Assembly (NCBI GenBank): GCA_903848465.1
Contig: CAINGK010000173.1
Location: 1 to 64,000, forward strand
Direction of reading: 5' to 3'
Source: an uncultured Verrucomicrobiota bacterium
GTDB taxonomy: Bacteria; Verrucomicrobiota; Verrucomicrobiia; Verrucomicrobiales; Verrucomicrobiaceae
DNA length: 64,000 nt
Under the pieces are notes generated by a model. It was not told where the DNA came from, searched no databases, and worked only from the letters and a program-made list of their open reading frames with translations. The first letter of the stretch is position 1. Each line of letters starts with the position of its first letter. This document shows positions 1 through 64,000 of this stretch, one piece after another. The translations under genes and the position numbers were made by a program.

Positions 1-22
1 CACTACCTATATATAGGTAGTG
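1..22. repeat. Perfect 22-bp palindrome
   Basis: The first 22 bases form a perfect inverted repeat with 11-base arms (cactacctata / tataggtagtg) and no spacer. It is followed by a short direct repeat of gagcctgt. It could be a hairpin or a protein-binding site. What lies upstream is outside the window, so its context is unknown. Confidence 0.6.
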
Positions 23-29
23 AGCCTGT

Positions 30-65
30 GAGCCTGTACCATACCTATCCAATGGGGATTGAAAC
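30..65. repeat. Possible terminal CRISPR-like repeat (single copy)
   Basis: The stretch ends in GGGGATTGAAAC, the typical 3' end of many type I and III CRISPR repeats. The 36 bases at 30-65 have the right length for one repeat. No second copy occurs downstream and no cas gene is in the window. If real, it would be the last repeat of an array lying left of the edge. A chance match is quite possible. Confidence 0.2.
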
Positions 66-67
66 CA

Positions 68-110
68 CCGCCGCCAACCCCACGGGTACGCGCGTCTCGC
101 GGCGGCTTTC
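68..110 (-). terminator. Possible terminator hairpin of the acyltransferase gene
   Basis: CCGCCGC at 68-74 pairs with GCGGCGG at 99-105, leaving a 24-base loop just past the stop codon of the minus-strand gene at 125. The loop is long. On the minus strand the stem is followed by a mixed T/C stretch rather than a pure T run, so this is only a weak candidate. Confidence 0.2.
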
Positions 111-124
111 ATGAAGCGCTCCGG

Positions 125-1303
125 TTACAGGCGGATGTAGATCTTGCGGCGGTACATCCACAGCAGGGCCAGCCAGAACATCAGGAAGGTGATGGCACCT
201 ATCAGCACCGGTTGCAGCTCGGGGCCGAAGATTTGGAAGATGCGGGTGCCGAAGTGCCTTTTCAGCGTCTCAGAACTCCAGACATCCAGCGTGTGGCGCA
301 TCACATACATGGCCAGCGAGTTCACACCGATGACCACAAAGGGGAAGGACCAGCGCCGCCACTGCTTGACGTCGATGATTTGATACAGGGCTGCCAAAAT
401 GAGCAGGCAGCAGCCGCCGCTGAAGAACACCCAGGCCGGTGTCCACAAACGCTTCACGATGGGGCAGATGCCGCCGATGTGCAGCAGGACACTGAAGACA
501 AGGCATGCCAGCCCTGCGAGGGCGAGTTGCTTGACGGGCTTGGCGGTTTGTTTGAGCCAAGTGCCAGCCATCAGGCCGAGAATCATGGTGCCGATGGTGG
601 GGATGAAGTTCAGCGTGCTGTAACCACCGAGATAGCCTCGGTACGGGTTTTCGCGTGGGAACTCATTGAGGAGCCAGCGGTCAAAGTACCAGCCCGCATT
701 GCGGTTGTGGTTCCAGTGGGCGAAAAAGCCGGTGAAGTCATGCTGCCAGCCTTCGGGAGTGTTGAAGTCCACGGGATTGGCATGCGGTGGCATGATGGGG
801 AAGAAGGCATAGATCGACCATGAGGCGATGAGGAGGATGGCAAACCAGACCCAGCGCGTGCGGGTGCCGCAGTAAGCCAGGGCGAAGACTGCCATGTAAC
901 CGAGACCGGTCTGGGTCAGGGTTTCATCGAAGGTCCAGTTCGTCATGTCATAGTCCACACTGCGCAGGAAAATGCCGAGGCAGATCAGCGCCACGGAGCG
1001 CCACAGAGCATGCAGCGTCATGTGCCACTGCGACTGGCCTTTGCTTGAGCGGGCGGTAACGGAGAAGACCAGCGAGGCCCCAGTCAAAAAGGCAAAGGAG
1101 GGATGGATCAGGTCGTTGAGCGAGCAGCCTACCCAGGGGATGTGGGAGGAGTGGTGGCCGAGGAACTGCCAGATGGCGCTGCTGGGGAAGTGGGTAGCCA
1201 CTTCATCAAGCTGCAGCAGGCGCAGACCGAGCAGAAACATGACGATGCCGCGATAGACATCTAGCGAGCCGATACGTGCAGACGTGGCGGACGGAGTGTT
1301 CAA
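125..1303 (-). CDS. Membrane acyltransferase, heparan-glucosaminide N-acetyltransferase-like (DUF5009 type)
   Basis: A multi-pass membrane protein that opens with GSLDVYRGIVMFLLG. This matches the start of the NagX/HGSNAT-like acyltransferase family, which moves acyl groups onto sugars across the membrane. About ten hydrophobic segments run to a basic C-terminus (MYRRKIYIRL). The ORF stays open to 1402, but that would overlap the upstream DUF1854 gene by 89 bases. A TTG at 1303, ten bases past the DUF1854 stop, gives 392 residues and starts shortly before the family motif, so I prefer it. ATG at 1366 is the alternative. It is the last gene of the minus-strand run that includes the cyanophycin ABC transporter. 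A role in cyanophycin metabolism is not shown. Confidence 0.7.
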   Translation of the reverse strand: MNTPSATSARIGSLDVYRGIVMFLLGLRLLQLDEVATHFPSSAIWQFLGHHSSHIPWVGCSLNDLIHPSFAFLTGASLVFSVTARSSKGQSQWHMTLHALWRSVALICLGIFLRSVDYDMTNWTFDETLTQTGLGYMAVFALAYCGTRTRWVWFAILLIASWSIYAFFPIMPPHANPVDFNTPEGWQHDFTGFFAHWNHNRNAGWYFDRWLLNEFPRENPYRGYLGGYSTLNFIPTIGTMILGLMAGTWLKQTAKPVKQLALAGLACLVFSVLLHIGGICPIVKRLWTPAWVFFSGGCCLLILAALYQIIDVKQWRRWSFPFVVIGVNSLAMYVMRHTLDVWSSETLKRHFGTRIFQIFGPELQPVLIGAITFLMFWLALLWMYRRKIYIRL

Positions 1304-1313
1304 GGTGGGTGGT

Positions 1314-1790
1314 TTAATAGTAGTGCTCCAGCTTGCGTCTGCTGACGCGGTCGAGGCTGGCGACATTGGGGATAAGATAGCGCGTGTTGCGGCGGTCCAC
1401 AATCACGAGGCGACCATGGCCAAGATTTTGGATGCTTTCATCCGTCTCTACGCCAAAGCTGGTATCGCCACGATCCGTGGTGACGTGCCATTCATGACCG
1501 TCCGCAAGCCGCACGATGCGGTGGATTACCTGAATGATGGGGACAAAGTCGCGCCGGGCTAGAGTCTCGAGCAGGACGGAGCGCGAAGGCTCGGGCAGGG
1601 TCTGCGGGTCTTCGATGCACACAATTTCACGCGCACCTTCGGACTGGATGGAGACCCAGAAGTCTTTATCGGTCAGAGGAAAAAGCTTCGCCGGGTGTAC
1701 ATTGACGTGCCGTACGCCCGCTTGATCCACCAGCACGAGGCGACCGCTCTCATCCTTGCTAAATTCAATGTTTGGCAGTGGCGTGCTCAT
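1314..1790 (-). CDS. DUF1854 protein, cyanophycin metabolism-associated
   Basis: A 158-residue soluble protein with an RLVLVDQAGVRHVNVHPAKLFPLTD-type start (quoted only in part: HVNVHPAKLFPLTD). It fits the DUF1854 family, which accompanies an ABC transporter and cyanophycin synthetase in many bacteria. Its biochemical role is unknown. Its ATG overlaps the stop of the ABC transporter gene by four bases (ATGA), so the two are probably translationally coupled. The C-terminus SRRKLEHYY looks intact. The family assignment comes from memory of sequence features plus context. Confidence 0.75.
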   Translation of the reverse strand: MSTPLPNIEFSKDESGRLVLVDQAGVRHVNVHPAKLFPLTDKDFWVSIQSEGAREIVCIEDPQTLPEPSRSVLLETLARRDFVPIIQVIHRIVRLADGHEWHVTTDRGDTSFGVETDESIQNLGHGRLVIVDRRNTRYLIPNVASLDRVSRRKLEHYY

Positions 1791-4045
1791 GCGTTGTTCA
1801 CCTCCAACATGGCCTGATGCAGTCGCGCGTAGGTGCCGCTGCTGTGCAGGAGTTCCTCATGCGAGCCGATTTCCTTGATCCGGCCTTCTTCGATCACCAC
1901 GAGCCGGTTGGCCTTGCGCAGGGTGCCCAGTCGGTGCGCGATGGCGATGGTCGTGCGGCCGCGGACGAGATGGTCCAGCGCGGCCTGAATTTCACGCTCG
2001 GTTTCGGTGTCCACGGATGAGGTGGCCTCGTCCAGAATTAAAATGGCGGGATCGACCAGCAGCGCACGGGCGATGCTGATGCGCTGGCGCTCCCCGCCGG
2101 AGAGCTGCTGGCCGCGCTCTCCCACCAGGGAATCATAGGAGTCCGCCAGGCGCATGATGAAGTCATGCGCGCGTGCCGCACGCGCCGCCGCGACGATCTC
2201 AGCCCGAGTCGCATCCGGTTTCCCATAGGCGATGTTTTCCGCGATGGTGCCGTAGAAGAGGTACGGCTCCTGGAGCACGAGTCCGAGGTTGCGGCGGTAG
2301 TCCACCACATCGACATCGCTCAAATTGAAGCCATCCACCAGCACGGCACCTTCGCTGACTTCGAAGAAGCGGCAGGCGAGGTTCACCAGCGTGGTTTTGC
2401 CTGCACCGCTCGGCCCCACAAAGCCCACCATCTCGCCGGGGGCGATTTTCAAACTGATGCCACGAATGATCTCACGCGAGCCGTAGCGGAATTTCACATC
2501 GCGGAACTCGATTTCTCCGCGCAGGCGGCCCACCTTGATGGCGTTGCGCTGCACCGGCACGTCCGGCTTCACATCCAGCACGTCAAACACGCGGTGCGCA
2601 CTGGCGGCGGCACGCTGCATGGAGGCGGTGAAGCGGCTCATGGAGTCCATGCGCTCATAGAAACTGCTGATATAAAGCACAAAGCCAGTCAGCACCCCTA
2701 CGGTGATGCTGTCATGCGCCACACTCCAGGCTCCGACCGCCCAGACGATCAGCAGACCGATGTCGGTCAGCAGCTTGATCATCGGGGTGAAGAACGACCA
2801 GGTCTTGTTCACGCGGTCGTTGGTGTCAAAGATGTGCTTGTCCGCCACGCGGAAGCGTTCGATTTCACGCTGCTCCTGCGCGAAGGCTTTGACCACGCGC
2901 ACGCCGGGGATCGTGTCTGCCAGCACGCTGGTGAGCTGGCTGCCCGCACGGCTGGCGGCGGCAAACCCGCCGCGCAGGTGCTCGCGCACGCGCTGCACCA
3001 GCCAGGCGACGACGGGCACCGGCCCCAGCGCAGCCACGGCCAGCACTGGATTGATGCTGAACAGAATGACCGCTGTGAAGATGAATTGCAGTACGTCGCA
3101 GAAAAAGTCGATGAAGTTCACCGAAATGAACAAGGACAGATGCTCCGTGTCCGAACCAATGCGCGAGATGAGGTCGCCGGTGCGCTTGCGGTTGAAGTAG
3201 GTGAGGGACAGCCGCTGCAAGTGCTCAAAGGTCTCCCGCCGCATGCGACTGGTCACATGCTCAGCGATGCGCGCTACCACGAAGGTTTTCCCCCAGTTCA
3301 GCGCCCAGGTCAGCACGGCGGCCAGCGCCAGTTCGCTGATGAAAATGTAAACCTTATGCACCTGCACCAGCTCAGTCTGGCTCTGGAGCGGGATGAGCAC
3401 GTCATCCACCAGCGCCATGGTGAGCCAGGGGGCGATCATCTGCGCGCCGGTGCTCGCCATGGTGAGCACCAGCCCGAGAAAGAGTAGGCGGTACCAAGGG
3501 CGGGCAAAGCTCACCAGGCGCAGCAGCGGCTTGCCACGCACGATGTCGCTTTCCAATTCTTCGGCGGAGAAGATTTCCTCCTCGTCGTCCACGACTTCGT
3601 TGCTGCCGATGGCTGCGCCATGGTCACCGCCGTTGAGAAGCCGACACTGCTCCCTGAACCGAGCCATAAAGCCCTCTGCCTCGCGCAGACAGCCGGAGGT
3701 CACCCGCCACTGGCCCAGCGGCTTGCCATCCACGCCCATCAGGTGGAGTGCGATGGTGGCCCCCATTTCCTCCAGCTTGAATTCATGCAGTGCTGCCAGC
3801 TTCCAGGCGTGAAAGCGCGGCTGCCCCGTGCCTGCTGCCTCAAAGTTCAGCAGGCGGGTATTGGTCAGCAGGATCAGACCGTGCCCGAAATGCAGTCCTG
3901 CGTCCAGATCTGTCATCAGACGTGCAACCGTGCGCTCACCGGATGCCAGTTTGGACTCGGCATGCTGAAGCAGGAGGTCGGGAAGATCTTGGATGAGGGG
4001 ACGCGGCAAAATAAGGTTGGATCGTGGAACCCACCGAAAGTCCAA
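1787..4045 (-). CDS. ABC transporter, fused permease/ATPase, cyanophycin metabolism-associated
   Basis: A 752-residue half-transporter with an unusual N-terminal extension of about 170 residues, rich in charged residues near its end (DDEEEIFSAEELESD). An exporter-type six-helix membrane domain follows (about 180-470), then an ATPase domain with Walker A GPSGAGKTTL near residue 540, signature LSGGERQRISIARALL and Walker B AILILDEATSSVD. All nucleotide-binding motifs look intact. The family usually lacks so long an N-terminal domain, which is typical of the cyanophycin-associated group. The start is a TTG at 4045; no ATG occurs until well inside the N-terminal domain. It is divergent from cphA with about 137 bases between. 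The substrate is unknown. Confidence 0.8.
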   Translation of the reverse strand: MDFRWVPRSNLILPRPLIQDLPDLLLQHAESKLASGERTVARLMTDLDAGLHFGHGLILLTNTRLLNFEAAGTGQPRFHAWKLAALHEFKLEEMGATIALHLMGVDGKPLGQWRVTSGCLREAEGFMARFREQCRLLNGGDHGAAIGSNEVVDDEEEIFSAEELESDIVRGKPLLRLVSFARPWYRLLFLGLVLTMASTGAQMIAPWLTMALVDDVLIPLQSQTELVQVHKVYIFISELALAAVLTWALNWGKTFVVARIAEHVTSRMRRETFEHLQRLSLTYFNRKRTGDLISRIGSDTEHLSLFISVNFIDFFCDVLQFIFTAVILFSINPVLAVAALGPVPVVAWLVQRVREHLRGGFAAASRAGSQLTSVLADTIPGVRVVKAFAQEQREIERFRVADKHIFDTNDRVNKTWSFFTPMIKLLTDIGLLIVWAVGAWSVAHDSITVGVLTGFVLYISSFYERMDSMSRFTASMQRAAASAHRVFDVLDVKPDVPVQRNAIKVGRLRGEIEFRDVKFRYGSREIIRGISLKIAPGEMVGFVGPSGAGKTTLVNLACRFFEVSEGAVLVDGFNLSDVDVVDYRRNLGLVLQEPYLFYGTIAENIAYGKPDATRAEIVAAARAARAHDFIMRLADSYDSLVGERGQQLSGGERQRISIARALLVDPAILILDEATSSVDTETEREIQAALDHLVRGRTTIAIAHRLGTLRKANRLVVIEEGRIKEIGSHEELLHSSGTYARLHQAMLEVNNA

Positions 4046-4182
4046 TGTAACGGAAGCTTGTCAAACTGGTGCGGAGATTTCCCCAAAGGATGCAGGAACA
4101 CCGCTGTCATCTCAATTCCCACCGAGGTTTCCCTTGACCTGTCGCAGGTCTGGGGACAATTCCGCGCATTCCCTTTTGTCGC
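4046..4182. promoter_or_regulatory. Divergent intergenic region between ABC transporter and cphA
   Basis: These 137 bases separate two divergent cyanophycin genes and must hold both promoters if neither is read through. On the minus strand a TTGACA occurs about 10 bases before the TTG start, too close to serve as a -35 box for that start. No convincing -10 box, operator palindrome or riboswitch was seen. Confidence 0.3.
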
Positions 4183-6789
4183 TTGCCCCACTCTGCTCCA
4201 TCCAGCGAACTCCGCTCCACCCTTGTTCGCAAAATCCTAGCGTTGCGCGGCCCGAATCTTTGGGCGCGTGAGACTGTTCTGGAATGTAAGGTGGAGTTTC
4301 CAGAACTGACCGACCATGTGGCCAACTGGCGCTCCTGGCTGCTCTCCTGGCTGCCAGCGCTAGCCCCCCAGCTCAGTGAAATCAGCGTCACCCCCCAGGC
4401 GGAAGCTTTGGCAACCCTGCTGCAGTCCATCACGCTGCATCTGCAAAGCCGCACGGATCTTCAGGTGAGCTTTGGCAAGCTGATGCCGACCTCGCAGCCC
4501 CTGACGTATCGCATCATCACCCAGTTCGATGAGGAATCCGTGGCCCGTGCGGCCTTCGAACTCGCGCGGCGTTTGATCGACGCCGCGCTGTTTGGCCAGA
4601 CGCTGGATGTGAATGCGGCCATCACCGGGCTGAACGAACTTGCCCAGGAGGTCTGCCTCGGACCCAGCACCCGTGCGATGGTCGATGCCGCACGCCTGCG
4701 TGGCATCCCGGTACACCGCCTCACTGAAGGTAGCCTAGTCCAGCTTGGCTGGGGTTCCAAACAGCGGAAAATCCTGGCCGCTGCCACCAGTCAGACGAGC
4801 GCGATTTCGGAGGACATCGTCCAGGATAAAGACTTCACGCTGCGCCTGCTCAATGAAATTGGCTTGCCGGTGCCGCAGGGCCGCCCGGTGAAGAATGCTG
4901 AAGACGCCTGGGCTGCCGCCAACGAAATCGGCCTGCCGGTGGTCGTGAAACCTTTGGATGGGAATCAAGGGCGCGGCGTCGCTTTGAACCTGTACACCCG
5001 TGAGCAAGTCATCACCGCCTATGCCGCCGCCCGTGAGGAAAGCCGGTCGGTCATCGTGGAGCAGTTTGCCGAAGGGGAAGACTACCGGGTGCTCGTGATT
5101 GGGCGTGAACTCATCGCCGTTTCCCGGCGTTACCCCGCGCACGTCGTTGGCGATGGCGAGCACACCATCCAAGAACTCATTGCCGAAAAGAACCGGGACC
5201 CGCGCCGCGCCGCTGACCACGCCGCTGCTTTGAGCCGCATACGCATTGATGCCGTCGCTCTTGCGGTGCTCTCCGAGCAGGGAGTCACGCCTGAATCCAT
5301 TCCCGAAAAAGACCGGATGATCCTCATCCGCCTCAACGCCAACCTCAGCACCGGCGGCACGGCCGTGGATTGCACGGCTGAAGTGCATCCAACGATCTGT
5401 GCGGCGGCGGTCGAAGCGGCGCAAATGGTCGGCCTCAACATCTGCGGCCTGGACATGATCGCGCCCGACATCACGCAGCCCCTGAGTCCGCGCAACGGCG
5501 TCATCATTGAGCTGAATGCACGGCCTGGACTGCGCATGCACCTGTATCCTTCCGAAGGGGAGCCGCGTCCCGTGGGCAAAGCGGTGATCGACACCATGTT
5601 TGCCCCTGAGTGCCGTGGCCGCATCCCCATAGTGGCCGTGACTGGGGTGAATGGGAAAACCACCACGACTCGCTTCATTGCGCATCTGCTTTCTCAAAAC
5701 CAATGGCGTGTGGGTCTGACAAGCACGGACGGTGTCTTTGTCGGTAACCGGATGATTGACAGCGGGGACTGCAGCGGCCCCAAGAGCGCCCGCAGCATTC
5801 TTTCCTACCCCTTGTGTGATGCCGCCGTGCTGGAAACCGCGCGTGGCGGCATTTTGCGCGAAGGCCTCGCCTTTGACCACTGCGACGTCGCCGTCGTCAC
5901 CAACATCGGTGCGGGCGACCACCTGGGCATCAATGAAATCGACACCCCAGAGCAACTGGCCGAGGTGAAGCAGTGCATCGTCGCCGCCGTGTCTGCGGAC
6001 GGTACCGCCGTCTTGAACGCCGCCGATCCGCTCGTCGTGAAAATGGCGGAGACCTATCCGCGCAAGACGATCTTCTTTGCCCTGGATGGTGAAAACGCCG
6101 TCATCGTCCTGCACCGGATCAAAGGTGAACGCGCTATTTTTGTGCGCAATGGACACATCGTCCGCGCCACCGGCCCCGTTGAAGAGGTGTTCATGCCCTT
6201 GAGTGAAGTCCCTCTCACCCTGGGTGGGCGCATTGGTTTCCAGATTGAAAACACCCTCGCAGCCGTCGCGGCTGCATGGGCGCTGGGCATCGACGACGAT
6301 CTCATCCGCCAAGGAGCACGCAGCTTTGTCCCCAGCCTGGATCAAAATGCCGGACGCTTCAACGTGCTCGATCTGAATGGCATCACCGTCATCGTCGATT
6401 ATGGTCACAATGTGGATGCCCTTCGCGCCTTGCTCGACGGCCTGCGCCAGTTCAGCAATCCGCGCCGCATTGTCGTTTACAGCTCCGCTGGCGACCGCCG
6501 TGACAGCGACATCATTGAGCAGGGCCGCATGCTGGGGACGGAATTTGATGAAGCCTGGCTCTACGAAGGTGACTATGTGCGCGGTCGTGAATCCGGCGAG
6601 ATCATGAAGCTGCTCGCCACCGGCCTGGAAAACGCCCCGCGCACCCGCCGCGTCGAGTCCATTCTCGGCCATTTGAAATCCGTCGATCTGGCGCTCGCAT
6701 CTGCCCAAGCGGGAGATTTGCTGATGATTCAGGCCGATACGGCGGACGAAACCGTGCAGTACTTGAAAGAAAAGTACGGCGCGAAATGA
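4183..6789 (+). CDS. cphA: Cyanophycin synthetase
   Basis: An 868-residue enzyme that builds cyanophycin (poly-aspartate with arginine side chains) using ATP. An N-terminal domain contains ALRGPNLWARE, the family signature. An ATP-grasp domain follows (about 205-460: VVVKPLDGNQGRGV, EDYRVLVIGRELI), then a Mur-ligase-like domain with P-loop GVTGVNGKTTTT near residues 485-495 and a C-terminal Mur domain (VDYGHN). Length is normal for the family. The start is TTG at 4183; no ATG or GTG lies between it and the conserved signature, and no Shine-Dalgarno is evident. It is divergent from the ABC/DUF1854 pair. No cyanophycinase gene is in the window. Confidence 0.93.
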   Translation: MPHSAPSSELRSTLVRKILALRGPNLWARETVLECKVEFPELTDHVANWRSWLLSWLPALAPQLSEISVTPQAEALATLLQSITLHLQSRTDLQVSFGKLMPTSQPLTYRIITQFDEESVARAAFELARRLIDAALFGQTLDVNAAITGLNELAQEVCLGPSTRAMVDAARLRGIPVHRLTEGSLVQLGWGSKQRKILAAATSQTSAISEDIVQDKDFTLRLLNEIGLPVPQGRPVKNAEDAWAAANEIGLPVVVKPLDGNQGRGVALNLYTREQVITAYAAAREESRSVIVEQFAEGEDYRVLVIGRELIAVSRRYPAHVVGDGEHTIQELIAEKNRDPRRAADHAAALSRIRIDAVALAVLSEQGVTPESIPEKDRMILIRLNANLSTGGTAVDCTAEVHPTICAAAVEAAQMVGLNICGLDMIAPDITQPLSPRNGVIIELNARPGLRMHLYPSEGEPRPVGKAVIDTMFAPECRGRIPIVAVTGVNGKTTTTRFIAHLLSQNQWRVGLTSTDGVFVGNRMIDSGDCSGPKSARSILSYPLCDAAVLETARGGILREGLAFDHCDVAVVTNIGAGDHLGINEIDTPEQLAEVKQCIVAAVSADGTAVLNAADPLVVKMAETYPRKTIFFALDGENAVIVLHRIKGERAIFVRNGHIVRATGPVEEVFMPLSEVPLTLGGRIGFQIENTLAAVAAAWALGIDDDLIRQGARSFVPSLDQNAGRFNVLDLNGITVIVDYGHNVDALRALLDGLRQFSNPRRIVVYSSAGDRRDSDIIEQGRMLGTEFDEAWLYEGDYVRGRESGEIMKLLATGLENAPRTRRVESILGHLKSVDLALASAQAGDLLMIQADTADETVQYLKEKYGAK

Positions 6790-6846
6790 TTTACGGCAGT
6801 TTCGGTCCGATGAAATGCTTGCCAGAGCACGCTGGATTCGGCTACT

Positions 6847-6851
6847 AGGAG
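6847..6851 (+). promoter_or_regulatory. Ribosome binding site of plsY
   Basis: AGGAG lies 12 bases before the ATG at 6864. It supports that start over the overlapping ORF at 6815. Confidence 0.5.
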
Positions 6852-6863
6852 CCTGCTCAAGCC

Positions 6864-7514
6864 ATGACCACAACTACCGCCACTCTCCTCAGCATTGCCT
6901 GCGGCTATCTTTGCGGCTCCGTGCCGTTCGGCTATCTCGCCGGACGGTTGAAAGGCATCGACATTCGTCAGCACGGCAGCGGCAACATCGGGGCCACCAA
7001 TGCCATCCGGGTGCTGGGGAAGGGAATCGGCATTCCGGTGTTCATTCTCGACATGCTCAAGGGCTGGCTGCCGATCTGGCTGGCGGCAGGGTGGATCGCT
7101 CATGCGGGTGCCGCGCCTGAAATGATTTCTGTCGGCAAAGTGCTGACGGGTTTCGCTGCGGTGATCGGTCACATGTTCACCTTCTGGCTCGGGTTCAAAG
7201 GCGGCAAAGGCATCGCTACGACCGGTGGTGTGTTGCTCGGTATTTCTCTGCCAGGGATGATCGGCGGGTGGATCGGGTTTCTCACGTTCCTTTTCGCATT
7301 TCGTTATGTCTCGCTGGGCTCCCTGGCGGCGGCGGTGGGGGTGCCCACGGCGATGGCCATTCAAATGTGGCGTGAGGGCCGCTGGGATTTCGTGCTGCTT
7401 GGCTTTGGCATCGTGGTGATGATTCTGGCCTTCATCCGGCATCGCGCGAACATCCAGCGCCTGATTGCGGGAACAGAGAGCAAGGCCTTCACCAAAAAGA
7501 AGCCGCAGCCATGA
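6864..7514 (+). CDS. plsY: Glycerol-3-phosphate acyltransferase PlsY
   Basis: A 216-residue inner-membrane enzyme that transfers an acyl group from acyl-phosphate to glycerol-3-phosphate, the first step of phospholipid synthesis. Family motifs are clear: GSVPFGYLAGR, the HGSGNIGATNAIRVLG block and the GFKGGKGIATTGG block. There are about five membrane segments. It overlaps gpsA by four bases (ATGA), and gpsA makes its substrate, so the pair forms a logical operon. Confidence 0.95.
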   Translation: MTTTTATLLSIACGYLCGSVPFGYLAGRLKGIDIRQHGSGNIGATNAIRVLGKGIGIPVFILDMLKGWLPIWLAAGWIAHAGAAPEMISVGKVLTGFAAVIGHMFTFWLGFKGGKGIATTGGVLLGISLPGMIGGWIGFLTFLFAFRYVSLGSLAAAVGVPTAMAIQMWREGRWDFVLLGFGIVVMILAFIRHRANIQRLIAGTESKAFTKKKPQP

Positions 7515-8512
7515 TCCAGAGCGCCACAGTCATCGGTGCTGGCAGTTGGGGCACCGCACTTGCAGCCCTCTTGTCCTGGCGTGGGCTGAAGGTGCAGTTT
7601 TGGGGGCGCGATGCTGAATTGATGGCACAGATTCGAGATACCCGCTGCAATGCGCGCTACCTGCCGGATCTGGTTCTTCCTCCTGAGGTCAACGTCACCG
7701 CAGATCTAGGAGCTTTGCAGCCAGCGGACATGCTGGTGTTTGTGATTCCGTCCAAGGCGATGCGTGGCACGGCAGAACTCGTGGCGCAAAGCCCGGCAGC
7801 ATCTCGGGCGCGGGTGCTGGTTTCCTGCGCCAAAGGCATCGAACTCGAAACGGGCCGCCGTATGAGCGAGATGATCGGTGAGTCCATTCCCGGTGTGCCG
7901 CTGGCGGTGCTGACGGGTCCGAACCACGCGGAAGAAGTGGCGCGTCAGCTTGCCACCGCCGCTGTGGTGGCCTGCGCGGAGGATGAAATCGCCAAAGCGG
8001 TGCAGTCCTGTTTCACACTGCCGTTCTTCCGTACTTACACCACCGACGACATCATTGGTGCCGAATGGGCCGGAGCGATGAAGAACCCCTATGCCATCGG
8101 CTCGGGCATCGCGCATGGCTTGAAACTTGGCGACAACACCCTCGCCGCGCTCATCACGCGCGCATTGGCGGAAATGGTGCGCCTGGGCGTGGCCGAAGGC
8201 GGCAAGGTGGAGACGTTTTATGGCCTGAGTGGCGTGGGGGACCTTATGGGCACCTGCTACTCGGTTCACAGCCGCAATCACCGCGTCGGGGTCATGCTAG
8301 GACAGGGGCGGCCACTGGATGAAATCATCGCCAGCACCCGCATGGTCGCTGAGGGCGTGCTGAACACCGCTAGTCTCCACCGTGCCGCCCAGGCCCGTGG
8401 CGTGCGCATGCCGCTGCTAGACGAGATCAACGCGGTGCTCCACCAAGGCAAATCCCCCAAAGAGGGAATGAAGGCCCTGCTTTCACGCGACCCACGGCCT
8501 GAGGCCGATTAA
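7511..8512 (+). CDS. gpsA: NAD(P)+-dependent glycerol-3-phosphate dehydrogenase
   Basis: A 333-residue cytoplasmic enzyme that reduces dihydroxyacetone phosphate to glycerol-3-phosphate for lipid synthesis. It has an N-terminal Rossmann motif (GAGSWGTALA), the GPNHAEEVA motif and the catalytic-domain stretch EWAGAMKNPYAIGSGIAHGL, where the lysine is the expected catalytic residue. GLSGVGDLMGTC is also typical. Length is normal. It is coupled to plsY by an ATGA overlap. Confidence 0.96.
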   Translation: MIQSATVIGAGSWGTALAALLSWRGLKVQFWGRDAELMAQIRDTRCNARYLPDLVLPPEVNVTADLGALQPADMLVFVIPSKAMRGTAELVAQSPAASRARVLVSCAKGIELETGRRMSEMIGESIPGVPLAVLTGPNHAEEVARQLATAAVVACAEDEIAKAVQSCFTLPFFRTYTTDDIIGAEWAGAMKNPYAIGSGIAHGLKLGDNTLAALITRALAEMVRLGVAEGGKVETFYGLSGVGDLMGTCYSVHSRNHRVGVMLGQGRPLDEIIASTRMVAEGVLNTASLHRAAQARGVRMPLLDEINAVLHQGKSPKEGMKALLSRDPRPEAD

Positions 8513-8520
8513 ACATCCCC

Positions 8521-9378
8521 ATGGCTGATTTACACGGTTACGAACTCCTCGATAGCGGCGCATTTCAAAAGCTGGAGCGCTTTGGCAGCGTCGTGCTCTC
8601 ACGTCCCTGCGCCCAGGCGGTCTGGCAGCAGACCCGGCCTAAAGCTGACTGGCAGAAAGTCACTGCCACCTTTTTCCGTGATGGCGGCAATCAATGGCGT
8701 GGGCGCGACAATCTGCCAGAGACTTGGGCCATTGAGGTCGATGGCACCAAGTTTCAGCTCAGCTCAACCGACTTCGGCCACCTCGGCATCTTTCCCGAAC
8801 AGCGTGACCAATGGCGGCGCATCCGCGAAGTCTGCACGGAGTACGCCAAACGCCACAACCGCCCGGCGCGGGTGCTGAATCTCTTTGCCTACTCGGGTGG
8901 TAGCACCTTGGCAGCGGCACTCGCTGGGGCGGAGGTTTGCCATGTGGATGCCTCCAAGGGCATGGTCGATTGGGCGCGCAAGAACGCGGCGCTCAATGGC
9001 CTGGAAGAAAAGCCGGTGCGCTGGATCGTGGATGACGTGACCAAGTTTCTGGAGCGTGAACTGCGGCGCGACCGGCAGTACGATCTGCTCATTCTTGATC
9101 CGCCGAGCTATGGCCGTGGCGCGAAAGGGGAGGTCTTCAAAATCGAAAACGACCTGCCACCGCTGCTTTCGCTGCTGTGCAAACTGATGTCGCCTGAACC
9201 GCTCGGCGTACTGCTGTCCTGCCACACGCCGGAACTGACGCCCATATCGCTGCATCACCTGCTGCAGCAGCAGTTTGGCCGCAATGGCGGCAAGGTGGAG
9301 CATGGCGAGATGCAACTCCGTGGCGCAGTCGGAGTCCTGCCCCTGCCTAGCGGCAGCTTTGCCTGGTGGCTGGCGTGA
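8521..9378 (+). CDS. Class I SAM-dependent methyltransferase, RlmI-like
   Basis: A 285-residue protein with an N-terminal domain starting YELLDSGAFQKLERFG, then a Rossmann methyltransferase core. Motif I is VLNLFAYSGGSTLAAALAG, an acidic residue follows in HVDASKGMVDWARKN, and motif IV is LILDPPSYGRGAKGE. The DPPSY motif is typical of nucleic-acid methyltransferases such as RlmI and RlmK/L, so an rRNA or other RNA substrate is likely but unproven. It starts nine bases after gpsA and may share its transcript. A clear paralog at 55603 has lost DPPSY. Confidence 0.8.
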   Translation: MADLHGYELLDSGAFQKLERFGSVVLSRPCAQAVWQQTRPKADWQKVTATFFRDGGNQWRGRDNLPETWAIEVDGTKFQLSSTDFGHLGIFPEQRDQWRRIREVCTEYAKRHNRPARVLNLFAYSGGSTLAAALAGAEVCHVDASKGMVDWARKNAALNGLEEKPVRWIVDDVTKFLERELRRDRQYDLLILDPPSYGRGAKGEVFKIENDLPPLLSLLCKLMSPEPLGVLLSCHTPELTPISLHHLLQQQFGRNGGKVEHGEMQLRGAVGVLPLPSGSFAWWLA

Positions 9379-9421
9379 TTGAGCATTCGACATTCCGCCT
9401 TCGGCATTCGACAATTCCGCA
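9379..9421. repeat. Intergenic CATTCGACATTCC-type word repeat
   Basis: Between two plus-strand genes the words gcattcgacattccg (9383-9397) and gcattcgacaattccg (9404-9419) form a near-perfect tandem pair. Related words recur at 15895-15980 and in looser form near 35715-35755. Function is unknown. Confidence 0.5.
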
Positions 9422-10342
9422 ATGCTTCCGTTTCTCCTCCGCCGCGCCCTCAGCAGCGTGATCGTGATCTTCTGCGTGATCTCGATCACGTTCGTGCTTG
9501 CACGGATCACGAAAGGCGGGCCGTTTGACAAGGAGAAGGAACCGCCGCCGCACATCAAGGAGGCTCTGCTCACGCGCTACAAGCTCAACGGTACGGTGTG
9601 GGACCAATACACCGCCTACGTCGGCTCGCTGGTGCGGTTTGATCTCGGATTGTCCACACGCTACCGCGACTGGCGGGTCGCGGAACTGCTGCAGCAAAAG
9701 ATGCCGAATTCGTTCGCGCTGGGATCGCTGGCCTTTGTGATCGCGAGCTGCGCGGGTGTGGTGCTGGGCAGTCTCGCTGCAATGAAGAAAGACACCTGGA
9801 TCGACCGCACGGCGATGTTTGGCGCGCTGCTGTCCATCTCGATTCCGTCCTTCATCAGTGGGCCGTTCCTGATCGCCATCTTTGCGCTCTGGCTCGGCTG
9901 GCTGCCGGTGGGCGGCTGGGGCACGGTGTCGCAGATGATCCTGCCCGCGCTCTGTCTCGCGGCACCTTACATCGCCTACGTCGCGCGTTTGATGCGCAAC
10001 AGCCTGCTGGATGTGCTGAAGAGCGACTTCCTGCGCACCGCACGCGCCAAAGGGCTCACGGAAACGCAGGCCGTGGTCAGGCATGCTGTCAAAGTGGCCA
10101 TCCTGCCCGTGGTCACCTTCCTCGGGCCGCTGGCGGCGCATCTGCTCACGGGTTCGATGATCGTCGAGAGCGTCTTCAACATCTCCGGGGCCGGCATGAT
10201 CTTCGTGAACTCGATTCAGAATCGCGATGTCTTCCTGCTCGGCGGAGCGGTCATTGTGTACTGCGTGCTGCTCGTGCTCTTCAACCTGTTCGTGGACGTG
10301 CTCTACACGCTGCTGGACAAACGCATCAAACTTTATGCCTGA
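9422..10342 (+). CDS. Oligopeptide/dipeptide-type ABC transporter permease (DppB/OppB family)
   Basis: A 306-residue inner-membrane permease. It starts with the family-typical LRRALSSVIVIFCVISITFVLARI helix (part shown: SSVIVIFCVISITFVLAR). It has about six membrane segments and the permease loop ARAKGLTETQAVVRHAVKVA that contacts the ATPase. The usual C-terminal helix and short basic tail (LLDKRIKLYA) are present. It overlaps the second permease by eight bases. No substrate-binding protein or ATPase gene is nearby, so those parts must come from elsewhere. The substrate may be peptides or another small molecule. Confidence 0.88.
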   Translation: MLPFLLRRALSSVIVIFCVISITFVLARITKGGPFDKEKEPPPHIKEALLTRYKLNGTVWDQYTAYVGSLVRFDLGLSTRYRDWRVAELLQQKMPNSFALGSLAFVIASCAGVVLGSLAAMKKDTWIDRTAMFGALLSISIPSFISGPFLIAIFALWLGWLPVGGWGTVSQMILPALCLAAPYIAYVARLMRNSLLDVLKSDFLRTARAKGLTETQAVVRHAVKVAILPVVTFLGPLAAHLLTGSMIVESVFNISGAGMIFVNSIQNRDVFLLGGAVIVYCVLLVLFNLFVDVLYTLLDKRIKLYA

Positions 10343-11321
10343 GGCCGCCGCTCCAGCATCCATCGCAAGGCCAGACGGCTGGCAGATACTGAAGCGCAAT
10401 CGTGCGGCGCTCATCGCTCTCGGGTTTCTGGTGGGCTTATCGCTCATCGCCATCGTGGTGCCGGTGCTGCTACCAGCGGAGCTGAAGGTCACCAGCAGCG
10501 CCTCGTTTGTACCGCCCATGCAGCATGCGGTGGAAACCCATGCCACCCATCTCCTCGGCACGGATGTGAACGGGCAGGACATGCTTTATCGCCTGCTGTC
10601 CGGCGCGCGTGTTTCCCTCGGCGTGGGCTTGGTCGGTGCGCTCATCAGCCTCGGCATCGGCACACTTTATGGCATGATCAGCGGCTATGCAGGCGGTCGG
10701 ATTGATGGCGTGATGATGCGCACGATTGAGGTGCTGCAGTCGGTGCCGCGCATCCTGTTCATCATGATCCTCATCGCCGCGCTCGATGATTACGTGAAGG
10801 AATGGATCGACGGCTGGCGACTCGCCGCGCAGGCGCGCAACTGGGCAGACCTGGCTAAAACCATCAGCGATGTGAAGGCCTACTCGAAGGTGCTGGTGAT
10901 GATCGTGTCGCTAGGGCTTGTGGAATGGCTCACGATGGCGCGTATCGTGCGTGGCCAGGTGCTCGTGCTGCGGGAGATGACCTTCGTCACCGCCGCGCGC
11001 GCGATGGGCCAGAGCCCGTGGGGCGTGCTGCGTCGGCATCTGCTGCCCAACCTGAGCACCATCATCCTCACCTACCTCACGCTCACGATTCCTGCGGTCA
11101 TTCTCGATGAGTCCTTCCTGAGCTTCCTGGGACTCGGCATCGAAGATCCCGCCGCAAGCTGGGGCTCGCTACTCAAGGACGGCGCACAGGTCATCAACCC
11201 GCTCGAAAGCAAATGGTGGCTGCTGGTATTTCCCGCGTTACTCATGGCCACCAGCCTCCTCGCCCTCAACTTCCTCGGTGATGGCTTGCGCGATGCGTTT
11301 GATCCCAAGAGCGGGGAGTAG
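10335..11321 (+). CDS. Oligopeptide/dipeptide-type ABC transporter permease (DppC/OppC family)
   Basis: A 328-residue second permease that pairs with the gene before it. The chosen ATG at 10335 starts MPEAAAPASIARPD just before the conserved cytoplasmic lead-in and first helix (LIALGFLVGLSLIAIVVPVL). Other marks are LLGTDVNGQDMLYRLLSGAR, a hallmark of OppC/DppC, and the ATPase-contact loop TAARAMGQSPWGVLRRHLLPN. The ORF opens earlier at 10227, but that part lies inside the first permease in another frame. An insert around VKEWIDGWRLAAQARNWADL lies between two helices and is longer than usual. Confidence 0.9.
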   Translation: MPEAAAPASIARPDGWQILKRNRAALIALGFLVGLSLIAIVVPVLLPAELKVTSSASFVPPMQHAVETHATHLLGTDVNGQDMLYRLLSGARVSLGVGLVGALISLGIGTLYGMISGYAGGRIDGVMMRTIEVLQSVPRILFIMILIAALDDYVKEWIDGWRLAAQARNWADLAKTISDVKAYSKVLVMIVSLGLVEWLTMARIVRGQVLVLREMTFVTAARAMGQSPWGVLRRHLLPNLSTIILTYLTLTIPAVILDESFLSFLGLGIEDPAASWGSLLKDGAQVINPLESKWWLLVFPALLMATSLLALNFLGDGLRDAFDPKSGE

Positions 11322-11348
11322 TTTGTAATGCCGAATGGAGATTGAGGA

Positions 11349-11915
11349 TCAAGTTTCGTCCTTGTCCTCGTTCTCCTCATCGGCGAGCTCCTGATCCAGG
11401 GACTTTTCCAACTGTTCCAAGTAAGCGTCCATGTCGGCCTCGTTGATCGCTTGCTGAGCGGCGTGTTCGTCGGGATCAATAACCCAGAGATGCTCCGAAA
11501 TAGTGATCTGGAAGTCGGTGGTCTGCACCACCACGCGGCCGTTGTAGTCGCTGAACCATTCCAGATAGAGCGCATTTTTCATCTCCCAGGGGACTTCATG
11601 CAGCCGCTCCTCTTTGAGGGCCTGCATCCACTCTTCGTCAGGCACCGTGAACTTCTTCACCTTCTGCGAGGCCGTGATGTCTCCCACCGAACCCGATTGC
11701 TTCAGGCGCAGACCTTCATCATATTCCGGCTGCGGCACGGGGTTGGGATTCACAAAGGTCAGCTTCGTCCCGGCGACATCCGGCCAGGCATCGCCACTCA
11801 AGTCGAGAACCATGGGCTGCTCGCGCCCCAGCAGCCAGATGCTGCCGATCACGCGGCCTCTGATGGTGTTGTCGATTTCACCGTGGGTGATGCATTTGTC
11901 GGGTCGCCAGGCCAT
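11349..11915 (-). CDS. Hypothetical protein with acidic C-terminus
   Basis: I do not recognise this protein. From the ATG at 11915 it has 188 residues; the ORF extends to 11957 with a leucine-rich MSCSLQHLTLLLLP lead that could be a short signal-like start. The middle contains SIWLLGREQPMVLDLSG and TVPDEEWMQALKEERLHE. The C-terminus is strongly acidic (LADEENEDKDET). It appears soluble. It is convergent with the OppC-type permease, 27 bases apart. No Shine-Dalgarno decides between the two starts. Confidence 0.6.
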   Translation of the reverse strand: MAWRPDKCITHGEIDNTIRGRVIGSIWLLGREQPMVLDLSGDAWPDVAGTKLTFVNPNPVPQPEYDEGLRLKQSGSVGDITASQKVKKFTVPDEEWMQALKEERLHEVPWEMKNALYLEWFSDYNGRVVVQTTDFQITISEHLWVIDPDEHAAQQAINEADMDAYLEQLEKSLDQELADEENEDKDET

Positions 11916-12037
11916 GGGGAGAAGGAGGAGAGTCAAATGCTGCAGACTGCAACTCAAGATTCAGTCACGTGAAGGTTTGAGGTCATCCAGCATTTAGGAG
12001 ATGGGAGGGGCCTCCGCATGCCTGGCCCTCGGGTTCA

Positions 12038-12283
12038 TCACGGAGCTTCAGTCTTTCCGGGTTGAATCGAAAGCCAGCGCATCGCCTGCCGGACCAGCCG
12101 GTCTTCGACACAGGGATCTGCTGCTACAGTGCGCGCCACATGGCACCACTTCCTGCGCTGTTTCAGTCTCCGGCTCACCAGCACACGGGCCACCAAGCGT
12201 GCCAGTCGCTGGGGTGTGTCCAACCCGCCTGCCGCTGAAATTCGCTGCAGCCGCTCCAAGACCTGGGCGGCGTCAGAATTCAT
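12038..12283 (-). CDS. Possible small basic protein
   Basis: An 81-residue ORF starting MNSDAAQVLERLQRISAAGG and rich in arginine (RRLKQRRKW). Codon third positions look mostly G or C, as in real genes here, and the rest of this 489-base gap (11916-12404) shows nothing else coding. It lies just before the toxin-antitoxin pair on the other strand. I recognise no family. It may be spurious. Confidence 0.3.
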   Translation of the reverse strand: MNSDAAQVLERLQRISAAGGLDTPQRLARLVARVLVSRRLKQRRKWCHVARTVAADPCVEDRLVRQAMRWLSIQPGKTEAP

Positions 12284-12404
12284 AGCGAGCTGTGTTTGCA
12301 CCGAGATCAGTAGCCGCTGAAACCGTAGGCATCAAGCGTGACGAGGGCCGGACAGCGCCGACTCCGCCTCTCGACAAAATCCGCCTTTCAGGTAGAATCA
12401 CCGC

Positions 12405-12680
12405 ATGACAGCCACTGTTGAACGCATCAAACAGGAGATTCGTAATCTGGCCCCAGATGAGGTGGATCAACTGCTGCGTGATTTGCAGAATGAATACACC
12501 ATGCCTTCTCCTGACGGGGATGACGAAGCCTCCATCGAGGCTGAGTGGGATGCGGAGATAGACCGCCGGGTGCAGGAGATTGAAGACGGCAAGGTGGAGC
12601 TGATTTCTGGGGAGGAATTTGAACGTCATGTGGACCAGCTTTTTGCCCAAAGAGGCCTCACTCGCACTCGTCGTGCATGA
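12405..12680 (+). CDS. Addiction-module antitoxin (Unstab_antitox-like)
   Basis: A 91-residue acidic protein. The C-terminal half, WDAEIDRRVQEIEDGKVELI followed by SGEEFERHV, matches the layout of short unstable antitoxins that pair with ParE/RelE toxins (TIGR02574-like). The N-terminal helix region (VERIKQEIRNLAPDEVDQLL) would be the folded part. Its stop overlaps the toxin start by four bases, the usual order and coupling for such pairs. It would neutralise the toxin and probably repress the operon. Confidence 0.75.
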   Translation: MTATVERIKQEIRNLAPDEVDQLLRDLQNEYTMPSPDGDDEASIEAEWDAEIDRRVQEIEDGKVELISGEEFERHVDQLFAQRGLTRTRRA

Positions 12681-12997
12681 CCGCTTACAATGTCCATCCC
12701 GCAGCGCGTGAAGAATTCGACGCAGCCTTCGACCACTATGTGCGCATTGATCCCGAGCTGGCGGATGATTTCGATGCCACCTTCTTTCGTTGTCTGGGTG
12801 TGATCATTAGCAGCCCGCTGCTGTTCAACATCCGTCGCATCTCCGTGCGCCGAGTGAATCTGAAGCCTCGATTCAGCGAGTATTACATCGCCTACATGAT
12901 TTGGCAGGAGAAGGTCGTGATCCTCGCCATAGCTCATGCCAAACGTCGCCCCTACTACTGGCGCAAGCGCATTGGCGAGGCGAAAGAGATGTTCTGA
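12677..12997 (+). CDS. ParE/RelE-type toxin
   Basis: A 106-residue basic protein with the layout of the ParE branch: VHPAAREEFDAAFDHY at the start, RRVNLKPRFSEYYIAYMIWQEKVVILAIAHAKRRPYYW at the end (short parts: FSEYYIAYMIW, AIAHAKRRPYYW). ParE toxins poison gyrase, whereas RelE toxins cut mRNA on the ribosome; sequence alone favours ParE. It is coupled to the antitoxin by an ATGA overlap. Both ORFs look full length, so the module may be active. Confidence 0.8.
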   Translation: MTAYNVHPAAREEFDAAFDHYVRIDPELADDFDATFFRCLGVIISSPLLFNIRRISVRRVNLKPRFSEYYIAYMIWQEKVVILAIAHAKRRPYYWRKRIGEAKEMF

Positions 12998-13032
12998 ATG
13001 AGGGCTGTGAGATTTGAAGATCGGGAGTGGCC

Positions 13033-15837
13033 TTAATGCGCCTGCAACCAGTTCAAGCCCGTCCCTGCTTCGACTTCCACTGGCACGCCTTTGAGGGGGA
13101 GCGCGTTTTTCATCGCATCTAGGATGATGGTGCGTGCTTGTTCGACTTCACTCTCGGGCATTTCGAAGAGCAGTTCGTCGTGAACCTGGAGGAGCATGCG
13201 GGTTTGCAGGCCTGCTTTGGTCAGGGCGGCATCGACGTGGATCATGGCGAGCTTGATCATGTCGGCGGCGGTGCCCTGGATGGGGGTGTTCATGGCGACG
13301 CGTTCGGCCTGGCCGCGGATGGTGGCGTTGGCGCTGGTGAGATCGCGGATGGCGCGGCGGCGGCCGGTGAGGGTTTCGACGTAGCCGCATTGCTTGGCAT
13401 CTTCGACGATCTTCTCCATGAAGCGCTTCACGCCGGGGAACTGCTTGAAGTAGTTGTCGATGATGGTGGCGGCCTCGCCGCGTGGAATGCCGAGACGCTG
13501 GCTCAGGCCAAAGGCGGAGATGCCGTAGATGATGCCGAAGTTGACCATCTTGGCAGTGCGGCGCATCTCGGGCAGTACGCCGTCGAGTTCCACGCCATAG
13601 ACGCGCGCGGCCGTGGCTTGATGGATGTCGAGACCGTTGGCAAAGGCTTCGATCATGGCCTGGTCACCACTGAGCGCTGCCATGACGCGGAGTTCGATCT
13701 GGGAGTAGTCGGCGCTCATTAGCACCCAGCCGTCAAAGCCTGGCACGAAGGCTTTGCGAATCTCGCGACCGAGATCGCTGCGGATGGGGATGTTTTGCAG
13801 GTTGGGATTGCTGCTCGCCATGCGCCCGGTCGCGGCCATGAGCTGGTGAAACGTGGTATGAATGCGGCCCGTGACGCGTGAAACGGCATGCGGCAGCGCT
13901 TCGACGTAGGTGTTGTTGAGCTTGGTGACTTCGCGGTAGTCGAGGATGTCGTGAATGATCGGGTGCAGGCCCATGAGGGACTGCAGCACCTGCTCGTTCG
14001 TTTGATACTGGCCGGTGGCGGTCTTCTTTGGTTTCTCGATGAGCTTGAGGCGATCAAACAGCACTTCACCGAGCTGCTTAGGGCTGTTGAGGTTGAAGGG
14101 CCCGCCGGCGTTTTCCTGGATGCGCTTTTGCAGTTCGGCGGCTTTCTTGTCGAGTTCGACGCCGTATTCGCGCAACGCCTGCACGTCGATCTTCACGCCA
14201 AAATTTTCCATCTTGGTAAGGACGGGCAGCAAGGGGCATTCAACGACGTCGAAGACGTACTGCTGCTCCTTCAATTCGAGGCGCATCTTGGCGGCGAGCT
14301 GCCAGGTCACATCCGCGTCTTCGGCTGCATAGTCGGCCACCTTGCGGGCATCTTCTGCCGCGACATCGGCCATGGTGGACTGGCTAAAGAGATCGTCTTT
14401 CTGCGTGCCAATGAGCGCTGTGATCGGCACAGGGGTGTAGTGCAGATACGATTCCGCGAGGTAATCCATGCCATGGCGCTGATCGGGATCGATGAGCGAA
14501 TGCGCGAGCATGGAATCGAAATAGGGGCCAGCCACTTCGACGCCATGCGCGAGCAGCACACTGAGGTCGAACTTGAGGTTGTGGCCGATCTTCTCGACTC
14601 CTGCGCCGATGAAGAGGGCGCGAAATTCTTCGAGCACCGCCTTTGCGGCTGCCTTCTCGCGTGGGAAGAGCACGAACCAGCCTGCATGTGCCTGCCATGA
14701 AAAGGCGATGCCGACGATCTGCGTATCGCGTGGGTCCAGCCCGGTGGTTTCGAGGTCGAAGCAGAAGGACTTCAGCGGGGTGAGCTGTGCGATGAGTTGC
14801 TGGCGCTCCTCGGCGCTTTGCACGAGATGATACTCGTGCGGAACGTCGGCGATGGTGCGGAGCTTCGCAATTGCAGGCGCGGCAAAGAGATCCTCTGCGG
14901 CTGGCGCAGCTTCGGTTGAGGCGCTGTCAGCCTGCTCCAGTTTGCGGCTGCGACCAGCTTTGAACTCATCACCATAAACACGACGGCCAAGGGCATTGAA
15001 TTCGAACTCGGTGAAGAAGGCTTTCAGCGCTTCATCGTTGTGCGGCTTGAGGATGAGATCAGCCACCTGCGCGTCATAGGGCGCATCCACGAAGATGGTG
15101 GCGAGCTTCTTGGAGAGCAGTGCATCCGCCGTGCTGGCTTCCAGTTTTTCCTTCTGCTTGCCTTTGAGCTGGGCGGTGTTGGCAATGAGGTTTTCAACGC
15201 TGCCAAACTGCTGGATGAGCGCGGTGGCGGTTTTTTCGCCGAAGCCTTTCACACCGGGGATGTTATCGACGGCGTCACCCATGAGAGCGAGGATGTCGAT
15301 GACCTGCTCCGGGCGCTCGATGCCCCAGCGCTCGCAGATTTCCTTCACGCCAAGGATTTCCACATCCGCACCGGAGCGTCCCGGTTTGTAGATTTTGACG
15401 TGGTCGGAGACAAGTTGGCCGAAGTCCTTGTCCGGGGTGACCATGAAGGTTTCGATGCCTTCCTTCTCCGCGCGTTTGGCCATGATGCCGATGATGTCGT
15501 CGGCCTCGTAGCCGTCGCGTACGAGGATCGGCACGTTCATGGCCTCCATGAGGCGCTTGATCTGCGGGATGGCCATGCTGATGTCCTCTGGCATCTCCTC
15601 GCGCTGGGCCTTGTAAGCGGGGAACATCTCATGGCGTGGCGTGGGCGCAGAGGTGTCCAAGGCCACCGCGAGATGCGTGGGCTGCTGGTTTTTGAGGATG
15701 TCGAGCAGCGTGTTGGCAAAGCCGTAGAGCGCGGACGTGTTCACGCCATCGCTGGTGCGGATGGGGGCTTTGATGAAGGCAAAGTGCGCGCGGTAAAGCA
15801 GTGCGAAGCCGTCGAGGAGGAAGAGGCGTTGGGACAT
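13033..15837 (-). CDS. polA: DNA polymerase I
   Basis: A 934-residue enzyme for DNA repair and primer removal. It has an N-terminal 5'-3' nuclease (LFLLDGFALLYRAH start; GVKGFGEKTA helix-hairpin-helix). A 3'-5' exonuclease domain lies around residue 350 with intact acidic residues (FDLETTGLD, HNLKFDLSVL, YAAEDADVTW). The polymerase domain carries motifs A (SADYSQIELR), B (RRTAKMVNFGIIYGIS) and C (LQVHDELLFE). Proofreading therefore looks functional, unlike Taq-type enzymes. The ORF reaches 15963, but the extra 42 residues translate the CATTCG-type repeat. The ATG at 15837 starts right at the conserved domain. Confidence 0.96.
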   Translation of the reverse strand: MSQRLFLLDGFALLYRAHFAFIKAPIRTSDGVNTSALYGFANTLLDILKNQQPTHLAVALDTSAPTPRHEMFPAYKAQREEMPEDISMAIPQIKRLMEAMNVPILVRDGYEADDIIGIMAKRAEKEGIETFMVTPDKDFGQLVSDHVKIYKPGRSGADVEILGVKEICERWGIERPEQVIDILALMGDAVDNIPGVKGFGEKTATALIQQFGSVENLIANTAQLKGKQKEKLEASTADALLSKKLATIFVDAPYDAQVADLILKPHNDEALKAFFTEFEFNALGRRVYGDEFKAGRSRKLEQADSASTEAAPAAEDLFAAPAIAKLRTIADVPHEYHLVQSAEERQQLIAQLTPLKSFCFDLETTGLDPRDTQIVGIAFSWQAHAGWFVLFPREKAAAKAVLEEFRALFIGAGVEKIGHNLKFDLSVLLAHGVEVAGPYFDSMLAHSLIDPDQRHGMDYLAESYLHYTPVPITALIGTQKDDLFSQSTMADVAAEDARKVADYAAEDADVTWQLAAKMRLELKEQQYVFDVVECPLLPVLTKMENFGVKIDVQALREYGVELDKKAAELQKRIQENAGGPFNLNSPKQLGEVLFDRLKLIEKPKKTATGQYQTNEQVLQSLMGLHPIIHDILDYREVTKLNNTYVEALPHAVSRVTGRIHTTFHQLMAATGRMASSNPNLQNIPIRSDLGREIRKAFVPGFDGWVLMSADYSQIELRVMAALSGDQAMIEAFANGLDIHQATAARVYGVELDGVLPEMRRTAKMVNFGIIYGISAFGLSQRLGIPRGEAATIIDNYFKQFPGVKRFMEKIVEDAKQCGYVETLTGRRRAIRDLTSANATIRGQAERVAMNTPIQGTAADMIKLAMIHVDAALTKAGLQTRMLLQVHDELLFEMPESEVEQARTIILDAMKNALPLKGVPVEVEAGTGLNWLQAH

Positions 15838-15894
15838 TGGCGGAGAGTCTAGGCAGACAGGGGAGGGGCGCAAATGGTGGTCTGAGGGCGTGGC

Positions 15895-15980
15895 GCGAAT
15901 GACGAATGACGAATGAATTCCGAAGCGCGAATGGTTGGATGTCAGCCATTCGTCATTTCGCATTCTGCATTCGTCATTTT
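15895..15980. repeat. Inverted CGAATGAC / GTCATTCG repeat cluster
   Basis: Two overlapping copies of aatgacgaatg (15898-15908, 15905-15915) face two copies of cattcgtcatt (15947-15957, 15968-15978). Together they could fold into a long hairpin in the gap between the Kef gene stop and polA. The words are related to the repeat at 9379-9421. Confidence 0.6.
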
Positions 15981-17678
15981 TCAGGCCCCCTGCAACGTGA
16001 TCGCCGCATCCTCCATGGCGCGGCTGGCCTCGGTTTCATCATTGACCACCTGGGTGGCTCCGAGGCGCTTGAGGCGTTCCACATCGGAGCTGAAGCGCGC
16101 GCGGGCGAGGACGGCGATGTCGGGGCGGTGCTCGCGGATGATGGCGAGAGACTGGGCGTTGACCGTGGCGTCGGGGAAGGTGAGTGCGACCATGCGCGCG
16201 TGCTTCAACTGGGTGAGTTCCCAGGTTTCCTCGTGGCTGGCATCGGCAAAGAGCACGGCTTGGCCCTGGCGCTTGAGTTTCTGCACGGTTTCGGCGTTCA
16301 GCTCGACCACCAGTGTGAGCACGCCAGAATCAAGCAGGGCTTTGTTGAGCTTTTCACCCACCGGGCCATGGCCGCAGATGATGGCGTGACCGGTGAGGCC
16401 GCTGATGCGCTGGCGCAGATTGCCGACATCGGTTTTCACGGGCTTGCCACGGCCCCAGCCGCGTTTCACCAGCCAGTCACCGAGGGGCGTGCCGAACTTC
16501 AGCAGGGCAGGCAGCAGCCCCATGGAAAGCGCACAGGCAGCGAGGAGGGTCTGCTGGGTGTCATGGCTCCAAAGCCGGGCGCTACCTGCGTTTTGGAGCA
16601 GCACGAGCGAAAACTCCCCTGCGCTGCACAGGCCGATGCCCGCCATGAGTGCCTGTTTATGAGCGAGCCCGAGTCGGCGCGCAATGAGGGTGATGATGCC
16701 TGCTTTGACGAGCATGAGCGCCGCCGTGAGCAGGCAGATGGGCAGCCACAAAACCATGGCGGCCTTCACGTCAATCATGAGGCCGACAGAAACAAAGAAC
16801 AGCGTGAGGAAGAGATCCTTCAGTGGCATCACATCCGCCAAGATGCGGTGCTTGAAGATGGATTCACTGACGGCGAGTCCGGCGACAAACGCGCCGAGGG
16901 CCAGCCCGAGTCCCAGCAAGCCGCCGACAAAGGCCAGCCCCACACAACTGCCGATGACCGAGAGCGTGAAGAGTTCGCGGCTGCGGGTGCGCGTCACCGC
17001 ATTCAGCAGCCATGGAATGACCCACCGCGCGGCCACGCCCGCCAGAATCACAAAGGCACCGCCGCGCAATGCCAGTGAGCCAAGCCGTGGCATGAGTGCC
17101 GTGGCCGCGCCCTCATGCGGCAGGAGCAGCGGCAGGAACAGGAAGAAGACGATGATGAAGAGATCCTGAAAAATCGCCACGGCCAGCGCCATGCGCGCAC
17201 CGGGGCTGGCTTCGAGGCCAAGGTCTTGAAAGCTCTTCAAACTGACCGCCGTGGAACTCATGGCGAGAGCGACAGACAGCAGGACGGCACCCTGCCAGGA
17301 TGAAGAATGCAGCAGGGTCGAAACGACTGCGACCACCACCATGCAGAGCACCATTTGCCAACCACCACCGACGAAGGCCAGCCGCCGCAAGAAGCGCAGC
17401 TCACCGAGCGAGAACTCCAAGCCCAGCGTGAACATGAGCAGCACGACGCCGAACTCCGCCATCTGCGATACCTGCACATGCGACTCGCCACCGCCCAGCA
17501 GGGCGAGGACGCCAGAGTTGGCGATCAGCACGCCGCAGATAAAATAGCCCGCGAGCATCGACTGCCGCAAGTGGAGCAGCAGCAACGAAACCAGCACCAC
17601 CCCCGCGAGCATCAGCGCCAGCAAAGCAAACAACGGCGGAATGCCCTCCGCTGCTGCCATGATAGGCAACGGGGTCAT
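15981..17678 (-). CDS. Kef-type cation:proton antiporter with TrkA-N domain
   Basis: A 565-residue membrane protein. About twelve membrane helices of the Na+/H+ exchanger fold (residues about 10-390; motif MAEFGVVLLMFTLGLEFSL is typical) are followed by a cytoplasmic NAD-binding TrkA-N/RCK-like domain (ICGHGPVGEKLNKALLDSG). It probably exchanges potassium or another cation for protons under nucleotide control. No glutathione-gating partner (KefF/KefG) is adjacent. Its start overlaps the stop of the upstream ABC transporter by four bases, so the two share a transcript. Confidence 0.88.
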   Translation of the reverse strand: MTPLPIMAAAEGIPPLFALLALMLAGVVLVSLLLLHLRQSMLAGYFICGVLIANSGVLALLGGGESHVQVSQMAEFGVVLLMFTLGLEFSLGELRFLRRLAFVGGGWQMVLCMVVVAVVSTLLHSSSWQGAVLLSVALAMSSTAVSLKSFQDLGLEASPGARMALAVAIFQDLFIIVFFLFLPLLLPHEGAATALMPRLGSLALRGGAFVILAGVAARWVIPWLLNAVTRTRSRELFTLSVIGSCVGLAFVGGLLGLGLALGAFVAGLAVSESIFKHRILADVMPLKDLFLTLFFVSVGLMIDVKAAMVLWLPICLLTAALMLVKAGIITLIARRLGLAHKQALMAGIGLCSAGEFSLVLLQNAGSARLWSHDTQQTLLAACALSMGLLPALLKFGTPLGDWLVKRGWGRGKPVKTDVGNLRQRISGLTGHAIICGHGPVGEKLNKALLDSGVLTLVVELNAETVQKLKRQGQAVLFADASHEETWELTQLKHARMVALTFPDATVNAQSLAIIREHRPDIAVLARARFSSDVERLKRLGATQVVNDETEASRAMEDAAITLQGA

Positions 17679-19582
17679 GATTCCTCTTTGTTCTCGGTGC
17701 TGAACTGGAGATTGTATAGGTTCTGATACATCGCGTTACGGCTCAGCAGTTCGGCGTGCGTGCCACGGTCGAGGATGCATCCCTGCTCCATGACGATGAT
17801 CTGATCTGCTTCCAGAATCGTCGAAAGCCGGTGTGCAATAGCCACGACGGTTTTGCCAGCCGAGAGGTTGTGGATGGCTTCCTGAATGATCTTTTCACTC
17901 TCCGTGTCGAGCGCGGAGGTGGCCTCATCGAGTAGCAGGACCGGCGCATCACGCAAAATGGCGCGGGCGATGGAAATGCGCTGCTTCTGCCCCCCGGAGA
18001 GATTGCACCCGCCTTCACCGGCGATGGCATCGTAGCCATTGCTGATCTGCTCGATGAATTCATGCGCATGCGCTTTTTTGGCAGCGGCGATGATCTCCGC
18101 CTCGGTGGCATCGAGACGGCCATAGCGGATGTTTTCACGGATGGTGTCGTGAAACAGGAAGGTGTCCTGACTGACGATGCCAATGTTGGCGCGCAGAGAA
18201 TCTTGCGTGCAGGAGCGGATGTCCGTTCCATCCAGCAGGACCGCTCCTGCGTCAGGATCGTAAAAGCGCAGCAAGAGGGAAAAGAGCGTGCTCTTGCCTG
18301 CGCCGCTGCGACCGACGAGGGCGTAGAATTTGCCGGGGTCGAGTTGCAGGTCGATGTCTTTGACCGCAGGCATTTCTTTTTGGACGTCGTCTCTGTCGCG
18401 GTAAAAGAAGGTGATGTTTTTGAAGGTGACCGCGCCGGAGGTTCTGCCGATGACCGTAGCATCTGGAGCATCCTGAATGTCCGGCGTGCGGTTGAGGATT
18501 TCAAAGACCATGCCGGCGGCGATGGTGGTCTTTTGCAGGAAGAGCTGCACGCGGCTGAGTTCCTTCAGCGGCGGATAGATCTGCGTGAGCGCCATCACCA
18601 GCACGAAGAACTTCTCGGCGGTGATGCCGCGTTGCCAGGCATAGACCAGACCGGCGGCGATGCCAAACGAGGCCACGGTTTCGACGATGGGACCGATCAG
18701 TTCCAGCGCCTTGGCCCAGCGCACCATGTTGTGCGTCATGCTGGCGTTGGAGCGGTCAAAGCGTTGCATCTCGTATCCTTCGCGGGCATAGGACTTGACC
18801 AGACGAATACCAGCAAAGGATTCCTGCATGGACGCCATGAGGGCACGGGAGTCGTATTCTTCCTTGGCACCGACTTTGCGCACGCGTTTGCCGAGGCGAA
18901 TGATCGGGTACAGACAGGCCGGGAAAATGACTAGCGACATCAGTGTGAAGATCCAGTCGCTGGCAAAGAGCATAACCAGGATGCCGATGATCGTCACCGG
19001 ACGCTGTACCACCGTTTGAATGAGCATCATGGCATTGCGCTGCACCACGCCCGTCTGGCTGATGACGGTCTGCATCAACTCGCCAATTCTGGCGTTGTTA
19101 AAATACCCCGGCGACTGCCGCATGATGCTACCGAAGGCGTCATTACGGATCTGGTACACCACCTTGCTCGTGACCCAGGCCTGCATGTAGCTGGAGAGAT
19201 ACCCCAGGAAGCCGCGCAGGAAGATGAGCACTGGGATGAAGGCGCAGGCGATGGCGACGCCGAAGATACCCACGGGGGTGTCTGAAGCGACGCCGAGGAG
19301 TTCCGCTGGGTTGATCACGCCGAAGATCGGGAGTTCGATGACCTGACCCAGCGTGGTGGTCTTGCCGTTGAGCACGAGCGAGAAGATGAGCTGGAAGCCA
19401 ATGATCATCACGCTGGTGAACAGACCGCTGAGGATGCCCAACACGGTGCTCAGAATGAAGCGGCCACGATAGGGGACGACGTACTTCCAGATGGCCTTGA
19501 GGGTATCCATCACCACCGCACGGAGGTGCGGATCGGCGAGATTGATTTTAGCTGGGAGAGGTGGTGCAGAAGGGGCGGACAT
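17675..19582 (-). CDS. MsbA-like ABC exporter, fused permease/ATPase
   Basis: A 635-residue half-transporter. Its six-helix exporter domain covers about residues 30-340. Its ATPase domain has Walker A VGRSGAGKSTLFSLLLRF near 425, signature LSGGQKQRISIARAIL and Walker B PVLLLDEATSALD, all intact. MsbA-like proteins flip lipid-linked sugars or lipid A. Its place beside the glycan cluster fits export of a glycolipid, but the substrate cannot be read from sequence. It is followed by the Kef gene (ATGA overlap) and preceded by a glycosyltransferase gene 53 bases upstream. Confidence 0.85.
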   Translation of the reverse strand: MSAPSAPPLPAKINLADPHLRAVVMDTLKAIWKYVVPYRGRFILSTVLGILSGLFTSVMIIGFQLIFSLVLNGKTTTLGQVIELPIFGVINPAELLGVASDTPVGIFGVAIACAFIPVLIFLRGFLGYLSSYMQAWVTSKVVYQIRNDAFGSIMRQSPGYFNNARIGELMQTVISQTGVVQRNAMMLIQTVVQRPVTIIGILVMLFASDWIFTLMSLVIFPACLYPIIRLGKRVRKVGAKEEYDSRALMASMQESFAGIRLVKSYAREGYEMQRFDRSNASMTHNMVRWAKALELIGPIVETVASFGIAAGLVYAWQRGITAEKFFVLVMALTQIYPPLKELSRVQLFLQKTTIAAGMVFEILNRTPDIQDAPDATVIGRTSGAVTFKNITFFYRDRDDVQKEMPAVKDIDLQLDPGKFYALVGRSGAGKSTLFSLLLRFYDPDAGAVLLDGTDIRSCTQDSLRANIGIVSQDTFLFHDTIRENIRYGRLDATEAEIIAAAKKAHAHEFIEQISNGYDAIAGEGGCNLSGGQKQRISIARAILRDAPVLLLDEATSALDTESEKIIQEAIHNLSAGKTVVAIAHRLSTILEADQIIVMEQGCILDRGTHAELLSRNAMYQNLYNLQFSTENKEES

Positions 19583-19635
19583 GGATGGCTTGAGTCACTA
19601 AGTGCCGCATCGTCATTCGCACAACTGGGAAGTCA

Positions 19636-20757
19636 TCATCCCAGGTGCCGGTGATAGATGGCCTCCAGGCGGTCGAGCATGTTTTCCAGGCTGTGCTCGC
19701 GCTCAATGAAGCGCCTGCCTGCCGCGCACATGGCCTGCGTTTTTTCCCGCTGTTCCAAAGTGGCACGGATGGCAACGGCCAGCGCGGCAGGATCCTGCAT
19801 GGGTACCAGTCGGCCGGTTTCGCCGTCTTTGATGATGCTCGGAATGCCGCCCACATTGCTAGCTACCACGGGCACGCCGGTGGCCAGCGCCTGGAGACCG
19901 GACTGCGGGATGGCTTCGTGAAAAGACGGGATGGCGACGATGTCGAGCGCGCGCATGATGTCCGGTACATCCTCACGATGCCCGGCCAAGGTGAAGAGGT
20001 CCTGCACGCCAAGCTTCTGAATGGCATCCTCCAGGTGGGTGCGCCATGGGCCGTCGCCGACGATGACACAGTGAATGCGCAGCCCCTGCTCGCGCAGCAG
20101 GCCAGCGGCTGCGGCGAGAATCTGCGTCCCCTTGGCATGCCGAATGACGGTGATCATACCGATGAGCGGCGTGCCTGCGGGCAGCGCTGGCAGAGGCAGC
20201 GTGGCGCGTGGCCCATCAGGATGGAAACGTTGCAGATCCACACCGGTTGGCAGCGTGGTGACTTCATCGGGCTGCAAATCAAACGTCGAAACCAGGGTAT
20301 CCGTGATCTTTGGGCTGGTGGTGAGGATGTGATGGCTCCACTCCTTGTACATCAGGCGGCTGAGCGACTTGTTGGGAATGGGCACATCAAAATGGCGGCT
20401 GCGGATGATCAGTGGCACCCGCGCGATGCGTGCCGCCAGCGTCAGCATCCAGCCATCCCTTGAGCTGTGGGGATTGACGATTTCAATGCGGTGACGGCTG
20501 AGCCACCAGGCCAGCCGCAGGACATGAAACGGCAGCAGAATGCGCTGATTGAAGCGCTGGGCCAGCACCGGCACCCCCGCCTGCTCGGCACGCTGGAAAA
20601 GCTGGCTGTTGGCTGGGGCGACGAGCCAGACTTCGCTGCCACGGCGGCGGAGCCCGGTCATTTCCGCCAGGATGCGGTGTTCCTGCCCCCCCCAGCCGAG
20701 GGAGGCCTCGGAGTGGACGATGCGCCATTTGCGATGTGGGGAGTTGAAGTCAGCCAT
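19636..20757 (-). CDS. Glycosyltransferase, GT4 family
   Basis: A 373-residue GT-B glycosyltransferase. The N-terminal half starts WRIVHSEASLGWGGQEHRIL, with the glycine-rich acceptor loop. The C-terminal half has the donor-site signature (IPSFHEAIPQSGLQALATGVPVVASNVGG; short: EAIPQSGLQALATG), an E-X7-E-like motif with Q in place of the usual final E region. The ATG at 20757 is preferred to the TTG at 20790. An eight-base C run (G on the coding strand) lies near the 5' end at 20686-20693. It opens the minus-strand run leading into the MsbA-like exporter. Confidence 0.85.
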   Translation of the reverse strand: MADFNSPHRKWRIVHSEASLGWGGQEHRILAEMTGLRRRGSEVWLVAPANSQLFQRAEQAGVPVLAQRFNQRILLPFHVLRLAWWLSRHRIEIVNPHSSRDGWMLTLAARIARVPLIIRSRHFDVPIPNKSLSRLMYKEWSHHILTTSPKITDTLVSTFDLQPDEVTTLPTGVDLQRFHPDGPRATLPLPALPAGTPLIGMITVIRHAKGTQILAAAAGLLREQGLRIHCVIVGDGPWRTHLEDAIQKLGVQDLFTLAGHREDVPDIMRALDIVAIPSFHEAIPQSGLQALATGVPVVASNVGGIPSIIKDGETGRLVPMQDPAALAVAIRATLEQREKTQAMCAAGRRFIEREHSLENMLDRLEAIYHRHLG

Positions 20758-20880
20758 GAAGTCCGCACTGTTCCATGGCCTGTATGGCAAATGAAATAAA
20801 GGTTCTTTTTGGCAAAAAGTTCTGGCATGCGCACCGCCTTGCCTTCATATCCCTTTTTGAACTTATCTGACCCCTCAATC

Positions 20881-22176
20881 ATGACGTCATCAACCATCGG
20901 CATCATCGGCTTGGGCTATGTGGGCCTGCCATTGAGCCTTCAGTTTGCCCGTACGGGCAGCACCGTGCTGGGATTCGATATTGATCCTGCCAAAATTCAA
21001 TCCCTTGAAGCACGAGAGAGCTACATCCTGCACATCTCGGCAGACTCCGTGCGTGCGCAGTGTGACGCGGGGCGGTTTTCCGCCACCACGGACTTCGCTC
21101 GGGTACGTGAGTGCGAGGCCGTCATCATCTGCGTGCCCACCCCGCTGGCGAAACACCGTGAGCCAGACCTGACCTACGTGCTGAACACTGGGCGCGCCAT
21201 TGCCCCCCACCTCCAGAGCGGGCAGTTGGTGGTCCTGGAGTCCACCACGTATCCAGGGACGACGGACACCGAACTGCGGGAAGTGCTCGAAGCTGGGTCC
21301 GGCCTCAAAGCGGGGGTGGATTTCCATCTGGCCTTCTCCCCTGAGCGCGAAGACCCGGGCAATCCGGCGAGTGATGTGGCCGTGATTCCGAAAATCGTCG
21401 GCGGATTCACCCCTGAGTGCCAAAAGCACGCGCTGAGCGTGTATGGCCGGGCCATCAAGACGCTGGTGCCGGTGGAGTCCTGCCGCGTGGCGGAGGCGGT
21501 GAAGCTGACGGAAAACATCTTCCGTGCGGTGAACATCGCCATGGTGAACGAACTCAAGGTCGTCTATGCCGCCATGGGCATCGACATCTGGGACGTGATC
21601 GATGCGGCGAAGACGAAGCCGTTTGGCTTCATGCCGTTTTACCCTGGCCCCGGACTCGGGGGGCACTGCATCCCGATTGATCCTTTCTATCTGACCTGGA
21701 AGGCCCGTGAGTATGGCCAGGAGACGCGCTTCATCGAGCTGGCGGGCGAGGTCAACACCGCCATGCCAGCTTATGTGATCAAGCGCGTGAGTGAGGCACT
21801 GGCCTCCCTGCACCTGACCATCCGCGACAGCCGCATCCTCATGATTGGCATCGCTTACAAGTCCAACGTGGATGATGACCGTGAAAGCCCGGCCTATGTG
21901 CTGTGGGATCACCTGGAGCAGCAGGGCGCAGAGGTGGACTACCACGACCCGCATGTGCCGGTGATCCGGCCCTCGCGCGAGCATGCGCAGTTTGCCGGAC
22001 GCAAGAGTGTGGCTCTGGCGGCTGGAATGCTGGCGGATTATGATCTGGTTCTGGTGGCTACCAACCACAAGGCGGTGGATACGGCGCTCATCGCGGAGCA
22101 CTCGCGGCTGGTGGTGGATTCGCGCAATGCACTCAGTGCCCTGATGAAGGGCCGCCCCAACTATTTTAAAGCATGA
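20881..22176 (+). CDS. Nucleotide sugar dehydrogenase, UDP-GlcNAc 6-dehydrogenase-like (WbpA type)
   Basis: A 431-residue enzyme with an N-terminal Rossmann motif (GIIGLGYVGLPLSLQFA), a central dimer domain, and the active-site stretch PGPGLGGHCIPIDPFYL in which Cys263 is the expected nucleophile. It oxidises a UDP-sugar C6 alcohol to the uronic acid with two NAD+. The exact GHCIPIDP context fits the WbpA/WecC branch acting on N-acetylated sugars rather than UDP-glucose. The ATG at 20881 is used because the ORF's earlier start at 20809 adds no conserved residues. It overlaps the next gene by four bases. WbpB/D/E-like partners lie 30 kb away. Confidence 0.88.
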   Translation: MTSSTIGIIGLGYVGLPLSLQFARTGSTVLGFDIDPAKIQSLEARESYILHISADSVRAQCDAGRFSATTDFARVRECEAVIICVPTPLAKHREPDLTYVLNTGRAIAPHLQSGQLVVLESTTYPGTTDTELREVLEAGSGLKAGVDFHLAFSPEREDPGNPASDVAVIPKIVGGFTPECQKHALSVYGRAIKTLVPVESCRVAEAVKLTENIFRAVNIAMVNELKVVYAAMGIDIWDVIDAAKTKPFGFMPFYPGPGLGGHCIPIDPFYLTWKAREYGQETRFIELAGEVNTAMPAYVIKRVSEALASLHLTIRDSRILMIGIAYKSNVDDDRESPAYVLWDHLEQQGAEVDYHDPHVPVIRPSREHAQFAGRKSVALAAGMLADYDLVLVATNHKAVDTALIAEHSRLVVDSRNALSALMKGRPNYFKA

Positions 22177-23129
22177 AGGCTCTCGTCACTGGCGGTGCAG
22201 GTTTTATTGGCTCTCACATCTCCGAGGCGCTCTGCCGTAAAGGGGCTGAGGTCATTGTGCTGGACAACCTTTCTCTGGGCAATCCCGCCAATCTCGATTG
22301 GAAAAAGCCAGGGGACAAGATCGACCTCGTGGAAGGGGACATCTGTGACCTGCCCCTGCTGACCAAACTGATGCCGGGCGTTGACTGGGTGTTCCACCAA
22401 GGCGCACTGCCTTCGGTTCCGCGCTCCGTCGCCGCGCCGTTGGAGAGCAATGCAAACAATCTCGACGGCACACTGAATGTGCTGATGGCCGCTAGAGACG
22501 CTGGCGTGAAGCGGTTGATGTTTGCATCTTCGTCCTCGATCTACGGAAATGCCGACGTGCCCGCGAAGCATGAGGGGTTGCCTGTGCAACCGCTCTCGCC
22601 CTACGCCCTGCAAAAGTACGGTGGTGAGCGTTACTGTCAGCTTTTCCATCAGCTCTATGGCTTTGAAGCCATTGCGCTGCGCTACTTCAATATCTTCGGG
22701 CCACGTCAGGCGTTTGATTCGCCCTATTCCGGGGTGATTGCTAAATTCTGCACCTTCATGCTGGAGGGCAAAGAGCCGGTGATTTTTGGTGACGGCAGTC
22801 AGGCGCGTGACTTCACCTTTGTGGACAACGCGGTCTCGGCAAACCTGCTCGCTGCTGAGGCACCGGCGGAGAAAGCCGCCGGCAAGGTCTTCAATGTGGC
22901 CGCCGGGCACTCCATCGACCTGATCCGGCTGGTGAAGGACATCAATCTTTTGACCGGTCAGCAACTGCAGCCACGGTTTGAACCGGCACGCGCAGGCGAT
23001 GTGCTGCACTCGCTGGCAGACATCAGCGCCGCCCGTGCGGGCCTGGGCTATGAGGTGAAGGTGGGCTGGGAAGAAGGGCTGCGCCAGACACTGGAGTTTT
23101 ACAAGCAGGTAGCAGGTGCTAAAAGCTAG
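22173..23129 (+). CDS. NAD-dependent sugar epimerase (UDP-GlcNAc/UDP-glucose 4-epimerase-like)
   Basis: A 318-residue extended SDR enzyme. It has an N-terminal GGAGFIGSH NAD motif and catalytic Tyr144/Lys148 in SPYALQKYGGERY, with the FASSSSIYG serine motif before it. ALRYFNIFGPRQ and the GDGSQARDFTFVDN stretch are typical of WbpP-like UDP-GlcNAc 4-epimerases. It could instead be a 4,6-dehydratase, but the family's extra catalytic Asp-Glu pair is not evident. It is coupled to the dehydrogenase by an ATGA overlap and precedes neuB by 14 bases. Confidence 0.82.
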   Translation: MKALVTGGAGFIGSHISEALCRKGAEVIVLDNLSLGNPANLDWKKPGDKIDLVEGDICDLPLLTKLMPGVDWVFHQGALPSVPRSVAAPLESNANNLDGTLNVLMAARDAGVKRLMFASSSSIYGNADVPAKHEGLPVQPLSPYALQKYGGERYCQLFHQLYGFEAIALRYFNIFGPRQAFDSPYSGVIAKFCTFMLEGKEPVIFGDGSQARDFTFVDNAVSANLLAAEAPAEKAAGKVFNVAAGHSIDLIRLVKDINLLTGQQLQPRFEPARAGDVLHSLADISAARAGLGYEVKVGWEEGLRQTLEFYKQVAGAKS

Positions 23130-23143
23130 CCCAGGCAGGCCCC

Positions 23144-24190
23144 ATGTCTCATCCCCGCGACATCAACGATCTGTGGCAGAACCCTGCCGCGCCGTGCTTC
23201 ATCATCGCCGAAATTGCGCAGGCACACGATGGCAGTCTGGGCACTGCCCATGCCTACATTGATGCCGTGGCAGCCACCGGGGCTGATGCGGTGAAATTTC
23301 AGACGCACATCGCAGCGGAGGAAAGCTCCGAACTGGACACCTGGCGCGTGAAGTTTAGCAAACAAGACGCCACCCGCTACGACTACTGGAAGCGCATGGA
23401 GTTCACGGAGCCGCAGTGGCTGGAGCTCAAGCAGCATGCCGAAGAAAAGGGGCTCGTGTTCCTGAGTTCGCCATTCTCACTTGCCGCCATTCGTCTGCTG
23501 GAGCGTCTCGGTGTGCCAGCCTGGAAAGTCGCCTCCGGGGAAGTGACCAACCGGCTGTTTTTGGATGCCATGATCGCCACAGGCAAGCCGGTGCTCGTTT
23601 CCAGCGGTATGAGTTATCTGGAGGAGATGGATGCCACCGTGGCCCTGCTCAAAGCGGCAGGTTCGCCCGTGGCCGTGTTTCAGTGTACGACGGCCTACCC
23701 GTGCCCACCGGAAAAAATCGGGCTGAATCAGATCGCGGAATTCATGGAGCGCTACCAATGCCCGGTGGGATTGTCCGACCACTCAGGCACCCCGTATCCT
23801 TCATTGGCGGCGGTCACGCTGGGAGCAAAGTTGATCGAGGTTCACATCACGTTCAGTCGTGAAATGTTCGGGCCGGATGTTTCCGCATCGCTCACCACCG
23901 ATGAGTTTAAGCAGATGGTGGCAGGAGTTCGCAGCATCGAAACCATGCAGGCGAGTCCGCTGCTGAAAAATGCCTCGGCAGAAACGATGGAGCCGCTGCG
24001 CCGCATGTTTGGCCAGAGCTTGGTGGCTGCAACCGATCTCGCTGCGGGCACGGTGATCACGCAGCAAAGCCTGTCCTGCCGCAAGCCGGGGCACGGCATC
24101 GCGGCCGCGAATTATACCACCGTCATTGGCAAAAAGCTCAGGCACGCCGTCAAGGCCGCGCAATTCCTGCAACTGGAAGACTTTGAGTGA
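23144..24190 (+). CDS. neuB: N-acetylneuraminate/legionaminate synthase (NeuB family)
   Basis: A 348-residue enzyme that condenses phosphoenolpyruvate with an N-acetylated mannosamine-type sugar to a nine-carbon nonulosonic acid. The TIM-barrel domain has IAEIAQAHDGSLGTAHAYID, GADAVKFQTH, VASGEVTN and GLSDHSGTPYP. A C-terminal SAF (antifreeze-like) domain starts near residue 285 (SLVAATDLAAGTVIT). Whether the product is sialic, legionaminic or pseudaminic acid cannot be told here. The partner genes neuC and neuA are on the other strand at 30-32 kb. Confidence 0.9.
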   Translation: MSHPRDINDLWQNPAAPCFIIAEIAQAHDGSLGTAHAYIDAVAATGADAVKFQTHIAAEESSELDTWRVKFSKQDATRYDYWKRMEFTEPQWLELKQHAEEKGLVFLSSPFSLAAIRLLERLGVPAWKVASGEVTNRLFLDAMIATGKPVLVSSGMSYLEEMDATVALLKAAGSPVAVFQCTTAYPCPPEKIGLNQIAEFMERYQCPVGLSDHSGTPYPSLAAVTLGAKLIEVHITFSREMFGPDVSASLTTDEFKQMVAGVRSIETMQASPLLKNASAETMEPLRRMFGQSLVAATDLAAGTVITQQSLSCRKPGHGIAAANYTTVIGKKLRHAVKAAQFLQLEDFE

Positions 24191-25566
24191 TGAACCTGAT
24201 TTTAATCGTCGATACGGTGCAGTTCTACCGGGATGTGTTCCGCTCCCGGTTGCTGGAGGAGCTGCTCGCCGATGGCAACAATCGCATCACGGTCTATTGC
24301 ACTTTCAATCTGGAGGCCACGACGAAGGAGTTTCAGCATGAGCGCTTGCGCATCGTGCCGCTGAAGCGCAAAAAGCCGACGTGGTTCTCTTCGCTGCTGT
24401 TTTCTTGGGCCAAGGATCTGTGGACGGTGGAGCAGCCAGAGAGCAGTTTCACACAGAAACGCATGGTAGAGGCGCTGGCTAGAAAGCGCAAAAACCTGGA
24501 CTTCCGGCTGGGGCTGGCCCGTCTGGCCCTGCGCATGGGGCTCACGTCCCAGGGGATCATCCGCTTCATGGAGCAGTTCGGGCACGATGCCGATTTCGAG
24601 CGCCTCATTCAGGAGGTGAAACCGAATGCCGTGGTATTTGCCAACATGATTCCCTCCGATCTGGAGTGTCTCAAAGAAGCACGGCGGCACAAGATTCCGC
24701 TCATCCTTGCCGTGGCGAGTTGGGACAATCCGACCTCCAAAGGGCCGCTCACTGTGTTGCCAGACTACACGTTGGTTTGGTCCACGGAGATGAAGCAAGA
24801 AATGGTGCAGTGCCATGGCTTGCCTGCGGAAAGCATGGCGATGGTGGGGGTGATTTATTTTGAGAATTACTTCGCACCGGAGCGGCTGATGACGCGCGAA
24901 AAGTTTTGCGAGCAGCTTGGTGTGTCACCGGAGACGAAGATCATTCAGTTTGCCACGGGGGATAGCGCCATCATCCGCTGCAATCAGCCGTTTGTACGCC
25001 TGCTGCAGCGCATTGTGGCGGAGCAGCCGTTTGACCATCCATGTCATCTGTTGGTGCGGGTGAGCCCGAAGGACATTTACACTTTGTATCAGGAGTTTGA
25101 GGGCAAGCCACACAGCACCATCCAATACCCGCTGGGGGAAGGGGCCGCGTATGGGCGTCACTCATGGATACCCAAGGCGGAGGAAGATTACGAACGCGCC
25201 TCCACGCTGAAGAACACCGACGTGCTGCTCACGAGCGGTTCGTCCATCATTCTCGATGCCTGTTGCTTCGACATTCCAGTGGTCAATCTCGCTTATGACG
25301 CTGGGTTGGATTTGCCCCCCTGGCAGACAGTGACAAGGTTTTTCAAGTTCAGCCATGCCAAACCGGTGGAGCAGGAGGATGCCACCTGGATGGTGCATGA
25401 TGACGAGCAACTCATGGCGGCGCTGCGGGAAGTCATCAAAACCCCGCAGGTGCGCCACCTGCAGCGTCAAAATCTGCTCTCGCGTGTGGTTTGCTACACG
25501 GATGGCAAGACCTGCAAGCGCTGGGTGGATGCCGTGACCGCTTTCGTGCAAGCCAAAGCAAATTAA
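24190..25566 (+). CDS. Putative GT-B glycosyltransferase, unrecognised family
   Basis: A 458-residue soluble protein. The start MNLILIVDTVQFYRDVFRSR and the later stretches VLLTSGSSIILDACCFDIPVVN (short: TSGSSIILDACCF) and YTLVWSTEMKQEMV resemble GT-B enzymes such as those related to CDP-glycerol or UDP-sugar transferases. The TSGSS...D motif is typical of a donor-binding loop. I do not recognise a named family. The ATG at 24190 overlaps the neuB stop (TGATG), and it follows neuB directly, so it may transfer or modify the nonulosonic acid. That is inference from position. Confidence 0.65.
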   Translation: MNLILIVDTVQFYRDVFRSRLLEELLADGNNRITVYCTFNLEATTKEFQHERLRIVPLKRKKPTWFSSLLFSWAKDLWTVEQPESSFTQKRMVEALARKRKNLDFRLGLARLALRMGLTSQGIIRFMEQFGHDADFERLIQEVKPNAVVFANMIPSDLECLKEARRHKIPLILAVASWDNPTSKGPLTVLPDYTLVWSTEMKQEMVQCHGLPAESMAMVGVIYFENYFAPERLMTREKFCEQLGVSPETKIIQFATGDSAIIRCNQPFVRLLQRIVAEQPFDHPCHLLVRVSPKDIYTLYQEFEGKPHSTIQYPLGEGAAYGRHSWIPKAEEDYERASTLKNTDVLLTSGSSIILDACCFDIPVVNLAYDAGLDLPPWQTVTRFFKFSHAKPVEQEDATWMVHDDEQLMAALREVIKTPQVRHLQRQNLLSRVVCYTDGKTCKRWVDAVTAFVQAKAN

Positions 25567-25619
25567 TTCAGCGGGGCATCACTCCAAGTGTGACGTGCCA
25601 AAGTGCAGCGTTACGCGAA

Positions 25620-26438
25620 TCAAAAGCCATCATTGGCAAGCATCTGGTTCAAAGGCACCAAGCGATTGGGATTACTCTTCATATCGCGCTGGGACGCCCA
25701 GCGGGTGTATTTTTTCTTTAGCGCAGCTACCAGACCTCGGGTGCGGCGGCTGACACAGCGATAGCTGGGTTGCACTTGGATGCCTGCATCACGGCACATC
25801 TGCATGCCCTCGGGCCGCCACATGCCACGACGGATCGCTGAGCCTGCAAGGTAATCGATGGTCGATTCTTCCTGCCGGTGATAGCGTAAAAAATACAGGT
25901 CACGACAACGATCACTGCCAGTGGTGAGGAAGTCCCAGGCCGTCTCTCCAGGCTTCAGCATCTGGCGCAGCGTGTCCGTACGCCAAATGCAGGGATCTGC
26001 TTTGGTGCGGTGTTTGGAATCACGGCCAATGACCCCAAAACGCGGATGGAGGGTCTCGTCATAGCCTGGCTCAAGTGAGCCAAAAGCACGGTAAGACAGT
26101 GCATGCACCTGATGATCGACACAGTACTTAAAATCATCCAGGAACTGCGCTGTGTTCACCGGGCGGGGAATAAACTGGTCCTCCTGAATGTAAACCACGT
26201 ATTCAGTGTCGATGTGCTTGAGCGCTTCGATGAGATTGTCGGCCCACCCACGATCATCCCCGAGAGCCAGTTCTCGCACCAGCCCTTCATCAAGGCGGAA
26301 ATGGTTGGTCATCAGGCGAATCTGAAAGGGACAGTCAGGCCAGTACTTGCGGAAGAAGTGGAAAAAGGGGTGCCACGAATCGTAAAAGGCGTCAAAACTG
26401 GAAACTAGGACGGTCAGGCCTGGAAGGGAGTCAATCAT
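25620..26438 (-). CDS. Glycan-cluster protein, GT-A-like; paralog of the gene at 35814
   Basis: A 272-residue protein with no signal peptide. It starts [20 protein letters not shown], then [32 protein letters not shown] and an acidic [10 protein letters not shown] motif that may act like the DXD of GT-A glycosyltransferases. The same layout recurs in the protein at 35814, so the two are paralogs. I know similar hypothetical proteins occur in O-antigen clusters, and I infer a glycosyltransferase role. It is convergent with the gene at 24190, and its start faces gmd. Confidence 0.65.
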
Positions 26439-26641
26439 GGCGTCTATACGGAGCGAGGTGGGTTGGAAAAAGGGTACAGGCCATATTTGGCGCAGTCAAT
26501 CGTGGAGACTTTCAGGCTGAAGGAAAGGAGATGCGAAGAGAATTTGGCATGCCGGGCCAAAGCGGGTGGATGGTGCTGATGGCCAGTATTCACTTTGAAC
26601 TGGATTTCAAAGATCACCTCTACAAAGGATGGTGCTCAACT

Positions 26642-27652
26642 ATGAAAAGGGCACTCATCACCGGCATCACAGGGCAGGACGGTTCGTATCTGGCCGAACT
26701 GCTGCTGGACAAGGGCTATGAGGTGCATGGCATTATTCGTCGCTCTTCGAGCTTTAACACCGAACGCATTGACCACATTTACCAAGACCCACACATGGTG
26801 GATGGAGTGCGGTTGAAGCTGCATTACGGTGACCTGTCGGACGCAGTGCAGATGGTGAAGCTGTTGTATGAGCTGCAGCCAGATGAGATTTACAATCTAG
26901 GCGCGCAGTCGCATGTGAAAGTGTCGTTTGATATTCCTGAGTACACGGGAGACGTGGATGGACTGGGTACGCTGCGCATTCTGGAGGCCATTCGCGAATC
27001 CGGCCTGATGAAGAAGACGCGCTTCTACCAGGCCTCGTCCTCGGAGATGTTTGGCAAGGTGCAAGAGGTGCCGCAGACGGAGAGCACGCCATTTTGGCCG
27101 CGTTCGCCGTATGGCTGCGCCAAAGTTTTCGCCTACTGGCTGACCGTGAATTATCGCGAGAGCTACGGACTGCATGCTTCCAATGGCATCCTGTTCAATC
27201 ACGAATCACCACGGCGTGGCGAGACGTTTGTGACGCGGAAGATCACGCGAGCTGCGACGCGTATTAAAATGGGCTTACAGGACAAGCTCTACCTTGGAAA
27301 TCTCGACGCAAAGCGCGACTGGGGCTTTGCTGGGGAGTATGTGGAAATGATGTGGCTCATGCTCCAACAGGAGGCTCCGGATGATTTCGTCGTCGCGACC
27401 AATGAGACGCACAGTGTGCGCGAGTTTTGCCAGGAGACGTTTGACCTGCTGGGCCTCGACTGGGAACAGTACGTGGTGCATGACACCCGCTACGAGCGCC
27501 CTGCGGAGGTGGACCTACTCATCGGCAATCCCGAAAAAGCGCGCCGACAACTGGGCTGGGAGCCGAAGGTGCGGTTCAAAGAACTGGTGAAAATAATGGT
27601 GGATGCCGATCTTAAGCTGGCTGAACACGAAGCCAAGGTGAGGAAACTCTGA
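26642..27652 (+). CDS. gmd: GDP-mannose 4,6-dehydratase
   Basis: A 336-residue extended SDR enzyme that turns GDP-D-mannose into GDP-4-keto-6-deoxy-D-mannose. It has [19 protein letters not shown], then [36 protein letters not shown] and the catalytic [12 protein letters not shown] (Tyr-X3-Lys), all hallmarks of Gmd. The ATG at 26642 begins the conserved sequence; the ORF's 37 extra upstream residues are not family-like. It is followed three bases later by fcl, which uses its product. Confidence 0.95.
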
Positions 27653-27655
27653 AGC

Positions 27656-28612
27656 ATGATGAAGCTGTTTATTTCCGGGCATAAAGGCATGGTGGGAGGA
27701 GCACTGGTGCGGCGCTTTCAAAAGGTGCCTGGCGTCACTTTGGTCACGCGCACGCGGCAGGAGCTTGATTTGACGGATCAGGCAGCGGTGGCGGCGTTTT
27801 ACGCAGCGGAAAAGCCAGACGCAGCGATCATCGCGGCTGGCAAGGTGGGTGGGATTCACGCGAACAGCACCTATCCTGCCGAGTTTCTTTATGAGAATCT
27901 TGCCATTGCCAGTCATTGCATCCACAGCGCCTGGACGTCGGGGGTGAAGCGGTTGCTGTTTCTCGGCAGTTCCTGCATCTATCCGAAACTGGCACCGCAG
28001 CCGATCACGGAGGATAGCCTGCTTTCTTCGGCGCTGGAGCCAACCAATGAGGGCTATGCCATCGCCAAAATCGCTGGAGTGAAAATGGCGGAGTACTACC
28101 GCAAGCAGTATGGCGTGGTCTATCACTCGGCGATGCCAACGAACTTATTTGGTCCCGGCGACAACTACCACCTGCAGAATTCGCATGTGATGCCAGCACT
28201 CATTCGGCGATTTCATGAAGCCAAAGAGGCCGGGCAAAGTGAAGTTCAGGCCTGGGGAACCGGCAGTCCGAAACGTGAGTTCCTGCATGTGGATGACCTC
28301 GCGGATGCCTGTGCATTTTTGCTCGATCTGGCAGACCCGCCGGATCTGGTCAATGTGGGCTTTGGCGAAGACATCACCATCCGTGAACTGGTGGAAATGG
28401 TGGCCGAAGTCGTGGGCTATGCGGGGAACATTGTGTGGGATGCATCGAAACCCGATGGCACACCGCGCAAGCTGCTGGATACCTCGCGCCTCAATCAACT
28501 CGGTTGGGAGCCTCGCATCCCGCTCAAAGAAGGACTGGTGCAAACCTACCAGGCCTTTCTGGAGGAACTACGCACCCACCATCTGCGCAGCGAAGGACGG
28601 GGAGTGCGTTAG
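27656..28612 (+). CDS. fcl: GDP-L-fucose synthase
   Basis: A 318-residue SDR enzyme that epimerises and reduces GDP-4-keto-6-deoxymannose to GDP-L-fucose. It has [33 protein letters not shown], the Tyr-X3-Lys motif in GYAIAKIAG and [12 protein letters not shown], all typical of WcaG/Fcl. The start may be 27656 or the next ATG at 27659. It lies three bases after gmd. A second, more divergent Fcl-like protein is at 38336. Confidence 0.94.
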
Positions 28613-28635
28613 AGCGCCGGTAGCTTAGCGGCGCT
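28613..28635. terminator. Hairpin between convergent fcl and FkbM genes
   Basis: AGCGCCG (28613-28619) pairs perfectly with CGGCGCT (28629-28635) around a nine-base loop, directly after the fcl stop. No T run follows on either strand. It may still act as a bidirectional terminator or mRNA-stabilising stem between the convergent genes. Confidence 0.5.
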
Positions 28636-28653
28636 AATGTAACTGAGGTCCGA

Positions 28654-29388
28654 TCAACCTGGAGCAAACAAGCCGTTGGTCCATTTCATCCGACCTTGCG
28701 GAGAAAACACCGTGCCGAACAGGCTCTGAAGATTGTAGCCGAGAGGGTGGAGAAATTGATGAATTTCGTGGAAGCAGCACTGGCCTTCATAAAGAGGAAC
28801 CAGCAGCATTTCGACATAGATCCAATTGACCCATTTCTCTTGGAGAAGCCTTTGCGCGCCTTCCAGAACTTTCAAATCATATCCCTGCGCATCAATTTTC
28901 AGCAAATCGACATGCTGGATATTGCTAGCAGCGCAGTAATCATCAAGGGTGATGACCTCAACTTCCAGCGAGGTTTCCTTGGCCATATACGAGGCTGGTG
29001 CCCATTGTGCAGAGTCGGAACTGGCAGCTAAGAGGCTGTTTGTGACGGACTTAGCGTTGAGATTAAAAGTGCTCGTGCCCCGAGTTTTCCCAACAGCTTT
29101 GGCGTTCACAGTGATGTGCGGATTCTTGGCAGCTTTTTGCCGCAATGTTTCCAGAGCTTGCGGCGTGGGCTCAAAACAATGAATGTCTGAGTCTGAAAAT
29201 TCCGCGAGATACTCGTCAGCAAAGTGTCCCACGTTGGCTCCTACATCGAGACAAAGACGAAACGGCTGGGGCTGGCGGTCTTTGATGTATTTGAGAAAGG
29301 GGCCTTTGATCCCGGTAGCAGTCGTGCCGGAAGTCTTGGACAGTTCATAGCCAATGCCACGAAGCAGTTTGTTGAGGGTGCGTCGCAT
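28654..29388 (-). CDS. FkbM-family methyltransferase
   Basis: A 244-residue SAM-dependent methyltransferase. Motif I is LCLDVGANVGHFADEYL, followed by HCFEPTPQALETLRQ and the FkbM hallmark LLKIDAQGYDLKVLEGA. In glycan clusters these enzymes usually O-methylate sugars; the exact acceptor is unknown. It is the last gene of the minus-strand run that begins at 35431, 53 bases after the partial methyltransferase gene. Confidence 0.88.
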   Translation of the reverse strand: MRRTLNKLLRGIGYELSKTSGTTATGIKGPFLKYIKDRQPQPFRLCLDVGANVGHFADEYLAEFSDSDIHCFEPTPQALETLRQKAAKNPHITVNAKAVGKTRGTSTFNLNAKSVTNSLLAASSDSAQWAPASYMAKETSLEVEVITLDDYCAASNIQHVDLLKIDAQGYDLKVLEGAQRLLQEKWVNWIYVEMLLVPLYEGQCCFHEIHQFLHPLGYNLQSLFGTVFSPQGRMKWTNGLFAPG

Positions 29389-29441
29389 GAAATGAAGTGG
29401 TGCGGGAGGGCGGCAATGGCCTAACAGATGGTCCGAAAAAC

Positions 29442-29894
29442 TCAGAGGGGCGTGACACGGATGATGTCGTGCAGCACTTCAAATCGGCGTTTGGGGGTGA
29501 ACGTTGCGACCAGTTGCTCCGTCTCAGGAATGGTCGGGTAATCCTCGCCGCCATCAAAGAAGCGTGCGTCATCAATGAGCACTGCATGGGTCTTGATCGG
29601 ATGATCAAGCACCTGTTTCATTTCAGCGATGATGGGTGTTTCCAGCGGGCCGTGTGCGGTGCCATCGCCGGAATAGTGGGCGTCGAGCCAGAACAAAGCT
29701 GGAGCTTTGAGTTCCGCGAGAACCTTGCCGATCATCTGGCCGCTGTCTCCGTGCAGCAGGCGGACTTCCTTGTGTCCGGCAAATTTCTTCACCGCAGCAG
29801 CATAGAGGGCGTCATCCAGTTCAATGGAATAGATGATGTCGAAATGGCCGAGAGCGGTCTCGATCATCTCCCCGTGAAACGTGCCGGTCTCCAC
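29442..29894 (-). CDS. SAM-dependent methyltransferase-like protein, start missing or frameshifted
   Basis: From the GTG at 29894 this gives 150 residues starting ETGTFHGEMIETAL, with SIELDDALYAAAVKKF, LLHGDSGQMIGKVL and FWLDAHYSGDG, which match a family of small methyltransferase-like proteins in glycan clusters. The family normally has about 30 more residues. The same frame upstream does encode them (TPPPHVVKEECVLSHSKRYG) but has no ATG, GTG or TTG back into neuC. An ATG at 29992 exists in another frame. Either a frameshift has separated the start from the body, a rare start is used, or there is a sequencing error. Confidence 0.6.
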   Translation of the reverse strand: METGTFHGEMIETALGHFDIIYSIELDDALYAAAVKKFAGHKEVRLLHGDSGQMIGKVLAELKAPALFWLDAHYSGDGTAHGPLETPIIAEMKQVLDHPIKTHAVLIDDARFFDGGEDYPTIPETEQLVATFTPKRRFEVLHDIIRVTPL

Positions 29895-30013
29895 CAGGAT
29901 GCGCAGGCCGTAGCGCTTTGAGTGACTGAGGACGCATTCTTCTTTGACAACGTGCGGCGGTGGCGTCTGAGCTGGAGGTGTCGTTGGAGGGCATGGGGGC
30001 GAAGGGCAAAGTT

Positions 30014-31177
30014 CTACTTTGTCCCGCGTGAGACGTAATGCAATTGCTTCTGCGCATAGGGTGTCAGCTTGGCGATCTGCGCGGCGATGCGGGCGGAGAC
30101 TCCCGGTCCGCCATAGAGCGCTGAAATTTCGTAGCGACCATGGGCGAGTTGGCGCTGAGTAGCGGCTTCAATCTCTGGCTGGAGCGGCTCCACTCGCACG
30201 ACGGAGGGCGACCACTCTCGCCCATCCTGACGTGAACCGACGAGGACGACGGGCGTGCCGAAGAAGGAGGTCTCGCGCACAAAGGAGGAGGAATTGCCGA
30301 TGCAGCAGGCCGCGTGGTTGAGCAGCGGGATGTAGATGTCCGGCGGCAGGTTCTTGTAGGCATGCAGCGGGAACTCATGATTGAATTCCCGGAAGCGTCG
30401 GATGGCCTGTGACACCAGATCCGAACCGGCGTCGATGTTTGGCCATAGCAGCACGGTTTGAATGTTCAGGCGGCGCACCGTTTCCAGCACGGCTTCCATC
30501 TGCTCTTCCTGGTGGCCAATGTCGGTGGTCACGGGATGAAATAGCACGAGCAGATAAGGCTGGGAGAAATCAATCGAGGTGCCGACGCCGAGGCGTCCCA
30601 GGACATCCTGTGGCAGATCATTGGAGGCGGCCTGCACGACGTCGCTGGTGGGGCAGCCGAGCGGGAAGACGGTGGCGGGGTCTTCACCCATAGCGACGAT
30701 GTACTCCGCCGCACGCTGCGTGGCAGGGAAGTGATAGTGCGCCAGCTTGGTGATGGCATGCCGGGTGGACTCGTCGATGGAGCCAGAAATTTCACCGCCT
30801 TGCAGGTGGATGAGGCAGATGTTTTGATACACGGCGGCGATGGCGGCGGCCATGGCTTCGTAGCGGTCGCCGATCATCAGCACGAAATCGGGTTTCATCC
30901 GGTTGAACTCCGAAGCGAACTCGATCACTGCTAGGCCGATGGATTTGACCATCGTGATAGGCACGGAACCTTCAAGCTGGAGATAGACCTCGGACTCAAC
31001 GGGAAAGCCATCTGCCTCGACCACGTTGCGCGCGTTGCCGTAGCGGTCTAGCAGCATCGAGCCAGCGCAGATCGTCTGCATATCCACGTCAGGCTCTTGC
31101 TGCAGCGCCTGCATGACGGGCTTCATGCGGGCGTAGTTCGCGCGATTGACCAAGACGACGGCGATTTTCTTTTTCAT
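30014..31177 (-). CDS. neuC: UDP-N-acetylglucosamine 2-epimerase, hydrolysing (NeuC/LegG type)
   Basis: A 387-residue GT-B-fold enzyme that releases UDP and epimerises C2 to give the mannosamine-type precursor of a nonulosonic acid. It starts KIAVVLVNRANYARMKPVM, with FVLMIGDRYEAMAAAIAA, LIHLQGGEISGSIDESTRHA and the CCIGNSSSFVRETSFFGTP donor loop. These are features of NeuC/LegG rather than the non-hydrolysing WecB. It is coupled to neuA by a four-base overlap. Its product should feed the NeuB encoded at 23144 on the other strand. Confidence 0.9.
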   Translation of the reverse strand: MKKKIAVVLVNRANYARMKPVMQALQQEPDVDMQTICAGSMLLDRYGNARNVVEADGFPVESEVYLQLEGSVPITMVKSIGLAVIEFASEFNRMKPDFVLMIGDRYEAMAAAIAAVYQNICLIHLQGGEISGSIDESTRHAITKLAHYHFPATQRAAEYIVAMGEDPATVFPLGCPTSDVVQAASNDLPQDVLGRLGVGTSIDFSQPYLLVLFHPVTTDIGHQEEQMEAVLETVRRLNIQTVLLWPNIDAGSDLVSQAIRRFREFNHEFPLHAYKNLPPDIYIPLLNHAACCIGNSSSFVRETSFFGTPVVLVGSRQDGREWSPSVVRVEPLQPEIEAATQRQLAHGRYEISALYGGPGVSARIAAQIAKLTPYAQKQLHYVSRGTK

Positions 31178-31917
31178 GAAGGTTCTTTTCTGTGGCCGAC
31201 GGGCAGGTGGCGCGTTTCGGCATAATAACGGGCCAGTTCGATTTCTTCTGGCTCGTCGATGTTTAGCAGCAGCCGCTCCACCAGATGCGCGCGTGTGCTG
31301 CTGGTGAAGATGCGCTGCTCATCCATCAAACACGCGCGGGTGAGTGCGTAGCAGGCACCGTTGCGGTAAAACAACGACTCCAGGGACTGGCGTTGCTTCA
31401 CCCCAGCTCCGGCCTCGGCATAAAAGCTGATGACGTTTTCGTCATTCACGCGCAGCACTTTGTGCGGATGAAACTTGGTGTCCACGCGGCTCACGGTCAC
31501 GGCGGAACCGGCATCGGTTTGCGCCAGCAGATCCATCACGCCATTGACGTCCTCCGGCTGGCGGAAGGGGCAGGTGGGTTCCACGATCAAAATCACATCG
31601 TAAGTGACGCCATCAATGCGCTCCATTTCCTGCACGGCATGGCAGAGTGTCTCCACGGCACCAGCGGTGTCTGAACTCAGCTCCGGCGGGCGCAGGAAGG
31701 GCGCATCGAGACCATGCTGGCGGCCTTCAGCGGCATAGCGCTCCGAGTCTGTGGAAATGATGCGGCGGTCGATCCATGAGCAGGCGTCGGCATTCAGCAC
31801 CTCGCCGACAAGCGCGATGAGCGACCGACCTGCGATCTGCTGCATGTTTTTGTCTGGGATGCCCTTGCTGCCGGAACGTGCCGGCACCACGGCGAGGATG
31901 CGACGTCCGTGTTTCAT
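31174..31917 (-). CDS. neuA: CMP-nonulosonic acid synthetase (CMP-NeuNAc/legionaminate cytidylyltransferase)
   Basis: A 247-residue nucleotidyltransferase that activates the nonulosonic acid with CTP. The N-terminal RILAVVPARSGSKGIPDKN is the family's nucleotide-binding signature. RRIISTDSERYA and LIVEPTCPFRQPEDVNG follow. It lacks the extra hydrolase domain seen in some NeuA proteins. It lies between the Gfo/Idh gene (four-base overlap) and neuC (four-base overlap). Sialic versus legionaminic specificity is not resolved. Confidence 0.9.
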   Translation of the reverse strand: MKHGRRILAVVPARSGSKGIPDKNMQQIAGRSLIALVGEVLNADACSWIDRRIISTDSERYAAEGRQHGLDAPFLRPPELSSDTAGAVETLCHAVQEMERIDGVTYDVILIVEPTCPFRQPEDVNGVMDLLAQTDAGSAVTVSRVDTKFHPHKVLRVNDENVISFYAEAGAGVKQRQSLESLFYRNGACYALTRACLMDEQRIFTSSTRAHLVERLLLNIDEPEEIELARYYAETRHLPVGHRKEPS

Positions 31918-32912
31918 GAGGCAAGACGGATGGACTGGCCGCTGGTGGAGCTTTGACGGCAGGCATCCACGACTTCCAGAGCAGCGATGCCATCGGCAAG
32001 CGAGCAGGAGGGCGCGGTGCGGGTGCCACGAATGAGTTCGAGCAGCTCGGATGCAGCGCCCATGAACATCTCATTGCGTTCGCAGGTGAAGGTCTGGTCC
32101 TCCCATTTCAATTCACCGGTGCGGGAGAGTTTCACGGCGTTCTCTTCATAGGACCACATCAGCGTGCCGGTTTCGCCCACGGCGATGATGTGCCGCTGGT
32201 GCGGACGGCCAATGAGGTCGAGATGCAGATTGGCCTTCATGCCGCTGCCGAATGAGGCGATGACATCGACGTTGTCATCCGCGCTGATGTCGAGGTCGGA
32301 AATCTTATCGACCGAGGCCATCACGGATTGGGGTTTGCCGGCAAACCAGAGCAGCAGGTCAAGAAAGTGGCTTTCATCCAGCAGCGCACCGCCGCCTTGT
32401 TCCTTGTTCGCCATGAAGAAGTCCTGGTAGCGCTCCCACGGATGCCAGTCGGCCAGATGCGCGCTCATCACGAAACGGATGTGCCGCACCGCGCCGATCT
32501 CGCCACTTTGCAGGCGGCGGCGGAACTCCGCCACTGGCGGCCACCAGCGGTAGGTGTAGCCCAGCAGCACATGCGCACCTGCGGCTTCCAAGCGGCGGCA
32601 GCTCGCGGCATCAATGCTCAGTGGTTTCTCACAGAGAATCCAGCGACCACCCGCACCTGCGGCGATGATTTGATCAATATGAAAGGCGGGTGGCGAGGCG
32701 ATGACAAAGCCATCGAAGGCGGTGGTTTGCAGCGCCTCGTCCAGATTGCCGAATGTGGATGCCAGGGGACCTTCCGCCGCAGCTTCTTGCTGGCGGTCAG
32801 CACGCGGATCGAAACCGCTCACGGTGCAGCCGAGCGCACGGAGATTGCGTGCATGGCGTTTCCCGGCGGAGCCGAGACCAATGACGAGAAGGTGGAGGGT
32901 GGGGGCGCTCAT
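31914..32912 (-). CDS. Gfo/Idh/MocA-family oxidoreductase in the nonulosonate operon
   Basis: A 332-residue NAD(P)-dependent oxidoreductase with LLVIGLGSAGKRHARNLRAL (Rossmann) and the family motif WILCEKPLSID, where the lysine is the expected catalytic residue. The C-terminal domain follows (GGALLDESHFLDLLLWF). Its place directly before neuA-neuC suggests it modifies a nonulosonic acid or its precursor, as related genes do in bacterial legionaminic acid loci. The substrate is not known. It overlaps both neighbours by four bases. Confidence 0.85.
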   Translation of the reverse strand: MSAPTLHLLVIGLGSAGKRHARNLRALGCTVSGFDPRADRQQEAAAEGPLASTFGNLDEALQTTAFDGFVIASPPAFHIDQIIAAGAGGRWILCEKPLSIDAASCRRLEAAGAHVLLGYTYRWWPPVAEFRRRLQSGEIGAVRHIRFVMSAHLADWHPWERYQDFFMANKEQGGGALLDESHFLDLLLWFAGKPQSVMASVDKISDLDISADDNVDVIASFGSGMKANLHLDLIGRPHQRHIIAVGETGTLMWSYEENAVKLSRTGELKWEDQTFTCERNEMFMGAASELLELIRGTRTAPSCSLADGIAALEVVDACRQSSTSGQSIRLAS

Positions 32913-34465
32913 CGAAGCTGTTCAGTCATATCCACGTAAACGTCCGGCGCGAGGTGATACTCGATCAGGGCGGGTGGGTTGCCAGCGTGCTGCCATTGCT
33001 TGATGGCAGAGTCAAGCGCCGCCGTGTTGGGCGCGTCCCAGGTGGCGAGACCCATGGCCTCCGCAACACGTAGCAGGCGATGGTCTGGCAGCGTCAGCGG
33101 CTGCTGTGACCAGCCCAGTTTGCGCGCACGGCCACGGATGCTGCCGAGGTAGCCGTCTCGCATGACAAGAACGAGGAGGGGCAAATGGTGATCTACAGCG
33201 AGTGAAAGCTCCGCGAGGTTCGCACGAATGCCACCATCGCCAATCCACAGCACGGAAGGCTTCGGCGCACGCGCGAGCGCGGTGCCGAGGGCATAACCCA
33301 CGCCTGCGCCGAGATAGCGGCCATTGGGCGTGCCGGTGAGATCCAGGTGATGCTGCACGCGGAGAAAATGCTCGGCCCAGACGGTGAAGTTGCCGGTATC
33401 GACGATGTGCGCCGCATCAGGCAAGCGGTCTTGGACGACCCGCATGGCCGCGTGTGGTGAATCCTCCCATGGGGCCATGGCCTGAACGAGCTGAGCGTGA
33501 GCAGCGGCGACTGCATCCAGTCCCCAATTCTTATCCTGCAAGGCATCGAAGAGTTCGGCGGCATCGGCATCGCTCAAAGCACTGGCGCGAGTGCCGAAGA
33601 CATTGTCGGGGAAGACGCGTTGCTCCTGCAAACCGGGGGCGTCAAACCAGAGGGTATTGGCGTGGGGTGGAGCAGGGGAAAGCATCTCGCCGCTGCGCAC
33701 ACCGATGCAGATCAGCAGATCGGCCTTTGGCAGCAGCGTTTTCTCTGGCGTGTTCGGCTTGCCATCGCCGGTGCAGATGCCTGCACTCTGCGGCAGATGC
33801 TCTGACAGCGCGCCTTTGGCGGCGGCGGTGGTGAAGACCGGGATTTGCAGTGCGGCAAGCTGTGTGCCCCAAGCACTGCGGGTGGCCCAAGTGCCGACGA
33901 GCAGGGCAGGGCAGGTAGCTGCGGCGAGCTGTTTGCGCCATTCAAGCTGTGGGGCGCTCTGCATACTGCGTGGTGTTTCACGCACGGTATCGGTGCGCGG
34001 CACCAGATCCATGTGGACCGGCCCTGGGCATTCCTGTGTGGCCTCGTGCCACAGGGATTCGATGGCTCCAGCGGTTTCGTTGAAACCGTGGAAACCGCGC
34101 AGGAAGTTGGCGGCCACATCGAGATGATTGAGCCATTTGTGCCTGCGACCGGAGGCTTCATTCGGCGGATAGGCCTCGGAGATCGAGAGGCAGGGATAAC
34201 CCTCGTAGCTGTTGCACAGCAAGCCGGGCGCGAGGTTCATGAAACCGGGGCCTTTGATGGTGATGCACGCTGCGGGCTTTCCTGTTTGCCGTGCATGCGC
34301 TCCGGCCATCAGGGCGGCGACTGCTTCATGGCCGGTTGCGGTAAAGGCACCACCGGCGTTTTCAATCTGCGTGATCAGTTCCAGGCTCGGTCCACCACCG
34401 GGCACGCCGAAGACGCGGCGACCGCCGAGCGTGGTGAACTGCTGCGCGAAGGATTCAAAGGCCAT
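32909..34465 (-). CDS. Thiamine-diphosphate-dependent enzyme, acetolactate synthase-like
   Basis: A 518-residue protein. The N-terminal ThDP domain (VFGVPGGGPSLELI; GHEAVAALMAGAHARQTG holds the expected activating Glu) is followed by a central domain and a C-terminal ThDP domain with IGDGGIRANLAELSLA. The usual Asn-Asn at the end of the ThDP motif reads Arg-Asp (VMRDGYLGS). It is shorter than acetolactate synthase and sits in a glycan operon, so it is unlikely to make branched amino acids. It may act on keto sugars or 2-oxoacids, as the branched-sugar enzyme YerE does. The substrate is unknown. Confidence 0.78.
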   Translation of the reverse strand: MAFESFAQQFTTLGGRRVFGVPGGGPSLELITQIENAGGAFTATGHEAVAALMAGAHARQTGKPAACITIKGPGFMNLAPGLLCNSYEGYPCLSISEAYPPNEASGRRHKWLNHLDVAANFLRGFHGFNETAGAIESLWHEATQECPGPVHMDLVPRTDTVRETPRSMQSAPQLEWRKQLAAATCPALLVGTWATRSAWGTQLAALQIPVFTTAAAKGALSEHLPQSAGICTGDGKPNTPEKTLLPKADLLICIGVRSGEMLSPAPPHANTLWFDAPGLQEQRVFPDNVFGTRASALSDADAAELFDALQDKNWGLDAVAAAHAQLVQAMAPWEDSPHAAMRVVQDRLPDAAHIVDTGNFTVWAEHFLRVQHHLDLTGTPNGRYLGAGVGYALGTALARAPKPSVLWIGDGGIRANLAELSLAVDHHLPLLVLVMRDGYLGSIRGRARKLGWSQQPLTLPDHRLLRVAEAMGLATWDAPNTAALDSAIKQWQHAGNPPALIEYHLAPDVYVDMTEQLR

Positions 34466-34471
34466 GTGGGG

Positions 34472-35431
34472 TCAGGCTTGAGGGGCAAAGAAATCGCGGA
34501 TGCGCCCGGCGGCAAATTTCAGCACGATGTCCACGGCATCCGGGCTGAAGCCGCCGATGTGGGGGGTGATGAGGCAGTTGTCATGCGTCTGCGCATACTG
34601 CCAGACACGGCTGTTTTGGATGGCAGGTTCGCCTTCGAGCACGTCCGTGCCGTAGCCGCCGAGATGCTGGCTTTCCAGCGCCTGCAGCAGGGCGTCTTCA
34701 TCACAGATGGCACCGCGTGAAGTGTTGATGAGGATCGCACCGGGGCGCAGGAGGGCAAACTCACGTGGACCCACGAGGCTGCGTGTTTCATCGCTCAGAT
34801 GGACATGAATGGAAACGGCGTGGGCGTTTTGCAGCAGGGTGTCGAGATCCGTGCGCTCAATCGTCGCTGGCCACTCAGCCTCTGGTAGGTGGGGGTCATG
34901 GCCGATGACGCGCATGCCAAAGGCGGCGGCGTAGCGGGCCATCCAGCCACCGATGCGGCCGCAGCCGATGAGGCCGAGCGTGCGCCCTTTGAGCAGCATG
35001 CCGGGAAACAATTCGCGGTCCCATTTGCCCGCCTCGACGTGGCGATTGGCGGCACGCAGATGGCGTGCGCAGGCCATGAGCAGCATCCAGCTCAACTCGG
35101 CGGCTGGGGTGAGTTCGTTGAGCACCTGCTTTTGTCCTTTGAGCGTGAGCAGCGGGATATTGCGCGCGGCAAGCGCTTTTGAATCAATGTGATCTGCGCC
35201 GGTGGTAGCGGTGGCGATGAGTTTCAGATGCACCGCCGAATCCAGATCCGCCTGGCGCAGTGGCACCTTCATCGAGGCATCGAGAATGGCATGCACCTGG
35301 GGCAGCAGTGGCAGCACGGCGTCGGGTGTCGTCGCTGGGGAGAGCACCTGGAAACCGCTGCCGAGAGTGGTGGTGACGGCGGCTATGCCGGATGTAGGTC
35401 CGAGATACAGGATGGGCAGGACTTCGGGCAT
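34472..35431 (-). CDS. D-isomer-specific 2-hydroxyacid dehydrogenase
   Basis: A 319-residue NAD-dependent dehydrogenase. It has TLGLIGCGRIGGWMARYAA (nucleotide motif), GAILINTSRGAICDEDALLQ and the catalytic-region LITPHIGGFSPDAVD with the His of the active site. The N-terminal catalytic half is shorter than that of SerA and there is no ACT domain. It is the first gene of the run to NeuA/NeuC, six bases before the thiamine-diphosphate enzyme, so the two may act on the same 2-oxoacid. The ORF extends to 35665; ATG at 35431 is where family-like sequence starts. Confidence 0.85.
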   Translation of the reverse strand: MPEVLPILYLGPTSGIAAVTTTLGSGFQVLSPATTPDAVLPLLPQVHAILDASMKVPLRQADLDSAVHLKLIATATTGADHIDSKALAARNIPLLTLKGQKQVLNELTPAAELSWMLLMACARHLRAANRHVEAGKWDRELFPGMLLKGRTLGLIGCGRIGGWMARYAAAFGMRVIGHDPHLPEAEWPATIERTDLDTLLQNAHAVSIHVHLSDETRSLVGPREFALLRPGAILINTSRGAICDEDALLQALESQHLGGYGTDVLEGEPAIQNSRVWQYAQTHDNCLITPHIGGFSPDAVDIVLKFAAGRIRDFFAPQA

Positions 35432-35813
35432 TGTATTAATCCGGCGAGATGAAAGCGACTTGAGCTTTATAGCGTTTTCCGAAACTGATTTCTGAACAGC
35501 GGCCATGAATCCAGGAATTGGACAGGAGGGCGTAGGATGGGTGTGGCGACAGCCCGCCCGTCTGTGAGCGTACGGCAAACACGCTGGCGTACGAACGTCC
35601 TCGCAGTCGGGCGGTTTGGCGAAGTGATAGCTGGAGCATCCGAACATTCTCGACGCCAAACACACCCAACCTACGGTATGAAGCGCGTTGCGATGCGGAG
35701 TTTTCGGGACTGCCTTTCACACGAATGCAGAGGAATGGCCACGAATGGGCGCGAATCGGAGTCAGACTCGGTGCCGTTGGTGTTGCATGATCCGGTGCTG
35801 TCATGATGCCGCA
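35432..35813. other. 382-base intergenic region between two minus-strand operons
   Basis: No convincing gene is present; the ORFs here show no recognisable family and are rich in arginine and serine. It holds the inverted-repeat element at 35531-35675 and loose CGAATG words near 35715-35755. The promoter for the nonulosonate operon on the minus strand should lie in it, but I could not identify a clear -35/-10 pair. Confidence 0.5.
35531..35675. repeat. 145-bp inverted-repeat element, MITE/REP-like
   Basis: The left end cgtaggatgggtgtggcg and the right end cgccaaacacacccaacctacg are imperfect inverted repeats of about 20 bases. Inside, cccgcccg at about 35553 faces cgggcgg at about 35608, so most of the element could fold. 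It encodes nothing. The structure suggests a small non-autonomous mobile element or REP-type repeat; only one copy is in the window. Confidence 0.6.
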
Positions 35814-36632
35814 TTAATCGTTCAGTGGTTTTACCACACCACCGCCGTCACGGGCCATTTTTTCCGAACGTTTGCGCAGCCACTTCCTGAAACTACGCTT
35901 TTTCCAACTGCGGATGAGTTTGGAAAGGATGTCGGAACCCTGCGGCGGGCAGGGGCGTGGCGAGCCGCTGAGTGGCACATTCTCCTTGTTGAAGAACTCC
36001 AGCGTGGAAGGCTTCCAGAACAGCCCTTTGATGGACTCCTGGTAGGTGAGCAGCGCTTTGCCTTCCGGGCCGATGTAGAAATGCCCGCTGTGATCCTCGC
36101 GTGCGAGTTGCTTGGCACGGTTTTCTGCCTGCCAGATGTTCATGCCCGGCGAGTTCGCGACCGCCTGTAAATGAGCAGCACTCCACAGCGTGGCATTGAG
36201 TCCTACGCACGGAGGCTCGGGCAAGATCGCATGCCAGGTGGTGTCAGGAATGGGGGTGCCTAATTTGTGAGAATAATCAATGCCGAGATAGCGACCCTGC
36301 AACTGGCGGAAGCGCTGGACTGCGGACAGCAGGTCCTGCGTGACAACGGGCTGGTTTAAAAAGAAATCATCGAGCAGAAGCAGCAGCACATCTCCCGGCA
36401 CTTGCGGCAGTGCGGCACGCAGGTTGTCGCCCCATTGATGGTCATCACCCACCTTGATGGTATGCACGCGCGGGTCGTCGTAGCTGAGGTGATTGGCGAT
36501 GAGATAAATCGGCGCAGGAATATCCGGCCAGTACTTGAACAGGAAGTGGAAGAAGTACGGCCAGGTGTCCGAATAGAAATCGCACGAGGGCACGACAAGC
36601 GTGAAGGCGCTGTCCGGCTGGTTGTCCGTCAT
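35814..36632 (-). CDS. Glycan-cluster protein, GT-A-like; paralog of the gene at 25620
   Basis: A 272-residue protein starting FTLVVPSCDFYSDTWPYFFH, then FKYWPDIPAPIYLIANH, GDDHQWGDNLRAAL and an acidic LLLLDDFFL motif that resembles a DXD metal site. The order and spacing match the protein at 25620, which has the same length. The C-terminus is basic (RSWKKRSFRKWLRKRSEK) and could bind the membrane. A glycosyltransferase role is inferred from motif and context. It is the last gene of the run from 44181, 15 bases after the TylF-like gene. Confidence 0.65.
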   Translation of the reverse strand: MTDNQPDSAFTLVVPSCDFYSDTWPYFFHFLFKYWPDIPAPIYLIANHLSYDDPRVHTIKVGDDHQWGDNLRAALPQVPGDVLLLLLDDFFLNQPVVTQDLLSAVQRFRQLQGRYLGIDYSHKLGTPIPDTTWHAILPEPPCVGLNATLWSAAHLQAVANSPGMNIWQAENRAKQLAREDHSGHFYIGPEGKALLTYQESIKGLFWKPSTLEFFNKENVPLSGSPRPCPPQGSDILSKLIRSWKKRSFRKWLRKRSEKMARDGGGVVKPLND

Positions 36633-36647
36633 GGTGTCGAGAAGGGT

Positions 36648-37403
36648 TTACTCAATGACGCAGTAGCTCGTGCGCGAGGTGTAGGGCAGACGGCGTAGGG
36701 AGATGTTTCCCAGGCCGAGTGCTTCCATGACCGCCAGCGTTTCACCGGGGGTGGCGTGCTCGTTGAGTTCATCGAAGCCGAGGACGCTGCCCTTGGTCAG
36801 GCGCGGCTTGAGCAGTTCGAGGCACTTCTTGGTTGGCGCGTAAAGATCGAGGTCGAAGTAAGCCAGCGCTACGATGGTCTCCTGATGCTGCTCAAGATAG
36901 ACGGGCAGTGTTTCGCAGACATCGCCCTGCACGAGTTCGAACTTGCGGATGTGGCCGAGGGGATTTTCCGCTTCATGGAATTCCATGATCTTGGTGAGGT
37001 ACTCCTTGTAGCCTTCGGTGACGGAGTAGCCGCCCTGGCGCATGATGCCGCCGTCGCCATCCTGGTTCGCGGTGTGCGGGAAACCTTCAAAGGTGTCAAA
37101 GGCGATGATCTTGCGATGACGGTGGAAGGGTTCGTAGATTCCACGCAGCGCTGCAAAGGTGGCGATATTCTGGCCCCAGCGGGTGCCGAACTCCATGATC
37201 ACACCGGGAAGCTCGACGATCTTTTGGTACATGAAGTCCATGAACTTGAGCCGCGCCCAGGTCTTGGAACTGAGGAAGAGGCCCATGTTGTCCATGCGCT
37301 CTTCGGCTGGAATGGGGCATTGCTCGATGAGACTGGTCATCGCCTTGCGGCGTTCACGCTCATCGGCGGAGGCAAAATTGACGACGTTGAATGAATCACT
37401 CAT
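36648..37403 (-). CDS. TylF/MycF-like SAM-dependent O-methyltransferase
   Basis: A 251-residue protein with GVIMEFGTRWGQNIATFAAL (SAM-binding), KIIAFDTFEGFPHTANQDGD and the metal-site-like LAYFDLDLYAPTKKCLELL plus GSVLGFDELN. These fit the TylF/MycF group of metal-dependent sugar O-methyltransferases. A sugar hydroxyl of the glycan is the likely acceptor. Proteins like it are sometimes mislabelled as carnitine CoA-transferase. It starts nine bases after the next methyltransferase gene in the operon. Confidence 0.8.
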   Translation of the reverse strand: MSDSFNVVNFASADERERRKAMTSLIEQCPIPAEERMDNMGLFLSSKTWARLKFMDFMYQKIVELPGVIMEFGTRWGQNIATFAALRGIYEPFHRHRKIIAFDTFEGFPHTANQDGDGGIMRQGGYSVTEGYKEYLTKIMEFHEAENPLGHIRKFELVQGDVCETLPVYLEQHQETIVALAYFDLDLYAPTKKCLELLKPRLTKGSVLGFDELNEHATPGETLAVMEALGLGNISLRRLPYTSRTSYCVIE

Positions 37404-37412
37404 GAGGTGGTC

Positions 37413-38339
37413 TTAGCGGTTGGGGGACCAAACGATGAGCGAATGCCCTTCGATGAAGAAGCTGCCGCTGTGGACACGCTGCTTGCGGTGGATGGTGAGC
37501 TTGCCTTCGCGTTCGAGTTCTTCGAGACGCGGCAGGTAGCCTTTGAGGTAGTTGCGCTTGTTGGAGTACAAGACGGAGAGCTGGTCGTGCAGGTCGTCTT
37601 TCTCCAGCACTTCGTTGATCGGCTCAAAGTGGACCACAAGCTCGGGCTTCTTCTTCAGCATGAACTGGATGAAGGCCTCATGGCGGGGACCCACCTGCTC
37701 CAGCGCAGCCACACTGTAGGCGACGCTGTTGGGCAGGAACTCCAGCGTTTCATCGGGATGATAGAAGTCGAAGTTGCGACCTTCGAGATTCGGATCAATG
37801 CCGCTCTCGGCCATGCCGTTGAGGATCTTTTGCGAGGCGGTGGTCCAGTCTAGGCCGACGAGATGCGCGGTGGGGTTGATCTTGCGCGCGCGCAGCAGGT
37901 GGTAGCCGGGGCCACAGCCAAATTCATAGATGCCAGCCGCGTCCTTCATGTAACGCTCCATGGCGTATTCGACGAGGAGGCAGATGATGCGGTAGTCGAA
38001 AGATTCCGAAACCGGACGCACCCAGCGCCTGCGCCAGCGCACGATGGGGTGCTTGCCAAAGTAGAGGGGCACAGCGGCGTCGGGGTTGCCGGTTTTGCAG
38101 AAGATGTCGAAGTTCTCGCCCCAGCCACGTTCCCAGTCGCCGATGCGGTGCTCGCCAGCGACCTTGAGTTCGGGGTTCACCAGCGCACGCACGGCTTCCA
38201 GGATGTACTGGTCGCGCTCCTCGGGGGTGATCTCGGTGAAGCGCAGGTCGAATTCGGCGAGGCGCTTCGTGAGGCGCTCGCTGATCGGCTCGCCCATGAT
38301 GGCTTCGAGGTCGGCGGGCTGGATGGTTTGGACGGTCAT
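37413..38339 (-). CDS. SAM-dependent methyltransferase
   Basis: A 308-residue protein with an N-terminal helical region (TKRLAEFDLRFTEITPEERD) and a methyltransferase core with motif I YEFGCGPGYHLLRAR and HLVGLDWTTASQKIL. It has a C-terminal stretch SGSFFIEGHSLIVWSPN. Part of the core (FLPNSVAYSVAALEQVG) replaces the usual motif IV, so it may be a methyltransferase of an unassigned subgroup. The ATG at 38339 overlaps the stop of the Fcl-like gene by four bases. The ORF's longer 5' part (to 38612) lies in that gene and is not coding. Confidence 0.75.
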   Translation of the reverse strand: MTVQTIQPADLEAIMGEPISERLTKRLAEFDLRFTEITPEERDQYILEAVRALVNPELKVAGEHRIGDWERGWGENFDIFCKTGNPDAAVPLYFGKHPIVRWRRRWVRPVSESFDYRIICLLVEYAMERYMKDAAGIYEFGCGPGYHLLRARKINPTAHLVGLDWTTASQKILNGMAESGIDPNLEGRNFDFYHPDETLEFLPNSVAYSVAALEQVGPRHEAFIQFMLKKKPELVVHFEPINEVLEKDDLHDQLSVLYSNKRNYLKGYLPRLEELEREGKLTIHRKQRVHSGSFFIEGHSLIVWSPNR

Positions 38340-39259
38340 TGGCGGATGTTGGGATAGTTGGCCTTGAACCAGGCGACGCTTTTTTCGATGCCTGCGTCGA
38401 GCGGGGTGAACTGGAAATCGGGGAGGTAGGTGCTGAGCTTGGTGGTATCTGACGGCTTGCGGAACTGGCCGTCGGGCTTGGTGGAGTCCCACACGATTTT
38501 GCCGGTGAACTCCATCTTGTCGGCCACGATTTCGACGAGTTCCTTGATGCTGCGCTCGATGCCGGAGGAGAAGATGATGGCTTCCTCTTCGTGGTAATTT
38601 TCCAAGGCCCAAAGCGAGAGCCGGGCGACGTCATCAACATAGACAAACTCGCGCAGCGGTGTGCCGCTGCCCCAGACTGGCAGGTCAGCGCCCTCTTGCT
38701 GGCGCAGGAAGCAGCGGTGGATGAGGGATGGGATCACATGCCCGCCCTCCATGGCGAAGTCATCGCAGGGGCCGTACATGTTGGTGGGAATGGCCACGAT
38801 GAAGTCGCAATTCCACTCTTTGCGGTAGGCGGCGCTTTGCACCTCCAGCATGCGCTTGGCGTAGGCGTAGCCGAAATTGGAGGGATGCGGTGCGCCGTTG
38901 TGCAGGTTCTTCTCCTTGAGCGGGTATTCCGTCTTGTCTGGAAACACGCAGGTGGACATGAACGAGATCAGGCGCTTTACGCCGGTCTGGCGCGCGGCCT
39001 CCAGCACGTTGAGATTGATCAGGATGTTGTGCCGGAAGTACTCGCCGGAGTGGATGCTGTTGCTGCCGATGCCGCCCACGACGGCGGCGCAGTGGATGAC
39101 GTACTCCGGTTTGTGAGTGCGGAAGAGCGCGGCGGTGGCTTCAAAGCTCGTGAGGTCTGCATCCTCCCGCGTCAGATACACCACCCCATCTTCGCCTAGC
39201 AGACGGCGAAGCGACGAACCCAACATGCCGGCGCTGCCGGTGACGAGATAACGAGCCAT
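38336..39259 (-). CDS. GDP-L-fucose synthase-like SDR enzyme (second copy)
   Basis: A 307-residue extended SDR with YLVTGSAGMLGSSLRRLLGE, then FMSTCVFPDKTEYPLKE, the Tyr-X3-Lys in GYAYAKRMLEVQ and IPTNMYGPCDDF. The layout is that of Fcl (WcaG), but it differs clearly from the fcl product at 27656 in this window. It may reduce another GDP-4-keto-6-deoxy sugar, or be a second fucose synthase. It lies between an epimerase gene (seven bases) and a methyltransferase gene (four-base overlap). Confidence 0.82.
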   Translation of the reverse strand: MARYLVTGSAGMLGSSLRRLLGEDGVVYLTREDADLTSFEATAALFRTHKPEYVIHCAAVVGGIGSNSIHSGEYFRHNILINLNVLEAARQTGVKRLISFMSTCVFPDKTEYPLKEKNLHNGAPHPSNFGYAYAKRMLEVQSAAYRKEWNCDFIVAIPTNMYGPCDDFAMEGGHVIPSLIHRCFLRQQEGADLPVWGSGTPLREFVYVDDVARLSLWALENYHEEEAIIFSSGIERSIKELVEIVADKMEFTGKIVWDSTKPDGQFRKPSDTTKLSTYLPDFQFTPLDAGIEKSVAWFKANYPNIRQ

Positions 39260-39266
39260 AGATCAA

Positions 39267-40295
39267 TCACGCATTCGCCGTTGGTTTCCGGCGGTGCCAT
39301 GCGATGGTTCTACGAAGTCCCTCGTCAAAGTCAACGTATTTGAGGGGGCCGAACTCCCGCTCATACAGCCCCATGTCGATGCTCACTTCAGCAGGTGCGC
39401 CTTCAAGGGGGAGGGCGGTCTCTGGCAGGCGCACAGGCACGCCGAGTTGCGCGCCGATTTTCTCGGCGACTTCGCGGATGAGCAGCACGCCACGGCCACC
39501 GACGTTGTAAATTGGTTCACGGCCTTTGAGCACGGCACGCAACATGATGCGCACCGCGTCCGGCGCGTAGCAGTAGATGCGGCGGGCTTCGCCATGGTCC
39601 ATCATGGCAATCTCGCCCTGGTGGAGCGCTTTTTCGATGAAGGTGTAGAGCACCCGGCGGTCATGCGCATGCGCTCCGGGGCCGTAGGCGAGGGCCAGAC
39701 GGGCGGACACGGCCTGGATGCCACCGGCGCGTGCGGCATTGCACGCGGCCTCACCACAGCGCTTGCCTTCGATGTAGCAGGCACGCGGATGGGTGGTGTT
39801 GGTGGTGCCGATGGAGTCTTCTCGGTTTGGGTCACCGGCAGGCAGGCCGACGTAGAGTTCGCTGGTGCTGACAAACAGGAAGCGTCCGCCGGTGGGGACT
39901 TTCTCCAGCAGATCCAGCGTGGCTTCGGTGTTGAGGCGGATGGTTTTACCGGGGTTTTCCAGGAATCGTCCGGGCTGGCCGTAACCGGCGGCATGCAGGA
40001 TGACCTCCGCCTGGTCGAGGCTGCGGCGAAAGGCGGGATCGGTCAGATCGCCACGACGAATGGAAATCTGCGGATGGTCGAGCATCTCGGCGATCACGCC
40101 CGTCACCGGGCTTTGAAACGTGACCTGCAGGCGCAGCTTGGAGCCTTCGTCGATCAAACGGCGAAACGCGGCAGCCATGTGAATGCCCACGACACCCGAG
40201 GCACCGGTGAGCAGCACGCGGCAGTCTTGCAAAGGTTCGCGGGGCACACCGTCGAGGGCGATGCCGGCATCGGCGTGGAAATAAGATTCAGACAT
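39267..40295 (-). CDS. NAD-dependent epimerase/dehydratase
   Basis: A 342-residue extended SDR with VLLTGASGVVGIHMAAAFRR (NAD motif), VILHAAGYGQPGRFL, FVSTSELYVGLPAG and a Tyr-X3-Lys in ACYIEGKRCGEAA. The stretch IYNVGGRGVLLIREVAEKIG is typical of the C-terminal sugar-binding part. It resembles UDP-glucuronate decarboxylase-like enzymes by layout, but no specific substrate can be set. ATG at 40295 is used; it overlaps the transketolase C-half gene by eight bases. Confidence 0.8.
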   Translation of the reverse strand: MSESYFHADAGIALDGVPREPLQDCRVLLTGASGVVGIHMAAAFRRLIDEGSKLRLQVTFQSPVTGVIAEMLDHPQISIRRGDLTDPAFRRSLDQAEVILHAAGYGQPGRFLENPGKTIRLNTEATLDLLEKVPTGGRFLFVSTSELYVGLPAGDPNREDSIGTTNTTHPRACYIEGKRCGEAACNAARAGGIQAVSARLALAYGPGAHAHDRRVLYTFIEKALHQGEIAMMDHGEARRIYCYAPDAVRIMLRAVLKGREPIYNVGGRGVLLIREVAEKIGAQLGVPVRLPETALPLEGAPAEVSIDMGLYEREFGPLKYVDFDEGLRRTIAWHRRKPTANA

Positions 40296-41169
40296 GAAGA
40301 AGCTCGTCGTAGCGGGCGCGGATGTCTGCGGCCAGCAGGCCGCAGGCGCGATCATGGTAATCGGCGTGACCGTAGGAGGTGAGGAACTGGCGCGGCACGC
40401 CCATGCTGCTGAGGGCGATGCGCTTGCCACGCAGGGCCTGCGTCACACTGGCGGCCAGGGTACCCTCGTAAAACGGCTCCACGCAGAGGATGCGGCCATC
40501 TCCAGCATGTTGTTGGAGCGTGGCGGCATCAAAGGGGCTGATCGTGGTGTAGTAGAGGATCGTGGCGTCGGTGCCTTCAAGGGCTTCGACCACGCGGTCC
40601 AGGAACGGTCCGACCGTTACAACCGTGGGGCCTTTACCGCTGCGAATAACTTCCGCCTTGCCGAAAGTAACGGTTTGCGCGCTACGATTTGAGCGCTCCG
40701 ATAAACGGTAATAGGTCGGGTGACCGCTGGCGTAGGTCTGTGACATCAATGCATCCAGTTCCGCCGGATGACCTGGGACGATGATCTCCACACCGGGGAT
40801 GGCCTGCATCAGGGACACATCGCCGGGGCAGTGGTGCGAGCAGCCGAGCGCGGCGTAGTCATACGAACCGCCGACGGAGACGAAATTGCCGCCCAAGGAC
40901 TGGTAGCCGAAGTCCACCTTGATCTGCTCAAAGGCGCGTTCGACGACGAAGGGCGCGATGCTGTGAAACAGCGGGATGAATCCCTCCTTGGCCAGACCTG
41001 CGGCCACGCTGACGGTGGCCTGCTCCAGAATGCCGATGTTGAGGACGCGCTGCGGGTGCTTTTTGAAGGCGTTGCGGAAGGCAAAGACGCCGATGTCGCC
41101 GAGCAGGACGACGACGCGCTCATCTTCGTCCAGCAGACGTTCCGTGGTGGTGACAAACTGCTTTCTCAT
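40288..41169 (-). CDS. Transketolase, C-terminal half (split enzyme)
   Basis: A 293-residue subunit holding the pyrimidine-binding and C-terminal domains of a transketolase. GILEQATVSVAAGLAKEG carries the Glu that activates thiamine diphosphate, and VEIIVPGHPAELDALMSQ and GHPTYYRLSERSNRS follow. Its partner is the upstream gene, with which it overlaps by four bases. Split transketolases recur in glycan and antibiotic clusters and are thought to transfer two-carbon units to unusual sugars; the substrate is unknown here. Confidence 0.88.
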   Translation of the reverse strand: MRKQFVTTTERLLDEDERVVVLLGDIGVFAFRNAFKKHPQRVLNIGILEQATVSVAAGLAKEGFIPLFHSIAPFVVERAFEQIKVDFGYQSLGGNFVSVGGSYDYAALGCSHHCPGDVSLMQAIPGVEIIVPGHPAELDALMSQTYASGHPTYYRLSERSNRSAQTVTFGKAEVIRSGKGPTVVTVGPFLDRVVEALEGTDATILYYTTISPFDAATLQQHAGDGRILCVEPFYEGTLAASVTQALRGKRIALSSMGVPRQFLTSYGHADYHDRACGLLAADIRARYDELLHV

Positions 41170-41984
41170 GTCAGTTGGGCCAGCAATGCCTCCAGTTCAT
41201 CCGCCTTGGGGGCCTTGTGATGCCAGGCTGGATTGTTTTCCATGTCTTTGCAGCCATGACCTTTGATGGTGTTGGCGATGACCGCACGCGGCACCGTGCC
41301 GCCGTGGGGTTCGAGAGCGGCGCGGATCTGCTCATGGTCGTGACCGTCGATCTCGGTGGTCTCCCAGCCGAAGGAGCGGAACTTGGCGCTGATGTCGCCC
41401 AGCATGAGGGCGCGGTCGCCGGAGTGGTTGTAATCGACGACGCAGGTGAAATTTCCGAGCTGGTGATGAGCCGCGAGGAGTGCGGCCTCCCACACCGAGC
41501 CTTCATTGCATTCGCCATCGCCGACGATGCAGACGACGCGTGAATCGGAGGCGCGAATTTTCAAGCCGAGCGCCATGCCAGCCGCCATGGGCATGCCGTG
41601 GCCGAGGGAGCCGGTGGAGGCTTCCACGCCGGGGACTTTGCGTGAGTCTGGATGACCGCCCAGTCTGCCACTGGAGGAGGCGAAGGTGTTCAGTTCCTCC
41701 TTGGGAAAGAAGCCGCGCTCGGCCAAAATGCCGTAGATGCCGAGGGAGGCGTGGCCTTTGCTCAGCACAAAGCGGCCGCGCTGCGGGTCCTGCGGCTGCT
41801 GGGGATCATGGCGCAGGATGCCGTTATACAGCACATACAGGATGTCGAGAATGGAAAAGGCGCTCGCAATATGCCCCTCTCCCGCGACGCTGGCTGCGCG
41901 GATGATGTTTTCACGTATGCCTCGAATTTGGGCCTCTATAGCGGGTTGATTCACTGTGGCGGATACAAAGCCAGCGTGCCTCAT
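41166..41984 (-). CDS. Transketolase, N-terminal half (split enzyme)
   Basis: A 272-residue subunit with the diphosphate-binding half of a transketolase: GHIASAFSILDILYVLY, FVLSKGHASLGIYGIL, STGSLGHGMPMAAGMALGLK and the thiamine motif VGDGECNEGSVWEAA followed by CVVDYNHSGD. It makes a full enzyme only with the C-half gene. It overlaps the GT9 gene and the C-half gene by four bases each, so the halves are co-translated. Confidence 0.9.
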   Translation of the reverse strand: MRHAGFVSATVNQPAIEAQIRGIRENIIRAASVAGEGHIASAFSILDILYVLYNGILRHDPQQPQDPQRGRFVLSKGHASLGIYGILAERGFFPKEELNTFASSSGRLGGHPDSRKVPGVEASTGSLGHGMPMAAGMALGLKIRASDSRVVCIVGDGECNEGSVWEAALLAAHHQLGNFTCVVDYNHSGDRALMLGDISAKFRSFGWETTEIDGHDHEQIRAALEPHGGTVPRAVIANTIKGHGCKDMENNPAWHHKAPKADELEALLAQLT

Positions 41985-43042
41985 GCGGCAAGACGAAATC
42001 GTGACTGAATGGCGGCGGTGACTTCCGCCACGGTGATGGCGCTCATGCAGCGGACGATTTGGGTTTTGTCACAGGCCAGTTCCGCGCCGCGTACGGCGAT
42101 GCAGGCGCAGTCACGGTGCAGGATGACATGCGCATCCCCAAACGGACGCCAGCGTTTGACCTGCGAGGGGCCAAACAAAATGACGGCGGGCAGTCCCACC
42201 GCCGAGGCCATGTGGGAAGGGGCGGAATCCATGCCAAAGAAAAAGTGCGCCTGCCGCATGAACGCAGCGAGATGACGCAGGCTCATGTCTCCCAGGCGTG
42301 AGAGGCAGGGCTGGCGCACGAGGCTGACAATATTGCGCGCACGCTTCAATTCATCCGCTGAGGGGCCGCAGGTCACCACGGGCTGCCAGCCCTGGGCCGT
42401 GAGCCAGTCGATGACTTCTGCCACACGCTCGTCGTGCCAGCATTTGAACAGCCAGCGCGAGGTGGGATGCACGACGACGAGTTTGTCTAGCTGCACATGG
42501 TGCGCCGCGAGCCAGTCGCGCGCTTCTTGCTCTTCGCTAGGCGTGGGTGGGAAGTCCGGACGGATGTCGTAATGCGGTATGCCCATGCGCATGAGGAACT
42601 CGCGCTCGTGCTCCATCACATGATGGCTGCGGTTTGGCTTGCCGCCATAGCCGTTGAAGATATGGGGTTTCAGCTTGGAACCGGCGGTGACTTGAATGGC
42701 CCAGCGTCGGCTGGCACCGCTGAGCGCGGCGTACCACATGGCGCGGTCGCTCCAGGTGAAATCCACCACGAGATCATAACCGCCGGTCGCCACGGCGCGG
42801 GCCACGCGCAGCTCATCACGCACACGGGCGAGACCTTTGAGTTTGCGGGGGGATTCGATCACCGCATGAATCCAATCGAAGCCAGCAATGAGGTCACGGC
42901 TGCCGGGGGAGACGATGACATCAAGCTCTGCCGTTGGAAAGGCATCATGCAGGGCACGGAACGCAGGCACGCCGCAGATCACATCGCCGAGATGCTTGTT
43001 CTTGATCGCAAGAATGCGTTTGGGTTGCCAGGGACTGCTCAC
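41981..43042 (-). CDS. Glycosyltransferase family 9 (heptosyltransferase-like)
   Basis: A 353-residue GT-B enzyme with LAIKNKHLGDVICGVPAFRA at the start, LVVVHPTSRWLFKCWHDERV in the middle and FFFGMDSAPSHMASAVGLP near the donor site, which is the GT9 signature. GT9 enzymes use ADP-heptose to build lipopolysaccharide core or surface glycans. The C-terminal CACIAVRGAELACDKTQIVRC stretch (part: GAELACDKTQIVRC) is typical of the family. It lies between the GT61 gene and the split transketolase, with four-base overlaps. Confidence 0.88.
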   Translation of the reverse strand: MSSPWQPKRILAIKNKHLGDVICGVPAFRALHDAFPTAELDVIVSPGSRDLIAGFDWIHAVIESPRKLKGLARVRDELRVARAVATGGYDLVVDFTWSDRAMWYAALSGASRRWAIQVTAGSKLKPHIFNGYGGKPNRSHHVMEHEREFLMRMGIPHYDIRPDFPPTPSEEQEARDWLAAHHVQLDKLVVVHPTSRWLFKCWHDERVAEVIDWLTAQGWQPVVTCGPSADELKRARNIVSLVRQPCLSRLGDMSLRHLAAFMRQAHFFFGMDSAPSHMASAVGLPAVILFGPSQVKRWRPFGDAHVILHRDCACIAVRGAELACDKTQIVRCMSAITVAEVTAAIQSRFRLAA

Positions 43043-44181
43043 AGCGCGGCGGGTTTGATCCTGGCTGCCTCGGGTTGCTCGAGCAAGCGGTCCAGCAGCA
43101 TGATGAAACGCTCTTCCGGAAAGGTCCAGTCGCCGCGCGAAGGGGCGGGTTCGTTGGACAAGAAGGTGAGAGCTTCATTGCCGCAGATGCGTGCTATTTG
43201 GGTGCCGTGCGCCGAGGTGTAAACCGGATTTCCAATCGGGCCGGGAGTGAGCATCACGAGCAGGCTGGACTGGCAGAACAGCACATTGCAGATGCCTTGG
43301 CCGATGGGACCCATGACAAGCGGCGCAGCGCGGAACATGCCGATTTGATCTGGCAGTGAATGCTCGCCGAGGCGAATAACATCGACGGGACCGATTTTGC
43401 TGCGGAGGATTTCAACGATGCGCTCCTCGTTGATCAACTGCTTGTCCGGCGCATCCCGTCGCGTGATGAAGATGGGGCGGCCTGGACCGTTGGCGACGGG
43501 GTAGCTCGCGGCGCAGCTAGAGAGTTCGTTGTAAAACGGCGGCGGGCAGAGCGAGGACTTACCGTAGAGGTTCGGGACAAAGATCAGGTCATCCACCTGC
43601 ATGGTGCCGCGTGTGCCTTCGATCAATTTTGAAGGATCAAGCCCTGCCCAGGTGATGTAGCGCGCCTGCCAGCGCGCATGACCCGGGGCGACGAGGATGC
43701 GGTAGTCCGGCAGCGCACGCAGGTAGTCCCGTGCTGCCATGAGACGTGGCAGATGCTGGAGCATGAAGTGGCCGCGGTTTTCATGGTTGCGGCCTGTGAG
43801 ATGGAAGACGGGGCCTTTAATCCGGGTTGCACCAAGCTTCAGCGGCCGTGAGATCTTTAGCTTCGCCAAATTGTAGGGCCGGACCCATGGCTCAAAGAGG
43901 CTGCCGTCCTGCAGGAAGACCTGTCCCTGATCACCGGTGAGCCACACATCGCGGAGCCGGAAGAGTTCGGCAGCAGGCCAGTCGAAGGCATAGTTGGCGT
44001 GTTCGGGGCCGCAGACACGGGTTTCGAGTAGATTGGTGTCGCTACGCGTGCCGGATGCCAGCAGGGTACTGCGTTCCTGTAGGCCTGCGGCGTGATCCGC
44101 CGTCGAGACACGCAGAGGTAGCTTGCAGAGCCGGAGAAGGAGATTGTAAGCATCCAGAATGCTGCGGAAGGGGGACTTCAT
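43039..44181 (-). CDS. Glycosyltransferase family 61-like (DUF563)
   Basis: A 380-residue protein with PVFHLTGRNHENRGHFMLQH, then LPDYRILVAPGHARWQARYI, PIFITRRDAPDKQLINEERI and VMGPIGQGICNVLFCQSSLL. This order, ending in a G-X-G-X-G-N region and a small-residue stretch, is that of GT61. GT61 enzymes in bacteria transfer sugars during polysaccharide synthesis. It starts the minus-strand run 44181-35814. A 364-base gap separates it from the pyruvyltransferase gene. Confidence 0.8.
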   Translation of the reverse strand: MKSPFRSILDAYNLLLRLCKLPLRVSTADHAAGLQERSTLLASGTRSDTNLLETRVCGPEHANYAFDWPAAELFRLRDVWLTGDQGQVFLQDGSLFEPWVRPYNLAKLKISRPLKLGATRIKGPVFHLTGRNHENRGHFMLQHLPRLMAARDYLRALPDYRILVAPGHARWQARYITWAGLDPSKLIEGTRGTMQVDDLIFVPNLYGKSSLCPPPFYNELSSCAASYPVANGPGRPIFITRRDAPDKQLINEERIVEILRSKIGPVDVIRLGEHSLPDQIGMFRAAPLVMGPIGQGICNVLFCQSSLLVMLTPGPIGNPVYTSAHGTQIARICGNEALTFLSNEPAPSRGDWTFPEERFIMLLDRLLEQPEAARIKPAAL

Positions 44182-44545
44182 GCGTGAGCTGAAGCGCCTC
44201 TAATCTTCGATTACAGCAAGTGCAAATCAAATGTCCTGAGCCGACTGCGGCCTGCAAATCCATAGCATGGTATGAGCGCTGCGGGAAAGCAACGCACAGG
44301 CTCATCATCACATAAAATTCAATCGCGGTCGCATGCAGGATGAGGGGGCAAATCTGTGTGGCAAGCCCTCGTGTCAACATGGGCGCTTCATTGAAGTAGT
44401 GCTCAACATTACAGTAGGAATTATGCCCATTAAAGACAGGCGCTAGCAGAAGGGAAAACGGGCGCTTTTGGTGAAACGTTTTTCAGCCTGAGCGGTTGTT
44501 GCCGACCCACACCCCCCACCTTCACAACCTTTCTTTTTCACGATC
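44182..44545. other. 364-base divergent intergenic region
   Basis: No gene is apparent. It separates the GT61 gene from the plus-strand pyruvyltransferase gene and must hold the promoters of both. On the plus strand TTGAAG (44391-44396) and TAGGAA (44415-44420), 18 bases apart, form a possible weak promoter. No operator palindrome or riboswitch stood out. Confidence 0.4.
44391..44420 (+). promoter_or_regulatory. Weak candidate promoter of the pyruvyltransferase gene
   Basis: TTGAAG and TAGGAA with an 18-base spacer partly match the sigma-70 -35/-10 pair. It is the best match I found in the gap, but is far from consensus and lies 126 bases before the start. Confidence 0.2.
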
Positions 44546-45625
44546 ATGCTTGTTCACCATTATGTTCCTTTTTCCAGCAATGTCGGCGACCTGTTTGTGC
44601 GCGACGGTATCCATCAGCGAATGCGCGAAGTTTTTCCAAATGTGCGCATCGTCGAGCTGCCAGCCAACGACCCGCACCGCAGGTCCGGTGTGACTGTTGG
44701 GCTGCAAGGGGCCAATTTGGAGTGCACGAATGCGGAGGCAGATCTTGTCATCGTCGGCGGCAGCAACATGTACGACGGTTCGGACTGGCGTTTCAAAACC
44801 AGCGTGGACGCCATCAAGGAGCTGATGCCGCCGCTGGCCTTCATTGGTCTGGGGGTGGGTTCCATCCGTGGCGATAAGGCGCATCTGCTTTCCGAGCGTT
44901 CGCGGCAGGAGATTCAAGTGTCGCACCGCAAGGCCATCGCCGTGGCTGTGCGTGATGTGGACACCGTGGACTTCCTCGCGGGGCTTGGGATCAACTCCAC
45001 CTTGATCGGATGCCCGGCCACTTTCATAGGCCAGCAGCCGCTGAAGCCAGCGGCTCCGCAGCGGGTGCTGGTCAGCGCCCCGCCGGAGCGTTTTATGCCC
45101 AAGCTTGGGCACAAGGGGTATCTTGCGGGAAAAATCATGGAGACCGCATTCAAGCAGGTGCTGAGCACACTGAAGGCCTCAGGCACCAGCTTTGATGTCG
45201 TGGCGCATGATGGTCAGGATATGCCGTATCTGCCGCAGTTTTTGGAGCCATTTGGAAAAAAGCCGCTTTATTACGGAATGGAGACGATGAGTTATCTGGA
45301 CCTTTTTCGAGCAGCCGATCTGGTGGTGTGCTACCGGCTGCACATGGCCATCACCTGCCACGGCCTGGGAGTGCCGTTTCTGCTGGTGAATTTTGATAAG
45401 AGGACTGCCGCGTTTCGCAACACCTTCGAGGCGCAGGACGTCACTTTCGATGCCTTTGGTCTGCGGGATCAACGGCGTCTGTCCGCCACCGTGCGGGCTC
45501 TGGTGAATCCGAACGCCGTCCTGCAAGCTGCATGGGGGAGGGCGGCGCGGCGTCGCGATGATCTCCGGGAGGTTACGCAAAAATTCTATGCCGAACTGGC
45601 CACCATGGTGCCATCCTACCGCTGA
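44546..45625 (+). CDS. Polysaccharide pyruvyl transferase family protein
   Basis: A 359-residue protein with FSSNVGDLFVRDGIHQRM at the start, LVIVGGSNMYDGSDW, FIGLGVGSIRGDKAHLLSER and VVCYRLHMAITCHGLGVPFL, which is the R-X-H-X...C-G-like signature of PS_pyruv_trans (CsaB/WcaK). These enzymes add a pyruvate ketal to a sugar of a surface polysaccharide, using PEP. It heads a short plus-strand pair with the GT4 gene three bases later. Confidence 0.85.
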   Translation: MLVHHYVPFSSNVGDLFVRDGIHQRMREVFPNVRIVELPANDPHRRSGVTVGLQGANLECTNAEADLVIVGGSNMYDGSDWRFKTSVDAIKELMPPLAFIGLGVGSIRGDKAHLLSERSRQEIQVSHRKAIAVAVRDVDTVDFLAGLGINSTLIGCPATFIGQQPLKPAAPQRVLVSAPPERFMPKLGHKGYLAGKIMETAFKQVLSTLKASGTSFDVVAHDGQDMPYLPQFLEPFGKKPLYYGMETMSYLDLFRAADLVVCYRLHMAITCHGLGVPFLLVNFDKRTAAFRNTFEAQDVTFDAFGLRDQRRLSATVRALVNPNAVLQAAWGRAARRRDDLREVTQKFYAELATMVPSYR

Positions 45626-45628
45626 GAC

Positions 45629-46723
45629 ATGAAGGTATTGCATTTGTTCATCAGCATGCCGGTGGGGGGCGCAGAGGATCTGGTGCTCTCCATGGTGCGG
45701 CATCCCATGGTGGGGTTTCAGGCTGAAGTGGTCTGCCTCAAAGAGCTGGGCGTGAGCGGGGAGGAGGCACGGAACGAAGGACTGCCCGTCCATTTGCTGC
45801 CACTGGTGCGCAGCAAGCGCTTCCACCCGCTGGCTCTGCTGCGGCTGGCACGTTGGATGAAAGAGCAGCGTTTTGACGTGGTCCACTCGCATGTCTATAA
45901 CGCGCACGTCTATGCCGTGCTGGCGGCGCGGTTGGCGGGACTGCCGGTGGTGATGCATCATCACAAGACCTTCAACCGTGAGCGGCGCAGACGCTGGCTC
46001 ACGCTGCGGCTGCTGGCCAAACTAACGGCGGCACAGATCACCCTGTCCGAGCAGACACGGGAGGACATTATCGCCGCCTTGAAGGTGCCGCGTGCAGCCA
46101 CCCATGTGATGACCAACACGGTGGACACAAGGACGTTTTACCCGGCACGCAATCGTGCATCTCTGGGGCTGGATGAGCAGGCGTTGATCGCCGGCGGTAT
46201 TGCATCACTTTCCACGCAGAAGAATCATTCGGCCACCGTGCGCATGATGACCGGGCTGAAACAACGCCTGCCTACAGCGCAGGGGATCATTTTTGGCGAG
46301 GGTATGATGCGTCCTACCTTGGAGGCAGAAATCGCTGCCGCAGGTGTGGGCGATGTGCTGCGACTGGCCGGCAACAAACGTCCCATCGCTCCGTGGCTGC
46401 AATCACTCGATGCGCTGCTGCTGCCTTCCACCTGGGAAGGGCAGCCGATGGTACTGCTGCAAGGCATGGCCTGCGGCGTGCCCATCGTGGCCAGCCGGAT
46501 CGAGGGCAATATCGCGGCGCTGGGTGCGGATCATCCCGGCCTGTTCAATCTTGAAGACGACGCCGATTATCTGGACAAAACGCAACGCTGTCTGACGGAC
46601 CCTGATTTCCGCAGTCGGCTGCTATCCTACCAGAATGATCAGTGGGCGCGGCAGCCCCGCATGGAGGATTACATCCAGGGCTTGTTGCGGATCTATGAGG
46701 GGCTGGTTCCGGCCTCGCGCTGA
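45629..46723 (+). CDS. Glycosyltransferase, GT4 family
   Basis: A 364-residue GT-B enzyme with KVLHLFISMPVGGAEDLVLS at the start, VVHSHVYNAHVYAVLAARLA and the donor-site stretch LLLPSTWEGQPMVLLQGMAC. This is the usual GT4 layout. It follows the pyruvyltransferase gene at three bases. Its last 31 bases overlap the 3' end of the convergent methyltransferase gene. Confidence 0.9.
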   Translation: MKVLHLFISMPVGGAEDLVLSMVRHPMVGFQAEVVCLKELGVSGEEARNEGLPVHLLPLVRSKRFHPLALLRLARWMKEQRFDVVHSHVYNAHVYAVLAARLAGLPVVMHHHKTFNRERRRRWLTLRLLAKLTAAQITLSEQTREDIIAALKVPRAATHVMTNTVDTRTFYPARNRASLGLDEQALIAGGIASLSTQKNHSATVRMMTGLKQRLPTAQGIIFGEGMMRPTLEAEIAAAGVGDVLRLAGNKRPIAPWLQSLDALLLPSTWEGQPMVLLQGMACGVPIVASRIEGNIAALGADHPGLFNLEDDADYLDKTQRCLTDPDFRSRLLSYQNDQWARQPRMEDYIQGLLRIYEGLVPASR

Positions 46724-47352
46724 CGGCCGCATGCGACCAAGCACTCCAGGCCATTGAGCGCATAAGTCTCCCGCTGAAATTCCCATTGGCCATTGCAAGC
46801 CTGAAGAAGTGACTCAAGCTGGGCCTGCGTGCGCATGAAGCGGCCACGGTCCAGCTTGCGGGTGATCCAAGCGAGCGGACGCAGCAAGGCGTAGCGCGGC
46901 AATACCGCATCAATGACCACCACATGCCCCTGCGGACCACTCACACGCAGCATTTCACGCACCGCACCCTGCAGTACATCATCTGGCAGGTGATGTAGCA
47001 GGCCGCTGTTCCAGACAGTGCGGAAGGTGGCGTCGGGAAAGGGGAGCGCATCGGCGGAACTGACGACACCACGCACGCCGGATTTTTGCAGCGCCGCGAC
47101 ATAGACCGGGGAAACATCCACACCCGTAACGCTGTCAAAACCCTGCCCGGCAAGGCGTGAAAAGGGGCCGCAGCCCACATCCAGAGCGTCGCCACTGATG
47201 CCGATTTGCTTGGCAATGCGGGCAATCATGGCGTCCAAACGAGATTCAGAACCGGGTGCGAGCAAGAGCGTGGCAAGGCGGTAAACCGGTGGCCACTCCA
47301 GCAAACGGTGAAGAGGATTTTCGCCTGCGAGGCGCTGTTCGTTGTCAGTCAT
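46693..47352 (-). CDS. Class I SAM-dependent methyltransferase (Methyltransf_11 type)
   Basis: A 219-residue protein with ALDVGCGPFSRLAGQGFDSV (motif I), VTGVDVSPVYVAAL, SADALPFPDATFRTVWNSGL and LHHLPDDVLQGAVREMLRV. It likely methylates a sugar or a lipid-linked intermediate of the cluster. ATG at 47352 overlaps the GT2 stop by four bases, and the ORF's longer start at 47433 lies within that gene. Its 3' end overlaps the convergent GT4 gene by 31 bases. Confidence 0.85.
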   Translation of the reverse strand: MTDNEQRLAGENPLHRLLEWPPVYRLATLLLAPGSESRLDAMIARIAKQIGISGDALDVGCGPFSRLAGQGFDSVTGVDVSPVYVAALQKSGVRGVVSSADALPFPDATFRTVWNSGLLHHLPDDVLQGAVREMLRVSGPQGHVVVIDAVLPRYALLRPLAWITRKLDRGRFMRTQAQLESLLQACNGQWEFQRETYALNGLECLVACGRQREAGTSPS

Positions 47353-48296
47353 GAGGGGGGAAGTTCGGTAATGCCGACACGTGATTCGACAATGTAGCGA
47401 GGGCGGCCCCGCGTCTCGTCGAAATTGCGCCAAAGGTACTCACCAAGCACGCCGAGCATGAGCAACTGAATGCCTGAGGTGACGAGCACGACGCAGATGA
47501 GTGAGGTCCAGCCTTCGACCGGTTTGAGATAAACAAAACGCAGCACAAAGAGTATGGCTGCATAGAGCAGTCCGAGCATGGCGATGGACACGCCCAGGCC
47601 GGACATGAGGCGGATGGGCGCGTAGGAGAAGCCCACGAGGGAGTCGATGACGAGCTTGATCTTTTTGGATAGCGTCCACTTGGAGCGGCCCGTGGCGCGC
47701 GACTGCTTGGTGTAAGGCACGAATTCCTGCTGGAAGCCGAGCCATTGGATGAGTGCGAGGATGGAGGTGTTGCGTTCGCGGGCCTGATTTAGGGCGTTGG
47801 CCACACAGCGGTCAAAAATGAGGAAATCGGCACCTTCCTTCGGCATTTGCGGCAGCGCAAACCAGCGCATCATCCGGTAATAAAGCCGGGAGAAGATGCG
47901 GTTGGAGAAACTGACGCCCTCTACTTTGTCGCGTGCGGCCCAGATGATGAGTCCGCCTGCTTGCCAGCGCTCCAGCAGGGCTGGAACAATCTCCGGCGGG
48001 TCTTGCAGGTCTGCTGCCAGCAGAGAGATGACATCTCCCCGTGCGTGCTCGATGCCAGCGGCGAGGGCGACATGGCTGCCAAAATTGCGTGAGAAGCGCA
48101 GCCACTTCACCCGTGGGTCACGCTCTCGGATGCCGGTCAGCAGGGCAGGGGTGCCATCTGTGGAGTGGTCATCGACGATGATAATCTCGATTTCAAAGCC
48201 GAGTGCGGGCCAGTCGATGGCGGTGATGCGTTCATGGAGCACCGGCAGGTTCTGCGCCTCATTGTAGGCGGGGATGACAAAGGAGAGCAGTTTCAT
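47349..48296 (-). CDS. Glycosyltransferase family 2, polyprenyl-phosphate type (GtrB/DPM1-like)
   Basis: A 315-residue GT2 enzyme with SFVIPAYNEAQNLPVLHER, IIIVDDHSTDGTPALL (first metal motif), LLAADLQDPPEIVPALLERW (DXD region) and two C-terminal membrane helices (MLGLLYAAILFVLRFVYL and IQLLMLGVLGEYLW). This is the layout of enzymes that load a sugar onto undecaprenyl phosphate. It could supply the membrane GT-C protein at 53609. ATG at 48296 overlaps the acyltransferase stop by four bases. Confidence 0.9.
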   Translation of the reverse strand: MKLLSFVIPAYNEAQNLPVLHERITAIDWPALGFEIEIIIVDDHSTDGTPALLTGIRERDPRVKWLRFSRNFGSHVALAAGIEHARGDVISLLAADLQDPPEIVPALLERWQAGGLIIWAARDKVEGVSFSNRIFSRLYYRMMRWFALPQMPKEGADFLIFDRCVANALNQARERNTSILALIQWLGFQQEFVPYTKQSRATGRSKWTLSKKIKLVIDSLVGFSYAPIRLMSGLGVSIAMLGLLYAAILFVLRFVYLKPVEGWTSLICVVLVTSGIQLLMLGVLGEYLWRNFDETRGRPRYIVESRVGITELPPS

Positions 48297-48949
48297 GCGG
48301 ATGCTTCGAAAGGACGTGCTGGTGAGCCGAGAACGGTGATGCCTGGTGCGACGTCGCGGGTGACGACGGCGGCCATGGCCACCAGAGCGCCAGCGCCGAT
48401 GACGGTATTTTCCCGGATGCTGCTGTTGCTGCCGAGATAGGCACCACGGCGGACGATGCAGCGCCCAGACACACACACACCACTGGCGATGGTGCTGTAA
48501 TCCTCCACCACCGTGTCATGGGAAATGACGCTGTTTGGCAGCACCATGACGTGGTCCCCGAGCACCGCGTCAGCACAGACGCTGACATTGGCCAGCAGCA
48601 CGGTGCCGCGCCCGACTTTGGCGGAGGGAGACACGAAGGCGCGCGGATGCACCACAGTCATCCAGCGGTCATGTGGCACACCCGTCTTGGTGATGAGCGT
48701 GGGTTTCAAATGGCGGCTGCCGGAGGTGCCGATGCCGTTGACGAACAGACAGTCAGGGTAACGTGCCGCGTCCGCCAGCCCGCCTAACACCGGATGGTCG
48801 CCGACTTTGCTGCCATGCGTGGAGGTGTCATCGTCCAAAAAACCGTGAACCGCCAGCGGCTTGCCTGCTGCGGCGAGGCAGGAGATCGTATCGGCGATGT
48901 CCATGCCCATGCCCCGAGCGCCAAGGATGATGATGCGTGCTGGAGTCAT
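48293..48949 (-). CDS. Sugar O/N-acyltransferase, NeuD/PglD family
   Basis: A 218-residue protein with an N-terminal nucleotide-like domain (RIIILGARGMGMDIADTIS) and a C-terminal left-handed beta-helix of hexapeptide repeats (VGRGTVLLANVSVCADAVLG, IRRGAYLG-like turns). The His in AFVSPSAK-like context is not conserved in the usual position. NeuD/PglD enzymes acetylate amino or hydroxyl groups of sialic-type or bacillosamine sugars using acetyl-CoA. Which sugar it acts on is not known. It overlaps both neighbours by four bases. Confidence 0.82.
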   Translation of the reverse strand: MTPARIIILGARGMGMDIADTISCLAAAGKPLAVHGFLDDDTSTHGSKVGDHPVLGGLADAARYPDCLFVNGIGTSGSRHLKPTLITKTGVPHDRWMTVVHPRAFVSPSAKVGRGTVLLANVSVCADAVLGDHVMVLPNSVISHDTVVEDYSTIASGVCVSGRCIVRRGAYLGSNSSIRENTVIGAGALVAMAAVVTRDVAPGITVLGSPARPFEASA

Positions 48950-49899
48950 GTGGGACCGATAAATGCCGCTGAGGTTTGTTCAAGCGGCGGCATCATTTTT
49001 CTGAGCCCAGCCCGCAGCCGCATTGCAGGCCGCCAGCCAAGCAAGCGCCGCGCCCGGCGGCAGTCCCCGGCGTGATTCAGGGAAGGGCTTGCTGCGCTGG
49101 TGTGCAGCGTAACCGGTTTGCCCAGCATACGTCCCGTGAGACGCAGAAAATCAGCGAAACGCAGCGTGTCAGGACCGGCCAAGTGAAACACGCCGGTGGC
49201 ATCGGCCTTAGCGGCCAGCGCCAAGCCGCGTGCGAGGTCGTCGATCCAGATGGGATTGATCAAAATGCCGCCATCACGTTCGAGCGTGATCTCACGCCCT
49301 GCGGCGACAGCGGCGATCATGCGGTTGATGAGAAAGTCGTCACCGCCGGGACCGAACGGGTGATAGACACGCACGATGGCGGTGGACAGCAGCGCGGCAC
49401 AACTGCGCGTCAGCAGTTCCGAGCTCGCCTTGGCCGCACTGTAAAAGCTGGTGGCGGAATAATCGTTGTCCGTTTCCTGCGCGATGCCACCCGGTGGGGA
49501 GACCACATCTCCGGTGGAGACGAAGACAAAGCGCCGCACCTTGTGGCGGACGGCCTTTTCCAGCAGCCTGCTGGTGGCCAACACCCCGCTTTCGACCTGA
49601 CGCTGCAGCTCCGAGATGTCCCGGCTTTGGACACGCGGATTGGCTAGATGAATGACGCAGTCCAGCTTGTTCCAATCACAGTCGGGTACGCCGCCGTCTT
49701 CAGCACGCCAGGTTTTCCAGCCTACGCCGTTGCGTTTGCGTCTGGGAGTCTGAGAAGTTGCGATGACATCCCAGCCGCTGGCGCAGAGAATCGGCAGCAG
49801 CGCGGAACCAATGAAGCCGCCACCGCCGGTGACGAGACAGACGGGTTTCGGCTTCTGACTCAGGCCTTCCAATTGAAGTCTGGAATTTCGGCGAGGCAT
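48946..49899 (-). CDS. NAD-dependent epimerase/dehydratase
   Basis: A 317-residue extended SDR with VCLVTGGGGFIGSALLPILC, FVFVSTGDVVSPPGGIAQE, Tyr-X3-Lys in SFYSAAKASSELLTR and VRVYHPFGPGGDDFL. It has an elongated N-terminus, and its start at 49899 overlaps the upstream epimerase gene by 40 bases. The C-terminal part (GDCRRARRLLGWRPAMRLRA) is typical of sugar epimerases. The substrate is not known. The overlap is unusually long, so the true start may be a few codons further in. Confidence 0.8.
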   Translation of the reverse strand: MPRRNSRLQLEGLSQKPKPVCLVTGGGGFIGSALLPILCASGWDVIATSQTPRRKRNGVGWKTWRAEDGGVPDCDWNKLDCVIHLANPRVQSRDISELQRQVESGVLATSRLLEKAVRHKVRRFVFVSTGDVVSPPGGIAQETDNDYSATSFYSAAKASSELLTRSCAALLSTAIVRVYHPFGPGGDDFLINRMIAAVAAGREITLERDGGILINPIWIDDLARGLALAAKADATGVFHLAGPDTLRFADFLRLTGRMLGKPVTLHTSAASPSLNHAGDCRRARRLLGWRPAMRLRAGLRKMMPPLEQTSAAFIGPT

Positions 49900-50861
49900 C
49901 CGGGGTGCTTTTCGAGATACGATTTGAAGTACTCAAACGTGAGGCGCACGCCTTCGGTCAGCGACACACGCGGCTTGAAGTCCAGGGCGGCGCGCAGACG
50001 GTCAACCTTCACCCAGAGGCGTGGCACATCGGCAGGGCGATCACCTTCATAGATCGGCTTCAGGTCGGGACGTCCCACCGCTGCCATCACGGCACCTGCG
50101 AGATCATTGAGCGTGGTCTCTTCGCCGTAGCCGAGATTAACGAGTTGGCCGTCGAGTTTTTCGCATTGGGCGATCCGCCAGAACATCTCCACACAGTCGC
50201 GCACATAGAGGAAGTCACGGGTGTTGGTGCCGTCGCCAAAGATGACTGGCCTCTGGCCATGCAGCGCGCGCAGAATGAAGCGCGGGATGACCTCGCCTGC
50301 ATCAGCTTCAAAGTGGGAGCGGGGGCCGTAGTTGTTGAAGGTGCGGATGCGTGTGGTGTTGAGCCACTTGCATTCATGAAAGGCGGCTGCGTAGTGCTCG
50401 CCTGCCAGCTTGCTGGCGCCATAGACGGTCAGCGGCCAGGTGGCGGTTTCTTCCACGATGGGGAAGTCCTTGGCGCGGCCATAGACTTCGGAGGTGGAGA
50501 CATAAACAAACTTGCCCACCTTGGCGCGCTGAGCCGCCTGCAGCATGTGATGGGTGCCGGTGGCATTGACCTGATGATTTTCATGCGGGCTGTGCAGCGA
50601 ATGGCGTACGCCCATGCAGGCCAGATGAAACACGTAGTTCACACCCTCGCAGGCCTTCTCGCAGGTATGCAGGTCCAGGATGTCACCGTGGATGACTTTG
50701 AGATTCGGATTTCCCGCCACGTCAGCCAGATTCTCGCGTTTGCCGTTGCGGAAGTTGTCCAGCACGGTCACGCGATGGCCCAGCTCCAGCAGATGCTCGA
50801 CGAGATTGGATCCAATAAAACCGGCACCGCCGGTGACGAGGATGGAGAGGGAGGAGGACAT
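49860..50861 (-). CDS. NAD-dependent epimerase/dehydratase (UDP-sugar type)
   Basis: A 333-residue extended SDR with ILVTGGAGFIGSNLVEHLLE, VYVSTSEVYGRAKDFPIVEE, catalytic Tyr-X3-Lys in TVYGASKLAGEHYA and IRTFNNYGPRSHFEADAGEV. The last stretch is typical of UDP-glucuronate decarboxylase and dTDP-glucose 4,6-dehydratase relatives, so it may also be a dehydratase. ATG at 50861 shares a base with the aminotransferase stop (TGATG). The ORF's earlier start at 50945 lies inside that gene. Confidence 0.85.
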   Translation of the reverse strand: MSSSLSILVTGGAGFIGSNLVEHLLELGHRVTVLDNFRNGKRENLADVAGNPNLKVIHGDILDLHTCEKACEGVNYVFHLACMGVRHSLHSPHENHQVNATGTHHMLQAAQRAKVGKFVYVSTSEVYGRAKDFPIVEETATWPLTVYGASKLAGEHYAAAFHECKWLNTTRIRTFNNYGPRSHFEADAGEVIPRFILRALHGQRPVIFGDGTNTRDFLYVRDCVEMFWRIAQCEKLDGQLVNLGYGEETTLNDLAGAVMAAVGRPDLKPIYEGDRPADVPRLWVKVDRLRAALDFKPRVSLTEGVRLTFEYFKSYLEKHPGCLAEIPDFNWKA

Positions 50862-51961
50862 CAAGAGAAATAGGAACGCAGCGAATCGGCGGCATAATCG
50901 ACCTGCTCGTCGGTCAGCTCGGGGTAGATCGGCAAGCTTAGGCACTGGTCTGCCACCATTTCGGCACCGGGGAAGTCGCCCTTTTTATGGCCGAGGTAGT
51001 CGAAGCATTTCTGCAAATGCACGGGAAGCGGATAATGCAGCGCACTGCCGACATCACACTTCGTTAGGTGATCACGAATCTGGTCGCGCTCAGGATGCCG
51101 GATGACATAGAGATGGTAAACGCTTTCGGCGTAGTCTGGCTCGATTGGCAGGGTCAAGGGCAGCCCCTTCAGCTTCTCGTGGTAGCGGTGGGCGATTTCG
51201 CGGCGGCGCTTCGTCCACGTGTCCAGATGTGCCAGCTTCACATTCAGCACGGCACCTTGAATGCCTTCCATGCGGTAGTTGTAGCCGATCTCGTCGTGGT
51301 AGTAGCGCTCGGTGGAGCCGTGCTCGCGCAGGGCCTTGGCACGCTTTGCGAAAGCTTCCGAGTTGGTCACCAGTGCGCCAGCTTCACCGCAAGCACCGAG
51401 GTTTTTGCCGGGATAAAAGCTGAAGCCGGACATGGCGCCAAAGGTGCCGATCTTGCGGCCTTTGTAACGTGCGCCGTGGGCCTGGGCGGCGTCTTCAATG
51501 AGGGGCAGGGAGTGCTTGCGGCAGACCTCAAGCAGCGGGTCGAGATCGCAGGGCTGGCCGTACAAATGCACCGGCATGACGGCGATGGTGCGTGACGTGA
51601 TGGCTGCCTCCACTTTGGCCGGATCAATGTTCGCAGTCAGCGGATCGACATCGACAAACACCGGAATGGCGCCCGTGTAAACAATGGCCCAACTGGTGGC
51701 CACGAAAGTCATCGGGGTGGTGATGACCTCATCTCCCGGCTTTGCATTGAGGATGCGCAGCGCGACGTGCAGCGCAGATGTGCCGCTGTTAAAGCCCACG
51801 GCATGCGAGGCATCGCAGTAGGTGGCGAAGCTTTTTTCAAACTGCGCTACGGCTGGGCCGAGACAAAAACTGCAGTCATCGAGCTGAGTGGCAATGGCAC
51901 GTTCGAGTTCGCCACGGATGGCGCTCGTTTGCATTTTGAGATCGAAATAGGGAACCTTCAT
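50861..51961 (-). CDS. DegT/DnrJ/EryC1/StrS-family aminotransferase (WbpE-like)
   Basis: A 366-residue PLP-dependent sugar aminotransferase. It has GFNSGTSALHVALRIL, MPVHLYGQPCDLDPL, IEDAAQAHGARYKGRKIGTF and the PLP lysine in FSFYPGKNLGACGEAG. The flanking genes (WbpD-like and WbpB-like) match the set that makes UDP-2,3-diacetamido-uronic acids, so 3-keto-sugar amination is likely. It overlaps the WbpD-like gene by four bases. Confidence 0.9.
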   Translation of the reverse strand: MKVPYFDLKMQTSAIRGELERAIATQLDDCSFCLGPAVAQFEKSFATYCDASHAVGFNSGTSALHVALRILNAKPGDEVITTPMTFVATSWAIVYTGAIPVFVDVDPLTANIDPAKVEAAITSRTIAVMPVHLYGQPCDLDPLLEVCRKHSLPLIEDAAQAHGARYKGRKIGTFGAMSGFSFYPGKNLGACGEAGALVTNSEAFAKRAKALREHGSTERYYHDEIGYNYRMEGIQGAVLNVKLAHLDTWTKRRREIAHRYHEKLKGLPLTLPIEPDYAESVYHLYVIRHPERDQIRDHLTKCDVGSALHYPLPVHLQKCFDYLGHKKGDFPGAEMVADQCLSLPIYPELTDEQVDYAADSLRSYFS

Positions 51962-52443
51962 GTGTCGTCTTCCAGATAACGCAGGATTTTTGCTGGATTG
52001 CCTGCGGCGATGGCGCGCGCAGGGATGTTTTTGGTCACCACGCTGCCAGCGCCAATAATCGCATTCTCACCAATCGTGATTCCGCACAAGATGGTGCTAT
52101 TGCTGCCAATGGAGGCGCGCTTGCCGATGATCGTGGTCTCGCAGGACCAGTCAGACCCGGACTTCAGCGTGCCGTCGGGGTTGGTGGCGCGGGGGAAGCG
52201 GTCATTGATGAACATCACGCCGTGGCCGATCATGGCCTCATCGTGAATCTCCACGCCGGAGCAGACAAACGAGTGGCTTTGCAGCTTCACGCGCTTGCCG
52301 ATCTTCACACCGCGCTGGATCTCGACGAAGGTGCCGATCATGGAATCATCACCGATTTCACAACCGTAGAGGTTGATGAAATCGTTGAGCCGGACGTTTT
52401 CGCCGAGCACCACATCTGGGGCGATTTTGCGCATGGTGGACAT
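51958..52443 (-). CDS. Hexapeptide-repeat acyltransferase (WbpD-like N-acetyltransferase)
   Basis: A 161-residue left-handed beta-helix protein with VVLGENVRLNDFINLYGCEI, IGTFVEIQRGVKIGKRVKLQ, HDEAMIGHGVMFINDRFPRA and SIGSNSTILCGITIGENAII. The GHGVMFINDRFPRA stretch is shared by WbpD/WlbB-type enzymes that acetylate a 3-amino-uronic acid. It starts 11 bases after the WbpB-like gene and is coupled to the aminotransferase gene. Confidence 0.88.
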   Translation of the reverse strand: MSTMRKIAPDVVLGENVRLNDFINLYGCEIGDDSMIGTFVEIQRGVKIGKRVKLQSHSFVCSGVEIHDEAMIGHGVMFINDRFPRATNPDGTLKSGSDWSCETTIIGKRASIGSNSTILCGITIGENAIIGAGSVVTKNIPARAIAAGNPAKILRYLEDDT

Positions 52444-52454
52444 AAAGAAGAGCG

Positions 52455-53471
52455 TCAGAGGACGATGCGCTCGCCACCTTTGCGGAGGGATTCCTGCGCG
52501 GCTTCCAGCATGCGCACCACGCGCAGACCGGCATGGCCGTCTGCCAGGGGTGTTTTATTATTGCGCACGCAGTCGGCAAAGTGGGCGGCCTCCGCGGCCA
52601 GCGCCTCACGCTGGTCCAGCTTCGGTGCCACCATGTCTCCCACGCGGTAGTCCACGCGGAACTTAGCTAGCGAATCCTGGTCGAGCTGGCTGACGACGAT
52701 GCCCTTGTCATACACCTTGACCTTCTCGCTGGCGGCCATGTCGTCATAGACGATCATTTTCTTCGTGCCGCAGAGCAGGGTGTGGCGGATCTTGACGGGG
52801 GCCAGCCAGTTCCAGTGGAAGTGGGCCACCATGCCGTTTTCAAATTCCAGATGGAGATAAACGAGGTTCTCATGCTTTTGACCGCAATGGCAGGCACCCA
52901 TGGCACGCAGCGCGATAGGCTTCACGGGGAACAGATGGTCGGCGATGGAAAGGTCGTGCGGTCCCAGATCAAAGAGCACGTTGATGTCGTGCTGGAAGAG
53001 TCCCAGGTTGATGCGTACGGAGTCGAAGTAGAGCAGGTCTCCCAGTTCGCCGGAATCGAGCATCTCCTTCATCTTTCTCACGGCACCGGTGAAGAGGAAG
53101 GTGTGGTCCACGGCCAGCACGCGCTGGTGTTTTTCTGCCAGCTCAATCAACGCCTGCGCTTCAGCGGAGGTGTGCGTCATGGGCTTTTCGATGAAGACAT
53201 GCTTGCCAGCTTCAATGGCACGCTTGGCAATCTCGAAGTGGGTCGAAACCGGGGTGGCGATGAGAACGGCATGCACCTCCGGGTCCTCTAGTACATCCTC
53301 CAGACGGCCGGTCGTCCGTGCGGCTGGCCAACTGGCAGTCGCCTGCTTCTGCCTGGCCGGGCTCAGATCGCAAATCCAAGAGACGGCACAGTTTTCTTGC
53401 GCTCCAAAATTTCTTGCCAGATTCGGACCCCAGTAGCCAAAACCAATCAGTCCAAAGTTCAACGCGGTCAT
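52455..53471 (-). CDS. Gfo/Idh/MocA-family oxidoreductase (WbpB-like)
   Basis: A 338-residue NAD-dependent oxidoreductase with LNFGLIGFGYWGPNLARNFG, AVLIATPVSTHFEIAKRAIE, HVFIEKPMTHTSAEAQ (the EKP motif) and a catalytic-region VLFDLGPHDLSIADHLF. WbpB/WlbA-type enzymes oxidise C3 of UDP-GlcNAc uronic acid. It opens the minus-strand run to 46693 and lies divergent from the membrane glycosyltransferase gene. Confidence 0.87.
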   Translation of the reverse strand: MTALNFGLIGFGYWGPNLARNFGAQENCAVSWICDLSPARQKQATASWPAARTTGRLEDVLEDPEVHAVLIATPVSTHFEIAKRAIEAGKHVFIEKPMTHTSAEAQALIELAEKHQRVLAVDHTFLFTGAVRKMKEMLDSGELGDLLYFDSVRINLGLFQHDINVLFDLGPHDLSIADHLFPVKPIALRAMGACHCGQKHENLVYLHLEFENGMVAHFHWNWLAPVKIRHTLLCGTKKMIVYDDMAASEKVKVYDKGIVVSQLDQDSLAKFRVDYRVGDMVAPKLDQREALAAEAAHFADCVRNNKTPLADGHAGLRVVRMLEAAQESLRKGGERIVL

Positions 53472-53608
53472 GGCAATTCCCGGTTGTGGTTGTAGGACAT
53501 AGGCATGAGGGATTGCATAATGATCTCGCGGTTGGGAACGGGCTTCATCTTGACTCGATTATGGTTAAATGGCAAAGCCGTCCTCTCCACGCAACCGATA
53601 AATCCACC

Positions 53609-55606
53609 ATGCCCTCATTCCTACGCGCCCTGCGCCGCCCTGCCGGACTCTTCCGGGCAGGTATCCTTGTGTTTCTGCTGGCGCGGCTGTGGCTGGTCTG
53701 GGCGGGTGCGTTCACCTCGCCTTTCCCAAGAAACGGCGCGGATGCGCTGACTTACCTGTGGCGTGGGGAGTACATGATGACCGGATTCAATCAGGATCTG
53801 CCTGCGGTGCATGACATCTTCGATCAGACAACCGAGGCGGCGCAGGTGGTCAAGGATGGCGGAGACTGGCAGTTTTTCACCAATCTGCGCATTCAGGGCA
53901 GCATGTCTCCGGTGCATGACCTGATCGTGTGCGCCTTTCTCAAAACCGGACTGCCACTGCGCTTTGTTTACGCCTTGGTGGAGACCGTGGGTGTGTGCGT
54001 CATGGCATGGGCTTTCGCCTTGCTGGGACTCCGGCTCGTAGGTCCGCGAGGAGCAGGGATGGGCATGCTACTGCTGGCCTTCATGATGTTGCCGCGGCAG
54101 GGGATAGCCACCTACATTCCCTCCACCTTGTGCTGCTCGTTGGCGGTGCTCCTGTGGGCGGTGTTGATTCACCGGCCATGGCGGCCGCGCTGGCCGATGG
54201 TGGCGCTCTTGGCTGCGCTGATCACGCTATGCCACCCCGTTGGGCAGGCGCATCTGGCCGGTGCTGGCATGTTTTATTTTATGCTGCTCTGGGGGCATGC
54301 TGGATCTTGGCGGGACAAAATCATTCGTCTGGCCGCCATGGCGGGTGTTTTCTTTGTAGCGGTCTGCCTGCCCTACACCGCCTACCTGATCTGGCCACAA
54401 CTGCGCCCCTCGGAACATGGCATCGGGCTTGATTTTGACTTCCTTGGTGGGCTGCAAAAGAATGCCAGCTACGCCATCAAGATGATCTGGAATGTGCTGC
54501 GCTGGAATCCGCTCTTTGCGGTGCTGCTGGTCTCTGCGCTGGTGAAAACCGCGCGCTTGCCGCAGCGCTGCCGTGCCGCAGGGGGGGCAGCGCTCGTGCT
54601 GCTCCTCGTCTCCATGGTTCACATGGTCACCGGCTTTCCGGCGGAGACCTTCTCGCGGCTGTTGGTCATTCTGGTGGTGGTTGCGGCGGCTCTCGCCGGG
54701 CGCTTCTTCGTCAGCGGTCTCAAGTCATCTTTTTGGCGCGGTGCTGCAACTGTGGGGGCGCTGGGGACGGCCATTTGGTTTCTTGTTCCCAATGGTTTCA
54801 TTGACCTGCATGCCACCCCGACCGTCGTCAGTATCGAACGGCTCAGGGAGCGTCTGACCCAGGAGAATAAAGAGCGATCCATCGTTTATCTGGATGGTGC
54901 CACGGCTTTTCAATCGGCCCTCATGGCCGGTGGGGCATCCCACCACGCCATCATCGTTAATAATTACAAGGACCGTGCCAAAGCCATCGCTCATATGGAT
55001 GTCGCGCAGCCGCACCTCCTGATGCTCACGCCGCCCAAGGCGCTGAACTCGGTGTCGATGATCCGACCGTACTCAGTGCGGATGAAGCGTTTTGGCTTCT
55101 GTCTGCCCTTTGTGGAGCAGGTCGATGTGGACAGCCAGGATGGCTCACCTTTGAATGCCGTGTGGGTGAAATTTGAAAGTCACACGTCAGGCTTCGACAT
55201 CGCATTGTCATGGCGTGATGCGCAAATGCGCACGGTTGAGGCGGTGGTGCAGGTGCCGGGGAAACACCAGGGGTGGCTGGAACTGCGCCCGCCGGCGGAA
55301 CTGAGCAGCGCCACCCAGTTGATCATGCACACGCCGCGCAAAGACGCCTGGATCACGGGCGTTGCTTCCACATCCAGCGAAAGCCTGCGCTGGCCCTGGG
55401 GGAAGCCATGGGCCATCAGCTACTATCCACGTTTTGCTCCGGGACCGGAAGCTTACCGCATACGCTTTGACTGGCCGGCGTTGTTTGCTGAGCAGGGCAT
55501 GGAAGCCGTGCTACCGTTGTTGGCGGATGACCTCAAGATCGAGTCGGATGATACCGGCCTGCTGCTGCTCCGAGGCTCCCGCCGCAATCCCAATCCCCAT
55601 CCATGA
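53609..55606 (+). CDS. Membrane glycosyltransferase (GT-C type), unrecognised subgroup
   Basis: A 665-residue protein with about eleven membrane helices over residues 10-390 and a soluble C-terminal domain. An acidic stretch, GADALTYLWRGEYM, follows the first helix, where GT-C enzymes carry their catalytic Asp/Glu. Such enzymes use polyprenyl-phosphate sugars to glycosylate glycans or proteins outside the inner membrane. ATG at 53609 starts just before the first helix; the ORF's earlier part lies over the WbpB-like gene. It overlaps the methyltransferase gene at 55603 by four bases. Confidence 0.72.
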   Translation: MPSFLRALRRPAGLFRAGILVFLLARLWLVWAGAFTSPFPRNGADALTYLWRGEYMMTGFNQDLPAVHDIFDQTTEAAQVVKDGGDWQFFTNLRIQGSMSPVHDLIVCAFLKTGLPLRFVYALVETVGVCVMAWAFALLGLRLVGPRGAGMGMLLLAFMMLPRQGIATYIPSTLCCSLAVLLWAVLIHRPWRPRWPMVALLAALITLCHPVGQAHLAGAGMFYFMLLWGHAGSWRDKIIRLAAMAGVFFVAVCLPYTAYLIWPQLRPSEHGIGLDFDFLGGLQKNASYAIKMIWNVLRWNPLFAVLLVSALVKTARLPQRCRAAGGAALVLLLVSMVHMVTGFPAETFSRLLVILVVVAAALAGRFFVSGLKSSFWRGAATVGALGTAIWFLVPNGFIDLHATPTVVSIERLRERLTQENKERSIVYLDGATAFQSALMAGGASHHAIIVNNYKDRAKAIAHMDVAQPHLLMLTPPKALNSVSMIRPYSVRMKRFGFCLPFVEQVDVDSQDGSPLNAVWVKFESHTSGFDIALSWRDAQMRTVEAVVQVPGKHQGWLELRPPAELSSATQLIMHTPRKDAWITGVASTSSESLRWPWGKPWAISYYPRFAPGPEAYRIRFDWPALFAEQGMEAVLPLLADDLKIESDDTGLLLLRGSRRNPNPHP

Positions 55607-56430
55607 ATAGCCCACCTTCCGCAGACGCCTACGTACTCCTTGATAGCGGCGGCGGGCGTCTCCTCGAAAAGCTTGGCCCGCTGGTGTCATCACGTGCTGC
55701 CCATGCAGTCTGGTGGCGGCGCAAACTGCCCGGTGCAGAGTGGCGCAAGGCCGTGGAATTGAAGCGCGAGGTGAAGGAACCCTTGAAACTGCACATCGGC
55801 TCGCTGCGCTTTCTGCTTTCTCCCCAAGGTGGAGTGCGGGCACTGGCTCCCGAGCTGCAGGAGCAATGGGAGCGGGTCAGCAGCTTGTGCGCGGCGTTTG
55901 CGGAAAAACAGCGCCGTCCGGCGCGTGTGCTGCATCTCTTTGGCGGTGCGGGTGGTTTCACGCTGGCAGCGGCGCAGGCCGGAGCGGCAGTGGCGCATGT
56001 GGACACCTCGGCAGATGCCATCAAGCGCGCGCGTGACCATGCGGCGCTCAACACCCTGGCCAACCGTGAAATCCGCTGGGTGGTGGATGATCCGGTGAAG
56101 TTCGCCCAGCGGGAGCGCACGCAGACGACGCGCTACGATTTGATCGTGATCGACCCCTACACCCCCAAGGATGCGAAGCGCGGTGGATTCGAACTGGAGC
56201 GCGATCTCGGCGCGCTGCTCGGCACCGCCAGTGGTTTGATGTCCGACAAACCCATCGGTGTGCTGCTGTGCTGCCGTCAGGGGGCCGTCTCGCCTACCAC
56301 GTTGCAGCATCTCATGCGGCAGGAGTTCAGCATTTTCGGCGGGACGGTCGAGGGCGGGGAGATTCTGCTCAAAGGTGCCGAAGGGGTGCCTGCGGTTCCA
56401 AGCGGAACTATGGCTTGGTGGATGAAATAG
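55603..56430 (+). CDS. RlmI-like methyltransferase paralog with altered motif IV
   Basis: A 275-residue protein homologous to the one at 8521: YVLLDSGGGRLLEKLG matches its start, and motif I is VLHLFGGAGGFTLAAAQAG. Where the other has LILDPPSYGRG, this one has VIDPYTPKDAKRG, so the DPPSY catalytic motif is replaced by DPYTP. It keeps the SAM-site acidic region (HVDTSADAIKRARDH). It may have a different target or be catalytically weak. It is coupled to the GT-C gene by an ATGA overlap. Confidence 0.75.
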   Translation: MNSPPSADAYVLLDSGGGRLLEKLGPLVSSRAAHAVWWRRKLPGAEWRKAVELKREVKEPLKLHIGSLRFLLSPQGGVRALAPELQEQWERVSSLCAAFAEKQRRPARVLHLFGGAGGFTLAAAQAGAAVAHVDTSADAIKRARDHAALNTLANREIRWVVDDPVKFAQRERTQTTRYDLIVIDPYTPKDAKRGGFELERDLGALLGTASGLMSDKPIGVLLCCRQGAVSPTTLQHLMRQEFSIFGGTVEGGEILLKGAEGVPAVPSGTMAWWMK

Positions 56431-56460
56431 GTCAGATCGAGCGTTGGTGCTTTCTCGACC

Positions 56461-58524
56461 ATGAAAAAATTGTGCCTCTTCTTCCTGCTGGCTTGTCTCT
56501 CATCACCGGTGTGCGCTCAGCTCCGCACTGATGGTGCCACGGCTTCGTTCCAAGGCAGCCTGCCACCGAAACCCACCGCCGCCTTATCGGCAGAACAGGA
56601 GGCTGGAATCGCCAGCGAACTGGCGGTGGTGACGCAAGCCTTTGAAGCCGTGAAGCAGCACCCGCGCGCAGCGGATGCAGACATTTTCATCAAGGCCGTG
56701 CGCTATGCACTGGAGTTCCATGAATGGTATGACAAGAAGCCCGAGGATGGAGTGAAGAAGGCGACGGCGCTGCTGGATGAAGCGAAGAAGCGCATCGCCG
56801 CACTCAAGAAAAACGAAACGCCGTGGATGAACGGCAGCGGGCAGAAGGTGCTGGGCTTTTACTCGAAGATTGATGATTCACCGCAACCCTATGGCGTGGA
56901 AGTGCCGGAAGGTCTGGAGTTTGGCGCGGGCAAGAAACCGGTGCCGATGTGGATCTGGCTGCATGGCCGGGGCGACACCGCCACGGATCTGCCGTTTGTT
57001 TATTCACGGCTGATGGCGAAGAAGCCGGGGCAGTTTCAGCCGGCGGGCACGATTGTGATTCATCCCTTTGGGCGGTACTGCAACGGCTTCAAGAGCGCGG
57101 GCGAGACGGACGTGTTTGAATGCCGTGATGATGCGACCAAGCGCTTCAATGTGGACACGAACCGCGTGGCCATTGCGGGTTTCAGCATGGGCGGCGCAGG
57201 CGCGTGGCATCTCGGTGCGCACTATGCGGACCAGTGGGTCTGCGTGCATACCGGAGCGGGCTTTGCGGATGTGAAGCGCTATCAAAAACTCACGCCGGAC
57301 AAGTATCCGGTCTGGTATGAGCAGACGCTGTGGGGCGTGTATGACGTGCCCGACTATGCGCGGAATTTCTTCAACGTGCCGCTCATCAGCTACAGTGGCG
57401 AGATCGATGCCCAGCGTGACAGCGCCGAATACATGATGGAAGTGCTTGGCAAAGAAGGGCTGCACCCGCCACATCTCATCGGCCCCGGCATGCCGCACAA
57501 GTACCACCCCGAGGTGATCAAAGAAGTACAGGCGTGGGTGGAAAAAGCGGTCGCCAAAGGGCGCGACCTGTTTCCTGACGAAGTCCACATCCAGACCAAG
57601 ACCCCCTTCTATGGCCGCATGAAGTGGCTGAACCTGCATGGGATGGAGGAAAGCTGGAAGGAAGCGCGGCTCGATGCCAAGGTGGTGGACGGGCAGACGA
57701 TCGAGATGAAGTCGCAGAATGTGACGCGCATCGTGTTCTATCCGCCGCCGCAGGCGCGGAAGGGCGGGGGAGCGCTCAAGGTGCTCATTGATGGCACCCC
57801 GCTGAAACTCAAAATTGGTCCCGTGGCATCGCAGTTTGAGACCTTCATGAGCCCCGGCCCAAAGGTGGCAGGGGCGATGTGCCGCCTAATCAAAGAGAAC
57901 GGTAAGTGGCGTGATTTTGGCAATGCGGAGCCCTTTCCGCACGACACTCCGGCCGGGGGCAAGCCGGGTGCCCATCCGGGGCCGATGGATGCGAGTTTCA
58001 TGAAGCGCTTCCTTGTAGTGCTGCCAGATGGAAAATCATCCTCGCCTGCGGTCGATGCGTGGGTGAACGCCGAGGCGGCGCATTTCATCCAGCGCTGGAA
58101 GGGCCTTATGCGTGGCGATGCCCATGTGGTGAAGGCCTCCGAAGTGGGGGATATTTATGAAGCTGGCAAAACGCAAAGCCTCATCCTCTGGGGTACGCCG
58201 GAATCCAACTCCTGCCTCAAGCAGCTTGCTGCGTCACTGCCTGTGAAATGGGACGCGGAAAAGGTGAGCATGGGCGGACAGTCGTTTGACGCGAAGACGC
58301 ACGTGCCCCTGCTGACTTATCCCTGCCTGAAATCGCTGGGCTTTGAGGCGGTGATCAATTCCGGCCTCACCTTCCGCGAGGCGCATGACAAGACCAATTC
58401 CCTGCAAAACCCCAAGCTCCCTGACTGGGCCATCCTCGACATCACGCAGCCGCCGAGTGCTGCGGCAGCGGGGAAAGTCGTGGCGGCGGACTTCTTCGAT
58501 GAACTCTGGCAGGTGAAGAAGTAA
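56461..58524 (+). CDS. Secreted alpha/beta-hydrolase, carboxylesterase-like
   Basis: A 687-residue protein with a Sec signal peptide (MKKLCLFFLLACLSSPVCAQ, cleaved after VCA). The hydrolase domain has WIWLHGRGDTATDLPF (oxyanion loop), the nucleophile elbow GFSMGGAGAWHLGA with Ser242, a candidate Asp in YSGEIDAQRD and a His in PGMPHKYHPE. A C-terminal extension of about 280 residues without a named domain follows. The layout is close to poly-hydroxyalkanoate depolymerase/feruloyl esterase relatives common in Verrucomicrobiota and Planctomycetota. The substrate is unknown. Confidence 0.8.
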   Translation: MKKLCLFFLLACLSSPVCAQLRTDGATASFQGSLPPKPTAALSAEQEAGIASELAVVTQAFEAVKQHPRAADADIFIKAVRYALEFHEWYDKKPEDGVKKATALLDEAKKRIAALKKNETPWMNGSGQKVLGFYSKIDDSPQPYGVEVPEGLEFGAGKKPVPMWIWLHGRGDTATDLPFVYSRLMAKKPGQFQPAGTIVIHPFGRYCNGFKSAGETDVFECRDDATKRFNVDTNRVAIAGFSMGGAGAWHLGAHYADQWVCVHTGAGFADVKRYQKLTPDKYPVWYEQTLWGVYDVPDYARNFFNVPLISYSGEIDAQRDSAEYMMEVLGKEGLHPPHLIGPGMPHKYHPEVIKEVQAWVEKAVAKGRDLFPDEVHIQTKTPFYGRMKWLNLHGMEESWKEARLDAKVVDGQTIEMKSQNVTRIVFYPPPQARKGGGALKVLIDGTPLKLKIGPVASQFETFMSPGPKVAGAMCRLIKENGKWRDFGNAEPFPHDTPAGGKPGAHPGPMDASFMKRFLVVLPDGKSSSPAVDAWVNAEAAHFIQRWKGLMRGDAHVVKASEVGDIYEAGKTQSLILWGTPESNSCLKQLAASLPVKWDAEKVSMGGQSFDAKTHVPLLTYPCLKSLGFEAVINSGLTFREAHDKTNSLQNPKLPDWAILDITQPPSAAAAGKVVAADFFDELWQVKK

Positions 58525-58541
58525 GGGGAATCTGTTGCAGG

Positions 58542-59063
58542 CTAAGCCGCTGCCAGCAGCGTGATCTGCCTACCCTCTTGCATCTCCACGCCGGTGAGGT
58601 CTGCGCCATCGAGGTCTGCGCCCAGCAGGTTCGCGCGGATCAGGCGCGTGCCGCTGAGGTCGGCACCGCAAAGATTCGCGTTGGCGAAATTCGCCCGCCG
58701 CAGGTCCGTGTCGTGAAAATTCACCCGGCGCAGGTCCGCTCCCAGCAACTGAACGCCGGTGCATTTGGCTCCGCGCAGGTCTGCACCTTCGAGGTTCGCC
58801 AGGCTGAGGTCGGCACCGTTGAGATTCGCCCCGCGAAGATCGGCCAGGCTGAGATCCGCGCCACGCAGGTTGGCCAGACTAAGGTCTGCGCCGTTGAGAT
58901 TGGCGAGGTGCAGATTCGCCTGGGCCAGATTCACGCGGCGGAGATCAGCACCGCCGAGATTGGCCTCGCTGAGGCTGGCCGACTGGAGACCTTCATCCAG
59001 GAGGAAGGTGTTCCAGGCATATGCACCTTGCTTTAGAACTTCCAGACAGGTTATCTTTTCCAT
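58542..59063 (-). CDS. Pentapeptide-repeat protein
   Basis: A 173-residue protein with about 25 tandem A(D/N)LXX repeats from residue 30 on, such as [20 protein letters not shown]. Pentapeptide proteins fold into a right-handed beta-helix and may bind proteins or mimic DNA (gyrase-protecting Qnr types), but most have no known role. ATG at 59063 ([13 protein letters not shown]) is preferred to the ATG at 59078; both are open. The N-terminal 25 residues are non-repeat. It is convergent with the esterase gene. Confidence 0.85.
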
Positions 59064-59240
59064 ATTGTAGCTTCCCATGGTCCAGAGCCTGGTAAAGACG
59101 CAGGTTGTAATGAGTTTGTGTGCAGTTTACGCAGACTTCACACTTGAGCTGCGCGCGCGAGTGACTACAAAAAGGAGTGCGTTTAATAGCTACGCCATGC
59201 GTATCTATGATCCATAGTGACACTGTACTCTTCAACGACC

Positions 59241-60212
59241 ATGAACACACTTACACGCCGTTTCTTCCTTCCCACGCTTGCTGCCACGCTGCTGCTCGGC
59301 ACCGCCGGTGTCCGCGCTGCTGTGGGGGGCATCCAAGATGATGGGGCCTTCTTTTCCGACTTCGCCAAGGTGAATGCCACGGGCACGATCAATGAGGTCG
59401 CCACCCGACTGCACAAGGACATCGTGGTACAAACCTTCGCGGTCGTGCCTGACGACGTGAAGCAGACGGTGCTCCAGGCGGACAAGTCAGCGCCCAACCG
59501 AGGCTTTACCCAGTGGGCGGAACAGCTCGCCCGTAGCAAGAAAGTGAACGGCGTCCTCATCCTGCTCGTCAAACAGCCTGCGCATCTCCAAGTCGTCGTT
59601 GGCACGGAGACTCAGCGAGTGGCCTTCACGCTGCATGACCGTGAGACGCTGGTGCAGCGCATGCTTGAACCGCTGAAGCACAAAAAGAATGATGATGCGC
59701 TGATTGATGGGGTGAACTTCATTGCCACGACCATGAAGGCGCATCACAACGGCGCAGCGGCACCGCTTAGCTCCAGGATGCACACCACGACGCAGGGAGG
59801 TTCTTCCTGGCTGCCTACGATTGGCATCGTGCTGCTGATCTGGGTGGGGTTCAGCCTCATTCGCGGCCTGTTCCGTTCCCTGTCGGGCGGCGGTGGTGCT
59901 CCCGTCGGCGGGATGGGCGGCATGGGCCAGCCTTACGGCGGCGGCGGTGGCGGCTTTTTCCAGAACATGATGGGCAGCATGTTTGGCGCTGCCGCTGGCA
60001 TGTGGATGTATGACAATTTCTTTGGCTCACACAGCTCCGCCTCCACCTTCGGCGCACAGCCCCCAGACTCACTGAACAACGACGCTGGCTTCTCCGGCAC
60101 TGACACCGACTACACCAGTTCCGGTGGTAGTTTCAGCGATGACTCCGACAGCAGCTTCGGCGGCGGTGATTCGGGTGGCGGCAGCGACTTTGGCGGCGGC
60201 GGAGATTTTTAA
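59241..60212 (+). CDS. Secreted TPM-domain protein with Gly/Ser-rich tail
   Basis: A 323-residue protein. It begins MNTLTRRFFLPTLAATLLLG, a signal sequence with paired Arg. A TPM domain follows (about residues 35-155; DIVVQTFAVVPDDVKQ, GVLILLVKQPAHLQVVVGTE), then a membrane helix (WLPTIGIVLLIWVGFSLIRG) and a long Gly/Ser/Asp-rich tail ending SDFGGGGDF. TPM proteins occur in photosystem II repair and membrane stress; the role here is unknown. ATG at 59241 is used over 59217. Confidence 0.78.
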   Translation: MNTLTRRFFLPTLAATLLLGTAGVRAAVGGIQDDGAFFSDFAKVNATGTINEVATRLHKDIVVQTFAVVPDDVKQTVLQADKSAPNRGFTQWAEQLARSKKVNGVLILLVKQPAHLQVVVGTETQRVAFTLHDRETLVQRMLEPLKHKKNDDALIDGVNFIATTMKAHHNGAAAPLSSRMHTTTQGGSSWLPTIGIVLLIWVGFSLIRGLFRSLSGGGGAPVGGMGGMGQPYGGGGGGFFQNMMGSMFGAAAGMWMYDNFFGSHSSASTFGAQPPDSLNNDAGFSGTDTDYTSSGGSFSDDSDSSFGGGDSGGGSDFGGGGDF

Positions 60213-60229
60213 TCTGTCAGCCAGCAACG

Positions 60230-60436
60230 ATGAGCCGTTACGCCAGTAATCAGGATGTCGTGCGCTTCTTTGCCGCGCACGGCATTGAGGTGACCCAGGT
60301 CCGCCGCGAAGGCGCGGTGCGCCACTTGTGCGTGCAGCGCCAGCCGCTCACATTGCCCATGGATGCCAGCCCGGACGATTGCCTCCGGCGAGTGCGCGAG
60401 AGCGTGGCTGCGGCAGAATCGGTGGAGAGCAAATAG
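60230..60436 (+). CDS. Small hypothetical protein
   Basis: A 68-residue protein starting MSRYASNQDVVRFFAAHGIE that I do not recognise. It is soluble and begins 17 bases after the TPM gene, in the same direction. It is convergent with hscB, with three bases between. Its codon use looks like its neighbours'. Being short, it may be spurious. Confidence 0.45.
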   Translation: MSRYASNQDVVRFFAAHGIEVTQVRREGAVRHLCVQRQPLTLPMDASPDDCLRRVRESVAAAESVESK

Positions 60437-60439
60437 GAC

Positions 60440-61000
60440 TCACATCAAGCTCAGCAGGGCTTCGCGCACCTGGGCCTGCCATTTGCCGAAGTAGGCCAGG
60501 CGTGCCTGGAGGATTTGCAGATCGGAGAGGGCGGTGGTGTCGCCGGTGCTGAGGCGGGTGTCGAAGGCGGGTAGGCCTGCCAGCAGGGCGGTGCGCTCGG
60601 CATCGAGCGTGGTGCCGAGGGTTTCGAGCTGTTCACGCAGCCGCATTTCGTCGGGGGCGAGCAGGGCTTTGGCGAGCGCGGAGGTGGCGCTCTGTTTGCG
60701 CTTGAGGAAAGTGGCGACGTTTTGCAGCGCGGGGCCGAGCTGGCCGAAGAGCGCCATCATGCCATCGTCGATGGGCACTGTGCGCCAGGGCACGGCATGC
60801 AGATCGAGCAGGTGCTTGAGGCGTTTCTCGGGGGCTTGCAGGGTGTCGTAGGCGGTGTTGATCTCAGCGGCGCGGGTGGCATCGCCACCGGGCTGGTCCG
60901 GGTGGGCGCTGCGGCTGGCAGCCAGCCAGGCCTGCTGTATCGCTTCGTCATCGAGCGCGGCAATGCGCGGCAGGCCGAGGAGGGCAAAGGCGTTCGACAT
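60440..61000 (-). CDS. hscB: Fe-S cluster co-chaperone HscB-like
   Basis: A 186-residue J-domain protein with HPD at residues 33-35 (SRSAHPDQPGGD) and a C-terminal three-helix region (LAKALLAPDEMRLREQLETL) as in HscB, which delivers IscU to HscA. Lengths of both parts are normal. It follows the A-type Fe-S carrier gene by five bases in the same transcript. HscA, IscU and IscS genes are not in the window. Another J-protein cannot be excluded. Confidence 0.82.
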   Translation of the reverse strand: MSNAFALLGLPRIAALDDEAIQQAWLAASRSAHPDQPGGDATRAAEINTAYDTLQAPEKRLKHLLDLHAVPWRTVPIDDGMMALFGQLGPALQNVATFLKRKQSATSALAKALLAPDEMRLREQLETLGTTLDAERTALLAGLPAFDTRLSTGDTTALSDLQILQARLAYFGKWQAQVREALLSLM

Positions 61001-61005
61001 CGGGC

Positions 61006-61374
61006 TCAGGCAGAAAAGCTTTCACCGCAGGAGCAGGTGACGACGGCGTTTGGGTTCTTCACCTTGAAGCCGCCACTCTGGATGTCGTCGCTGTAGTCCA
61101 ATTCGGAACCGGAGACGAACAGGGCGCTCTTGGGGTCGATGACGACGCGCACCTCGCTGGAAGTGACCATGATGTCGCGATTGGCCGGGCCATCGACGAG
61201 GTCCATCTTGTATTGCAGACCGGAGCAGCCGCCACCGACGACGGCCACGCGCAGCGCTCCATTCTCAGCGCGGCCCTGCTTTTTGAGCAGGCCGAGCAGA
61301 CGGTTGGCGGCGTTCGGCAGCACCTTGATGAGTTTTTCATTGCCGATTTTGAAACTGGGGGCGACGGCGGTCAT
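61006..61374 (-). CDS. A-type Fe-S cluster assembly protein (IscA/ErpA family)
   Basis: A 122-residue protein with the three conserved cysteines of A-type carriers: C50 in VVGGGCSGLQYKMDL and C114/C116 in TCSCGESFSA. These proteins carry iron or clusters to apo-enzymes. It is adjacent to hscB with a five-base gap. The short non-conserved N-terminus is normal. IscA, ErpA and SufA cannot be separated by eye. Confidence 0.92.
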   Translation of the reverse strand: MTAVAPSFKIGNEKLIKVLPNAANRLLGLLKKQGRAENGALRVAVVGGGCSGLQYKMDLVDGPANRDIMVTSSEVRVVIDPKSALFVSGSELDYSDDIQSGGFKVKNPNAVVTCSCGESFSA

Positions 61375-61521
61375 GGGACGAGACTGATAGCGCAGCGAGG
61401 AAAGAAAGCAAAGCGTCGCGGTCGCACGCGGGCAGGGCCGCTATTTTGAGGCCGGTGTGGATTGTGCTTGCCTCAGGGGCGGATTTTTGAGAGGTAAGAG
61501 GGGCAACACCCACCAAACTCC

Positions 61522-61842
61522 ATGAGCGCTTTCGAGTTGATACCTCTCCCCCTGCAACTCTTTACCCTGAAGGATGGCATCGTCGCCAGTGACAGCGGTC
61601 AGGAGGCCGTGAACAATTATGCCGCCGATTTCCAAGGGTTGCGACACTTTGGTCAGAAAGTGGGCGAATGCCTCGACCTGGGTGCCCCCTGGATGGGGAC
61701 GCTGCAGGAGGAGGATTTCTCCCTGAACTTCGCGTATTTCGACGCTGGCACGGATGCCAAAGACCCCGGTGCAGGTGCCCTCATCGGCGAACGCTCGCCC
61801 ATGTTTGAACTCCTCACCCGCGCCAGTTCCCTGGAGGCATAA
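61522..61842 (+). CDS. Hypothetical protein, partner of the next gene
   Basis: A 106-residue soluble protein starting MSAFELIPLPLQLFTLKDGI that I do not recognise. It has no signal peptide or membrane segment. It lies three bases before the Roadblock-like gene and is divergent from the A-type carrier gene, so the two hypotheticals are probably one operon. Confidence 0.6.
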   Translation: MSAFELIPLPLQLFTLKDGIVASDSGQEAVNNYAADFQGLRHFGQKVGECLDLGAPWMGTLQEEDFSLNFAYFDAGTDAKDPGAGALIGERSPMFELLTRASSLEA

Positions 61843-61845
61843 ACC

Positions 61846-62328
61846 ATGGCTGCATACATCACTCCCTCTCTGCGCTCCGCGCTCGAACGTCTGAAGCACG
61901 CCGGTTCGGTCAATGGGCTGCTGCTGTGCTGGCGGCGGCAGATTTTGATCAACCTCCTGCCCTATGAGGAATTTCGTGCCGAGCGCCTCCTGCAAGCCCT
62001 GCATGATGCGCGCGCTCATTTTGGCAGCGGGGGTGATCGCGACGTGAATACTTTTTGGTTCGGCTATGAGGGCGTGTTTGTGCTGGCTCTGTTCCAGGGG
62101 GAGTGCCTGCTCATCACGCTGCACACGCATGCGTCCGAGGTGGATTTCATGCGCCGTGCGGGGCTGACCTTTCTGGACGACACCCAGCTCCTCGTACAGG
62201 CGCTGCTGCAGCCGTCACCCGATGACGAAATCAGCCGGGTGGAGACGCAGCCGCTGGGAAATCTGGAGAGTGGCGGCCATCCGCCCCATTCATCCGGGCC
62301 GACGAAGGTCATCCCGCGCCACGTTTGA
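61846..62328 (+). CDS. Hypothetical protein, possibly Roadblock/LC7-like
   Basis: A 160-residue soluble protein. The core (GSVNGLLLCWRRQILINLLP, then TFWFGYEGVFVLALFQGECL) has the alternating hydrophobic pattern seen in Roadblock/LC7 domains, which regulate small GTPases in bacteria. This is a weak fold guess. The C-terminal 40 residues look disordered. It follows the preceding hypothetical gene by three bases. Confidence 0.6.
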   Translation: MAAYITPSLRSALERLKHAGSVNGLLLCWRRQILINLLPYEEFRAERLLQALHDARAHFGSGGDRDVNTFWFGYEGVFVLALFQGECLLITLHTHASEVDFMRRAGLTFLDDTQLLVQALLQPSPDDEISRVETQPLGNLESGGHPPHSSGPTKVIPRHV

Positions 62329-62391
62329 GGCAGTCTGCGCACTCTGCGACGTGATGTTTTGTAAACCGATCTGATTCAGTGCTCCGGCATT

Positions 62392-62410
62392 CATTAGGGG
62401 CTTCCTAATG
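62392..62410. repeat. CATTAGG-ggctt-CCTAATG palindrome
   Basis: A perfect 7-base inverted repeat with a five-base centre lies 96 bases before the secreted oxidoreductase start. It could be an operator or a short hairpin. No promoter elements were identified around it. Confidence 0.4.
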
Positions 62411-62505
62411 ACCTGCTCTTGGGACTGATCAATCTGGCCTCTCGCTGAAAGGTTTGCCGTCGCCGTGCCGAAATCTCAGCTCTGTTTTCAACCTATCTTG
62501 CTATC

Positions 62506-63876
62506 ATGTCTGATCCCGCCGCATCCGCTTTCTCACGCCGCCGTTTTCTCAATGCCAGTGGTGGAGCGCTTCTCGCTCCGGTCGTGCTGACCTCCGCAGG
62601 CTCTCTCCTTGCGCAGCAGAAGGCGGACTCCAACGAGACTTTGAAAATCGGCCTGATCGGTTGCGGTGGTCGCGGCACCGGTGCGGCGGCGCAGGCGCTC
62701 GGCGCGGATTACAATTCAAAGATCGTGGCGATGGCCGATGCGTTCGACACCCAGATCGAGAGCAGCATCAAGAACCTTTCCACGCAGTTCCCGGACCGCG
62801 TGGATGTGCAGCCGGATAAAAAATTCACCGGGCTGGATGCTTATCAAAAGCTCATCAACTGCGGCGTGGATGTGGTGCTGCTGGCCACCCCGCCGGGCTT
62901 CCGCCCCCTGCATCTGACTGCTGCGGTCGAGGCCGGGAAACACATCTTCTGCGAGAAGCCGATGGCGGTGGATGCCGCTGGTTATCGCGTGGCTCAGGCC
63001 GCAGTCGAAAAGGCCAAGCAGAAGAAGCTCAATCTCGTGGCTGGCTTCTGCTGGCGCTACTCCACCAGCCGCATCGAGTGCTACAAGCGCCTGCACGAAG
63101 GGCAGATCGGCGACATCACCAGCATCCTGGCGACTTATTACGCCGGTCCCGTCAAAGTCATGCCGCCCGCCGCAGGCCGCCCCGCTGGGATGGGCGATGT
63201 GGAGTGGCAAGTGCGCAACTGGTACAATTTCTCCTGGCTCTGCGGTGATAGCATCGTCGAGCAGGCGGTGCACAGCCTCGACAAAATCTGCTGGGCCATG
63301 AAGGACGCGCCGCCGATTAGCGTCATCGGTACCGGCGGTCGGCAGCGTCAGGCGGAGGGTGGCAACATCTTTGACCACTTCCACTGCGCATACGAGTGGG
63401 AGGGCGGCATTCTCTGCCACCTGACCAACCGTCAGATAAACGGCTGCCACAACGAAGTGATCGACAACATTCAAGGCACCAAGGGCAGGCTGGTCATCGG
63501 CAAAGGCTCCGCGCCGTTCATCGAGGGCGAACAACGCTGGCGCTGGCGCGGCGAGGAGAAAAACATGTACGACCTGGAGCATCAGGCGCTCTTTAACGCG
63601 ATCCGCAAAGGCGAGGTCATCAATGACGGCGACCGCATGCTGAGCAGCACCCTCATCGCCATCATGGGCCGTGAAGCCGCCTATACCGGGCAGAAAATCC
63701 TGTGGAAGGACGACGCAGCACCTGCCGCCCCGGAAGGTGGCAAAGACAACAAGCCCGCACGGACGGCGCTGGCCATCCTTTCTTCCCAGCAGGATCTCGC
63801 GCCCGACAATCTGCAGTTTGGCGACAAGTTTGAGCCGGGGCCGCTGCCGATCCCGGGGGTGACGAAGTTTGTGTGA
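62506..63876 (+). CDS. Secreted Gfo/Idh/MocA-family oxidoreductase
   Basis: A 456-residue protein. It starts with a twin-arginine-type signal (SRRRFLNASGGALLAPVVLT), followed by IGLIGCGGRGTGAAAQALGA (Rossmann), HIFCEKPMAVDAAGYRVAQA (the catalytic EKP) and WQVRNWYNFSWLCGDSIVEQ. The family acts on sugars or polyols with NAD(P). Secreted versions are frequent in Verrucomicrobiota and Planctomycetota, where they are linked to polysaccharide use, but the substrate here is unknown. Confidence 0.9.
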   Translation: MSDPAASAFSRRRFLNASGGALLAPVVLTSAGSLLAQQKADSNETLKIGLIGCGGRGTGAAAQALGADYNSKIVAMADAFDTQIESSIKNLSTQFPDRVDVQPDKKFTGLDAYQKLINCGVDVVLLATPPGFRPLHLTAAVEAGKHIFCEKPMAVDAAGYRVAQAAVEKAKQKKLNLVAGFCWRYSTSRIECYKRLHEGQIGDITSILATYYAGPVKVMPPAAGRPAGMGDVEWQVRNWYNFSWLCGDSIVEQAVHSLDKICWAMKDAPPISVIGTGGRQRQAEGGNIFDHFHCAYEWEGGILCHLTNRQINGCHNEVIDNIQGTKGRLVIGKGSAPFIEGEQRWRWRGEEKNMYDLEHQALFNAIRKGEVINDGDRMLSSTLIAIMGREAAYTGQKILWKDDAAPAAPEGGKDNKPARTALAILSSQQDLAPDNLQFGDKFEPGPLPIPGVTKFV

Positions 63877-63925
63877 GCTGAGATTCATTGTCTCTTACCA
63901 CAGAACGGATCATCCTCCCCAGCCG

Positions 63926-64000
63926 TCACTCCAGTACGGACTGAAGCTCCAGGATCAAACTGGCAACGAGTTCCGCCCGGTCTCGGAATAAATCATCTTC
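63926..64000 (-). CDS. Possible C-terminal end of a gene entering from the right edge
   Basis: From the edge the minus-strand frame reads EDDLFRDRAELVASLILELQ and ends SVLE before a TGA at 63926. It looks like an amphipathic C-terminal helix, but with only 24 codons visible this is weak evidence. It would be convergent with the secreted oxidoreductase gene. Confidence 0.3.
   Translation of the reverse strand, partial: EDDLFRDRAELVASLILELQSVLE

Follow-up and report, generated by a model that had tools for sequence, protein, structure and literature searches.

The analysed window is a stretch of 64 000 nt from an uncultured Verrucomicrobiota bacterium (contig CAINGK010000173.1, positions 1–64 000). 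At positions 30014–35431 it carries a block of five genes on the minus strand. The block begins with a D-2-hydroxyacid dehydrogenase gene (HADH; 34472–35431, 319 aa, PF02826/PF00389), which is followed by genes for a ThDP enzyme of the acetolactate-synthase superfamily (32909–34465, 518 aa, PF02775/PF02776/PF00205), a distantly PtmF-like Gfo/Idh/MocA oxidoreductase (Gfo; 31914–32912, 332 aa, PF01408/PF22725/PF02894), a NeuA-like CMP-nonulosonate cytidylyltransferase (31174–31917, 247 aa, PF02348) and the hydrolysing UDP-GlcNAc 2-epimerase NeuC (30014–31177, 387 aa, above the TIGR03568 cut-off). The initial annotation had described these genes as joined by four-base overlaps or a six-base gap, and both the ORF list and the sequence confirmed this, with spacings of +6, −4, −4 and −4 nt in the order given. 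All five gene names were also borne out by Pfam domains (2-Hacid_dh and 2-Hacid_dh_C; TPP_enzyme_N, _M and _C; GFO_IDH_MocA; CTP_transf_3; Epimerase_2).

The block is the end of a same-strand run of 14 genes that starts with a GT61 gene at 44181. The nine upstream genes of the run are spaced by −14 to +15 nt, and in the window genome the run is interrupted by a gap of 382 nt between HADH and orf35814 (35814–36632, minus strand), which encodes a conserved protein without a Pfam match. This gene adjoins HADH directly in relatives and is kept in every relative whose contig extends there. The genes upstream of it (36648–44181, minus strand) encode a TylF-like methyltransferase, a methyltransferase-like protein, two NAD-dependent epimerase/dehydratases, the C and N halves of a split transketolase, a GT9 and a GT61 protein, and their order is preserved in relatives. 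The five genes appear to form the end of a surface-glycan operon, and the whole run belongs to a cluster for a surface glycan. With the split transketolase (40288–41984, N and C halves), this one cluster encodes a second ThDP enzyme; a sugar-branching role has been proposed for split transketolases in some antibiotics (PMC12247030). The gap between orf35814 and HADH holds a dispersed repeat of ∼145 bp (35531–35676) with at least 46 matches genome-wide, several of them at contig ends, and for one strand of it (153 nt) a branched hairpin of −77 kcal/mol is predicted. The repeat occupies the same site in one related contig (L003) and is absent from four others (L004–L007), where orf35814 and HADH almost touch.

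The only NeuB gene of the genome lies on the opposite strand, 6 kb from the block (23144–24190, plus strand, PF03102 and SAF), and its product is presumed to be the partner of the block's NeuA and NeuC. Translationally coupled to it is a gene for a glycosyltransferase-like protein (24187–25566, plus strand; Glyphos_transf, weak BFO_1060 match) that stays adjacent to NeuB in L003, L005 and L006 and is a candidate nonulosonate transferase. Genes for a nucleotide-sugar dehydrogenase and a GalE/TviC-like epimerase (20893–23129, plus strand) are syntenic with NeuB. A SAM methyltransferase gene was found directly 3′ of NeuC in all six relatives (L003–L005, L006:14458–15348, L007 and L082), the other copies being 80–94% identical to that of L006. 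The window lacks this gene and instead has a segment of G+C ∼0.55 (∼25620–29894) between NeuC and the NeuB partner gene, encoding a GDP-mannose 4,6-dehydratase (GMD), a GDP-fucose synthase and an FkbM methyltransferase. Since the window and its relatives differ in gene content after NeuC, the finished sugar may differ by species.

A genome_contigs scan returned five relatives of the ThDP enzyme (L003–L007, 77–87% identity), all on Verrucomicrobia-titled MAG contigs, and each contig had all five genes of the block in unchanged order. L003, L005 and L006 continue on the opposite strand with the NeuB partner gene, NeuB, GalE and the gene for the nucleotide-sugar dehydrogenase; the L004 contig stops before this region, and NeuB was not found in the 7 kb beyond NeuC that L007 covers. 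The record titles of L004 and L005 name Akkermansia muciniphila MAGs. As these sequences also occur in genomes G492 and G493, which are placed in the window's genus, the titles are probably wrong.

In whole-genome searches, orthologs of ThDP, HADH and Gfo were found in an identical set of 7 out of 68 family genomes, and NeuA and NeuC at an identity of at least 82% were found in the same seven. The ThDP, Gfo, NeuA and NeuC genes were contiguous in every one of them, with ThDP and Gfo translationally coupled to NeuA and NeuC, while HADH adjoined ThDP in five and was separated from it by inserts of ∼3.6 kb in G477 (L003) and ∼2.5 kb in G500 (L082). All five genes were under purifying selection (dN/dS 0.05–0.16). 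The initial annotation had made its proposal depend on conserved linkage in other genomes, and the linkage held wherever the ThDP gene was found, in seven genomes. As these all belong to one genus (48 genomes), descent explains part of it, and the informative part is the sporadic but all-together presence of the genes. The insert in L003 (6380–10000) contains part of a second HADH copy that matches residues 198–318 of the window protein at 86% identity, and that in L082 (5430–7985) contains a small ORF that is GIY-YIG-like by eye.

No further ortholog was detected in samples of 286 genomes of the class and 241 of the phylum, which yielded only generic matches of 28–29%, and no relative of the ThDP enzyme was found in plasmids, phages or viral contigs. 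Beyond the phylum, genome coverage consisted of the single genome_contigs scan, which detects close relatives. The surroundings of plasmid matches to Gfo and NeuA were different sugar or nonulosonate clusters without an annotated ThDP gene nearby (the Ensifer match is unannotated).

Sister clusters in three genomes (G465, G473 and G488) encode a NeuB 84–85% identical to that of the window and a NeuA of 41–42% identity, together with relatives of orf35814 and of the glycosyltransferases. At the cut-offs used, the whole genomes of all three had no orthologs of HADH, ThDP or Gfo. Because NeuB is kept there without these three genes, they are an add-on for which NeuB is not specialised, and from their distribution they look like an added tailoring cassette. 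The sister clusters (L078:3708–17866, L080 and L083) also contain a second nonulosonate-like module, with genes for a NeuC, a methyltransferase, a NeuA, a Gfo, a NeuB-cupin fusion, an HAD phosphatase and an AMP-binding ligase.

We compared the NeuA, NeuB and NeuC proteins with curated models and solved structures. NeuC passed the NeuC_NnaA equivalog TIGR03568 (350 bits, cut-off 236), as the sole block protein above a curated cut-off, and its nearest solved structure was the epimerase domain of human GNE (271 bits), with 176 bits to the GDP/UDP-diNAcBac 2-epimerase. NeuB matched TIGR03569 best (308 bits, cut-off 400) and had Neisseria meningitidis NeuB as its nearest solved structure (192 bits), with 145 bits to a pseudaminic acid synthase. 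The NeuA-like protein matched the NCBIfam model PseF at 113 bits, below the cut-off of 206, and its nearest solved structure was the CMP-Neu5Ac synthetase 1eyr. No LegC aminotransferase above the cut-off was found genome-wide (best match 240 bits, cut-off 420), and the LegB-like matches in the cluster were far below cut-off. Given the similarities of NeuC and NeuB to these solved structures and the lack of a LegC above its cut-off, a legionaminic or pseudaminic route in this genome is unlikely and the product is probably a Neu-type sugar rather than a 9-deoxy sugar of the Leg/Pse type.

HADH has both Pfam domains of its family and, in alignment with 1wwk, the NTSRG, EGEP and TPHIGG motifs that represent the Arg/Glu/His motifs of D-2-hydroxyacid dehydrogenases. 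It is phosphoglycerate/glycerate dehydrogenase-like and falls outside any curated equivalog. Compared with Gfo proteins from other nonulosonate clusters, Gfo shows 29–33% identity, and it has a GGGxL..xSHxLD region in common with those encoded beside NeuA. It adjoins NeuA as in ptm clusters, though with an identity to the PtmF type of only 29–30%.

The ThDP enzyme fits no curated NCBIfam family (best 124 bits, cut-off 500) and its best match among the acetolactate synthase and acetohydroxyacid synthase (AHAS) models scored 115 bits (cut-off 509). Its three TPP_enzyme domains, the catalytic Glu47 and the GDG410-411 metal-binding motif are intact, and alignment with the genome's own AHAS showed that the Arg of the G-x-R motif is kept (R257). 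The Phe and Gln (FQE motif) and the Met and Trp (GMVRQW motif) of the AHAS acceptor pocket are replaced by K110, W111, S442 and R446, which are the same in all seven orthologs (an alignment of six sequences plus the seventh). These AHAS positions shape the choice of acceptor, and their replacement makes a larger or anionic acceptor likely. On these sequence features, we consider the protein to be a new subfamily within the acetolactate-synthase superfamily. An AlphaFold2 prediction based on six almost identical sequences reached a mean pLDDT of 43.8, too low for use.

Could this enzyme and HADH simply be central-metabolism enzymes, serving acetolactate synthesis and the serine pathway, that lie here by chance? 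Their family-level similarity to acetolactate synthase and phosphoglycerate dehydrogenase would fit such a reading. The genome, however, has a separate AHAS of 575 aa (L002), the operon enzyme is shorter and far below every curated acetolactate synthase model, its pocket residues are changed and invariant, and it co-occurs exactly with the sugar genes. The separate AHAS and the replaced acceptor pocket rule out a housekeeping acetolactate synthase, so that ordinary acetolactate synthase activity, which the initial annotation had named as the outcome that would count against it, is unlikely, and the chance reading as a whole is very improbable.

The closest published system is sfmABCDE of Shewanella oneidensis, a flagellin-modification operon with a NeuB-like protein, a ThDP (IlvB-like) enzyme and an oxidoreductase; the flagellin glycan that depends on it contains a putative nonulosonic acid and an additional moiety of 236–264 Da (PMC3765264). 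The window cluster has the same three kinds of protein. In the sfm operon, in contrast, the oxidoreductase is an SDR, a methyltransferase and an ATP-grasp protein are present, and HADH, Gfo, NeuA and NeuC are missing; SfmB has 581 aa against 518 aa for the window enzyme, and the likeness is one of gene content. In LPS, YerE-like ThDP enzymes introduce the branches of yersiniose and erwiniose by acting on keto sugars: YerE takes an acetaldehyde unit from pyruvate and adds it to a CDP-4-keto sugar, and the donors of ErwE are longer hydroxylated 2-keto acids (PMC12247030). By description, they resemble the window enzyme in belonging to the decarboxylase/AHAS superfamily and in lying in surface-polysaccharide clusters. 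The window enzyme, unlike YerE, is linked to NeuA and NeuC, and the annotated genes of its cluster include none for a CDP-3,6-dideoxy-4-keto sugar (CDP-3,6-dideoxyhexose) of the YerE kind.

Clusters for CMP-legionaminic acid (leg/ptm) resemble the window in having NeuA, NeuB and NeuC homologs and a Gfo (PtmF-like) gene that overlaps NeuA. The block differs from them in having ThDP and HADH and in lacking PtmE and PtmA, and the window's NeuC and NeuB are only 28–35% identical to the Leg-type proteins. A cluster of the leg/ptm type does occur in a genome of the same genus (G486, L087), where ORFs for an acyltransferase, a PtmF-like Gfo, NeuA, an SDR, NeuB, NeuC, a NeuD-like and a PtmE-like protein were identified by eye, those for NeuA, NeuB, NeuC and Gfo also by BLAST. 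With the Neu5Ac (NeuABC) pathway the window shares a NeuC above the equivalog cut-off, one NeuB and one NeuA-like protein, but its NeuB and NeuA are below the equivalog cut-offs, NeuB is on the opposite strand and HADH, ThDP and Gfo are added. In a literature search that covered few subscription papers, we found neither a published description of this gene set nor a published example of carbon-carbon tailoring of a sialic-acid-type sugar.

Taken together, the conserved gene set suggests a previously undescribed kind of surface sugar. In our preferred reading, to which we give a probability of about 0.35, the operon and NeuB produce a sialic-acid-type nonulosonic acid, activated with CMP, into which the HADH/ThDP/Gfo cassette introduces a carbon-carbon modification. 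NeuC would hydrolyse UDP-GlcNAc, or a modified form of it, to a ManNAc-type sugar, NeuB would join this with PEP, and NeuA would use CTP to give the activated nonulosonate. Gfo would oxidize a sugar hydroxyl to a ketone (or later reduce the product), HADH would interconvert a 2-hydroxy acid and the 2-keto acid donor, and the ThDP enzyme, acting like YerE and ErwE, would decarboxylate the keto acid and attach the resulting acyl carbanion to the keto sugar. The outcome would be a sugar, probably the nonulosonate or its precursor, with a branched or extended carbon skeleton. Here we infer the substrates, the order of the steps and the nonulosonate as the modified sugar. The reading draws on the exact co-occurrence and adjacency of the genes in 7 of the 68 family genomes, their low dN/dS, the 4-nt overlaps of ThDP, Gfo, NeuA and NeuC, the Neu-type NeuC and NeuB, the missing LegC, the separate AHAS and the invariant changed pocket, as well as on YerE-like branching of LPS keto sugars (PMC12247030) and the Shewanella glycan operon that combines ThDP and NeuB-like proteins (PMC3765264). 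Against it stand the 85% identical NeuB of sister clusters without the cassette, the other sugar-tailoring genes of the cluster including the split transketolase, the missing annotation of YerE-type CDP-deoxysugar genes and the restriction of all linked genomes to one genus. That the product is a carbon-branched or chain-extended nonulosonic acid, made by a dedicated set of ThDP carboligase, HADH and Gfo and activated by a matched CMP synthetase, is rather doubtful.

The first two objections, on NeuB and on the other tailoring genes, lend weight to a different division of labour, in which the HADH/ThDP/Gfo cassette, possibly together with the split transketolase, makes a separate component of the glycan, a branched or deoxy sugar, while NeuC, NeuA and NeuB make an ordinary nonulosonic acid and merely share the transcript. 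Whatever the cassette does, a second unusual sugar is likely, given the split transketolase, the two NAD-dependent sugar enzymes and the methyltransferases of the run, and it could be the one that the cassette serves. What this leaves unaccounted for is that ThDP and Gfo are translationally coupled to NeuA and NeuC in each of the seven genomes, at a locus where the HADH junction tolerates inserts, and that Gfo recurs next to NeuA in other nonulosonate clusters. With an unspecialised NeuB and a likely second sugar, our estimate for nonulosonate tailoring is kept low, and a separate sugar is almost as likely, if short of an even chance. PtmF in Campylobacter is thought to help make an amino-sugar precursor, and the adjacency of Gfo and NeuA as in ptm clusters and the resemblance of HADH to phosphoglycerate and glycerate dehydrogenases would also suit a pathway without any carbon-carbon change, where Gfo helps to make such a precursor and a small acid or aldehyde provided by HADH and the ThDP enzyme ends up as an acyl or side group, for example glyceroyl or lactyl. 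As the conserved block lacks an acyl-CoA ligase, an N-acyltransferase, PtmE and PtmA, and ThDP carboligases normally form carbon-carbon bonds, we regard this as unlikely.

The proposal of the initial annotation, an undescribed change to a nonulosonate, is partly supported: the linkage is conserved and such a change is plausible, whereas its assignment to the nonulosonate is weakened by the other sugar genes of the cluster, which HADH, ThDP and Gfo could serve, and by the presence of the same NeuB in sister clusters without them. The block adds to the known CMP-nonulosonate operons, and new chemistry is possible. The known diversity of nonulosonic acids consists mostly of stereochemistry and acyl groups, and a ThDP carbon-joining enzyme beside CMP-nonulosonate genes would, if the preferred reading is true, represent another axis of variation. 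It would also provide a new sugar-acting carboligase, be testable in non-pathogenic bacteria and give a lead on the unexplained ThDP enzyme of Shewanella flagellin glycosylation. Elsewhere in the window, positions 4183–6789 encode a cyanophycin synthetase that scores above its curated cut-off (953 against 850 bits).
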